From Chondrosia reniformis (lineage: Eukaryota; Porifera; Demospongiae; Chondrillida; Chondrillidae), in assembly GCA_947172415.1 (NCBI GenBank), contig OX359195.1, positions 1,364,001 through 1,428,000 of the forward strand: a DNA stretch of 64,000 nucleotides, given 5' to 3'. The notes beneath the pieces were generated by a model, which saw only the letters and a list, made by a program, of their open reading frames with translations, was not told where the DNA came from and did no database searches. Positions 1 to 64,000 of the stretch are shown here, piece after piece. Within the stretch, counting starts at the first letter, position 1. Every line of letters begins with the position of its first letter. The position numbers and the translations under genes are program-made.

Positions 1-334
1 ACACCAACCAAGTTACCAAAATCTGATCTTGGTTGGGGGACCAATGTCCTATTAAATGTGTGCACATGCATACAAACGTATAGTGTAAAATACATGTATT
101 TATCGTTAGCTACACTGTGCCTACATACATAGTAGAGAATATATACATGGTAAAAGATTCATTCTAAATATGCTAGAAAAGAAGATTTCACTTCTATTAA
201 ATAAAGCCCAACACTTTAAAGTTCAAGTGTATGCAATATTACATCAAATTAAAAACAGAGGAACTGGGAGACTGGAGAGAGGGACTGACAGAGGGAACAA
301 TGCAGTGTATATCACCATGGTAACTAATTAATAC

Positions 335-3300
335 TCACTGTGCATGAAATGAAGGCATGTGACTTGGAGTATCATCCATGATGTCACTGTCGCTGTCTGC
401 CAACTCTCCAAAGTTCAGAGGAATAGGAGGGCCACAGTAGAGTGGGGACGGCTCCACAGCAGGGCTCTGCAGCCAGGACCTCTCCACAGTGGAGGGACCA
501 CTGTTGTCAGAGCTGCTACCGTTGAGTTGGAAGAGGTGGGAATCCTCTTCATCAGAATGGAGAAAGGGACAGTCTTCAGTTGTCAGGTGGAATGAGGCGT
601 CTCCTTGTGGTAGCACTAACTTGGGACGACAGTACTGACCTGAAAGAATAGAGAATGCATTATGAGCTTTTGTAGGCTTGCTTTACATACTTTACTAGAG
701 TGTTGTGGAAGACAATGCAACAGTATTCCAAGTTGTATGACAAGTGTATATAGTAAGCAACATTACCTGTGTCCTCTAATTCTTTGTCTTCCAACTACAG
801 GGAAGGCACAAGTTAATCATTAAATGAATACACTTGATTTATTCACTGAGTATGTACGTATGAGTAAACTTACCATTTTGATAAAGGGACACTGTAGAAT
901 GTCATCCGTAGTAGGTCTTGCTGGAGGGCTAGGCTGCATCATTTGACCAATCAAATGGCTCATATTACTGGACAGGTTCCTCCTAAATTCCTCTGGAATG
1001 CAGCCACTGCGCAGACTATGCCAAAGTGGTCCATTTCCAGGTAACTCTAGATCACTTGCTACCTCCAGAATGCTAGCTCCTAAGCTAAAAGTCATAACCA
1101 ATATATACGTAGGTATAAGAAGTACTTCCAACATAATAAAAGGTTCACCCAAGTATCTGTGCATGCTAGATGTGTGATCAAGGTGTTTGAAAAGTATGCA
1201 CATTTGAAAGTTTAAAACCACACAGGAAGTATGTAACCATTAATCAAAGTACACGCAATCAGTACATCAATACCACCAGTGTTACCTGAATATGTCAGCA
1301 GTAGGACCAAAGTGTCCTTGTAGCAGCTCTGGTGCCATGTACTTGGGATCACCTTCTTGTGCATGTTGCATGTCTTGTTTGCTATCCAACGAGACAACCA
1401 GTCCAAAGTCTCCAAGTTTACAAGTCCAACCGTCCTCACCAATAAATATGTTGGCTGGCTTTATGTCAAAGTGACACAACCTGTACGTCTGAAGGTGCTT
1501 CAAACCCTACCAATTGGCATTGCTTAATATTAATACCATTGTCAGTATATATATATAACAGTCTATCAGATACATAAGGTACGTATACAGGGTTACTATA
1601 GGTATAACAGTCTATGAGCTACATAAGGTACATATACAGGGTTACTATAGGTATAACAGTCTAAGAGATACATACAGGGTTAGTATAACAGTCTATACTG
1701 ACCTTAGTCAGATCAATCATAAATTTGATAGCAACCTTCTCATCAAGTCTGCCATATAAATCAGCATATTCTGCTAGCGTCATCAGACACAGTTCCATTT
1801 GGATGTACAGTCGATGTCTCTCCTCCCAAGCTCTGTCGAACCTCAAGCAGTTCGGATGGTAAGGCAGCTTTTCATGTTTCTCAACCTCTACCAGCTTCTT
1901 CTTCCTAATAAGGAAAGACCATAGAATACACCTTTTAATTATGCAGAATGTGCAACTGGTCCATTTTGATCACTTCCTACTTTAGAATCTGGTTATACAT
2001 ACATATGCAAAGTTAGTAGCCAAGATACACACCTGTCCATTTCTCCTCTAAACTTCTCAGTCGATCTCTTTACAGCATAGTGTCGTCCATCATCCTTACT
2101 CCTTACCTGTAGTGGGACACATGTATAATGTACGGGACACTTGTGCTTTTATATTATACGGGACACTTGTCGATCAGGGCTGTATGCACAACTTGGTGCC
2201 AGAGGGGGCAAAATGAAAATTCAATGGAATGAGGGTGTCGAAGCAGTTTAGGGGTTCCCAAAAGTCTAGGGGGAGGGCAAAATCAATCCTAGGAGGGGTG
2301 AATGCCCCCGCCCCTGGACACTGGTGTATAATATACAGAACACTTGTGTATAATATACGGGACACTTGTGTATAATATACGGGACACTTGTGTATAATAT
2401 ACGGGACACTTGTGTATAATATACGGGACACTTGTGTATAATATACGGGACACTTTTATACAGAACACTTGTGTACTTCTAGACATATAAGACACAGGCT
2501 TATATATTCCTAATATAGGATAAATCTATAACTTATTTCATAAATTTTTGGACCTATATTGAAACCTTCACATGAAAATGTGTAATTTTTAAATTTAAAA
2601 ATGCATACATCTACTGAAGTAACCATCCCGATATAGTAACACATAACAATCCTGATAAGGAGATATTATTGTACCATCAATGTAGTTCAGTCAAATCTCA
2701 ATCTTATAAACTAAATTTTGTATTTAATTGTACACTCAACACTGCCCAGGTACTATTCTATTCTAGTCTACCTAAATCAAACTTACTATCTAATAAGAAC
2801 TCAAGATCAATGTTTGGTAACTGTTCAACTTACCTATCGAAAGGTTACTGGTACAACTTCAATAATTGATATCTCCCCTCCTAAAATTACTTTTCTATTC
2901 TTTATTTTCTATAACTATAACTATAACTTCGTACAGATTGAAGTACATACAGTAACTCGACAACAGTGTTGTAACAATGTGTGGCTCACTTTATACACCT
3001 CTCCAAATGATCCTTCTCCAAGTTTCTCTAGGATTACAAAGCATTGCTCGAAATAGAGTAGATTGCGTTCTTGAGAATAGTGGGAGCTTTCTAAAATGTC
3101 ATACTCTGAAGCCTCTTTAAAAGTGATAAGGCGTGCTAAGTCCTTTTGCTTGCTATTCTTGAAGATGCGACTAACGGGCGGACACGACTTGGCGGGAGGA
3201 CGAGGCGGCTTGGGAGCTCTGAAGGGAGTTCTCTTTCGCTGACTAAAGGACATTTCGGTAATAAAGACGGGCGTAGGGCGAGGAGTTGTAGCGAGGCCGC

Positions 3301-3343
3301 TGAATCGTGAAACTGGAGTAGTTGGAAATTCTGTAGTGGCCAT
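335..3343 (-). CDS. PKMYT1: Myt1-type inhibitory CDK1 kinase, 7 coding exons
   Basis: Exons (transcript order): 2990-3343, 2033-2106, 1703-1904, 1286-1506, 874-1084, 767-794, 335-639; all introns GT-AG and the frame closes at 464 aa (human protein about 499). Residues about 1-85 are a Thr-Pro-rich tail. The kinase domain starts with the Gly loop [11 protein letters not shown] (about 108-118), then AVKRS, the catalytic loop HFDIKPAN (about 222-229), DFG (243-245) and [10 protein letters not shown], a Myt1/Wee1-type activation segment. Known role of the family: phosphorylates CDK1 on Thr14/Tyr15 to hold G2. The vertebrate membrane-anchoring hydrophobic segment after the kinase domain is not visible; exons 5-7 are polar. 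The last exon ends in a TGA that overlaps a good donor (GTGAGT), so a further exon outside the window is possible. Start ATG chosen because it opens the exon with the conserved TP-rich N-terminus. Identification is secure, the C-terminal end less so. Confidence 0.93.
1550..1700. repeat. Tandem repeat, about 50 bp, 3 copies, in PKMYT1 intron 3
   Basis: Copies of a unit containing GGTATAACAGTCTAT and ACATACAGGGTTA fill most of the intron between exons 3 and 4 and run up to the exon 3 donor. Confidence 0.75.
2105..2475. repeat. 22-bp minisatellite in PKMYT1 intron 1, interrupted by a dispersed repeat
   Basis: The unit contains ATAATATACGGGACACTT. About six copies lie in 2325-2460 and related ones at 2120-2170, starting next to the exon 2 acceptor. 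Between them, 2178-2320 holds a dispersed element that recurs at 15905-16030 and 16790-16880 (shared text such as CAGGGCTG and runs of G/C around CCCCTAGACT). Confidence 0.8.
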
Positions 3344-3562
3344 TACGTTTAGAAACTGCGGTGATTTGACGTGATATCCTTTATAAAAGCTTCCTGCGTT
3401 CCTTAAGTGCCGTCGGTGACTTCACTTGGAGATTAGGCAAGCAAAACAAATACTTAGAAACACCGCCTTCTTCCCGCCAAACAAGCCGACATCAGTCCAC
3501 TGGTTTGACATGTGACCATTACCATGGTAACCGTATGAACTCCTCCAAAGGCTCTAGAGGCA
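3344..3562. promoter_or_regulatory. Bidirectional promoter between PKMYT1 and RP2
   Basis: Only 219 bp separate the two divergent start codons, so both genes must initiate here. On the + strand TATAAAAG lies at 3382-3389. On the - strand TTTGGCGGGAA (3471-3481) matches the E2F consensus, which fits a cell-cycle kinase. Both site calls come from motif matching only. Confidence 0.7.
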
Positions 3563-6500
3563 ATGGGATGCTTTCAGAGCAGAACTGATGAGACTGATCA
3601 GATAGTTACTCCACCGCAACCACCCAAACAAGTCTATAGCTGGTAAGTTGAACGTTTTTAGAATTTGTTAATTGTCCTGCGCTAATAAAATGGAAATTTG
3701 ACCTAAATGTCCATTTAGGTGCTCATTAATATTATCAACATAGATGTAATCAGAGAGTACGGTACTCTCTAAATAGGAACGGCCGAATAAATAAACGATT
3801 ATAATATCAGCCAGGTTAAAGCAAGTTCTAAGTAGAGAATGATTTCCAATTGCACTCGGTTTGAAACCCCGTTTGATGATTGCTCTTAAGCTGAACGCGT
3901 ATTTCTTGCTGCTGCTGCTGTAGAGTTTCTCCGTTTTTGATGCAGTGTAACCATAAAGTACATGCAGCATCAATATGTTTTAGTTATATCTATATTTCTC
4001 ATGACTCGAATGTCGTATACTGGTGAAGATCTCTGGGTTAAAATGTTCAATTTGTGAATACGTACAATAATTACTGAACTCAATAAAGCTATAGGAGGAT
4101 ATTTATCAGGAATGTATGGCAAGTACATACGTATATACGTATTTGAACTTCAGCAAAGTTTACAGAAATTTGGACAGTTTGACCCTCAGATCTTCTTTAG
4201 CAATAAAATATGTTATTGATGGACCTCCCATGTTCATTATGAATGCCACGAATACCCCTCATAACTTCATACGTACATATTTTACTATTAATTTTATTAG
4301 TTATTACGTACGTATGTGCATGTTTGTCTTGTAACTACGTACGTACGTATGTGTGACTTCTAGGATCCCCAGATAGAGCAGCCATACTGCTGATGTACAT
4401 GGCTTCTCCTGTGAAAATGCATTTTTATCTCTCTCTCTATCTATCTTATAGGGACCGAACAGAGAGACCAGACCCGAAGGACATTACCTTTGAGGACTTG
4501 GAAGAGGCAGTGGTGGGAAAGCTTCCCGGCAGCCTGAAGGGAAAGGCGTTTGTGATTAGAAACTGCAAATCTACTAGAATTTACTTATTTGACTTCACTG
4601 CTGCAGTTAGTGTGGATGACTGTGAGAATTGTGAGCTGGTCATTGGTCCAGTGAAGGGGAGGTCAGTAGTGGTACATGTATTGGTATTGTCAGTCAGTAT
4701 AGCCTCTATACGTAGGTGATCCTGGGAGTCTTTGTCTTTTTCTTTATCTTGATCTTCTGTGAATCCTTGGCGTTTATTTGTATTGTCAGTCAGGATAGTC
4801 TCTATAGGTTATTGTGCTGCTCTTAAGGCTCATTGCTGATCGATCTGGAGATCTTTCTCAACTGGTATAAAAATACAATGAACTGACATGACTGGAAGAA
4901 ACCCTTATTAAAATGGGTGTGGGTGATGTCAGGTTATGGTTATTATGTGGAAATTACGTACATCCAGTAGTTGTTAAATGTACGTATGTACGTACGTATC
5001 TCAAAATTTAAGGATATACGTATATTTTCAAAACTACATTTTCTATATATGTACGTATAAAGTAGATATACGTATGTAATATGTATTATGCCTGACCAAC
5101 CAAGTGACCAAAGTCTATTGGTTGAAAGATTGTTTTATTAAATGGCAACCAATGATTACCTCCTTTACGTAGATGTACGTACATGTATGTCACTGATAAA
5201 GACCTTCAGGTCGTAAGGTCCAGCAGGTAGAGTATTTGTTACAAACATTGTACTGATAGATGATTTTTTGAGCATCAGCAATATACATTCAATGAGTTTG
5301 ATGGATACAGTCGGCTCCTGATATAACAAACCCCAAATCCCAGCATAATTGTTCATTATGAAAGAAGTTCTTTATGGCCAAATGTATACAGTGGAACTTC
5401 GATTTTATGAACTAATTGGAGATTGACGTTGCCATAAAATCAAATTGTTCATATAATCAAGCAATGTAAGAATAGAATTAACTTTAACTTTGTTTGCATA
5501 TAATAATAATACAAATAAACTATTCATCCAAATACTAGCTCCCCATGAAATGGCCTCTCATTCAGCCTCAATCTTTTTATTCTGTCTCCTCTTAGTGTCT
5601 TTGTGAGAGATTGTGTAGGGTGTCGTGTGCTTGTGGCTACCCATCAATTTAGAATGAGGGATTGTCGCAAGATGGAGCTACATCTCCACGTATCTTCTCA
5701 GCCAGTAATTGAAAACTGTGTTGGTATAAAGTTTGGTTGTTTCCAAGGTAACTACAAGGGTATTGCACAACAGATGAAGGAGGCGGGACTATCTTGCTTT
5801 ATTAACAATTGGTCGGTGATCCATGATTTCACTCCCGTTCCTGAAACTGAGAATTGGACTCTGATTCCACCAGATGTAAGTCAATCTCTATCCTGAACAA
5901 CTAATATACGTAGTATTCTCATTTAAACTACAGATTTACCCCGCCCCCTCACGTTTCCTGAGGAGTACAATGAGTTAAGAGATGGAACCAGATCTCCCAG
6001 AGACATGAGTGGGTGGGGTAAAATCCAGCGTCAATGATGATAATCAGAGGGTTAAGATTGGCTTTAGTTCTAAAGGTTTATTTTTATTATTATTGTCCTA
6101 GTAGTATATTGCATCTTTGGGATATATACATACATACGTACATCCTTCGACCATCTTTGGGATGGTTTCGTTTCTGAAGAAGGAACGAATGACCAAGAAA
6201 CCAAAACAGACTTGCATTTCTAAATGCTCAAAATTCGAAGGATGTACCATCCCAAATATTACAATTAGAAGGAATCCTTACTCTATTAGGAATATGAGGC
6301 TAAGAAATTATTCTATTACATACATGTATATTGTAGGTGTGTTATTTGTATTACTTAGAGTTGTTCCTGTTAATGTGCTAGCCCCCAAATTCTGTAGAGT
6401 GTACGTACATACGTAGATGAGTTTCCAATACTTTTGGTTAATATGAGTGTGTACATACATAGTCAGGATATGCCTTCTGTAGATCAAGCCATCAATAGAG

Positions 6501-7296
6501 TTACCAGAAAAGGAAGGCAAATTTTCTGAGGCAACCTTCACTTTTGAGAGCAACCGACTACCACTGACCATGGGTAGCATTAAGCAGAGATTGGAAGGGT
6601 TTTTCCCTTGTCTGATAGCATTTGCTGCAAATGTAGACACAGATAAGATATTGGATTTTATTCAAACATCACAAAGTAACAAAGTAAGTTGAAATTACGT
6701 ATATGTACGGTATGAAGTGAGGTAGTTAATTGCACTGGAAAATGAAGAAGTGAATATCACTTGAAGTACATACCCTTTCCCTATAGGCTTTGTAGCATGT
6801 AGGAAAATGGTACGTACGTATATTAGATTTTTGATATGTACATATGAAGTGAGGTACGTATGTACGTACGTATGCTTTGGGTAAATACGTATGTATTATG
6901 TATACCCTATGACAAAGTATTAGTAAGTCTTATATCCTAAAACAGGTAGTTTTAATTCAAACGATGGAATTAAAATTAACTGAGGATCAATCATCACAAC
7001 TATTTTCCAGTAAAAAGGTCTCGAAGGAATTAAAGTCATCAGCTCAGCAAGGTGAGACGTACGTATGCATTATGTAGCAATTTCAAATTCACAAATATTC
7101 TTATTGCGTAGTTGGGGTGATTCTTTTGGAGTATAACCTTTCAAGTGCTGATCTCTTTCAATCTCTTCAACTTGCTGCCAGAAATGATTCCAATCCAATT
7201 GATTCAGCAGTAACTTTCATGTCAAGGGATCATGAACAAGGAGAAAGAGATATTGAGACATTGGATAACATTATTTCACACAAAATGGTGTCTTAG
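3563..7296 (+). CDS. RP2: RP2, TBCC-domain GTPase-activating protein for ARL3, 7 exons
   Basis: Exons: 3563-3642, 4452-4661, 5596-5875, 5963-6017, 6499-6683, 6946-7051, 7112-7296, giving 366 aa (human 350). The N-terminus MGC is the dual myristoyl/palmitoyl signal of RP2. The TBCC beta-helix spans about 30-185, with DPKDITFEDL, IYLFDFTAAVSVDDC and IKFGCFQ. Arg116 in HQFRMRDCRK aligns with the catalytic arginine finger (human Arg118). The C-terminal half (about 190-366) is the divergent NDPK-like domain. Known role: stimulates ARL3 GTP hydrolysis and so the release of lipidated cargo for cilia. Exon 4 is the weak point: joining directly after the CAG at 5933 gives an in-frame stop, so I used the pyrimidine-tract acceptor ending at 5962, and the matching acceptor at 6498, which keep the frame. 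Start chosen for MGC and position after the promoter. Confidence 0.92.
6170..6310. repeat. Fragment of dispersed repeat family C in RP2 intron 4
   Basis: The text around 6262-6296 (TTAGAAGGAATCCTTACTCT) recurs at 14600-14625 (reverse strand) and 23495-23520. In all three it would read RRNPYSI, so it may be a decayed coding piece of a mobile element. Confidence 0.5.
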
Positions 7297-8689
7297 CCTA
7301 AAGTACACTATACGTAGTTATTTTAAAGATTCACTTACATACGTACGTATATATATATATCTTTAGTTTTTGGCGCCACTATAATGTTTTAGAAATTGTT
7401 AAAGTATAGCTTCCTGTTCATTTTCTTGTATCTGTCACCAAAATGGCAGACGCTCGGCTTAAATTAGCTTTCTCTTACATGTCTCTCAAGTGTCAGAGAT
7501 GTTATGGAATCACCTTCAAGTGTCATGGTCACATTCTATGGACTGCAGGCTAATGTATACACTGTTATAACACATGTACAATTCACCATTAGGTGGCTTT
7601 ATACACACCAACACTTCAATCCACTGGTGGTGATTTTTTGATTTTATTCATTATATTATACATTATTGGTCGAACTAGTTGCGTGTGGAGAGACTAAATA
7701 TAATTGTTGCATCTTTATTTCTGGATTGACAGCATTTGACAGTCTAAGGAATAACCAGCATGGGAATTTTAAAGTACATGTAGCACCCGCAGAATCTTCA
7801 ATATGTCAATTAATGTAAATGCTATCTTTACTTCTCACGCACCCGCAGAATCTTCAATCTGTCAATTAATGTAAATGCTATCTTTACTTCTCACGGCATG
7901 TTCTTTCTGTAGAATGAAAAAGATTGTGGAATTACATAAGAGATTTTTTATTGTGGCCATATATGTACTAAAATTGAGTATACATTCTCGCATTTACATC
8001 CATCCGAGTTTTACAGAAGGTAGGGAACTCTTCAGCAAGTTGAATTGTGCAATCTTTTGTTATTTTTCATAATGTTACAGTCCACAAGTTAAGGATGTCT
8101 ACCTCAAAAATAGCAATGGGTAAATAATTGCTTATTAATAAAAAATCAGCCACACATCCAATTTGCAAATCTGAGGTGTCAATTCCATTGATTCACTGAA
8201 AAACTGGCGGCTCCGGATCCACTTTGTGTAGTGTCAACAACATATTTTGGAAGACTACATAATATGAATGGATTTTCACATTCAATTCTGGTCAGTAAGG
8301 TAAATAAAAACCCTTACACATTTATATACAGATTAACAATTCACACAGGCATTGAAAGAACTCTTTGGCCATTCTAGCTATAGATAACTACATACTTCTT
8401 TGAAATTGTCTATTTGTACCTTCAAATCTCTCTATTATATAAATGATTTTCTAGCCTGATGATATATAAATTGTTGCATGTATGTAGATATAAATTTCAA
8501 AACTATATACATACCCTATAAGTATTAAAACCATTTTAACCATAATATCACCCAATTAAGCAGCCTCTTATATATTCCTGCATGAGGCAGGCAGAGAGGA
8601 TACTGTGTGCATGTGACTATATAGTGCTAAATTGCTAGAGAATCATGCATAAAAATCTATATCTCGATGCAAATCTAGCAAGAAAATAA
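7297..8689. other. Intergenic stretch between RP2 and the 142-bp satellite
   Basis: No gene seen on either strand. It holds repeat A (7365-7500) and a direct tandem duplication with 56-bp period at 7783-7895 (two near-identical copies starting GCACCCGCAGAATC). The rest is AT-rich unique sequence. Confidence 0.6.
7365..7500. repeat. Dispersed repeat family A, copy 1
   Basis: Shares CACCAAAATGGC, a TAGCTTCCT/GGCTTCCT block and TTAGCTTTCTCTT, in the same order, with 19925-20070 inside the ACSBG gene. No coding signal seen. Confidence 0.55.
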
Positions 8690-11600
8690 TCTGCACTTTC
8701 TCTTCAAAACTGACTTTTTCCTACATTAAGAAAACATGCAGAAAAGGAGAAATGCAGTGATTGTCCAACTTCTGCTGCAAGGGGATAAAATGGAAGATAC
8801 AGGATTCCTATAAAAATACAGGTCCATTCCTCTCACAATATCTTCTAATCTGACATTTTTACCTACATTAAGAAAACGTGCAAAAAATCGTCATGAGAAA
8901 GTAGTCATTGTCGAACTTCTGCTGCAAGGAGATAAAATGGAAGATAAAGGATTCCTCTAAAACCACGTCCATTCCACTCACAATATCTTCTAATCTCACT
9001 TTCTTCCTACATTAAGAAAACATGCAGAAAAGGAGAAATGTAGTCATTGTCGAACGTTTGCTGCAAGAAGATAAAATGGAAGATACAGGATTCCTATAAA
9101 AATACAGGTCCATTCCACTCACAATATCTTCTAATGTGACATTTTTACCTACATTAAGAAAATATGCAAAAAATCATCATGAGAAAGTAGTCATTGTCGA
9201 ACATCTGCTGCAAGGGGAGAAAATGGAAGATACAGGATTCCTCTAAAACCACGTCCATTCCACTCACAATATCTTCTAATCTCACTTTCTTCCTACATTA
9301 AGAAAACATGCAGAAAAGGAGAAATGTAGTCATTGTCAAACTGCTGCTACAAGGGGATAAAATGGAAGATACAGGATTCCTATAAAAACACAGGTCCATT
9401 CCTCTCACATATCTTCAAATCTGACATTTTTACCTACATTAAGAAAACATGCAGAAAAGGAGAAATATAGTGATTGTCAAACTTTAGCTGCAAGGAGATA
9501 AAATGGAAGATACAGGATTCCTATAAAAACACAAGTCCATTCCTCTCACAATATCTCCTAATCCAACTTTTTTTCCTACATTAAGAAAACATGCAGAAAA
9601 GGAGAAATGTAGTCATTGTCAAACTGCTGCTACAAGGGGATAAAATGGAAGATACAGGATTCCTATAAAAACACAGGTCCATTCCTCTCACAATATCTTC
9701 TAATCTGACATTTTTACCTACATTAAGAAAACATGCAGAAAAGGAGAAATATAGTGATTGTCAAACTTTAGCTGCAAGGAGATAAAATGGAAGATACAGG
9801 ATTCCTATAAAAACACAAGTCCATTCCTCTCACAATATCTCCTAATCCAACTTTTTTTCCTACATTAAGAAAACATGCAGAAAAGGAGAAATGTAGTCAT
9901 TGTCAAACTGCTGCTACAAGGGGATAAAATGGAAGATACAGGATTCCTATAAAAACACAGTTCCATTCCTCTCACAATATCTTCTAATCTGACATTTTTA
10001 CCTACATTAAGAAAACATGCAAAAAATCATCATGAGAAAGTAGTCATTGTCGAACTTCTGCTCCCAAGGAGATAAAATGGAAGATAAAGGATTCCTCTAA
10101 AACCACGTCCATTCCACTCACAATATCTTCTAATCTCACTTTCTTCCTACATTAAGAAAACATGTAGAAAAGGAGAAATGTAGTCATTGTCAAACTGCTG
10201 CTACAAGGAGATAAAATGGAAGATACAGGATTCCTATAAAAACACAAGTCCATTCCTCTCACAATATCTCCTAATCCAACTTTTTTCCTACATTAAGAAA
10301 ACATGCAGAAAAGGAGAAATATAGTGATTGTCAAACTTTAGCTGCAAGGAGATAAAATGGAAGATACAGGATTCCTATAAAAACCATGTCCATTCCTCTC
10401 ACAATATCTCCTAATCCAACTTTTTTTCCTACATTAAGAAAACATGCAGAAAAGGAGAAATGTAGTCATTGTCAAACTGCTGCTACAAGGAGATAAAATG
10501 GAAGATACAGGATTCCTATAAAAACACAGGTCCATTCCACTCACAATATCTTCTAATCTGACATCATTTTTTCCTACATTAAGAAAACATGCAGAAAAGG
10601 AGAAATGTAGTCATTGTCAAACTGCTGCTACAAGGGGATAAAATGGAAGATACAGGATTCCTATAAAAACACAGGTCCATTCCTCTCACAATATCTCCTA
10701 ATCCAACTTTTTTTCCTACATTAAGAAAACATGCAGAAAAGGAGAAATGTAGTGATTGTCCAACTTCTGCTACAAGGAGATAAAATGAAAGAAACAGAAT
10801 TCCTATAAAAACATATGTTCATTCCTCTCACAATATCTTCAAATCTGACATTTTTACCTACATTAAGAAAACATGCAGAAAAGGAGAAATGTAGTCATTG
10901 TCGAACGTTTGCTGCAAGGAGATAAAATGGAAGATACAGAATTCCTATAAAAACACAAGTCCATTCCTCTCACAATATCTCCTAATTCAACTTTTTTTCC
11001 TACATTAAGAAAACATGCAGAAAAGGAGAAATGTAGTGATTGTCCAACTTCTGCTACAAGGAGATAAAATGAAAGAAACAGAATTCCTATAAAAACATAT
11101 GTTCATTCCTCTCACAATATCTTCAAATCTGACATTTTTACCTACATTAAGAAAACATGCAGAAAAGGAGAAATGTAGTCATTGTCGAACGTTTGCTGCA
11201 AGGAGATAAAATGGAAGATACAGAATTCCTATAAAAACACAAGTCCATTCTTCTCACAATATCTTCTAATCCAACTTTTTTCCTACATTAAGAAAACATG
11301 CAGAAAAGGAGAAATATAGTGATTGTCAAACTTTAGCTGCAAGGAGATAAAATGGAAGATACAGGATTACTATAAAAACACAAGTCCATTCCACTCACAA
11401 TATCTTCTAATCTCACTCTCTTCCTACATTAAGAAAACATGCAGAAAAGAAGAAATGTAGTGATTGTCCAACTTCTGCTGCAAGGAGATAAAATGGAAGA
11501 TACAGGATTCCTCTAAAACCACGTCCATTCTTCTCACAATATCTTCTAATCTCACTTTCTTCCTACATTAAGAAAAGGAGAAATGTAGTGATTGTCCAAC

Positions 11601-12765
11601 TTCTGCTACAAGGAGATAAAATGGAAGATACAGAATTCCTATAAAAACACAAGTCCATTCCTCTCACAATATCTCCTAATTCAACTTTTTTTCCTACATT
11701 AAGAAAACATGCAGAAAAGGAGAAATGTAGTGATTGTCCAACTTCTGCTACAAGGAGATAAAATGAAAGAAACAGAATTCCTATAAAAACATATGTTCAT
11801 TCCTCTCACAATATCTTCAAATCTGACATTTTTACCTACATTAAGAAAACATGCAGAAAAGGAGAAATGTAGTCATTGTCGAACGTTTGCTGCAAGGAGA
11901 TAAAATGGAAGATACAGAATTCCTATAAAAACACAAGTCCATTCTTCTCACAATATCTTCTAATCTCACTTTCTTCCTACATTAAGAAAACATGCAGAAA
12001 AGGAGAAATGTAATCATTGTCGACTTTTTGCTGCAAGGAGATAAAATGGAAGATACAGGATTACTATAAAAACACAAGTCCATTCCACTCACAATATCTT
12101 CTAATCTCACTCTCTTCCTACATTAAGAAAACATGCAGAAAAGAAGAAATGTAGTGATTGTCCAACTTCTGCTGCAAGGAGATAAAATGGAAGATACAGG
12201 ATTCCTCTAAAACCACGTCCATTCTTCTCACAATATCTTCTAATCTCACTTTCTTCCTACATTAAGAAAAGGAGAAATGTAGTGATTGTCCAACTTCTGC
12301 TACAAGGAGATAAAATGGAAGATACAGGATTCCTATAAAAATACAGGTCCATTCCACTCACAATATCTTCTAATCTGACATTTTTACCTACATTAAGAAA
12401 ATATGCAAAAAATCATCATGAGAAAGTAGTCATTGTCGAACATCTGCTGCAAGGGGAGAAAAAGGAAAATACAGGATTCCTCTAAAACCACGTCCATTCC
12501 ACTCACAATATCTTCAAATCTGACATTTTTCCTACATTAAGAAAACATGCAGAAAAGGAGAAATGTAGTGATTGTCCAACTTCTGCTGCAAGGAGATAAA
12601 ATGGAAGATACAGTATTCCTATAAAAACACAAGTCCATTCTTCTCACAATATCTTCTAATCTCACTTTCTTCCTACATTAAGAAAACATGCAAAAAAGGA
12701 GAAATGTAATCATTGTCGAACTTTTGCTGCAAGGAGATAAAATGAAAGAAACAGGATTTGACTTG
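8690..12765. repeat. Satellite array, about 142-bp unit, roughly 29 copies
   Basis: Each unit contains CCTACATTAAGAAAACATGC, then GATAAAATGGAAGATACAGG and TCACAATATCTTCTAAT. Successive starts of the CCTACATTAAG block are 134-152 bp apart. Two subtypes alternate: one with GAAAAGGAGAAATGTAGT, one with AAATCATCATGAGAAAGTAGT. A block near 10920-11640 recurs near 11615-12335, so units are also copied in groups of about five (0.7 kb). All copies face the same way. Confidence 0.95.
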
Positions 12766-12899
12766 AAACCATGTACGACAAAATCTCTAGTTTTACTCAG
12801 AACTTTACTTTAGATGCAGAAAAGTAGAATCATCAAGTATCAAGTAGCCTTTAAGGAATTTCAGCTACCTATATGAAATTGATTATATAAAGCAAAATT

Positions 12900-13265
12900 T
12901 TAAAGTCGAAGAAAATAGCTAGCAAATAACAATGACCTGTTTGAATACGAAAGGTTCATGACCTATTTACATGTCAACAACTCAAAATTAATGGAGATCC
13001 AATTATGAACCAACTAATTAAGCCCGAATATAGCTATACACTAAAACCAATGCAGGAGATATTTGGTTTGCATATAGCTATAATACGATAAAATGTCATG
13101 TACTGTACCTTTTTGGTCGTTTAAACTGAAATAGCACGCCCTGGAGAATTCCGACATTAGAGAATGAAGCATTTGTACATGTTGAATTACTAACTTTACG
13201 CATTTACCAGGCGATTTGTTTGCAAGAACAAGACTCGCGCTTAGCAGTCCCAGCGAATGCAGCAT
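12900..13265 (-). CDS. Possible small 44-aa protein, three exons (tentative)
   Basis: I do not recognise this gene. A model with exons 13200-13265, 13109-13140 and 12900-12936 uses GT-AG sites and closes in frame at 44 aa. The product starts with a hydrophobic stretch (MLHSLGLLSASLVL), then a basic patch (FKRPKR), then a second hydrophobic end. Upstream (13320-13400) the sequence is CpG- and GC-rich for this genome, and a donor GTGAGT (near 13332) plus acceptor (near 13276) suggest a 5' UTR intron. That makes a transcription start on the - strand plausible. The coding model itself is weak because such a short frame can close by chance; it could be a non-coding transcript. Confidence 0.22.
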
Positions 13266-13319
13266 CTTCACTCCACCTGTAGAAAAGAAGTGCAGAGACG
13301 CAAAAGCGTAATAGATCAA

Positions 13320-13410
13320 CTGAACAACTCACCCGCGCGTGCATCGCTTCTTCTTCAACGCTCTCTTATCAAGCCACGTCGCGAACCAGCGACAACGGAA
13401 GTAACGTGAC
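13320..13410 (-). promoter_or_regulatory. GC-rich promoter-like segment
   Basis: A locally GC/CpG-rich island between AT-rich flanks, holding GCGCGGGTGAGT-type donor text on the - strand. It looks like the 5' end of a - strand transcript, perhaps the tentative small gene. Confidence 0.35.
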
Positions 13411-13672
13411 TAAGCATGATTGCAACACTTCATTGTATACCGGAAATGCAAGTTTTATTTTCCTTGTATAGTTTGTAGTCTTCAAGTTGGGAAACAGTTG
13501 ATATGAATGATATAACGCAAGTTATTAATGGACAATCAATAAACACTAAGTATATATTATAACTTAAATACAAAAAATATCGGTCGCTTAGCTAAATAAT
13601 GACACACAGTCGAAGTAGTTTGATGATTAAATTTAAGGTAATTGGTAATACTGTTAATTCTTCTTAGTAAAG

Positions 13673-15106
13673 TTACTCTTCATACATCTTGTCAATGAGA
13701 TCTTTGTACTTGGTCACAATTGTCTTTCTCTTCAGCTTTAGAGTGGGAGTGAGCAGTGGTTTATCTCCCAAAGGACTTAGGTCTTCAGGCAAAATTGTAA
13801 ATTTCTGAAAAAAAAAACAAAAAACAAAGTGATCAATCAGACAAAAGTGTATCTCAAATTGTATAATCACTTGGTTGGTGATTTATGAGGTGTTGCTTGC
13901 TATATAATACAATAGATTGGGTGGCCATATCTTTTCAGCCATTCCTACTTAGTGAGTACGATAGTACTCTCTGATATATCTATAAGACCCCAAGATTAGC
14001 ATAGAGAGCCAAGGACTCACAAAAGATCAAGAAGAAGATAAAGATATCCAGCATCACTGATGAAGGGTGGAATTCCCAGAAATACCACCTGGACCAGTGG
14101 AGAAGAAGAGAAGTAGAAGGAGAACTCTTGTATCCTCATCCAAAGCTCTCACAAGGTTGAGTTCCTTATAGGTCTTTTACTCTAAAGTAGATGTGGCATG
14201 TTGAAAAAATTGTGTGTTAGATTATTTGGATGTATTTATGTGCAAAAGTTAACTTAGATCCATACCTGCACTTTCTGAGCATTGGATATAGCTGTCTCAT
14301 TAGCTGACTGCATTCCTTGTCTAATGTATTCAGACACTCTGTCATCCTCTCGGACCTCAGTGACAGACCTGGCCTTGGATCCAATGTTATTCATCACTCC
14401 AAGGGACACAGAGTCAAGATTATCACTGGGGGCACCATTGCCCTCTGCCTGCCAATTATATCAAAACAGTTTACAAATTATACCTGGGACACCAAAGGTA
14501 GACCAGTCAATATTATCATGAGGTGATGGGGCTAGATTTCCTGATTAAAATGATGATGATTATGCAAATTAAGCTGCGGTTTTTTCAAATATTTTAAATA
14601 TAATAGAGTAAGGATTCCTTCTAACTGCGTCGAACTTATCTTTAGAAAGGATCATCTTTCGACTTTTAGAGTGTCTAATGCCTATAAAACAAGACACCTG
14701 CAGACCAACAGCAGTCACTAAAGAAGACCCCCAGGGTCGAAACATTTGACAAGAAGAAGAAAGAAAAGCTGCGTCTTTAGACGCTCTAAAAGTCAAAAGA
14801 TGACCCTTTCTAAAGACATTTGAAATATCTTTAAAGTTTAGGAAGTAATCTGTGCATACGGATATTTGATTACACTTTATGCAAATATTCTTAAAATTTA
14901 CATTTCTGACAGATATTGTATAGATACAAAGAGTACATAGCTGTGTGTGTGCTTACAAGTAATCCGTATAGAAAAGGAGAATTTGATTGTGTTTACACTA
15001 CCAATCACAACTGGACCTTCGCATCAGATCATTGAGCCCTATTGATCTATAGTGTTATCCCACTTAAATTAGGCTAGTTCTAATAGTAATATCTACTATC
15101 TACTAT

Positions 15107-15160
<54 letters not shown>

Positions 15161-18100
15161 ATAGAGTATTATACCAAATGAATATAGTGGAATTATTAGA
15201 CATGCTGGTTTGTTGTTAAATTTGGTAAATTATTAGGACTTTTAACACACGTCTTTGAACAATTCACTTCAAATAATCAATACAACGTTTCACCCTTCTC
15301 GGGCTTCATCAGGTAACGTTGTATTGATTATTTGAAGTGAATTGTTCAAAGACGTCTGTTAAAAGTCCTAATAATTTACCAAATTATACCAAATGAAGTA
15401 GGTATGTAAGAAAACCTAACAGGTATACATAAAAAGAATGGTGGAATACTAACTTCAACTTTGAAGGACACCAGCATTGTGAGGTACTTTTGGTCGTCTC
15501 CGACTACAATCACATGGCTCAGGCATGGCATTTGCTTCTTCATTTCCTAGCAACCAAGATCGGGGGAGACGAAAAGCCAGTGAGACAACTTATTGAGAAG
15601 GAAGATAAAATATATGTATGGACTCAAAAAGACTAGTAAGAAGACAAAGACCCTAGGGTCACTGATGAAGGGTGAAATTCCCAGAAACAGCTGTCTGGCC
15701 CAGTGGAGAAAGACCTCTAACTGTGTAGGTTTGCCCTAAGTCATTAGTCTAAGCAAGATGGACATGGAAACCAACCTCCTCAATCAACACTGGAGCAACA
15801 TTCTCCCCTCCTTTGGTGATTATCAGCTCCTTCAACCTTCCAGTGATACTCAAGTATCCTAAAAATAACAAAGTAATAGCTTCAAGCTCACAACAGTCCA
15901 TTTACTAGTACAAGGCTGCATAGAGGGGGGAGGGGGGAATTGATTCCCCCCTAGACTTTCGGGAAGTTAATATAAACTGCTTCGACACCCTCATACCATT
16001 GCCCCCCATAAATTTAGAAAAATTTCATTTCAATTTTCTCTCGATCAAACAACATTAGGAAAATGGTAATTAAGCACCAAACAATTCCACCACACTCCGT
16101 AGGAATATCACCAATCATTCAGGATCAAAACAATTCCACCACACTCCGTAGGAATATCACCAATCATTCAGGATCAAAACAATTCCACCACACTCCGTAG
16201 GAATATCACCAATCATTCAGGATCAAAACAATTCCACCACACTCCGTAGGAATATCACCAATCATTCAGGATCAAAACAATTCCACCACACTCTGTAGGA
16301 ATATCACCAATCATTCAGGATCAAACAGCTGACTAAAGTTTAACAACAAAACTACGTCTCTAGACATTCAAAAAGGATGAACCATCAAAGAGATAAATAT
16401 CTACACAAAACTAAACATAGTGTCTAGTGTCTCTTCCATAATACTATATCAGTCAACCAGAACTCAGAGAAAGCATTTCAAATGACTTACCTTCCTTGTC
16501 AACCTTCCCAATGTCTCCCGAGTGGAGCCAGCCATCCTCATCAATCGCCTCCACAGTCTTCTCCTCCTGACCTAGATAACCCATAAAAACATGGCGGCCA
16601 CGGAAACACACTTCTCCCTCTCCAAACCTTAACAGTTAAAATCATACAATAAATGAACAAGTACGTATATGCACAGCTTTATCAGAGTGGATTATACACT
16701 TTTAGCAAAAACGTGAATATTAAAATTAGATAGAGCATTGAATACACCAACCGGCACACATAAGATATGTACACATACTGATCATGACCAGGGCTGCATA
16801 GAGGGGGAGGGGGCCCCTAGGATTTCCCCCTAGACTCCCCTAGACTGCTTTATACCATTGCCCCTCCCCTCCCCCCAGCCCCAAGCTCTACATTCATTTA
16901 AAATTCTACAATAAAGGATATGGAATCAAATTCTATTCTGTCAGATGAGATACTTCTATTTGCTGATCCTTCTATAATAAAAAAGATGCAAATGCATATA
17001 TAAAAATTACAGGGACATACTCATCCGGTTTGTCAATCTTCATCTCGCATCCAGCCATCAACTTGCCACTTGTCCCAGATCTATGTTGACCTATGTATGC
17101 ATGCATATAATGAAATGATGAAGACATGGCTAAGTTATAAGTTACAAGATTTCAATAAGTAACAGTTATTAAAGAGATGTATAGCTTTAAATGAAATACA
17201 TGGAATCAAATGTGAGGGTAATAGATTGTGATTTATGGTATGTGTACGTATACATTCTGGTTAAAAGAATATATGCAATGAAGCTTAAGGTATATAAACT
17301 GAATTACAGAGGCATCAAATAAATGTGTGTCCAAAGATTGTGGATGCAAGCAAAACTCTAAATCTCACATACTTTGGATGCATGCATGAATTTCCAGTGG
17401 TTTTCATATGAGCTTCTGCAACAGAAACTTTTATACAAGTTATTGAACTATTCTACCACGAAGGTCTTCATCAGCAATGAGGTGAGGTGGGAACAAAAAT
17501 TATTGTTGCTCATGCTCATATGAAAACCACTGATCTTATAATGAGTGTAAAAATAAGCCATATCATTTCATGTAATTTCCAATATGATTGCTATTTTTTA
17601 GCCTCCTGGTCTCTTATTAAGAGGTCCTTCTTAGACTGACAACTAGTAGCCTCCTGGTCTCTTATTAAGAGGTCCTTCTTAGACTGACAACTAGTAGCCT
17701 CCTGGTCTCTTATTAAGAGGTCCTTCTTAGACTGACAACTAGTAGCCTCCTGGTCTCTTATTAAGAGGTCCTTCTTAGACTGACAACTAGTAGCTCCTGG
17801 ACTCTTATTAAGAGGTCCTTCTTAGACTGACAACTAGTAGCCTCCTGGTCTCTTTATAAGAGGGCCTTCTTAGGCCGACAAGTAGTAGCTTCCTGGTCTC
17901 TTATTAAGAGGGCCTTCTACATATTGACTCCAAATGGTAAAATTGTACATGCAGTAACAGGGGCTTCATTACCATCAAAGGAGACAGTCTGAGGGCCTGA
18001 GGATTCAGACATGCCATAGATCTCATATATTGGGATATCGAGGTCCAAAAAGAAGTGGAGAACATTCTTAGCAATAGGGGCAGCCCCTACCAGCTGATTG

Positions 18101-21100
18101 CGACATCTATCCATACCTATGGCTTCACGAAGTGGTGAAAAACAAAACCTGCAGACAAAGATACATACTAACTACCACACTCTTCATACTAACTACCACA
18201 CTCTTCATACTAACTACCACACTTTTCATACTAACTACCACACTCTTCATACTAACTACCACACTCTTCATACTAATGACCACACTCTTCATACTAATGA
18301 CAACACTCTTCATACTAACTACCACACTCTTCATACTAATGACCACACTCTTCATACTAACTACCACACTCTTCATACTAACTACCACACTCTTCATACT
18401 AACTACCACACTTTTCATACTAACTACCACACTCTTCATACTAACTACCACACTCTTCATACTAATGACCACACTCTTCATACTAAATACCACACTCTTC
18501 ATACTAACTACCACACTCTTCATACTAACTACCACACTCTTCATACTAACTACCACACTCTTCATACTAACTACCACACTCTTCATACTAACTACCACAC
18601 TCTTCATACTAATGACCACACTCTTCATACTAACTACCACACTCTTCATACTAACTACCACACTCTTCATACTAACTACCACACTCTTCATACTAACTAC
18701 CACACTCTTCATACTAACTACCACACCCTCCATACTAACTACCACACCCTCCATACTAATGACCACACCCTCCACACTAATGACCACACCCTCCATACTA
18801 ATGACCACACCCTCCATACTAATGACCACACCCTCCATACTAACGACCACACCCACCGATTGGCAAGCCAATAGCCCCATGGTTTTGAGTGGTCCCCATC
18901 CATCCGCTTAGCACTTCGGCATCGACCAACAGATTTGGCTCCTTCAACGATACGGCTCTTCATCCCCTTATAGCCATCAAACTGCTCCTGAATCTTGTCT
19001 CTCAACTTTTCCCAAACTCGAGGTACTCCCATAAAAGCAGTTGGTCGGACCTCCTAAATCATGAGACATCATCTATTAATTAATAAATTTTCCCACCTCA
19101 CATGAAATGATATAATGGGATGTGGATGGAAATGACTTGATTAAATATTAGTATGTTAGTGGGAAAATAGTATCATATAAGTACAAGCTTCAGACCCTTA
19201 CAAATTTGAATATTAAAAATTACAGATAAATTTCTTATTGTGGTATCAGTATACTTAGTAGTGGTATCAGTATACTTAATAGTGGTATCAGTATACTTAG
19301 TAGTGGTATCAGTATACTTAGTAGTGGTATCAGTATACTAAGTAGTGGTATCAGTATACTTAGTAGTGGTATCAGTATACTTAGTAGTGGTATCAGTATA
19401 CTTAGTAGTGGTATCAGTATACTTAGTAGTGGTATCAGTATACTTAATAGTGGTATCAGTACACTAATTAGTGGTATCAGTATACTTAGTAGTGGAATCA
19501 GTATACTATCAGTATACTAAGTAGTGGTGTCAGTATACTATCAGTATACTAAGTAGTGGTGTCAGTATACTAAGTAGTGGTGTTAGTATACTAGGTAGTG
19601 GTGTTAGTATACCTAGTAGTGTCACATGGTAAATGAAGTGCTCTGACCTTCAGTGTCTGGACCAGGCTACCTCTGAGGGCATCTGGCTGGGCAAACCAGA
19701 CAGTGATACCGTACTGCAGTGGAGCGTACAGGTCCAACATTTGGGCCGCGATATGGCTGAGTGGTAAGTAACTTATCATGTGCTCCTCCTACAGAATGTG
19801 CCAACATCAACCAACATCATATTGATTCCATATCTTGCAGGTTATACACTTAGATAGCTACGTATGTCGACATTGAAACACAAGACAGGGATCATGTGAC
19901 AAGATTAACCATACAGAAGTGACATACTGAAATTTATTGCCTAGTTAATTTTTGGGGCGCATGGCTTCCTATTCGTAACCTTGTATATTTATATCTGCCA
20001 CCAAAATGGCGGACGTTCGACTGCATGGCTTTTGCTTTCTATCCTTATAATTAGCTTTCTCTTCCTTAGTGTTGAACGTTGAACCAACAAAAAGTATTTA
20101 GAAACCACCTTTACTAATACTATGTAATGTAAAGCTAGCGCAAAATCATTTTCTACGATATATGGCCTTGAAATTGATGGCAATTAAGCAACGACTGGAA
20201 TCGGTTAACCGGATATCTAAGTAGTTTGAGTTTGTATAGGGGCTACTGGTGCCCCAAAAACTCGAAATACTAGTTCCATTTATATATCTTACTCTAGATT
20301 ACATGTACATATCAAATTAAAATTGAGAGACATACGTATACGTGCCACTTGGCAGTAGTGTATATTATAATAGACATTAACATGCATATTGTACATACTA
20401 GATGCTTAAGTGCATTACTGTAAATTATTTAATGAAATTAAAATTTAGTAATATGCAGTTTCATTAAAAGACTATTTTTAGCACATTTGGCCTACTGTGA
20501 ATAACCAGCATAATAGGAATACAGTATTACGTACATTAACACATAGGAATACAGTACTACAGTATACACATAGGAATATAGTACTACATTATACACATAG
20601 GAATACAGTACTACATTATACACATAGGAATACAGTACTACATTATACACATAGGAATACAGTACTACATTATACAATAGGAATACAGTATTACATTAAC
20701 ACATAGGAATACAGTACTACATTATACACATAGGAATACAGTACTACATTATACACATAGGAATACAGTACTACATTATACACATAGGAATACAGTACTA
20801 CATTATACAATAGGAATACAGTATTACATTAACACATAGGAATACAGTACTACATTATACACATAGGAATACAGTACTACATTATACACATAGGAATACA
20901 GTACTACATTATACAATAGGAATACAGTATTACATTATACAATAGGAATACAGTATTACATTATACACATAGGAATACAGTACTACATTATACAATAGGA
21001 ATACAGTATTACATTATACACATAGGAATACAGTACTACATTATACAATAGGAATACAGTATTACATTATACACATTGGAATACAGTATTACATTAACAC

Positions 21101-24100
21101 ATAGGAATACAGTACTACATTATACAATAGGAATACAGTATTACATTAACACATAGGAATACAGTACTACATTATACACATAGGAATACAGTACTACATT
21201 ATACACATAGGAATACAGTACTACATTATACAATAGGAATACAGTATTACATTATACAATAGGAATACAGTATTACATTATACACATAGGAATACAGTAC
21301 TACATTATACAATAGGAATACAGTATTACATTATACACATAGGAATACAGTACTACATTATACAATAGGAATACAGTATTACATTATACACATTGGAATA
21401 CAGTATTACATTAACACATAGGAATACAGTACTACATTATACAATAGGAATACAGTATTACATTAACACATAGGAATACAGTACTACAGGGAATAAGGAT
21501 AAAGCACTATATTCTGATAGTAGATAGAGACTGGAGTATAGACAACGGCTACTTACTTCTCCAAGTCCAAAGAGACTACCACAGACTTTAGATGTCCAAG
21601 TGACGTTGTCGTGACTCAGCATCACTCCTTTAGGTGGTCCAGTAGTTCCTACACATGACACACAGGTAAGAAAAATGAAGAAGATGAAGTGACACACAGG
21701 TAAGAAAAATGAAGAAGATGAAGTGACACAAAGCTCTTTTGCTGTGAACCCAGTAAAGTTAAACTTGATGTTGATATTGACTGTAAACTGTTTATCAGTG
21801 ATTGTAATTGAGTGGCTAGGTGATCTGTTAAACTTGCATACCTCACTGAAGTGAATCATAAAATTGCTAATGTGCAGTGTTCACAATGAGTGAATACGCT
21901 TTCTGAATCCTAGCAACGCTGTCTCTTACAATTTCTGAACATTTCAATCATCTAAAAACACTGGCATACCTGATGTATAAATGGTCTAATAACACTTACA
22001 TACCTGATGTATAAATGAGGCTGCAACAATTTCCAGGTCTTTGTTTTTCAATTCTCCACTGAACCTCATAATCAGGAAGGTCCTGCAAATGCACAATGAT
22101 TATATTGGTACATATGTGTATGTATGTATATTAACATGTAAGGGAGAATAAGTATGCAACTTGTAACTATAATATTATAATTATGACCTGATAATAACAA
22201 TAATAATAATGACCTTTCCCAGAAGGATGAACTCATCCCAGTGAATGACTCCAGCGTCTCTGTGACCACTATCCACAGGACCAGGCATGTATTGAACTAT
22301 GACCTTTAAGTTGGGCAATCGGTCTTTAATCTGATATAAGATACAAGTGATGAGAAGAATGGATGGATGGATGGATGGATGGATGGATGGATGGATTGAT
22401 GGATGGATGGATGGATGGATGGATGGATGGATGGATGGATGGATGGATGGATGGATGGATGGATGGATGGATGGATGGATGGATGGATGGATGGATGGAT
22501 GGATGGATGGATGGATGGATGGATGGATGGATGGATGGATGGATGGGTAGATGGATGGATGACTGGATGGATGGGTGGATGGATGGATGACTGGATGGGT
22601 GAATGGGTGGATGGATGGGTGGATGGATGGGTGGGTGGATGGATGGGTGAATGGGTGGATGGATGGGTGAATGGGTGGATGACTGGATGGGTGAATGGGT
22701 GGATGGATGGGTGGATGGATGGGTGGGTGGATGGATGGGTGAATGGGTGGATGACTGGATGGGTGAATGGGTGGATGGATGGGTGGATGGATGGGTGGGT
22801 GGATGGATGGGTGAATGGGTGGATGTATGGGTGGACGGATGGGTATGTGGATATATTCACATTCAGAATCTTTGCCACCTGAGCCTTATTTTCGCAGAAG
22901 ACGGCTTGTGCCTTACAGTCACTCAGCACATGATGACAGGCCTCTATAAACACAACAAGAGCAACCTAACTTATAAATAATGATACAACATACGTACATA
23001 TCCAATGCTCTATACGCAGGTTTGCCGTAGGTTATCTAAGAATATTGTATTTTAATCTATTTTCCTCATGTTTTCTAGATATGATTTTTGGAATATAGCA
23101 TTTTCGATAATTCATGTACGTACATACATACATGAAGGGTGGAAAATTCCCAGAAACAGCTGCCTGGCCCAGTGGAGAAGAAGATGAAAGAAGGGAAAAG
23201 AAGGAAGAAAAGACTCCTGTATCTTCATCCAAAGCTCTCTTCAGGTTTAGTTCTCCTATAGGCTTTTTACAGAATAGGCATAGCATGTAGGAAAATGGTA
23301 TCTTAGATTTTTCATACATGCATAAATACACATGTAGATGTACCTATAACATTTGGATGTAACAACAACTACTGTACCATATTGACACATCAGTCGCTGA
23401 TGAAGACCCTCAGGGTCAAAACATTCGACCAAAAAATTTATAAAGCCAAACTGCGTTGTTAGACGCTCAAAGAATCAAAAGAGGTAAAAGATAAGTTCGC
23501 TGCAATTAGAAGAAATCCTTATTCTATTACTGCACCATGCAGGCGAATGTGAAATCAAAAGGACATGTGACGGGTGGCCATATTACTGGCCAATTGTAAC
23601 CACATACGGATACTAATAATAGCTATGTTACTAAAATACTTGCCTTCGTTATTGGTTGCATATACTCCAGAGGAAAGGGCTCCGCACTACACATTAGATA
23701 CGCAGTCATACATAAACAGGAGTTGAACAATCATGCATGTATGAAAATGTGGACGTAAAAGAATATTAGTGATCATTATGACGAGGCAGTATCTCTATTG
23801 CACAACTCACCAAGATGGCTGACAGGCTGGCTATGAACCACTCAGGACTATTAAATCCCAAAACTCCCACACCGTGAAATGGCTCTACCTCTAACTTGAT
23901 CAAGGCTTTGGCACCCAACACAATCTTCTCATAGTACTCCTTAAAAGTGGTTTGCTGCCATCGACCATCTCTCTTCACACACATAGCAGGTTTGGGTCCA
24001 AACTTCTTTGAAGCTCGCTTGATGAGGTCACACACAGTGACGGGGGCCACAGAGGAAGGCCCAGACAGGGTGGTCTGGAGTAAAGGAAATTTATTTAAAG

Positions 24101-25337
24101 ATGGTGAAAGTTTTTTGCACAGTTAATAAGGCATTTTATATATACATACATATATGTCAATATTTTTTTAATATCATGAAACTTGCAATTGGTAAAGCAT
24201 CATGTAATACATCCAGTGACCCCACTCTATAAAACACCTTTATATACTGAATAAAACATGTAAATATTAAAAATGATTAATCAGGAATAAAATGGTGGAC
24301 CCTGTTTATCAGTATATTCATTATACCACATATTGTACAAACAGTAACTACGCTTAATTAGGCACCTGGTTCAACTTTTATCCTGTGGGAAACACTGCAG
24401 TTTGTAAAAACCTCTTCAAAACTTAAAGGAGTGAAGACGTACATACAGCTATTTATACACACATACGTATCACCTTTAAATGTATAAAAAAACTAATAGC
24501 CATATAGCCATATTGTTAAGAATTAGAAGTGTAAATTTGCTTAAAGGTACATTTAAAGATGACTATATATTCATATTGTACAGTATAGACAAAATATACG
24601 CGTTATAGATTACTTTCAACACCAAATTATTAGTCTTACATTGTTATATGCATACACAATATTTGGTATAATAAAACTGAAAGTTCTATACACTATACAC
24701 GACATATAAACTATTTTTAGAGACGAGCAAAGTAGTGTATCCTCTATACAGTGTTTTACATATCTTCCTAATTAATCTGTTAAAGCTATTGTATTCCTGT
24801 GGTATTCAAAGGTCTCTAAAATTTATTTTTTTCATTTTCGAAATGGTAAAGCTGTAGACATCACAACCATGAAGAATTAAATGACTCAGGAAGCGATTGG
24901 GATTTACACACTAAAATGCACCATTAATATTATTAACGGAGGACCAAGTTAAACACACACACACACGCGTGCACTCCGAACCTACACGAACTTGTAATGG
25001 TTAGCTATAGGAACTACAAATAGATACAAGTAATGACATCGTCCAGATAAAGATAAACTGGAAATTTAATAGTAATATAATGCAGGATGCGAAGAAATTC
25101 GTGAAATTCTTAAGTAGGTAAGGGGGGCGTAGCTGTTCATAAAGGTTGAATCCAAAACCAATAACCCAGGAACTACGTATAAAGTTAGAACTATGAAGTT
25201 AAAATTTCCTGCATAAAGATGTTTTTAGATATTATAAATCGAAAAATCGGTACTGTTATTGCTACATATATATATCACTCTACCTTGACACGTATCTCTT
25301 CCGTTGGATCAGTCGTACAGTGCTTTGTGGAAGCCAT
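13673..25337 (-). CDS. ACSBG2: Bubblegum-family very-long-chain acyl-CoA synthetase, 16 exons
   Basis: Exons: 25284-25337, 23811-24074, 23644-23686, 22861-22943, 22214-22330, 22004-22082, 21557-21648, 19648-19788, 18857-19053, 17949-18148, 17021-17090, 16491-16627, 15776-15858, 15454-15546, 14266-14448, 13673-13804. Together they encode 655 aa in one frame (human ACSBG2 666). Family hallmarks: [17 protein letters not shown] (about 90-106), AMP-binding loop [18 protein letters not shown] (about 210-227), [21 protein letters not shown] (about 403-411), [26 protein letters not shown], and the C-terminal lysine-rich segment. Known reaction: ATP-dependent activation of long and very long fatty acids to acyl-CoA, at membranes. 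ACSBG1 and ACSBG2 cannot be separated here; the invertebrate gene may be ancestral to both. Intron 3 has a GC donor. Most introns carry tandem repeats. No key catalytic motif is broken, so the gene looks functional. Confidence 0.95.
14030..14210. repeat. Dispersed repeat family B, copy 1
   Basis: Core CACTGATGAAGGGTGGAATT, then CCCAGAAAT, CCAGTGGAGAAGAAG, ATCCAAAGCTCTC and TATAGGTCTTTTAC. The same order of blocks occurs at 23130-23310, and shorter versions at 15600-15720 and 58060-58165. Lies in ACSBG intron 15. Confidence 0.7.
14570..14830. repeat. Inverted-repeat element, dispersed family C, in ACSBG intron 15
   Basis: The left part (14576-14680) is an imperfect reverse complement of the right part (14765-14820), for example CTTTCGACTTTTAGAGTGTC against GACGCTCTAAAAGTCAAAAG. 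The centre holds AAGACCCCCAGGGTCGAAAC. Related text lies at 23385-23530 and 6240-6300. Confidence 0.6.
15088..15162. repeat. (TAC)n trinucleotide microsatellite
   Basis: An almost pure ACT/TAC run of over 60 bp inside ACSBG intron 15. Confidence 0.9.
15219..15383. repeat. Long near-perfect hairpin (MITE-like) in ACSBG intron 15
   Basis: Arms of about 70 bp (15219-15289 and 15314-15383) are reverse complements with only a couple of mismatches. The loop of about 24 bp reads, on the - strand, CTGATGAAGCCCGAGAAGGG followed by TGAAAC. The arms begin ATTTGGTAAATTATTAGGAC. A related sequence with the same loop motif and following text lies at 62326-62375. Confidence 0.85.
15600..15720. repeat. Dispersed repeat family B, copy 2 (short)
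   Basis: CACTGATGAAGGGTGAAATT, CCCAGAAACAGCTGTCTGG and CCCAGTGGAGAA match the cores at 14050-14105 and 23130-23180. Lies in ACSBG intron 13. Confidence 0.65.
16080..16330. repeat. 49-bp tandem repeat, 5 copies, in ACSBG intron 12
   Basis: The unit contains AACAATTCCACCACACTC and GGAATATCACCAATCATTCA. Copies are nearly identical (one C-to-T change), which points to recent expansion. Confidence 0.9.
17395..17535. repeat. Terminal-inverted-repeat element in ACSBG intron 10
   Basis: AGTGGTTTTCATATGAGC at the left end is repeated inverted at the right (GCTCATATGAAAACCACT). About 100 bp separate the arms and include, on the - strand, CTGATGAAGACC. MITE-like; no coding frame. Confidence 0.65.
17597..17930. 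repeat. About 48-bp tandem repeat, 7 copies, in ACSBG intron 10
   Basis: The unit contains GCCTCCTGGTCTCTTATTAA and GAGGTCCTTCTTAGACTGAC. The last copies are degenerate and reach to within about 20 bp of the exon 10 donor. Confidence 0.9.
18165..18856. repeat. 21-bp minisatellite filling ACSBG intron 9
   Basis: About 33 copies of CATACTAACTACCACACTCT plus one base. It occupies almost the whole intron between exon 10 and exon 9, and the donor of exon 9 (CG|GTGGGT) lies at its edge. The period is a multiple of three, so long open frames appear on both strands; these are artefacts. Confidence 0.95.
19240..19620. repeat. 21-bp minisatellite in ACSBG intron 8
   Basis: Units of GTGGTATCAGTATACTTAGT plus A, about 18 copies, more degenerate toward the exon 8 end. 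Confidence 0.92.
19925..20090. repeat. Dispersed repeat family A, copy 2, in ACSBG intron 7
   Basis: Similar to 7365-7500 (shared GCCACCAAAATGGC and TTAGCTTTCTCTT blocks). Confidence 0.5.
20512..21490. repeat. About 24-27-bp minisatellite with higher-order structure, ACSBG intron 7
   Basis: Units contain ATAGGAATACAGTACTACAT, with a long (ATTATACAC) and a short (ATTATACA) linker variant. The order of variants in about 20820-21110 is repeated in about 21145-21430, so a block of roughly 320 bp was itself duplicated. Confidence 0.92.
21960..22020 (-). repeat. Tandem duplication of the ACSBG exon 6 donor region
   Basis: CATACCTGATGTATAAATG occurs twice, 38 bp apart (21965-21983 and 22000-22021). 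The outer copy is the true donor. The inner copy recreates the last exon bases and a GTATG donor inside intron 6. Using it would add 38 nt and shift the frame. Confidence 0.7.
22352..22850. repeat. (GGAT)n array, pure then degenerate, in ACSBG intron 4
   Basis: A pure GGAT run to about 22545 is followed by GGGT/GAAT/GACT variants arranged in a longer period. All six frames stay open through it, so the long frames here are not genes. Confidence 0.95.
23130..23310. repeat. Dispersed repeat family B, copy 3, in ACSBG intron 3
   Basis: GAAGGGTGGAAAATTCCCAG, CAGCTGCCTGGCCCAGTGG, ATCTTCATCCAAAGCTCTC and TATAGGCTTTTTACAGAAT follow the same order as 14050-14210. The tail TAGCATGTAGGAAAATGGTA also occurs alone at 6791-6811. 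Confidence 0.7.
23385..23530. repeat. Dispersed repeat family C, copy 3, in ACSBG intron 3
   Basis: GCTGATGAAGACCCTCAGGG begins it, and AATTAGAAGAAATCCTTATT lies near its end. It matches the right half of the element at 14715-14830 plus the RRNPYSI-like tail. Confidence 0.6.
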
Positions 25338-26100
25338 TGTTTATTTATCACGTGATCGTGAGCTATACAAGCACTAAATGTACGCGCATTGCACTAAAAA
25401 AGGACTGTGGGTGCGTGGATCTTCCGGATTATATCATACTCCGTGACTGAACATTTAGAGTTAATTTAGAGCAAAGTACATCTTCATAATACTTTTAAGC
25501 TAATTTTATTACTTAAACATTAAAAAGTTGTATTAAAAGTTAAAAAAAATTTTGTATTCCATATAAAGTTAACTTTTAATAAAGTTGTATCTTTATGGAA
25601 TGATGTTTGTAGGATAGAATGCTATGCAACTCATCATCAAATTTCCAATGTATTCAAGAGATTAAAAAACTAATATTGACAGTACCCAGCGATGAAGGTT
25701 TGTGATTTGTTTATATAGAATTATTTTACTAGAGTTGGGAACAAGATTCATTTCTGCTTGGAATTATTACAAAGCTCATGAGTTTCCCAAAATTATGGAA
25801 GACAATTGCAAACAATTTGTATTTTCCTAACATTGATGTCAAGTATGCCTTTTGGAAAATGTTTAGGTTATTCAAATACAGTTAGATTACACAAACCAAC
25901 TCTGCCTAATTACTAATAATCATTGGTCAAATTTACAAAGATACGTAAGTTACACTTGAGTGGCGATTGATTCAAATCTATACTAACACACAAAATTGGA
26001 GATAGAAAATGCAGTCTGTGACAGTTCATGTGTATATATCATAATCATTATACCTAGAGCAAATATACATTTTGCAGTGTTATATATAATAAGTCCTGGT
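25338..26100. other. Upstream region of the ACSBG gene, no gene seen
   Basis: The ATG at 25337 is followed upstream by a CACGTG E-box-like palindrome (25349-25354) and moderately GC-rich sequence to about 25440, the likely promoter. From there to the satellite block the sequence is AT-rich and no feature could be supported. Confidence 0.5.
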
Positions 26101-28185
26101 CTAAATCTTGATTTACATAAACATCTATGGAGCTTGACTAATAAGTTTTTTGTATACCAGAATTTAAAGTATATTGAGGGCTGTAACTCTTTCAAATGGA
26201 GAGTTTGAAAGCTAATGCTTTGTGTCAGCATTCACAGTCATCTATAGAGCATGTCTAATAAGTTTTTGAAATTTTGATGGAATTTAAATTTGTCCTATCT
26301 TTCACCATACATTAATTTTGTATATCAGAATTTAATGTACATTAAGTGCTGTAACTCTATCAAAAGTAAGGATATGAAGCTAAAACTTGGTGTCAGCATT
26401 CACAGACATCTACAGAGCATGACCTATGCATGAGATTTTGAAATTTCGAATGAACTTAATATTTGCCTAATCTCTCTCCATACATACGTATGGCGAGAGA
26501 TATATAGGGTAAATTATAAGTTCCAGAAAAATTTCCGAAACACATTAGACATGATCTATAGATGTCTGTGAATGTTGACACATAGTTTTAGCTTCACATC
26601 TCTCCTTTTGAAAGAGTTACAGCCCTCAATGTACATTAAATTCTGGTATATTAAATTAATGTATGGTGAGAGATAGGGCAAATTTTAAGTTCCAGCAAAA
26701 TCTCAAAAATTTATTGAACATGCTTTATAGATGACTGTGAATGCTGAGACAAAGTTGTAGCTTCACATCTCTCCTTTTGAAAGAGTTACAGGCCTCAATG
26801 TACATTAAATTCTGGTATATTAAATTAATGTATGGTGAGAGATAAGGCAAATTTTAAGTTGCCTCAAAATTTAAAAAAACCTATTGGACATTCTCTATAG
26901 ATGTTTGTGAAGGCTGACACAAAGGTGTAGCTTCACATCTCTCCATTCGATAGAGTTACAGCCCTCAATGTACATTAATTGAGATTGAGTGTGGCTGGTT
27001 ATACCAGTTTACGTTCATATCGGAACACCTCTCGCTAAAATCGTTTCTACATGGGACCAGAAAAGTTGGTCTCCTCCGCCAATCAAGACACTTACAGGAT
27101 TCTATCCATTTTTCCCAGTTTCTAGATGAACCACGAATACTGGATATACCTTTAAAATGGCTTGGAACGATGTACTCATCCCGAATTAACTTGATATAAT
27201 TTGACTACATTTTTCTCGCAAATACCCTATTCTTAAGTATGGAATTGCGCCAACCACAATCGTTTCCTTTTGAAATTTTCTTGTTTAAATAGAAGCGCAA
27301 AACCTTATAAAGTAGGCCTACCTGGACACATCTCTATGGTGGTAGCGGTTCCCATAGGGGTTGGTAGCGCTTAGACTCTGAAGCTGTCTCCTAATCGGTT
27401 GGTGCCATAGAGACGTGCTCACCAATAATCCGGATTTCGGGGGGGTTCCACGTAATGTGGGATTGGCATCTGATATCTTTAAGGATTCATATGAGTCGGC
27501 CATATCGAGAAGAACGAAAGTGACACCCAAAGCTCAACTCGGCAGAGCGTTACCACCGATCCCGGCCTCTGAGCGTCGTGGATGGTAGCGTTCGGTATGG
27601 TCCAACGTTTTTTCTTTGGAGTTTCGTTGGCCGTCGATCGGCAAAATTTCACTTTAACGACATCCATACAATAAATACTGCTTCAACAACAATCAAGTAC
27701 TACAGAGTGCATATCCATGTGTATAAGAAATCTTTCCAAGAGTTCTATATTTTTTTTCAGAAATATATACAGTACGGCATTTTCACTATTACTCAAGGTC
27801 GGCCATTTATAGTATTACGCAATTAGGGTTAGTTAATGTATGGTGAGAGATAGGGCAAATTTATTTAGAAATAAAAATTTCTAAAACTCTTTGGACATGT
27901 TCTATAGATGACTGTAAAGGCTGACACAAAGGTTTAGCTTCATTTGAAAGAGTTACAGCCCACAATGTACATTAAATTCTGGTATGTTAAATTAATGTAC
28001 ATATGGTGAGAGATAGGGCAAATTTTATATAAGTTACAGCAAAATTTCCGAAACACAATGGACGTGATCTATAGATGTCTGTGAATGCTTACACAAAGTT
28101 TTAGTTTCACATCTCTCCTTTTGAAAGAGTTACAGCCCTCAATGTACATTAAATTCTGGTATATAAAATTAATGTATGTACGTAC
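26100..28185. repeat. Left flank of the 170-bp block: diverged satellite, mostly inverted
   Basis: About two diverged copies in + orientation (26100-26480) end at a palindromic junction (CATACATACGTATGGCGAGA). Inverted diverged copies then run to 26975 and from 27833 to about 28180. The core element copy 1 lies between. Orientation switches back near 28180 at AATGTATGTACGTACATT. Confidence 0.85.
26975..27832 (-). mobile_element. Core element copy 1 within inverted satellite
   Basis: About 850 bp, closely matching the reverse complement of 44484-45350. It contains the same short frame beginning MADSYESLKISDANPTLRG. The junction at the 27832 end (CATTAACTAACCCTAATTGC on the - strand) matches the junction of copy 2. 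The 26975 end is truncated by about 190 bp relative to copy 2. No transposase or polymerase motif was seen. Confidence 0.75.
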
Positions 28186-31100
28186 ATTTATTTGGTATTC
28201 CAGTCTATTAATGTACATTTGGTGCTCTAACACTGTCAAATGGAAAGATATGAAGCTCAAACTTGGTGTCAGCATTCACAGACATGTATGAAACATTTCC
28301 AATGAGAATTTGAAATCTTTACATTTGCCCTATCTCTCACTATACATTAATTTGGTATTCCAGTCTTTTAATGTACATTTGGTGCTCTAACTCTGTCAAA
28401 TGGAAAGATATGAAGCTCAAACTTGGTGTCAGCATTCACAGACATGTATGAAACATTTCTAAGAAGAATTTGAAATTTTCATAAATCTTTACATTTGCCC
28501 TATCTCTCATTATACATTAATTTTGTTTTCCAGTCTTTTAATGTACATTTGGTGCTCTAACTCTGTCAAATGGAAAGATATGAAGCTCAAACTTGGTGTC
28601 AGCATTCACAGACATGTATGAAACATTTCCAATGAGAATTTGAAATTTTCATAAATATTTACATTTGCCCTATCTCTCACTATACATTAATTTGGTATTC
28701 CAGTCTATTAATGTACATTTGGGGCTCTAACTCTGTCAAATGGAAAGATATGAAGCTCAAACTTGGTGTCAGCATTCACAAACATGTATGAAACATTTTC
28801 AAGGAGAATTTGAAATTTTCATAAATCTTTACATTTGCCCTATCTCTCACTATACATTAATTTGGAATTGCAGTCTTTTAATGTACATTTGGTGCTCTAA
28901 CTCTGTCAAATGGAAAGATATGAAGCTCAAACTTGGTATCAGCATTCACAGACAAGAATGAAACATTTCCAAGAAGAATTTGAAATTTTCATAAATCTTT
29001 ACATTTGCCCTATCTCTCACTATACATTAATTTGGAATTGCAGTCTTTTAATGTACATTTGGTGCTCTAACTCTGTCAAATGGAAAGATATGAAGCTCAA
29101 ACTTGGTGTCAGCATTCACAGACATGAATGAAACATTTCCAAGAAGAATTTGAAATTTTCATAAATCTTTACATTTGCCCTATCTCTCACTATACATTAA
29201 TTTTGTTTTCCAGTCTTTTAATGTACATTTGGGGCTCTAACTCTGTCAAATGGAAAGATATGAAGCTCAAACTTGGTATCAGCATTCACAGACAAGAATG
29301 AAACATTTCCAAGAAGAATTTGAAATTTTCATAAATCTTTACATTTGCCCTATCTCTCACTATACATTAATTTGGAATTGCAGTCTTTTAATGTACATTT
29401 GGTGCTCTAACTCTGTCAAATGGAAAGATATGAAGCTCAAACTTGGTGTCAGCATTCACAGACATGAATGAAACATTTCCAAGAAGAATTTGAAATTTTC
29501 ATAAATCTTTACATTTGCCCTATCTCTCACTATACATTAATTTTGTTTTCCAGTCTATTAATGTACATTTGGGGCTCTAACACTGTCAAATGGAAAGATA
29601 TGAAGCTCAAACTTGGTGTCAGCATTCACAAACATGTATGAAAGATTTTCAAGGAGAATTTGAAATTTTCATAAATCTTTACATTTGCCCTATCTCTCAC
29701 TATACATTAATTTGGTATTCCAGTCTTTTAATGTACATTTGGTGCTCTAACTCTGTCAAATGGAAAGATATGAAGCTCAAACTTGGTGTCAGCATTCACA
29801 GACATGTATGAAACATTTCTAAGAAGAATTTGAAATTTTCATAAATCTTTACATTTGCCCTATCTCTCACTATACATTAATTTTGTTTTCCAGTCTTTTA
29901 ATGTACATTTGGTGCTCTAACTCTGTCAAATGGAAAGATATGAAGCTCAAACTTGGTGTCAGCATTCACAGACATGTATGAAACATTTCCAATGAGAATT
30001 TGAAATTTTCATAAATATTTACATTTGCCCTATCTCTCACTATACATTAATTTGGTATTCCAGTCTATTAATGTACATTTGGGGCTCTAACTCTGTCAAA
30101 TGGAAAGATATGAAGCTCAAACTTGGTGTCAGCATTCACAAACATGTATGAAACATTTTCAAGGAGAATTTGAAATTTTCATAAATCTTTACATTTGCCC
30201 TATCTCTCACTATACATTAATTTGGAATTGCAGTCTTTTAATGTACATTTGGTGCTCTAACTCTGTCAAATGGAAAGATATGAAGCTCAAACTTGGTATC
30301 AGCATTCACAGACAAGAATGAAACATTTCCAAGAAGAATTTGAAATTTTCATAAATCTTTACATTTGCCCTATCTCTCACTATACATTAATTTGGAATTG
30401 CAGTCTTTTAATGTACATTTGGTGCTCTAACTCTGTCAAATGGAAAGATATGAAGCTCAAACTTGGTGTCAGCATTCACAGACATGTATGAAACATTTCC
30501 AATGAGAATTTGAAATTTTCATAAATCTTTACATTTGCCCTATCTCTCACTATACATTAATTTGGTATTCCAGTCTATTAATGTACATTTGGGGCTCTAA
30601 CTCTGTCAAATGGAAAGATATGAAGCTCAAACTTGGTGTCAGCATTCACAAACATGTATGAAACATTTTCAAGGAGAATTTGAAATTTTCATAAATCTTT
30701 ACATTTGCCCTATCTCTCACTATACATTAATTTGGAATTGCAGTCTTTTAATGTACATTTGGTGCTCTAACTCTGTCAAATGGAAAGATATGAAGCTCAA
30801 ACTTGGTATCAGCATTCACAGACAAGAATGAAACATTTCCAAGAAGAATTTGAAATTTTCATAAATCTTTACATTTGCCCTATCTCTCACTATACATTAA
30901 TTTGGAATTGCAGTCTTTTAATGTACATTTGGTGCTCTAACTCTGTCAAATGGAAAGATATGAAGCTCAAACTTGGTGTCAGCATTCACAGACATGTATG
31001 AAACATTTCTAAGAAGAATTTGAAATTTTCATAAATCTTTACATTTGCCCTATCTCTCACTATACATTAATTTTGTTTTCCAGTCTTTTAATGTACATTT

Positions 31101-34100
31101 GGTGCTCTAACTCTGTCAAATGGAAAGATATGAAGCTCAAACTTGGTGTCAGCATTCACAGACATGTATGAAACATTTCCAATGAGAATTTGAAATTTTC
31201 ATAAATATTTACATTTGCCCTATCTCTCACTATACATTAATTTGGTATTCCAGTCTATTAATGTACATTTGGGGCTCTAACTCTGTCAAATGGAAAGATA
31301 TGAAGCTCAAACTTGGTGTCAGCATTCACAAACATGTATGAAAGATTTTCAAGGAGAATTTGAAATTTTCATAAATCTTTACATTTGCCCTATCTCTCAC
31401 TATACATTAATTTGGTATTCCAGTCTTTTAATGTACATTTGGTGCTCTAACTCTGTCAAATGGAAAGATATGAAGCTCAAACTTGGTGTCAGCATTCACA
31501 GACATGTATGAAACATTTCCAATGAGAATTTGAAATTTTCATAAATATTTACATTTGCCCTATCTCTCACTATACATTAATTTGGTATTCCAGTCTATTA
31601 ATGTACATTTGGGGCTCTAACTCTGTCAAATGGAAAGATATGAAGCTCAAACTTGGTGTCAGCATTCACAGACATGTATGAAAGATTTTCAAGGAGAATT
31701 TGAAATTTTCATAAATCTTTACATTTACCCTATCTCTCACTATACATTAATTTGGTATTCCAGTCTTTTAATGTACATTTGGGGCTCTAACTCTGTCAAA
31801 TGGAAAGATATGAAGCTCAAACTTGGTGTCAGCATTCACAGACATGTATGAAACATTTCCAATGAGAATTTGAAATTTTCATAAATATTTACATTTGCCC
31901 TATCTCTCACTATACATTAATTTGGTATTCCAGTCTATTAATGTACATTTGGGGCTCTAACTCTGTCAAATGGAAAGATATGAAGCTCAAACTTGGTGTC
32001 AGCATTCACAAACATGTATGAAACATTTTCAAGGAGAATTTGAAATTTTCATAAATCTTTACATTTGCCCTATCTCTCACTATACATTAATTTGGTATTC
32101 CAGTCTTTTAATGTACATTTGGTGCTCTAACTCTGTCAAATGGAAAGATATGAAGCTCAAACTTGGTATCAGCATTCACAGACAAGAATGAAACATTTCC
32201 AAGAAGAATTTGAAATTTTCATAAATCTTTACATTTGCCCTATCTCTCACTATACATTAATTTGGAATTGCAGTCTTTTAATGTACATTTGGTGCTCTAA
32301 CTCTGTCAAATGGAAAGATATGAAGCTCAAACTTGGTGTCAGCATTCACAGACATGAATGAAACATTTCCAAGAAGAATTTGAAATTTTCATAAATCTTT
32401 ACATTTGCCCTATCTCTCACTATACATTAATTTTGTTTTCCAGTCTTTTAATGTACATTTGGGGCTCTAACTCTGTCAAATGGAAAGATATGAAGCTCAA
32501 ACTTGGTGTCAGCATTCACAGACATGTATGAAAGATTTTCAAGGAGAATTTGAAATTTTCATAAATCTTTACATTTGCCCTATCTCTCACTATACATTAA
32601 TTTGGTATTCCAGTCTTTTAATGTACATTTGGTGCTCTAACTCTGTCAAATGGAAAGATATGAAGCTCAAACTTGGTGTCAGCATTTACAGACATGTATG
32701 AAACATTTCCAATGAGAATTTGAAATTTTCATAAATATTTACATTTGCCCTATCTCTCACTATACATTAATTTGGTATTCCAGTCTATTAATGTACATTT
32801 GGGGCTCTAACTCTGTCAAATGGAAAGATATGAAGCTCAAACTTGGTGTCAGCATTCACAAACATGTATGAAACATTTTCAAGGAGAATTTGAAATTTTC
32901 ATAAATCTTTACATTTGCCCTATCTCTCACTATACATTAATTTGGTATTCCAGTCTTTTAATGTACATTTGGTGCTCTAACTCTGTCAAATGGAAAGATA
33001 TGAAGCTCAAACTTGGTATCAGCATTCACAGACAAGAATGAAACATTTCCAAGAAGAATTTGAAATTTTCATAAATCTTTACATTTGCCCTATCTCTCAC
33101 TATACATTAATTTGGAATTGCAGTCTTTTAATGTACATTTGGTGCTCTAACTCTGTCAAATGGAAAGATATGAAGCTCAAACTTGGTGTCAGCATTCACA
33201 GACATGAATGAAACATTTCCAAGAAGAATTTGAAATTTTCATAAATCTTTACATTTGCCCTATCTCTCACTATACATTAATTTTGTTTTCCAGTCTTTTA
33301 ATGTACATTTGGGGCTCTAACTCTGTCAAATGGAAAGATATGAAGCTCAAACTTGGTGTCAGCATTCACAGACATGAATGAAACATTTCCAAGAAGAATT
33401 TGAAATTTTCATAAATCTTTACATTTGCCCTATCTCTCACTATACATTAATTTTGTTTTCCAGTCTTTTAATGTACATTTGGGGCTCTAACTCTGTCAAA
33501 TGGAAAGATATGAAGCTCAAACTTGGTGTCAGCATTCACAGACATGTATGAAACATTTCCAATGAGAATTTGAAATTTTCATAAATATTTACATTTGCCC
33601 TATCTCTCACTATACATTAATTTTGTTTTCCAGTCTATTAATGTACATTTGGGGCTCTAACACTGTCAAATGGAAAGATATGAAGCTGAAACTTGGTGTC
33701 AGCATTCACAAACATGTATGAAACATTTCCAATGAGAATTTGAAATTTTCATAAATATTTACATTTGCCCTATTCCTCACTATACATTAATTTGGTATTC
33801 CAGTCTATTAATGTACATTTGGGGCTCTAACTCTGTCAAATGGAAAGATATGAAGCTCAAACTTGGTGTCAGCATTCACAAACATGTATGAAACATTTTC
33901 AAGGAGAATTTGAAATTTTCATAAATCTTTACATTTGCCCTATCTCACACTATACATTAATTTGGTATTCCAGTCTTTTAATGTACATTTGGTGCTCTAA
34001 CTCTGTCAAATGGAAAGATATGAAGCTCAAACTTGGTGTCAGCATTCACAGACATGAATGAAACATTTCCAAGAAGAATTTGAAATTTTCATAAATCTTT

Positions 34101-37100
34101 ACATTTGCCCTATCTCTCACTATACATTAATTTGGTATTCCAGTCTTTTAATGTACATTTGGGGCTCTAACTCTGTCAAATGGAAAGATATGAAGCTCAA
34201 ACTTGGTGTCAGCATTCACAGACATGTATGAAACATTTCCAATGAAAATTTGAAATTTTCATAAATATTTACATTTGCCCTATCTCTCACTATACATTAA
34301 TTTGGTATTCCAGTCTATTAATGTACATTTGGGGCTCTAACTCTGTCAAATGGAAAGATATGAAGCTCAAACTTGGTGTCAGCATTCACAAACATGTATG
34401 AAAGATTTTCAAGGAGAATTTGAAATTTTCATAAATCTTTACATTTGCCCTATCTCTCACTATACATTAATTTGGTATTCCAGTCTTTTAATGTACATTT
34501 GGTGCTCTAACTCTGTCAAATGGAAAGATATGAAGCTCAAACTTGGTGTCAGCATTCACAGACATGTATGAAACATTTCTAGGAAGAATTTGAAATTTTC
34601 ATAAATCTTTACATTTGCCCTATCTCTCACTATACATTAATTTTGTTTTCCAGTCTTTTAATGTACATTTGGTGCTCTAACTCTGTCAAATGGAAAGATA
34701 TGAAGCTCAAACTTGGTGTCAGTATTCACAGACATGTATGAAACATTTCCAATGAGAATTTGAAATTTTCATAAATATTTACATTTGCCCTATCTCTCAC
34801 TTTGGTATTCCAGTCTTTTAATGTACATTTGGGGCTCTAACTCTGTCAAATGGAAAGATATGAAGCTCAAACTTGGTGTCAGCATTCACAAACATGTATG
34901 AAACATTTTCAAGGAGAATTTGAAATTTTCATAAATCTTTACATTTGCCCTATCTCTCACTATACATTAATTTGGAATTGCAGTCTTTTAATGTACATTT
35001 GGTGCTCTAACTCTGTCAAATGGAAAGATATGAAGCTCAAACTTGGTATCAGCATTCACAGACAAGAATGAAACATTTCCAAGAAGAATTTGAAATTTTC
35101 ATAAATCTTTACATTTGCCCTATCTCTCACTATACATTAATTTGGAATTGCAGTCTTTTAATGTACATTTGGTGCTCTAACTCTGTCAAATGGAAAGATA
35201 TGAAGCTCAAACTTGGTGTCAGCATTCACAGACATGAATGAAACATTTCCAAGAAGAATTTGAAATTTTCATAAATCTTTACATTTGCCCTATCTCTCAC
35301 TATACATTAATTTTGTTTTCCAGTCTTTTAATGTACATTTGGTGCTCTAACTCTGTCAAATGGAAAGATATGAAGCTCAAACTTGGTGTCAGCATTCACA
35401 GACATGAATGAAACATTTCCAAGAAGAATTTGAAATTTTCATAAATCTTTACATTTGCCCTATCTCTCACTATACATTAATTTGGTATTCCAGTCTTTTA
35501 ATGTACATTTGGGGCTCTAACTCTGTCAAATGGAAAGATATGAAGCTCAAACTTGGTGTCAGCATTCACAGACATGTATGAAACATTTCCAATGAGAATT
35601 TGAAATTTTCATAAATATTTACATTTGCCCTATCTCTCACTATACATTAATTTGGTATTCCAGTCTATTAATGTACATTTGGGGCTCTAACTCTGTCAAA
35701 TGGAAAGATATGAAGCTCAAACTTGGTGTCAGCATTCACAAACATGTATGAAAGATTTTCAAGGAGAATTTGAAATTTTCATAAATCTTTACATTTGCCC
35801 TATCTCTCACTATACATTAATTTGGTATTCCAGTCTTTTAATGTACATTTGGTGCTCTAACTCTGTCAAATGGAAAGATATGAAGCTCAAACTTGGTGTC
35901 AGCATTCACAGACATGTATGAAACATTTCTAGGAAGAATTTGAAATTTTCATAAATCTTTACATTTGCCCTATCTCTCACTATACATTAATTTTGTTTTC
36001 CAGTCTTTTAATGTACATTTGGTGCTCTAACTCTGTCAAATGGAAAGATATGAAGCTCAAACTTGGTGTCAGTATTCACAGACATGTATGAAACATTTCC
36101 AATGAGAATTTGAAATTTTCATAAATATTTACATTTGCCCTATCTCTCACTATACATTAATTTGGTATTCCAGTCTTTTAATGTACATTTGGGGCTCTAA
36201 CTCTGTCAAATGGAAAGATATGAAGCTCAAACTTGGTGTCAGCATTCACAAACATGTATGAAACATTTTCAAGGAGAATTTGAAATTTTCATAAATCTTT
36301 ACATTTGCCCTATCTCTCACTATACATTAATTTGGAATTGCAGTCTTTTAATGTACATTTGGTGCTCTAACTCTGTCAAATGGAAAGATATGAAGCTCAA
36401 ACTTGGTATCAGCATTCACAGACAAGAATGAAACATTTCCAAGAAGAATTTGAAATTTTCATAAATCTTTACATTTGTCCTATCTCTCACTATACATTAA
36501 TTTGGAATTGCAGTCTTTTAATGTACATTTGGTGCTCTAACTCTGTCAAATGGAAAGATATGAAGCTCAAACTTGGTGTCAGCATTCACAGACATGAATG
36601 AAACATTTCCAAGAAGAATTTGAAATTTTCATAAATCTTTACATTTGCCCTATCTCTCACTATACATTAATTTTGTTTTCCAGTCTTTTAATGTACATTT
36701 GGGGCTCTAACTCTGTCAAATGGAAAGATATGAAGCTCAAACTTGGTGTCAGCATTCACAGACATGTATGAAACATTTCCAATGAGAATTTGAAATTTTC
36801 ATAAATATTTACATTTGCCCTATCTCTCACTATACATTAATTTGGTATTCCAGTCTATTAATGTACATTTGGGGCTCTAACTCTGTCAAATGGAAAGATA
36901 TGAAGCTCAAACTTAGTGTCAGCATTCACAAACATGTATGAAAGATTTTCAAGGAGAATTTGAAATTTTCATAAATCTTTACATTTGCCCTATCTCTCAC
37001 TATACATTAATTTGGTATTCCAGTCTTTTAATGTACATTTGGTGCTCTAACTCTGTCAAATGGAAAGATATGAAGCTCAAACTTGGTGTCAGCATTCACA

Positions 37101-40100
37101 GACATGTATGAAACATTTCTAAGAAGAATTTGAAATTTTCATAAATCTTTACATTTGCCCTATCTCTCACTATACATTAATTTTGTTTTCCAGTCTTTTA
37201 ATGTACATTTGGTGCTCTAACTCTGTCAAATGGAAAGATATGAAGCTCAAACTTGGTGTCAGCATTCACAGACATGTATGAAACATTTCCAATGAGAATT
37301 TGAAATTTTCATAAATATTTACATTTGCCCTATCTCTCACTATACATTAATTTGGTATTCCAGTCTATTAATGTACATTTGGGGCTCTAACTCTGTCAAA
37401 TGGAAAGATATGAAGCTCAAACTTGGTGTCAGCATTCACAAACATGTATGAAACATTTTCAAGGAGAATTTGAAATTTTCATAAATCTTTACATTTGCCC
37501 TATCTCTCACTATACATTAATTTGGAATTGCAGTCTTTTAATGTACATTTGGTGCTCTAACTCTGTCAAATGGAAAGATATGAAGCTCAAACTTGGTATC
37601 AGCATTCACAGACAAGAATGAAACATTTCCAAGAAGAATTTGAAATTTTTATAAATCTTTACATTTGCCCTATCTCTCACTATACATTAATTTGGAATTG
37701 CAGTCTTTTAATGTACATTTGGTGCTCTAACTCTGTCAAATGGAAAGATATGAAGCTCAAACTTGGTATCAGCATTCACAGACAAGAATGAAACATTTCC
37801 AAGAAGAATTTGAAATTTTCATAAATCTTTACATTTGCCCTATCTCTCACTATACATTAATTTGGAATTGCAGTCTTTTAATGTACATTTGGTGCTCTAA
37901 CTCTGTCAAATGGAAAGATATGAAGCTCAAACTTGGTGTCAGCATTCACAAACATGTATGAAACATTTCCAAGGAGAATTTGAAATTTTCATCAATCTTT
38001 ACATTTGCCCTATCTCTCACTATACATTAATTTGGAATTGCAGTCTTTTAATGTACATTTGGTGCTCTAACTCTGTCAAATGGAAAGATATGAAGCTCAA
38101 ACTTGGTATCAGCATTCACAGACAAGAATGAAACATTTCCAAGAAGAATTTGAAATTTTCATAAATCTTTACATTTGCCCTATCTCTCACTATACATTAA
38201 TTTGGAATTGCAGTCTTTTAATGTACATTTGGTGCTCTAACTCTGTCAAATGGAAAGATATGAAGCTCAAACTTGGTATCAGCATTCACAGACAAGAATG
38301 AAACATTTCCAAGAAGAATTTGAAATTTTCATAAATCTTTACATTTGCCCTATCTCTCACTATACATTAATTTGGAATTGCAGTCTTTTAATGTACATTT
38401 GGTGCTCTAACTCTGTCAAATGGAAAGATATGAAGCTCAAACTTGGTGTCAGCATTCACAGACATGAATGAAACATTTCCAAGAAGAATTTGAAATTTTC
38501 ATAAATCTTTACATTTGCCCTATCTCTCACTATACATTAATTTGGTATTCCAGTCTTTTAATGTACATTTGGGGCTCTAACTCTGTCAAATGGAAAGATA
38601 TGAAGCTCAAACTTGGTGTCAGCATTCACAGACATGTATGAAACATTTCCAATGAGAATTTGAAATTTTCATAAATCTTTACATTTGCCCTATCTCTCAC
38701 TATACATTAATTTGGTATTCCAGTCTATTAATGTACATTTGGGGCTCTAACTCTGTCAAATGGAAAGATATGAAGCTCAAACTTGGTGTCAGCATTCACA
38801 AACATGTATGAAACATTTTCAAGGAGAATTTGAAATTTTCATAAATCTTTACATTTGCCCTATCTCTCACTATACATTAATTTGGAATTGCAGTCTTTTA
38901 ATGTACATTTGGTGCTCTAACTCTGTCAAATGGAAAGATATGAAGCTCAAACTTGGTATCAGCATTCACAGACAAGAATGAAACATTTCCAAGAAGAATT
39001 TGAAATTTTCATAAATCTTTACATTTGCCCTATCTCTCACTATACATTAATTTGGAATTGCAGTCTTTTAATGTACATTTGGTGCTCTAACTCTGTCAAA
39101 TGGAAAGATATGAAGCTCAAACTTGGTATCAGCATTCACAGACAAGAATGAAACATTTCCAAGAAGAATTTGAAATTTTCATAAATCTTTACATTTGCCC
39201 TATCTCTCACTATACATTAATTTGGAATTGCAGTCTTTTAATGTACATTTGGTGCTCTAACTCTGTCAAATGGAAAGATATGAAGCTCAAACTTGGTATC
39301 AGCATTCACAGACAAGAATGAAACATTTCCAAGAAGAATTTGAAATTTTCAAAAATCTTTACATTTGCCCTATCTCTCACTATACATTAATTTGGAATTG
39401 CAGTCTTTTAATGTACATTTGGTGCTCTAACTCTGTCAAATGGAAAGATATGAAGCTCAAACTTGGTGTCAGCATTCACAGACATGTATGAAACATTTCC
39501 AATGAGAATTTGAAATTTTCATAAATCTTTACATTTGCCCTATCTCTCACCATACGTTAATTTGGTATTCCAGTATATAAATGGACATTTGGTGCTCTAA
39601 CTCTGTCAAATGGAAAGATATGAAACTCAAACTTGGTGTCAGCATTCACAGACATGTATGAAACATTTCCAAGGAGAATTTGAAATTTTTATAAATCTTT
39701 ACATTTGCCCTATCTCTCACCATACATTATTTTGGTATACCAGTATATAAGTGTACATTTGGTGTTCTAACTATGTCAAATGGAAAGATATGAAGCTCAA
39801 ACTTGGTGTCAGTATTCACAGACATGTATGAAACATTTCCAAGAAGAATTTGAAATTTTCATAAATCTTTACATTTGCCCTATCTCTCACTATACATTAA
39901 TTTGGTATTCCAGTCTTTTAATGTACATTTGGGGCTCTAACTCTGTCAAATGGAAAGATATGAAGCTCAAACTTGGTGTCAGCATTCACAGACATGTATG
40001 AAACATTTCCAAGGAGAATTTGAAATTTTCATAAATCTTTACATTTGCCCTATCTCTCACTATACATTAATTTGGTATTCCAGTCTATTAATGTACATTT

Positions 40101-43100
40101 GGGGCTCTAACTCTGTCAAATGGAAAGATATGAAGCTCAAACTTGGTGTCAGCATTCACAAACATGTATGAAACATTTTCAAGGAGAATTTGAAATTTTC
40201 ATAAATCTTTACATTTGCCCTATCTCTCACTATACATTAATTTGGTATTCCAGTCTTTTAATGTACATTTGGGGCTCTAACTCTGTCAAATGGAAAGATA
40301 TGAAGCTCAAACTTGGTGTCAGCATTCACAGACATGTATGAAACATTTCCAATGAGAATTTGAAATTTTCATAAATCTTTACATTTGCCCTATCTCTCAC
40401 TATACATTAATTTGGTATTCCAGTCTATTAATGTACATTTGGGGCTCTAACTCTGTCAAATGGAAAGATATGAAGCTCAAACTTGGTGTCAGCATTCACA
40501 AACATGTATGAAACATTTTCAAGGAGAATTTGAAATTTTCATAAATCTTTACATTTGCCCTATCTCTCACTATACATTAATTTGGAATTGCAGTCTTTTA
40601 ATGTACATTTGGTGCTCTAACTCTGTCAAATGGAAAGATATGAAGCTCAAACTTGGTATCAGCATTCACAGACAAGAATGAAACATTTCCAAGAAGAATT
40701 TGAAATTTTCATAAATCTTTACATTTGCCCTATCTCTCACTATACATTAATTTGGAATTGCAGTCTTTTAATGTACATTTGGTGCTCTAACTCTGTCAAA
40801 TGGAAAGATATGAAACTCAAACTTGGTGTCAGCATTCACAGACAAGTATGAAACATTTCCAAGAAGAATTTTGAAATTTTCATAAATCTTTACATTTGCC
40901 CTATCTCTCACCATACGTTAATTTGGTATTCCAGTATATAAATGGACATTTGGTGCTCTAACTCTGTCAAATGGAAAGATATGAAACTCAAACTTGGTGT
41001 CAGCATTCACAGACATGTATGAAACATTTCCAAGGAGAATTTGAAATTTTTATAAATCTTTACATTTGCCCTATCTCTCACCATACATTATTTTGGTATA
41101 CCAGTATATAAGTGTACATTTGGTGTTCTAACTATGTCAAATGGAAAGATATGAAGCTCAAACTTGGTGTCAGTATTCACAGACATGTATGAAACATTTC
41201 CAAGAAGAATTTGAAATTTTCATAAATTTTTACATTTGCCCTATCTCTCACTATACATTAATTTGGTATTCCAGTCTATTAATGTACATTTGGGGCTCTA
41301 ACTCTGTCAAATGGAAAGATATGAAGCTCAAACTTGGTGTCAGCATTCACAGACATGTATGAAACATTTCCAATGAGAATTTGAAATTTTCATAAATCTT
41401 TACATTTGCCCTATCTCTCACTATACATTAATTTGGTATTCCAGTCTATTAATGTACATTTGGTGCTCTAACTCTGTCAAATGGAAAGATATGAAGCTCA
41501 AACTTGGTGTCAGCATTCACAAACATGTATGAAACATTTCCAAGGAGAATTTGAAATTTTCATCAATCTTTACATTTGCCCTATCTCTCACTATACATTA
41601 ATTTGGAATTGCAGTCTTTTAATGTACATTTGGTGCTCTAACTCTGTCAAATGGAAAGATATGAAGCTCAAACTTGGTATCAGCATTCACAGACAAGAAT
41701 GAAACATTTCCAAGAAGAATTTGAAATTTTCATAAATCTTTACATTTGCCCTATCTCTCACTATACATTAATTTGGTATTCCAGTCTTTTAATGTACATT
41801 TGGTGCTCTAACTCTGTCAAATGGAAAGATATGAAGCTCAAACTTGGTGTCAGCATTTACAGACATGTATGAAACATTTCCAATGAGAATTTGAAATTTT
41901 CATAAATCTTTACATTTGCCCTCTCTCTCACTATACATTAATTTGGTATTCCAGTCTATTAATGTACATTTGGTGCTCTAACTCTGTCAAATGGAAAGAT
42001 ATGAAGCTCAAACTTGGTGTCAGCATTCACAAACATGTATGAAACATTTCCAAGGAGAATTTGAAATTTTCATCAATCTTTACATTTGCCCTATCTCTCA
42101 CTATACATTAATTTGGAATTGCAGTCTTTTAATGTACATTTGGTGCTCTAACTCTGTCAAATGGAAAGATATGAAGCTCAAACTTGGTATCAGCATTCAC
42201 AGACAAGAATGAAACATTTCCAAGAAGAATTTGAAATTTTCATAAATCTTTACATTTGCCCTATCTCTCACTATACATTAATTTGGTATTCCAGTCTTTT
42301 AATGTACATTTGGTGCTCTAACTCTGTCAAATGGAAAGATATGAAGCTCAAACTTGGTGTCAGCATTCACAGACATGTATGAAACATTTCTAAGAAGAAT
42401 TTGAAATTTTCATAAATCTTTACATTTGCCCTATCTCTCACTATACATTAATTTTGTTTTCCAGTCTTTTTATGTACATTTGGTGCTCTAACTCTGTCAA
42501 ATGGAAAGATATGAAGCTCAAACTTGGTGTCAGCATTCACAGACATGTATGAAACATTTCCAAGGAGAATTTGAAATTTTCATCAATCTTTACATTTGCC
42601 CTATCTCTCACTATACATTAATTTGGAATTGCAGTCTTTTAATGTACATTTGGTGCTCTAACTCTGTCAAATGGAAAGATATGAAGCTCAAACTTGGTAT
42701 CAGCATTCACAGACAAGAATGAAACATTTCCAAGAAGAATTTGAAATTTTCATAAATCTTTACATTTGCCCTATCTCTCACTATACATTAATTTGGTATT
42801 CCAGTCTTTTAATGTACATTTGGTGCTCTAACTCTGTCAAATGGAAAGATATGAAGCTCAAACTTGGTGTCAGCATTCACAGACATGTATGAAACATTTC
42901 TAAGAAGAATTTGAAATTTTCATAAATCTTTACATTTGCCCTATCTCTCACTATACATTAATTTTGTTTTCCAGTCTTTTTATGTACATTTGGTGCTCTA
43001 ACTCTGTCAAATGGAAAGATATGAAGCTCAAACTTGGTGTCAGCATTCACAGACATGTATGAAACATTTCCAATGAGAATTTGAAATTTTCATAAATATT

Positions 43101-44330
43101 TACATTTGCCCTATCTCTCACTATACATTAATTTGGTATTCCAGTATATTAATGTACATTTGGGGCTCTAACTCTGTCAAATGGAAAGATATGAAGCTCA
43201 AACTTGGTGTCAGCATTCACAAACATGTATGAAACATTTTCAAGGAGAATTTGAAATTTTCATAAATCTTTACATTTGCCCTATCTCTCACTATACATTA
43301 ATTTGGAATTGCAGTCTTTTAATGTACATTTGGTGCTCTAACTCTGTCAAATGGAAAGATATGAAGCTCAAACTTGGTATCAGCATTCACAGACAAGAAT
43401 GAAACATTTCCAAGAAGAATTTGAAATTTTCATAAATCTTTACATTTGCCCTATCTCTCACTATACATTAATTTGGAATTGCAGTCTTTTAATGTACATT
43501 TGGTGCTCTAACTCTGTCAAATGGAAAGATATGAAGCTCAAACTTGGTGTCAGCATTCACAGACATGTATGAAACATTTCCAAGAAGAATTTGAAATTTT
43601 CATAAATCTTTACATTTGCCCTATCTCTCACTATACATTAATTTGGTATTCCAGTCTTTTAATATACATTTGGTGCTCTAACTTTTTCAAATGGAAAGAT
43701 ATGAAGCTCAAACTTGGTGTCAGCATTCACAGACATGAATGAAACATTTCCAAGAAGAATTTGAAATTTTCATAAATCTTTACATTTGCCCTATCTCTCA
43801 CTATACATTAATTTGGTATTCCAGTCTTTTAATGTACATTTGGTGCTCTAACTCTGTCAAATGGAAAGATATGAAGCTCAAACTTGGTATCAGCATTCAC
43901 AGACATGTATGAAACATTTCCAAGAAGAATTTGAATTTTTCATAAATCTTTACATTTGCCCTATCTCTCACTATACATTAATTTGGTATTCCAGTCTTTT
44001 AATATACATTTGGTGCTCTAACTTTTTCAAATGGAAAGATATATATGAAGCTCAAACTTGGTGTCAGCATTCACAGACATGAATGAAACATTTCCAAGAA
44101 GAATTTGAAATTTTCATAAATCTTTACATTTGCCCTATCTCTCACTATACATTAATTTGGTATTCCAGTCTATTAATGTACATTTGGTGCTCTAACTCTG
44201 TCAAATGGAAAGATATGAAGCTCAAACTTGGTGTCAGCATTTACAGACATGAATGAAACATTTCCAAGAAGAATTTGAAATTTTCATAAATCTTTACATT
44301 TGCCCTATCTCTCACCATACATTAACGTAA
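28186..44330 (+). repeat. Main 170-bp satellite array, about 95 units, higher-order repeats
   Basis: Each 170-bp unit includes AATGTACATTTGGTGCTCTA, GTCAAATGGAAAGATATGAA and TTTGCCCTATCTCTCACTAT. Linker variants mark subtypes: TTGGTATTCCAGTCTATTA, TTGGTATTCCAGTCTTTTA, TTGGAATTGCAGTCTTTTA and TTTTGTTTTCCAGTC. The subtype order repeats with period 8 (about 1360 bp), for example 34128-35477 against 35478-36837. Around 41480-42890 a 3-unit period (510 bp) is seen. One unit near 34800 lacks 10 bp and one near 40871 has an extra T. A 73-aa open frame in each unit overlaps the next and is not a gene. Confidence 0.97.
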
Positions 44331-44483
44331 ATTGACATTTAATGCTGTAACTCTGTCAAATCCGTAAATACGAAGCTTAAACTTGGTATCTACATTCACA
44401 GACATGTATGACACATTTCCAAACAGTTTTAGAAATTTTGATTTGTACATAAATATACCTTATATCTGATCATACATTAACTA
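44331..44483. repeat. Diverged terminal satellite unit before core element
   Basis: A diverged 170-bp unit (AATGCTGTAACTCTGTCAAA) leads into the core at CATACATTAACTAAACTCAA. Confidence 0.7.
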
Positions 44484-45545
44484 AACTCAAATTGCGTTAT
44501 ACTATAAATGGCCGACCTATAGTAGGTGTAAGAGTGAAAATGCGGTACTGTATATATTTCTAAAAAAATAGAACTCTTTGAAAAATTTCTTATACACATG
44601 GATATGCACTGTGTAGTACTTGATTGTTGTTGAAGCAGTATGTATCCACATATATTATATGGATGTCGATAAAGTGAAATTTTGCCGATCGACGGCCAAC
44701 GAAACTCCAAAGAAAAGAAGTTGGACCATACCGAACGCTACCATCCGCGACGCTCAGAGGCCGGGATCGGTGGTAACGCTCTGCCGAGTTGAGCTTTGGG
44801 TGTCACTTGCGTGAGAAGAACCAGTTCTTCTCGATATGGCCGACTCATATGAATCCTTAAAGATATCAGATGCCAATCCCACATTACGTGGAACCCCCCC
44901 GAAATCCGGATTATTGGTGAGCACGTCTCTATGGCACCAACCGATTAGGAGACAGCTTCAGAGTCTAAGCGCTACCAACCCCTATGGGAACCGCTACCAC
45001 CATAGAGATGTGTCCAGGTAGGCCTACTTTATAAGGTTTTTTGCCTCTATTTAAACCACAAAATTTCGAAAGAAAACGGTTGTGGTTGGCGCAATTCCAT
45101 ACTTAAGAATAGGGTATTTGCGAGAAAAATGTAGTCAAATTATATCAAGTTAATTCGGGATGAGTGCATCGTTCCAAGCCATTTCAAAGGTATATCCAAT
45201 ATTCGTGGTGCATCTAGAAATTGGGAAAATTGGATAGAATCCTGTAAGTGTCTTGATTGGCGGAGGAGACCAACTTTTCTGGTCCCATGTAGAAACGATT
45301 TTAGCGAGAGGTGTTCCGATATGAACGTAAACTGGTATAACCAGCCACACTCAATCTCAATTGCAGTAATAGCATAATGGCTACCTGCCTCTATGTAAAG
45401 ACCTTCTGACAGCGCGTTCTGCACTGTCCCTACGTGTTTCTAGTTGCCCCATTCATGTCAAAACATTTTAACTTCGTATGCCGATAATTTGCATAATAGT
45501 ATCGCACGATATATATGCTACACATTTAAGGTCGTATAGTAGAAA
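44484..45545 (+). mobile_element. Core element copy 2, the most complete copy
   Basis: About 1060 bp of non-satellite sequence inside the array. It has two short frames, one at 44659-44811 (DVDKVKFCRSTANETPKKRS) and one at 44836-45021 (MADSYESLKISDANPTLRG), plus a - strand frame at 45140-45424. No product is recognised. The right junction to satellite (AGAAATTTAATGTACATTAG) is shared with copy 3 and the left junction with copy 1, so this copy has both authentic ends. No terminal inverted repeat or target duplication is evident. Confidence 0.75.
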
Positions 45546-47225
45546 TTTAATGTACATTAGAGTGCTGTAGCTCTGTCAAATGGAAAGATATGAAGCTCAA
45601 ACTTGGTGTCAGCATTCACAGATATGTATGAAACATTTCCAATGAGAATTTGAAATTTTCATAATCCTTTACATTTGCCCTATCTCTCACTATACATTAA
45701 TTTGGTATTCCAGTCTATTAATGTACATTTGGTGCTCTAACTCTGTCAAATGGAAAGATATGAAGCTCAAACTTGGTGTCAGCATTCACAAACATGTATG
45801 AAACATTTCCAAGGAGAATTTGAAATTTTCATAAATCTTTACATTTGCCCTATCTCTCACTATACATTAATTTGGAATTGCAGTCTTTTAATGTACATTT
45901 GGTGCTCTAACTCTGTCAAATGGAAAGATATGAAGCTCAAACTTGGTATCAGCATTCACAGACAAGAATGAAACATTTCCAAGAAGAATTTGAAATTTTC
46001 ATAAATCTTTACATTTGCCCTATCTCTCACTATACATTAATTTGGTATTCCAGTCTTTTAAGGTACATTTGGTGCTCTAACTCTGTCAAATGGAAAGATA
46101 TGAAGCTCAAACTTGGTGTCAGCATTCACAGATATGTATGAAACATTTCCAATGAGAATTTGAAATTTTCATAAATCTTTACATTTGCCCTATCTCTCAC
46201 TATACATTAATTTGGTATTCCAGTCTATTAATGTACATTTGGTGCTCTAACTCTGTCAAATGGAAAGATATGAAGCTCAAACTTGGTGTCAGCATTCACA
46301 AACATGAATGAAACATTTCCTAGAAGAATTTGAAATTTTCATAAATATTTACATTTGCCCTATCTCTCACTATACATTAATTTAGTATACCAATATATAA
46401 ATGTACATTTGGTGCTCTAATTCTGTCAAATGGAAAGATATGAAGCTCAAACTTGGTGTCAGCATTCACAGATATGTATGAAAAATTTCCAATGAGAATT
46501 TGAAATTTTTATAATTATTTACATTTGCCCTATCTCTCACTATACATTAATTTAGTATTCCAGTCTATTAATGTACATTTGGGGCTCTAACTCTGTCAAA
46601 TGGAAAGATATGAAGCTCAAATTTGGTGTCAGCATTCACAGATATGTATGAAACATTTCCAAGGAGAATTTGAAATTTTCATAAATCTTTATATATATTT
46701 GCCCTATCTCTCACCATACATTAGTTTAGTATACCAATATATAAATGTACATTTGGTGCTTTAATTCTGTCAAATGGAAAGATATGAAGCTCAAACTTGG
46801 TGTCAGCATTCACAGATATGTATGAAACATTTCCAATGAGAATTTGAAATTTTCATAAATCTTTACATTTGCCCTATCTCTCACAATACATTAATTTAGT
46901 ATTCCAGTCTATTAATGTACATTTGGTGCTCTAACTCTGTCAAATGGTAAGATATGAAGCTCAAACTTGGTGTCAGCATTCACAGGTATGTATGAAACAT
47001 TTCCAATGAGAATTTGAAATTTTCATAATTATTTACATTTGCCCTATCTCTCACTATACATTAATTTGGTATTCCAGTCTTTTGATGTACATTTGGTGCT
47101 CTAACTTTGTCAAATGGAAAGATATGAAGCTCAAACTTGGTGTCAGCATTCACAGACATGAATGAAACATTTCCAAGAAGAATTTGAAATTTTCATAATT
47201 ATTTACATTTGCCCTATCTCTCACT
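45546..47225 (+). repeat. 170-bp satellite, second + array, about 10 units
   Basis: Same unit and orientation as the main array, more diverged toward the right (AGATATGTATG variants, TTTAGTATACCAATATATAA linkers). Ends at the palindromic switch CTATACGTATGG. Confidence 0.93.
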
Positions 47226-48924
47226 ATACGTATGGTGAGAGATAAGGCAAATTTTAAGTTGCCTCAAAATTTAAAAAACCTATTGGACATTCTCTATAGA
47301 TGTCTGACAAGGCTGACACAAAGGTGTAGCTTCACATCTCTCCATTCGATAGAGTTACAGCCCTCAATGTACATTAAATTCTGGTATATTAAATTAATAT
47401 ATGGTGAGAGATAGGGCAAATTTTAAGTTCCCGCAAAATTTCAAAAACCCATAGGACATACTCTATAGAAGGCTGTGAATGCTTACACAAAGGTTTAACT
47501 TCACATCTCTCCATTTAATTGAAAGAGTTACAGCCCTCAATGTACATTAAATTCTGGTATATAAAATTAATGTACAAACGTATGGTGAGAGATAGAGCAA
47601 ATTTTAGGTTCCAGCAAAATCTCAAAAACTCTTTGACATGCTCTATAGATGTCTATGAATGCTGACACAACGTTTTAGCTTCACATCTCTCCTTTTGAAA
47701 GAGTTACAGGCCTCAATGTACATTAAATTCTGGTATATTAAATTAATGTACGTATGGTGAGAGATAGAGCAAATTTTGAGTTCCATTAAAATTTCAAAAA
47801 CTTTTTTGACATGCTCTATAGATGTCTATGAATGCTGACACAAAGGTTTAGCTTCACATCTCCCCTTTTGAAAGAGTTACAGCCCTCAATGTACATTAAA
47901 TTCTGGTATATTAAATTAATGTACTTACGTATGGTGAGAGATAGGGAAAATTTTAAGTTCTAGCAAAATCTCAAAAACTTTTTGGACATGCTTTATAGAT
48001 GTTTATGAATGCTGACACAAAGTTTTAGCTTCACATCTCTCCTTTTGAAAGAGTTACAGGCCTCAATGTACATTAAATTCTGGTATATTAAATTAATGTA
48101 TGGTGAGAGATAGGGCAAATTTTAAGTTACAGCAAAATTTCTGAAACACATTGGACGTGATCTATAGATGTCTGTGAATGCTGACACAAAGTTTTAGCTT
48201 CATATCTCTCCTTTCGAAAGAGTTAAAGCCCTCAATGTACATTAAATTCTGTATATTAAATTAATGTATGGTGAGAGATAAGGCAAATTATAAGTTCCAG
48301 CAAAATTGCAAAAACCCATAGGACATGCTCTATAGATGTCTATGAATGCTGACACAAATGTTTTAGTTTCACATCTCTCCTTTTGAAAGAGTTACAGCCC
48401 TCAATGTACATTAAATTCTGGTATATTAAATTAATGTATGGTGAGAGATAGGGCAAATTTTAAGTTCCAACAAAATCTCAACAACTTATTGGACATGCTC
48501 TATAGATGACTGTGAATGCTGACACAAAGGTTTAGCTTCATATCTTTACTTTTGTTAGAGTTACCACCCTCAATGTACATTAAATTCTGGTATACGAAGT
48601 TAATGTATTGTGAAAGATAGGGCAAATTTTACGTTCCAACAAAATTTAAAAAACCCATAGGACATGCTCTATAGAGGGCTGTGAATGCTGACACAAAGGT
48701 TTAGCTTCACATCTCTCCATTTGAAAGAGTTACAGCCCGCAATTTACATTAAATTCTGGTATATAAAATTATTGTATGGTGAGAGATACGTATGGCAAAT
48801 TCGAGTAGATATGAAAATTTGCAAAACTCATTGGAAGCCTTTCATACATCTCTGTGAATACTTACACAATGTTTCTTCTTCATATCTCTCCATTTGACAG
48901 AGCTACAGCACTCTAATGTACATT
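47226..48924 (-). repeat. Inverted diverged 170-bp satellite, about 10 units
   Basis: Units read as the reverse complement of the main array (GAAAGAGTTACAGCCCTCAA, TGGTGAGAGATAGGGCAAAT) with much higher divergence. The last unit shows the same satellite-to-core junction as copy 2 (right side). Confidence 0.92.
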
Positions 48925-49624
48925 AAATTTCTACTATACGATCTTAAATGGTGTAGCATATATATCGTGCGATACTATTATGCAAATTATCGGCACACGA
49001 AGTTAAAATGTTTTACATGAATTATGGGACAACTAGAAACACGCAGGGACAGTCCAGAACGCACCTGTCAGAAGGTCTTTACATAGAGGCAGGTAGCCAT
49101 TATGCTATTACTGCAATTGAGATTGAGTGTGGCTGGTTATACCGGTTTACGTTCATATCGGAACACCTCTCGCTAAAATCGTTTCTACATGGGACCAGAA
49201 AAGTTGGTCTCCTCCGCCAATCAAGACACTTACAGGATTCTATCCATTTTTCCCAGTTTCTAGATGAACCACGAATATTGGATATACCTTTAAAATGGCT
49301 TGGAACGATGTACTCATCCCAAATTAACTTGATATAATTTGACTACATTTTTCTCGCAAATACCCTATTCTTAAGTATGGAATTGCGCCAACCACAATCG
49401 TTTCCTTTTGAAATTTATTGTTTAAATAGAAGCGCAAAACCTTATAAAGTAGGCCTACCTGGACACATCTCTATGGTGGTAGCGGTTCCCATAGGGGTTG
49501 GTAGCGCTTAGACTCTGAAGCTGTCTCCTAATCGGTTGGTGCCATAGAGACGTGCTCACCAATAATCCGGATTTCGGGGGGGTTCCACGTAATGTGGGAT
49601 TGGCATCTGATATCTTTAAGGATT
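48925..49624 (-). mobile_element. Core element copy 3
   Basis: About 700 bp matching copy 2 inverted, with the satellite junction at the 48925 side intact. It is cut off at 49624, just after the codons for SLKISD, where an unrelated palindrome begins. Confidence 0.75.
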
Positions 49625-49667
49625 GACCAGATATTAACTTGTATATATACAAGTTAATATCTGGTCA
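49625..49667. repeat. Perfect palindrome at the break point of core copy 3
   Basis: GACCAGATATTAACTTGTAT is followed directly by its reverse complement, forming an arm of about 20 bp with almost no loop. It sits exactly where homology to the core stops. Confidence 0.85.
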
Positions 49668-50410
49668 TTCATAAGAGCACCGGTAGTACAGTGAGGCGAG
49701 AAGCAAGCCTACAAAACCACCAAATACGCCAAAAGTTGGATCGATTACGATCGAGGACATTCGTTTTTTTCTCTTTTTTTACTTTCATCACACAGAGTTG
49801 AGTATAAATAGTCCATTTTGACATGACCATTCAGGCCTGCCAGCGTGGAGCCTCAGGTAAGGGAGTAAGTCCTTACTCGTTGGCTTGGTAGTGTCTAGGT
49901 TCCGTAGCTGCCCTGTATCGGTTGGTGCCATGGGGATGTGCTCACCAATTATCGATTTATCGATACAACGGAACCCGGGGAGGGATAAGGCCGGTTCTGT
50001 CACTCTGTGACTACCAAAGCCGAAACTGCACGAGTTAGGCGTTACCAACGATCCTGGCCCCAGACGACCAGCGATGGAAGGACGGCTCGCATTGTGGATG
50101 GTAAACGTGAACTCCCTGCGTCGAGCAAAATCCAAGTCACACCTCCTCGTGGTGCTCGACGGTAACAGCAGTCTCTGCTGGCTAACGTGACTGGTCTTTT
50201 TTCTTCTATCTTTGCTGATTATTGTAAAAGATTTGGAAACCTTTCCAAATGCTGTTTTTTTTCTTTTTTTCTTATCGTCAGCAAATCGCGATTACTTTGG
50301 AACCACCCACTGAGTATCCACACACACTTGGGACGCGCTTTTTATTTTTTTTCATAACGCTAGAAACTTTGTGTATCGCGACAAATGTGATTCCACATTA
50401 ATAGAATTTG
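49668..50410. repeat. Second, diverged element related to the satellite core
   Basis: On the - strand (49788-50135) a 115-codon frame shows a stretch related to the core: GGTGAGCACATCCCCATGGC here against GGTGAGCACGTCTCTATGGC in the core, followed in both by ACCAACCGAT. GGATCGTTGGTAACGCC against GGATCGGTGGTAACGCT is a second shared block. No known domain recognised. 50160-50410 is T-rich with no feature seen. Confidence 0.5.
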
Positions 50411-50539
50411 TAGAAGAAGAAGGGAAGTGTGCCCCTCTACCAGTCCACTGCTAAGAGTGGCAAGCACGCTGATCCGGCGTGGCGAGTTGCTTGGCGAGAG
50501 AACGACGTGGATAACAACCTCAACTTCTACTCAGTGTCC

Positions 50540-50672
50540 TCTGATGGCAGAGCCAGAGTACGTAGTATGGATAATAGTTAAGGTATGTGATGACAGAGTT
50601 GTATATACGTAGTATGGATAATAGTTAAGGTATGTGATGGTAGAGTTGTAGTATGGACAAAAGTGAACGTGT
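50540..50672 (+). repeat. About 47-bp duplication of the DNAI1 exon end, three copies
   Basis: GATGGCAGAG, GATGACAGAG and GATGGTAGAG each begin a copy containing GTAGTATGGATAATAGTTAA or a variant. Only the third keeps the family-like reading DGRVVVWTKVN. Confidence 0.6.
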
Positions 50673-50847
50673 ACAGTATATGTACAACTAAGCTTGTTTC
50701 TGTTGATGGTGGTAAACGCCAGTATTTGGGAAGGTTTGTGGATGTCTATGGATCCTTCTGCTTATGATGAGTTAAAGATGCATTATAAGAAGGAATGGTT
50801 CTAGTAGGTTGATCCTGATGGCCTAATTTAGAGGATTGAAAGCTGTG

Positions 50848-51195
50848 GAGTGATGGTTAGGCTTGGAGTGAGGGTTAGGCTTGGTGTGATGGATAGGCTT
50901 GGAGTGATGGTTAGGCTTGGAGTGATGGTTAGGCTTAGAGTGAGGGTTAGGCTTGGAGTGAGGGTTAGGCTTGGAGTGATGGTTGGGCTTGGAGTGATGG
51001 TTAGGCTTGGAGTGAGGGTTAGGCTTGGAGTGATGGTTGGGCTTGGAGTGATGGTTAGGCTTGGAGTGATAGTTGGGCTTGGAGTGAGGGTTAGGCTTAG
51101 AGTGAGGGTTAGGCTTAGAGTGAGGGTTAGGCTTGGAGTGAGGGTTAGGCTTGGAGTGAGGGTTAGGCTTGGAGTGATGGTTGGGCTTGGCCTTG
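50848..51195. repeat. 18-bp minisatellite in the DNAI1 remnant
   Basis: About 19 copies of GTTAGGCTTGGAGTGATG/GG. Period divisible by three, so long frames on both strands are artefacts. It lies where WD40 exons would be expected. Confidence 0.93.
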
Positions 51196-52744
51196 CATAC
51201 ATGTAATTAATATACATTGTGCTTAGTGGCACATTTCTCCACCTGATTTACAGAACAAGCTAAGATTTGAAGATGCGTATATACGTAAAGGTGTAGCTTA
51301 TACGTATAAATAATTCTTAAAACAATGAATGTCCTTTTGCTGAGGAATATACATATACGTATGATAGATTTCTCATACATCTACGTAATTATAAAAGTGT
51401 CTGCATAACTGATGTAACCACATTTCAGGTGTTGCCAGGTAGAACTCCACTAAACACGTACCTTTTATGAACTGCCTCATAATTAGGTGCCTGGCTAACT
51501 AATTAAACAGAGATGTGCTATTTACATGCAAACATACGTATGTATTGTGTACATACGTATATACATATAGCCAACCTTATTAAGTACTACGTATGTACAT
51601 ATGTATGTACGTATACGTATATGTACATATTGGCAGCTTAATTAAGTAATGATGTACGTATAATGTATATGTATATTAGGATAGTATATACTTGTGTACA
51701 GAAATTGATGTATTTTCTCCCCTTCAGAGGATCCCATGTTCGCGTATGATTTGAACAGTGGTGTGTGTGACATTGCTTGGTCCCATTATGCCTCAACTGT
51801 GTTTGCTGCCTGCACTGCTGATGGGAAGGTGTTTGTGTTTGTTCTCAACATTAACAAATATGAACCACTTTGTGTACAACCAAGTAAGTCACATGACATC
51901 ATCTGACTAGCAATATATTGCATTATAGTATTATACATACATGCCACTGGGCTGATCAGGAGTAATATGTGCCAGTGATTATTTACTTATTGGAAAAAAA
52001 TTATGAAATGTTAAAACTTCTATCCATACAGTGAGTCTTGACGGGAGACTGAGATCCTATTAATATAGCATCCAGTGATCACCTCACAGCTATCTAAGAT
52101 CCTGTCCAAGTTAAGACCCTGGTCACTCTACTGGTCTGACAAAATACATTCCAGTGATTATTCACTTAGTTACGTACATACAAGTGTAATTTAGCATTCA
52201 CACTACTAACGTATATTATGAATACTATTTGTATGCTAGATTATTAGACATTGTCTGCATTAGTTCAGTTGTCTTATGACTGTCTAATCTAGTGTACTAA
52301 TTGATAAGTCTTAGACTCCATGTTAAAATACATTTTCAGAGTAATATATAGTCAGTGAATAGGGTAGTACCCTTCAAGTATAGAGAGGCAACAAAAAATG
52401 GCTGCTATGAATGATCTAAAACAACAGTTTCTATGGTGGGCATCAATAGGAGGCAAAGGAAAAACTAGAATAGACTGTGTTCCCAGACTTACGACTTAGC
52501 GAAAACCCATAGATCTTTGTATTCAACAGGTTGCATGTTTACGCCTTAAAATTGTATGCACGTATATGTCTGTATTCTCATTGGTGTAAAGGTATGCAAG
52601 CTTTCACTATTACATTTCATTGAAATGCAGTCTTTTATATGCATGTGTGAGTGTATGTACTACACAATCTTCTTATTCTGCCTCTCAGGAGAAAACTTAT
52701 TCCAAAAAAGTGAAGTTGCCAAATTGGAGAAGTTGATAAACTGA

Positions 52745-54039
52745 ACCATTTTTGGAGAAAGCTGCTTAAACTATAAACACATATGTACATTAGCCTATAT
52801 ACTTTATATGCAAAGGAACTGTATGTCTATACAGTACATGTACAGAATATATATAGCATGTGTTGAAGTATATGTACATATAAATAAGTGAATCACTTCA
52901 AAATAATAATAGTATTATTATGCTGGCCAGCGACCAAGTCTTATATTAGTTAAAAGAGTATTTAAATGGCAATCAGCGGATTGCCTTCCAGTCATACAAA
53001 GAGGGAAAAAGAATCACAGACACGTACAGCTGTTTCACCCTCCTAGGCTGGTGTTGTGTAGTGTGCTGCCCCCTACTTCCTGCATGCCTTCCATGTTTGT
53101 GTTGGGGTGAGAAAGTATACATATACAAACCTACCTGCCATCTATGTTTGTGCTGGGGCAAGACAGTAGTAGTGTGTATAAACACAGATGGATGGCGGGC
53201 AAGTGAGGGATAGGTGTGAAAATGTAGTAGATTGTTAATCCATGTGGTCTTCAGTTGTAAATATTACTTTGGGTCATTCCATCTAGCCATAAATGAACTA
53301 GCAGACACTGCTTAAACAACTCTACAGGATCGCTATGTAGCTGTCATTCAAACTATACTGAAAAAAATGTAGTAATGTAGTAATCTGCTATCTATATATT
53401 TATGAGCAGGCAGTTATTCGAGTCGTTGAAAATGTAAATCAAGGTGACTTGAAATGACACATAGCAGTTCCTATAGGACTCCTGGTGCTTTATCCACTTT
53501 TTGGCTTAAGCACCGGCAAGCCTTTTACTATTGGAAAATGCAGTTGAGGTGAATTGAAATGACACATTGCAGCTCCTATAGGCCTCCTGGTGGTTAATCC
53601 ATTTTTAGGCTTAAGCACCGGCAAGCCTTGTACTATTGGAAAATGCAATTGAAGTAACTTGGAATTACACCTTGTAGCTCTAAAAGGCCTCCTGGTGCTT
53701 AATCCACTTTTTTGCTTAAGCACAGGCAAGCCTTGTACTATTGTAAAATGCAATCAAGGTGATGAAATTGTAGCCGATCTCTCTCTATGCGCATGCATGC
53801 CAAGCAATATACACTGTGACATCTTAATTTATAAGAAATAACCTTCAAGTTTATCTGGCATGCAGAAATACATGACATTGTACGTATATACGTACTTATA
53901 TATATAATATATATCCATTTAATCATCCACACTGTACTGTCTATACAGACATACATACATACATACATATTTTCTTATATTTTGAAAAGTGATGCATTTG
54001 GAGAGCTTAAAAGTTTGGTTAATTGCGGTTGACTTTAAT
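52745..54039. other. Intergenic region with a 104-bp tandem repeat
   Basis: Between the convergent DNAI1 remnant and delta-catenin ends no gene was seen. 53440-53770 holds three diverged copies of about 104 bp with GGCTTAAGCACCGGCAAGCC. 52965-53220 has short repeated text (CTGCCATCTATGTTTGTG) but no gene. Confidence 0.65.
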
Positions 54040-57000
54040 TTAAACCCAAGAGTCATTGGCTACTGGTTGGCCTGGTTGTTGCTGTGGTAACGAAGGTTGC
54101 CAGCGGTTACGGCCCTGCTTAGCATATTTTCTTTCTGCTCTCTTCTTATCCAAATCAACTTGAGCATAGAGTTCTGCAGCCTCGGCAGGGAGCAGAGAGG
54201 GGTGTGTCGGAGGAGGGGGTTCAGGCTTACGAGCATCCTGCTTTGACGTCTGAATAACTGCGTCTAAGAATAGAACAGAACAAAATTAATCACTTATCTA
54301 ATTAATAATTCATACAACTATCAGTCTGAGCAAATACCTTGAGTAGTATAAAACACCATTTTCTTATATACGTACATCTTACATCTATTTACAGAAAAAG
54401 TACCTACATACATACGTATATATAAAGAACTACACCTAGTGAGAGATTAAGATGAAATTGGATACAAGAGTCTTCTTTTTTGTTTTGCTCCACTGGGCCA
54501 TAATAAACTGCCTTCTAAGAGAATTAAATGTCTTACTTTTCTCATCAGATGATAAACTTGAATAAAATTGAATTTGATTAGGAGATGCTACTTGTGTGGC
54601 TTCTGCTGGAGCACTGGTTGTGTCATAGTGATTGTCTGTTGCCGAGAGTGTCGAGATGACAGCTTTAGAATCCTTTGGAGAATCAGGTAACTTGTCATTT
54701 ATCTTTCTTGTGGAGTGAAGTAAGGGAGAAGGTTGAGATGATTGATTTTCTTTCTTTTTCTTTGACTGCAGAAACATTTTTAACAGTAAGTAAATCATGA
54801 TGCCTTGAGTTGTTTAGCGTCATTAAAAATAATTCTAAATCTTTCCTATATTATTTAATCATAATTGCTGTGACACTTTTATTAGATTAGATTAACAAGT
54901 TGGGAGAATGTTGTCCCCATTTACTGTATCACATGTTGTTACTGTACATGCATTACATTATACAGGCAATCCCATTGGGTAGAAAGTCAAACAACAGGGT
55001 TATCAAACTAAACAGATTTTTTTTAAGACTGTACTTGTAAATAGTGCTCAAGAATACTTGTTAAAGATACTGTATGAAGCTGTAACTTGGTGGAAACACT
55101 CCCAGGCTATTTATTCTATTAGTTTGAGAAAGTTTGGCCAATTGTGCTCAAGAACATAAGACTAGGTAGGTCTTTTAAAAGACAAGTGGATTTCCTAGAG
55201 CGCTGGGAGTCTTACGTGCTACTTGTACATTAGAGGAGAACTAACTGAGTTCTTAGAGGTTTTACTGGACAACTCTTTCTTTGATTTCTTGATGTTTCGC
55301 TTTGAGCCTCTGAATTCCTTGGCTAAGCTACGAGGTTCAAAGTCGTACCGTCCTCCAACTTCCTTTGTCATCTTATTGAAAATGCCAATTTCCCAGTTCT
55401 CCTTCTTGAGAGCAGAGCGGCCATCTTTGTCCTCCCACACCAAGGCACATAGCTACACGGCACAGAACACTGGAAGCTAAACATATACACTTTATGTTTA
55501 TGTAGCTAATGATATCTGAAATTTTAAATGTACTTTGTAGATATAGTATTCCCAATGTCACACTTGTAGCAGCAACCAATAGTATAGTATTATAATACAT
55601 TATGCACACCTAAGTATACATATATATCTATATATATACAATATGTATGCACCCACATATATCTACATATATGTGTTATGTACATGTATTCTACGTACGT
55701 ACTTTATTAGCAGCATATACAATTTTAGTCGAATGCTCTTTAGACTTTGCTAGTCTTGACACTAGTACAGCTCCGCCAGCTTGTCTGAAGTACCTACACA
55801 CAGAGTAGCAGGAGCCAGTACAACCATCATCATACGTCTTCAGAAGTAGCAAATGTACATATATGTATTATAAGTTATAAGTTCCAGTAATTATTCCAGT
55901 ATATACATGTACATACAATCTGCGTTTGGATCATTTGAAAGGTAGGCAGGGTGTGATAGGTTCCAATAATTATTCCAGTGGTGGATTTAGGAGAGGGCTC
56001 CGGATGTTGATACTACAATGTATTTTTAGATATTTACACATTTAGCTCACCTAATGTTTTCCGGACTTTCTGATACCAGTTCTATCAATGCACACAAAAT
56101 GGTGACAGTTGTAGAGTCTGTGATTCCTTGATGTCTTGACCCAAATGGCAATCTACTGACAAGTTTATGCATAACCTGTTCCCCAATGACGACCTTGTTG
56201 AGGGGATCAATGGAGAGGTTCCTCAGAGCAATAGCGGCTGCTCTAGTAACAGCATCACTGTCAGACACCGTTAGAGATACTATAGTCGGTAGACCCTCGC
56301 TCAGTCTAACTGCTCTCCGCTGGAAGGCAGCCCACTGTAGATATTATTATACACAATCTAGTTACATACATACTTATATAAATACATACACATACATACC
56401 AACCTACAGTAGCCCACTGTAGATATTATTATACACAATCTAGTTACATACATACTTATATAAATACATACAAATACATACCAACCTACAGCAGCCCACT
56501 GTAGATATTATTATACACAATCTAGTTACATACATACTTATATAAATACATACACATACATACCAACCTACAGCAGCCCACTGTAGATATTATTATACAC
56601 AATCTAGTTACATACATACTTATATAAATACATACACATACATACCAACCTACAGCAGCCCACTGTAGATATTATTATACACAATCTAGTACAATGGTCT
56701 TATGTACATCTTACTGTATATACACATATGTATATAGAGCATACTGAATTCATAGTACATTCAATAATAAGTAGTACTAAGAAACTAATTAACCTACAGA
56801 TACGTACGTACCTTCCAAGAACATGCGGTGATGTTGTGAATGGCCCCACAGGCTGCCTCCTGGGTCTCTGGGTTACTTGTACCTTGTAGCAAGCGAATAT
56901 AAAACACAACGGTGTCCGGCTGCCACAGGAGAGGCGTGCCAAAAAGAGGGCGTGTCCTTTTGGGGCGTGTGAGCAGTGGACTGTTTTTATAGGTCTTCTC

Positions 57001-60000
57001 CTCGTGAGCATGAATCTGCTGAACAAGACTTTCCTTAGTGGCAGGTTTTGTACAGAGAGAAAAGGAGGATTTCTTTGCCTTTCCCTCATGCCTATCAATG
57101 AGTCTTCTCTCCTCTTCCATCTCCCGTTTAATTTCCACTTCCCACTCTTTGTCTATGATGTCATCTGAAGATGCCTCCTGACGGTCGACCTCATTCTCCA
57201 CACGGTAGGAGAGGTTGCGCAATATACACATTACATTCTCAACCGTCTAAAAAGAAACAATACCACATCAAATCAACACTTTGATAATTTCCTTGAGATG
57301 ACTAATTACGTACATGAATACTATACATATATCAGGAATTGAATGCAAGATTGCAAATTCTTATCTATCTTTGACACACATATTTTTGACACCTCAGTAA
57401 TTCCATATACTAGTCCATACACCATAAGCTTTATCTCGTGATCTTTTAACCACAATGTTTTACTTATAAGTACCTGTAATTATAGGATAAATTGCAATCT
57501 ACGTATTACCCTTACATTTAGTAAAGTCTACAATACCACAAATAATACATTGCGAAGCAATATTAAGTAGTGCATTATAACCTGCAGTTACATCATACGT
57601 ACCCATATCAGTTGACCTAAGTCAGACGTGTATAAAGGATAAAATCAAGCAAATACAAATGTATATCATCTTTAAAAGATGTAGATACATATGTATCACA
57701 GTTGCCCACGGAGCACAAACCGTGTCGATCGAGAGGCCTTGTGTATCGATCCAGCGAACCCGGCCACTATTCGGGACCCGGCCTCTATTAAAGAATTGGC
57801 CTCAGTATCCCCGGCTTCTATTCGAGCCACGGCCTCTATTTGAGCCACGGCCTCTATTCGAGCCACGGCCTCTATTTGAGCCACGGCCTCTATTTGAGCC
57901 ACGGCCTCTATTTGAGCCACGGCCTCTATTTGAGCCACGGCCTCTATTTGAGCCACGGCCTCTATTTGAGCCCGGCTTCTATACGGACATATACGGTATG
58001 TATATGATTATAGGCTCAACATAGAGCAATAAGGTAGATGATTCATAACACATATAATTATTATAAGGAAGTGTGGAATTTCTAGAAATAGCTCATTAGT
58101 CAAGTGGAGGAGAAAGAATTTTATCCTCTTCTAGTTTTCTATAGATTACACTTCAAGAATAAGCCTATCCCAGTCAAAGCTCGGGGAAATAGATACAGTT
58201 CAATATCAGACTATATGTACAGAAATGATAGCTAAGTAACGTTGGGGTTGATACCTATACATACACTACGTTACTTAGCTATCACTTCTGTACATATAGT
58301 CTTGGAACTGTATCGTGTATACGTATGTATAGTCATCAACCTGACCTTTCCACTAGCTTCTTCCATGCCGAGGGCTCCTCTCAGTATCCACATCAGTGTA
58401 TCAACCAAACCTCGAGCTGACCTCAACATCAACCTAGCCTCTTCACCCACGGATGAGACATTGCGCAACATACCTGTAGCATTGCACAATTCAGTAGTCC
58501 AACTGATATTCCTGGGAGTGATGTTGGGGTTGACAGCTTGCTCGTGAGACCAACTTGAATTCCCAATAAGAACATAGTTGAGTACGTCCATTAAGCTTGC
58601 TTTAATGATAGTCATCTTTAAGCTCTGTTAATGTAAAAGAAGTATTTATGAATGATTGGAGGAAGGCTAGACAGCAATAAAGGAGTGACGGAACACAGGT
58701 CTTGACAGGGGAGGGTTAGATGGAGTGGAGGGGAGAGGGCGGGATGGAGTGGAGGGGAGAGGGCGGGATGGAGTGGAGGGGAGAGGGCGGGATGGAGTGG
58801 AGGGGAGAGGGCGGGATGGAGTGGAGGGGAGAGGGCGGGATGGAGTGGAGGGGAGAGGGCGGGATGGAGTGGAGGGGAGAGGGCGGGATGGGGTGGAGGG
58901 GAGAGGGCGGGATGGGGTGGAGGGGAGAGGGCGGGATGGGGTGGAGGGGAGAGGGCGGGATGGAGTGGAGGGGAGAGGGCGGGATGGGGTGGAGGGGAGA
59001 GGGCGGGATGGGGTGGAGGGGAGAGGGCGGGATGGAGTGGAGGGGAGAGGACGGGATGGAGTGGAGGGGAGAGGACGGGATGGAGTGGAGGGGAGAGGGC
59101 GGGATGGAGTGGAGGGGAGAGGGCGGGATGGAGTGGAGGGGAGAGGGCGGGATGGAGTGGAGGGGAGAGGGCGGGATGGAGTGGAGGGGAGAGGGCGGGA
59201 TGGAGTGGAGGGGAGAGGGCGGGATGGAGTGGAGGGGAGAGGGCGGGATGGAGTGGAGGGGAGAGGGCGGGATGGAGTGGAGGGGAGAGGGTGTACCAGG
59301 TGACGCTACTTATACTGTGTACCTCACAGGATGAGAGGTTCCAAAGGACTCCAGTAACTAATTCCCTCACTTCAGCAGACCGAGATGACCTAAGCTGGTA
59401 GACCAACTCCTGGAGCCCTTGATCTTGGGCTATGGCATTCTTGTTCTGGTCGTTCCTCCGACCAAAGGAGAGGTTGCGCAATGCTGCTAGAACAGCCAGT
59501 TGTACCTTTCGTTCGGAATGTCTGAGCAAGCTGATCAATATTGGAACAGCTCCGTGCTCCCTAGATTTGACAAAACAGATGACAGAGAGATCAGTAGAGT
59601 ACGTATTTCCTTTAATTAAAATTTTATTTGTGTGATGGAAAAGGAACAAACATTTAAAGTAATCGAGGACATAATGTACTATTTGATCACGTAACAACAG
59701 TAACTCCATACTACTAGTGAGACATGGTTGGAGATACGAGATACTAATGTAATGTTTTGTAATTATCGGAATACCAAAATAATTACACGATTATAGTCTG
59801 TCAAGTAAAATTACCTTTCTCTATATCCTAAATACGTTATTTCATATCCTATACCTTATTCCATATCTTATACCTTATTCCACATCCTAAACCTTATTCC
59901 GTATCCCTTACCTTATCCTGGTCTTCATGGTGTCATCCCCGTAGGCCAGGTGCTGCAAGTATGAAGCTCCATACACCACCAAGGAGCTGTCCTTTGACTT

Positions 60001-63000
60001 CAGGAACCCAACGGCTTCATTCAGATCCGGCTCCCTCTTGGATCCTCCTTCTGACCGAGGAAGACTCCCACCTCTACTATGATAGGAAGCTACGGACGAG
60101 AATGCACACACATAGTATCCATATATGGCTTTCATGTATACAAGGTTTCTGAAGTGTTGATGATTAGGAATGTTACATGATACACCACTTTGAATTTGAC
60201 ATATGTTAACACGATTAGGCAATTAGTCAAGGACGATTTCATTTGTAATTTCTCAATTTGCCAAAAATGTGTTTTAGGTGATAGGGATTTCTTTTAACTG
60301 TACCAAACGTACGTATCTTTGAGATGGTTCATCTTTAATATATAAAGATGCAGTTGGTTCTTATATTCGGACGTTTTGACCATTAGTTGCTGAAGAAGAT
60401 CCCCTGGGTCAAAACGTCCAAATCCCTAAAATAACCATCTTGAAGAGAAATTTGTATTACTCTAAATGAGCCAACTAGCCAACTGATTTGGTCCAAAACT
60501 AGGAGTAAATTTGTGTAATTGCTTCCTCTTTTATTTTAATACAAAAACAGTTAACAAGATTAAACAACTACCTTTACACAAAACTAGTCTAGTAATATAG
60601 GCAAGGTGAAATGTGGTCAAGACATATATATGTGGTCAAGATATATGTGGTCAAGATATATGTGGTCAAGATATATGTGGTCAAGATACAAGTAAGTCAC
60701 ACAATGTCTCACCTTTCCCGTCTCTGGCCGTCTCATCCTCGCTCTGTTCACAGACTCTCCCCAAGCTCCTGCTTCTCTGTCTCTCTCCCCTTTCCATAGG
60801 AACATCTTCCCTGGATCTATGGTCTACAGTGGGGGAGGTGGCCTGGGCCTGGGGGGAGGTGGCCTGGGCCCGGGGGGAGGTGGCCTGGGCCTGGGAAGGC
60901 ACGTGGCTGAGAGCACCCATGGACATATTCATGGAGGTGATGGTTGGCTGAGAGGGGTGACTGTCCTCTGGTCTCTTGTTGATGTATCCGCTGCTAAATG
61001 ACAGCTGCTGAGAAGTACCAATCTCTGTATGGCTACTTGGTACCGAATGGGATCCCGAGATGTGCTCATTGGACGATTGATATGAGGCTCCGCCCCTTGA
61101 GTCTGGACGATTAAGTATATGCGTAGAAGAGCTATTGTAGTAGCTGTTGCTTGGATACTGGTTACCTTGGTAACTAGGGTTAGATTGGTGAGTACTAGGA
61201 GCATTGCCATGGTAACCATTCAAGGCATTATTATGGCTAGTTCCTTGGTGCACCCTTCCACCACTTGTCTGGTAACTCTTAGATTTGTTGTCTTGATGAG
61301 GGGGAGAGGTAGCACCGTGACTGGCTGAAGCATATGAATTTCCATGGTAACCAGAAGGTATGTTTCCATGACTACTAAATTGATTGCCATGATAACTAGA
61401 AGATTTAGATTCTTGACTGCTAGGACTTGGAATATTACCATAAAAAGCTGAAGACATATTACCATGGCTACTAGCTATGTTTCCACGGTAACCACTGCTT
61501 GACTGCTGGTGACTGTGTGATACTCCTCTGAGATGGTCATGTTCCTTTTGGTTTCCATGGTAACCAGAAGGATGCTTACTGGGAGAGGGGTGCTGGGAAG
61601 GTGTCTTAATAGAGAGAGGATGTTGGTTTCCATGGTAACCACTACCAGAAGGAATAGACTGCTTCTTTGGTCCAAATGGTCCTAAAATGAAAATAATTAA
61701 TTTTAAAACATTAATTAAACCAATTTATGTACATACATTAGCAGCTCTATGTATTAGTTGTATATAGGTATGGTAATGTGTGGATAATCACATTGGAGTT
61801 ACACCAACCAGCCAAGTGAGCGACGCCTTATCTCAGCCGTAAGACTGATGACGACCAGTGATTGCTTCCCAGTATCCTTGTATGTATGTAGGAGTGTATT
61901 TAAGGGGTTTCTCTTAGGTGAAAAGTAGTCTGATGAAAGCAGTCACTGGAGCAAGTATTGCGTAAGTTTAGGATCTGATTTCATCAGACTAGGTGGAAAG
62001 GGAGCATGACATTTGTCCTCCCTTACATTACTATGTACCTAAGCCTCACCCCCTTAAAGTAGATCAAATGTATGTCTTACCTGCTTTGGTGTGGGGCTGG
62101 TGCTTAGACCACGCCTCTCTTTGGTGAGACTCCTCCTCGTCAATGGTAACCTCGGCAACAGGATGCAGCGTAAACTCATCCCCTCTATACAGACTGTAGG
62201 AGGAGAGGAAGGTACAACAATGTACATGCAGCAAAGGACATTCTGTGTTTTTGTTTGTCTCTAAATGGCCACTCGTTGTTTTGCCGATCATTATTAGTCA
62301 ATTTTTTAAGTTGTAAATCATTTGTCTGATAAAGCCCAAGAGGGGCAAAACGTTGCAATAATTTGAAGTTTCATTCACTTGATGGTGTACTAGATCGTCC
62401 AATAAAAACAGTACTATATTTTTCAACACTCAGCATGCCTAATTATAGACAATCCTAAACCTAATTGCAGTCAATGGAAGAGTTCGAATGGCATTTTGTA
62501 TTACATACGTATATGTATATGTACATAGTCACTTGAATAATGTGGATCTATCAAGTACAAAGCTTTGATACGTAATAATTACACATACTTGCTGTTTCTG
62601 TAACCACGCTTTCTCAGATCATTCCTGTGCAAGGAAAGAGGAAAATAATAATATAATTCATTTTGATAATAATAACATCATATCCACAATATTTGACATT
62701 AGTTACTGACTTACACTCTCAACTCCTCAACTACTGACTTACACTCTCAACTCCTCAACTACTGACTTACACTCTCAACTCCTCAACTACTGACTTACAC
62801 TCTCAACTCCTCAACTACTGACTTACACTCTCAACTCCTCAACTACTGACTTACACTCTCAACTCCTCAACTACTGACTTACACTCTCAACTCCTCAACT
62901 ACTGACTTACACTCTCAACTCTTCAACTACTGACTTACACTCTCAACTACTGACTTACACTCTCAACTCCTCAACTACTGACTTACACTCTCAGCCCCTC

Positions 63001-63222
63001 AACTACTGACTTACACTCTCAACTACTGACTTACACTCTCAACTCCTCAACTACCGACTGTCTGTATGTGTAACTATATTGCTACCAATTCAGCACAACT
63101 CACATGACACTGTCAACCATGAAAGATCCGCTAAGAGCACTCTCCTTATCACTGTCGCTGTCGCTGTCGTCAAGGTGACTCATAACAGCAGACTGCCATT
63201 TTAGCATATCCCTCCCAGACAT
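54040..63222 (-). CDS. CTNND: Delta-catenin (p120/ARVCF/CTNND2 family), 13 coding exons
   Basis: Exons: 63104-63222, 62589-62624, 62081-62184, 60713-61681, 59912-60089, 59323-59560, 58346-58624, 56812-57246, 56051-56334, 55703-55793, 55246-55452, 54537-54765, 54040-54263. One frame, 1130 aa. Residues about 1-410 are disordered, with SGYHGN-type repeats in exon 4. Armadillo repeats run from about 430 to 930, with YLQHLAYGD, LAALRNLSFGR, GVLWNLSS, GMLRNVSS, CILRNLSYRV, AIHNITACSW and IALRNLSID. A charged insert near 662-735 matches the family's basic loop position. The tail (about 980-1130) ends in DSWV, the class I PDZ ligand of ARVCF and CTNND2. Known role: binds the cadherin juxtamembrane tail and regulates Rho GTPases. 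The ATG at 63222 has an upstream in-frame TAA. The exon 11 donor was chosen at TCA|GTTAGT because it restores frame; a stop follows if it is read through. Confidence 0.94.
56329..56693 (-). repeat. 82-bp tandem repeat copying the exon 9 acceptor, delta-catenin intron 8
   Basis: Five copies (CCCACTG at 56331, 56413, 56495, 56577, 56659). Each contains, on the - strand, AATAATATCTACAG followed by TGGGCTGC, which is the exon 9 3' splice site and its first 8 nt. Four decoy acceptors thus lie upstream of the real one. Confidence 0.9.
57800..57985. repeat. 18-bp minisatellite in delta-catenin intron 7
   Basis: About 9 copies of CGGCCTCTATTTGAGCCA, with related GGCCACTATTCGGGACC text just upstream. 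Confidence 0.92.
58060..58165. repeat. Dispersed repeat family B, degenerate copy
   Basis: GAAGTGTGGAATTTCTAGAA, AAGTGGAGGAGAAAGAA and TATCCTCTTCTAG resemble 14060-14130 and 23135-23230. Confidence 0.45.
58193..58312. repeat. Imperfect long palindrome in delta-catenin intron 7
   Basis: Arms of about 48 bp: AGACTATATGTACAGAAATG and ATAGCTAAGTAACGT on the left are inverted on the right as ACGTTACTTAGCTAT and TTCTGTACATATAGTCT. It ends about 30 bp from the exon 7 donor. MITE-like. Confidence 0.8.
58719..59292. repeat. 24-bp G-rich minisatellite in delta-catenin intron 6
   Basis: About 24 nearly identical copies of GGGGAGAGGGCGGGATGGAG plus TGGA. The + strand is purine-rich with GGGG/GGG/GGG runs able to form G-quadruplexes. 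Long frames in several phases here are artefacts, including the one that extends exon 6 into a proline/histidine-rich tail. Confidence 0.96.
60369..60420. repeat. Short hairpin element in delta-catenin intron 4
   Basis: GGACGTTTTGACC and GGGTCAAAACGTCC pair across a loop containing GCTGAAGAAGATCCCC. Related in sequence to the families at 14715 and 23397. Confidence 0.7.
60605..60692. repeat. 15-bp tandem repeat at the exon 4 donor side, delta-catenin intron 4
   Basis: Five copies of GTGGTCAAGATATAT, starting about 20 bp beyond the donor of exon 4. Confidence 0.88.
61924..61992. repeat. Inverted repeat with CTGATGA arms, delta-catenin intron 3
   Basis: TAGTCTGATGAAA at the left and TTTCATCAGACTA at the right form a 13-bp stem around about 40 bp. 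Confidence 0.65.
62326..62375. repeat. Degenerate relative of the 15219-15383 hairpin, delta-catenin intron 2
   Basis: CTGATAAAGCCCAAGAGGGG, CAAAACGTTG and AATAATTTGAAG match the - strand loop and arm of the hairpin element in order, so both come from one family. Confidence 0.6.
62703..63058. repeat. 28-bp minisatellite in delta-catenin intron 1
   Basis: About 13 copies of ACTGACTTACACTCTCAACT plus CCTCAACT, some lacking the last 10 bases. Confidence 0.93.
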
Positions 63223-64000
63223 GGCAAGCGACAGCTCATTAATATTCACACTTTAAATGGTCCTCTTGTGCAGCAATTTCCTACATGAGAAATCAAAATG
63301 ATAAACAAACCACAAGTATTTAGAGACACATATTATAAAGAGAAGTCAGCTCATTTCTATCCAAGTGATAAGCAAACCACAAGTATTGAGAGACATACAA
63401 TATAAAGAGAAGTCAGTTCATCTCTATCCAAGTGATAAGCAAACCACAAGTATTTAGAGACACACAATATAAAGAGAAGTCAGCTCATCATCTCTATCCA
63501 AGTGATAAACAAACCACAAGTATTTAAAGACACACATATACACAGTATGTACAGAGATAGTCACTTTCTATTTGGACACATCTGAACGTGGTCTATGACA
63601 TCATGACCTCTGTATTGTTCCCCTAAAGGTCACATTACAGTGTATTTGTTCCTTATCAGGTACATATAGTAGGTTGTTATTTAAACCTAAACATTAAGAT
63701 GCACTTTTGTAAAATGATCCAATGAAAACTGATGAGCTGCAGCTGTCATTATGTCTGTGGCCGGGGACACACATAAAGAGTTTTGTATCAAAGATACACC
63801 CTCAGATAATTTGTAGTAAAAATTGACAGAAAACTCAAGTTTACCACTGTGCTATTAGGCCTTTTCAGAGAATACCACTCCTCATCAGTAGCACTGGGTA
63901 GCAATTCTTTAGAGTAACCAAGCTACCAATTCTTTATCTCTTGACAAACGGTTAATAATTTCCTTGTTCATACACCCTCAGAAACACTTGTTCATATGTA
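63223..64000. other. Upstream of delta-catenin; 5' UTR and a 64-bp tandem repeat
   Basis: A plausible 5' UTR acceptor (TTTCTCATGTAG on the - strand) lies near 63284. 63300-63535 has about four copies of a roughly 64-bp unit with AAACCACAAGTATT and AGAGAAGTCAGCTCAT. No further gene seen to the window end. Confidence 0.6.

Follow-up and report, generated by a model that had tools for sequence, protein, structure and literature searches.

The DNA stretch analysed here (the window; 64,000 nucleotides of Chondrosia reniformis, C7:1364001-1428000) contains arrays of a 170-bp satellite, three copies of a non-satellite core with a putative RNA gene (RNA-A) and a separate repeat (RNA-B) with an HDV-like ribozyme. 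The following features were located:

26154-26485, plus strand: 170-bp satellite (profile HMM runs)
26487-26979, minus strand: 170-bp satellite joined to core copy 1 (profile HMM and core alignment)
26977-27824, RNA-A sense on the plus strand: core copy 1, comprising core positions 7-879 (core alignment)
27252 onwards, plus strand: promoter of core copy 1, with the element from 27252, TATA at 27286 and the predicted start at 27314
27833-28162, minus strand: 170-bp satellite (profile HMM)
28201-44480, plus strand: main 170-bp satellite array with 96 HMM hits (profile HMM)
44484-45545, no strand assigned (core orientation plus): core copy 2, full length (core search and alignment)
44718-45025, minus strand: putative transcribed block of RNA-A in copy 2, with predicted start and end (block conserved across 46 places)
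45047-45055, minus strand: TATA box TTTAAATAG of RNA-A in copy 2
45074-45087, minus strand: PSE-like promoter element AACCACAANNNTTT of RNA-A in copy 2 (motif also present before U2 and RNase P genes)
45540-47230, plus strand: 170-bp satellite to the right of core copy 2 (profile HMM)
47229-48933, minus strand: 170-bp satellite (profile HMM)
48928-49624, plus strand: core copy 3, cut short inside RNA-A (core alignment)
49833-50204, plus strand: RNA-B, a separate repeat outside the satellite unit (TATA at 49803-49811; 5' domain related to RNA-A)
50120-50192, plus strand: HDV-like ribozyme near the 3' end of RNA-B (RF02682; 47 bits, gathering score 44)

The 170-bp unit is repeated head to tail, a single row holding 111 copies that match at 90%, and hence represents satellite DNA. 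All three cores that the earlier note had recognized within this block were recovered, copies 1 and 3 in minus and copy 2 in plus orientation. The left junction (CATTAACTAA..AATTGCG) is common to copies 1 and 2 and the right junction (TTTAATGTACATTAGAGTGC) to copies 2 and 3, exactly as had been described. Copy 1 is devoid of core positions 880-1062 (the upstream 183 bp) and copy 3 of positions 1-368, so that each of them lacks the junction that the other has retained. The window copies all look damaged: in copy 1 the upstream sequence is missing, as are some bases within the RNA, the T-run of copy 2 is interrupted, and copy 3 is shortened. Besides these decayed RNA-A copies, another one was seen in locus L027.

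A comparison of the window with eight dispersed copies showed that the core interrupts the satellite unit at a fixed point, between CATTAACT and GTATAG, with no satellite base clearly lost. The single exception among the eight is L026, whose left core end adjoins non-satellite sequence. The orientation of the core relative to the adjoining satellite is the same in all three window copies, as the earlier note had described, but this rule holds only locally, and relatives with the satellite reversed on one or both sides are found in L023, L027, L038 and L066.

Contrary to the earlier note, the core is not unique. A search of the whole genome (117,379,552 bases on 15 contigs) with the core returned 980 first-look candidates, and the 40 that were scored are all at least 95% alike and located on 11 of the 15 contigs. 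This search had been suggested beforehand, and it retrieved the many dispersed loci with satellite flanks and identical junctions that were expected of a composite unit. Pattern counts with up to three mismatches, for which reversed controls gave 0 throughout, revealed 278 matches of the core left end, 223 of the satellite/core left junction (a count not paired with that of the left end), 15,303 of the satellite signature and 881 of an RNA-A 38-mer. Twenty 10-kb loci chosen by the core, four shorter core loci and one tandem RNA-A period were fetched. Core copies without satellite ends would have spoken against a composite unit; in the fetched loci and the window, satellite flanks 36 of 38 RNA-A sites, a sample selected by core1 (L066 excepted), on either side, at most 1,100 bp away upstream and 700 bp away downstream. 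The two remaining sites are L026, whose core is separated from the satellite on one side by other sequence, and the truncated window copy 3. The arms run in the same direction (minus/minus) at 26 of the 38 sites, and arms of opposite direction are found in core2-type loci and in two core variants of 93%. In one cluster, three RNA-A sites are spaced exactly 2,466 bp apart, and one such period was read.

The core appears to represent an RNA gene, RNA-A, that would be transcribed from the complementary strand of the core as oriented here. Its layout comprises the ACCACAANNNTTT element, then a TATA box located 28-30 bp ahead of the predicted start (AGGCCUACC), a predicted RNA of about 315 nt and a T-run as its putative terminator. 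Our alignment is composed of 48 distinct sequences, taken from 55 hits in which 800 or more bases are aligned, corresponding to 46 places on 12 contigs; these places were picked as top matches of copy 2 or as sequences identical to its left end, and decayed copies are therefore under-sampled. Across the 46 places the mismatch to the consensus amounts to 0.0036 (0.36%) in the RNA block (AGGCCTACC..CCAACTTTTTTT) versus 0.025 (2.5%) in the flanks. The PSE (AACCACAA) is invariant (0.000) and the TATA box shows a mismatch of 0.002, and so does a 40-bp block further upstream (401-440), whereas the stretches between the promoter elements vary at 0.06-0.08. PSE, TATA and start are in register in all 46 places. 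Private changes were counted at 18 of 318 sites in the RNA versus 154 of 584 in the flanks (odds ratio 0.21, p 1e-13), which makes private substitutions about fivefold rarer in the RNA block. The same constraint is visible in three divergent core2 copies, whose RNA blocks match at 318/318, 310/316 and 313/316 positions (98-100%) compared with 73-80% in the flanks. The folding energy is ordinary, with z values of -1.26 for RNA-A and 0.15 for RNA-B and thus no unusual stability.

The promoter of RNA-A resembles those of host small RNA genes. The element ACCACAANNNTTT is located at -56 in all five U2 genes read (the genome has six matches, of which the weak sixth was left out, and two or more of the genes read are near-copies), and it precedes the sole RNase P RNA match in the genome at -65; it is absent before the U6 and MRP genes (0/2). 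The gap between CCACAA and TAAATA is 26 nt in both RNA-A and RNase P, and the two promoters agree at 15 of 20 positions at a fixed offset, a value reached by none of 20,000 shuffles. In 528,000 strand-bases of core-bearing sequence (the window and L021-L040), the motif was hit 39 times, and 34 of these hits lie in RNA-A promoters. The RNA-A promoter is of the snRNA type (PSE plus TATA), with the PSE about 55-65 bp upstream, and its closest match found is the RNase P promoter; ACCACAANNNTTT suggests a PSE for a sponge. TATA near -30 in 46/46 and a T7 run after the RNA in 39/46 places correspond to the Pol III form of such genes. TATA-like boxes near -30 are also present in U6, MRP and two U2 genes, so the TATA box does not settle the polymerase; taken together, TATA, T-run and the likeness to RNase P indicate that RNA-A is probably read by RNA polymerase III.

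RNA-A reaches the threshold of no Rfam family, and a lax search yielded a single match with 15.3 bits versus the 60 required. An identity with RNase P, MRP, U2 or U6 was rejected, as the best matches of the genome to these RNAs sit elsewhere. A search with the 7SK model (RF00100) was negative in this genome and likewise in the control genomes. A coding function of the core was likewise discarded: a frame upstream of RNA-A, 145 aa long in L024, stays open over at least 120 codons in 23 of 48 aligned rows, and the three open frames that were scanned have no Pfam match. The shared 30-mer has 0 exact matches in the viral and prokaryotic collections, and a literature search on Chondrosia and satellite DNA found no paper.

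The relationship between core and satellite was traced by means of the first satellite units adjoining the core. Ordinary satellite units from the same locus are more similar (0.895) than those from different loci (0.793). The first unit to the right of the core, in contrast, has a similarity of 0.868 to its counterparts elsewhere versus 0.823 to its own array; it is closer to the counterparts in 19 of the 26 testable copies (of 28) and to its own array in the other 7. Window copy 2 departs from this genome-wide tendency, its first right-hand unit (within 45540-47230) being closer to its own array. On the left side, the first unit resembles its own array more than its counterparts in 16 of 23 copies. 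The co-travel of the right-hand unit with the core and the dispersed loci with the same junctions bear out the proposal of the earlier note that satellite and core belong to one larger unit.

The most convincing interpretation, which we hold to be probable, is that of an amplified, structured noncoding RNA gene of the snRNA type with the 170-bp satellite as its spacer, where gene and adjoining satellite multiply as one unit. RNA-A and the satellite next to it would be amplified and dispersed together as DNA. Within clusters, this may occur by unequal exchange, which arms of the same direction would allow and which fits clusters such as that with sites spaced 2,466 bp. New sites may be reached by the insertion of excised or circular pieces that open often, though not always, near the unit boundary, or alternatively by transposition using this boundary. 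Either selection acting on the RNA or conversion would keep promoter elements and RNA near-constant, while spacer and satellite drift.

It is conceivable, if doubtful, that the constancy of the RNA results from gene conversion or from copying through RNA and that the single copies are without a host function, a scenario that is compatible with an amplified gene-and-spacer unit. More than 800 sites are many for selection to act on one by one, and some copies, namely those of the window and one in L027, are visibly decayed. However, the untranscribed PSE (0.000) and the 401-440 block (0.002) are as constant as the RNA while the sequence between them varies, and constant elements split by variable stretches are not expected of a conversion tract. 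The constancy of untranscribed promoter elements rather favours selection.

The outer ends of the arrays bear on an unlikely scenario, in which a nonautonomous DNA transposon of the foldback or TTAA-inserting type has satellite arms and carries the RNA gene, the arrays having grown from these arms. Upstream, 15 of 28 array ends fall within positions 1-25 of the unit (binomial p ~3e-6 versus uniform) and downstream 11 of 26 in its last 8 positions (p ~1e-8), a preference in favour of a transposon that is inflated by the profile method, which pulls ends toward the unit boundary because a short piece of a further unit escapes detection; about five of the 11 downstream boundary ends run on into degenerate satellite. 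L025 and L026 are bounded by TTAA at both ends, which is a satellite motif too, and the opposite-direction arms of the core2-type loci and the two 93% core variants also agree with a transposon. Against it stand the same-direction arms at 26 of 38 sites, the scatter of the other ends through the unit (13/28 upstream, 15/26 downstream) and the absence of a protein domain from the three frames scanned. Terminal inverted repeats were not found in core1, whose arms are direct. As to conserved outer ends, which the earlier note suggested looking for, the ends favour the unit boundary, but one constant end was not found among the 28 upstream and 26 downstream ends. A site-specific element that inserts repeatedly at one point of existing satellite units is highly improbable: junction point and orientation are fixed, nothing is clearly lost between the satellite bases and the left first unit is mostly nearer to its own array, but independent insertions would carry local flanks, and the co-travel of the right-hand unit in 19/26 copies argues against them.

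The putative RNA-A gene has a relative in RNA-B, a 38-mer of which has 80 matches in the genome (68 exact). The spacing from TATA to start is 30 bp, as in RNA-A, and the 5' domain aligns with that of RNA-A. The RNA-B block is 96-99% like that of the window in 14 other sources, whose longer matches range from 84 to 97%, and the HDV-like ribozyme reaches the Rfam gathering score in the window and in 12 of 14 further sources (L053 and L055 are below). RNAalifold on 22 distinct 5' domains recovered the outer stem without guidance; one of its pairs occurs as A-U, G-U and G-C. In the named 5'-domain structure with its proposed pseudoknot, 97.7% of the cells are paired versus 91.5% in shuffled and at most 46% in slid versions. 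The structure surpasses all 500 shuffles and every slid version in percentage paired, in doubly changed cells and in covariation score, whereas the other two of the five measures, doubly changed pairs (198/500) and pair types (475/500), are not above the shuffles, and much of the covariation signal is a single split between families A and B. No PSE was detected by eye in RNA-B, and in the window, L024 and L040, the three loci whose flanks were read, no satellite directly adjoins it. RNA-B lies within 10 kb of core1 in 6 of 47 cases, where 0.9 would be expected, and three of these six belong to a single cluster; this comparison covers the 47 of the 80 RNA-B places that lie on C1-C8 and, of 278 core places, the 100 that were listed. 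It would be a rather bold assumption that RNA-A is a selfish snRNA-type RNA which drives the spread of its own gene and satellite, with an intact RNA needed for the persistence of a copy, and that the 3' end of the related RNA-B is matured by the HDV-like ribozyme that this RNA contains.

RNase P, U6 and 7SK genes have external Pol III promoters, and RNA-A shares with this class the PSE plus TATA, the T-run and a length of about 300 nt; it differs by its hundreds of copies, compared with one match each for RNase P and MRP and two for U6 in this genome. Tandem arrays of 5S and snRNA genes have repetitive spacers and likewise combine a conserved RNA gene with a drifting spacer in a unit that is amplified as a whole, but RNA-A stays below the threshold of every Rfam family, its spacer is a 170-bp satellite and its units are dispersed over the genome. 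Cassandra, Helenus and Ajax are reportedly LTR retroelements carrying small-RNA-gene-like sequence; the likeness is that of repeats with such a sequence, the difference that they are LTR elements, whereas no LTR structure was noticed around the core. The PcP190 satellite of frogs consists of a conserved 120 bp of a ~190-bp repeat, similar to the Pol III-transcribed 5S gene, beside a hypervariable part (PMC11675491). It thus also joins a satellite to a conserved part resembling a Pol III gene, whereas in the sponge a whole gene with its promoter interrupts the array. Tetris of Drosophila virilis has ~220 bp tandem repeats inside terminal inverted repeats (PMC4079207). It is dispersed and its internal tandem repeats also form long arrays, as in the RNA-A unit, which differs from Tetris by the direct arms of core1 and repeats of 170 bp; one constant outer end was not observed in it.

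These results provide a candidate animal RNA family, recognized from sequence alone, that is present at hundreds of sites behind a promoter whose snRNA type was matched independently, and a related RNA apparently carries an HDV-like ribozyme near its end. The presence of a gene inside the satellite may explain the spread of the latter. The RNA-A system makes the dispersal of satellites through chromosome arms testable.

The left junction of the core, which bears the candidate snRNA-type gene RNA-A within the 170-bp satellite, reads CTAACCCTAA among the close matches listed (e.g., 4530-4550 of L025, a locus elsewhere in the genome chosen by core likeness), and core copy 2 of the window (44484-45545) departs from this sequence. 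The junction sequence is a telomere-like decamer, a likeness that may be due to chance. By inspection, the divergent core type, in which the RNA-A block is kept, has internal repeats 5' of the RNA-A promoter, of which the core type of the window has one copy:

~271-400 of the core consensus and 2400-2720 of L022: region of ~160 bp internal repeats (by eye)

The orientation of the satellite flips at CATACGTATG-type palindromes at window positions 26483 and 47229, and similar flips are present in L023 and L038. The 142-bp tandem array with 27 copies at 8895-12758 is a separate array.

The repeat of the second RNA family, RNA-B, opens with a perfect palindrome (49626-49669), in the middle of which the homology between the window and L024 starts. 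The sequence adjoining RNA-B at 50400-50560 in the window and 8731-8890 in L024 resembles, by eye, a fragment of a dynein intermediate chain and falls within a 1.4-kb stretch common to both loci. Positions 1-30 of RNA-B (window 49833-49862), read by eye, comprise AGGCCTGCCAGCGTGGAGCCTC plus RG, followed by GTAAGG; judged from its sequence, this 5' end resembles a short exon and an adjoining 5' splice site, the arrangement of a spliced leader.
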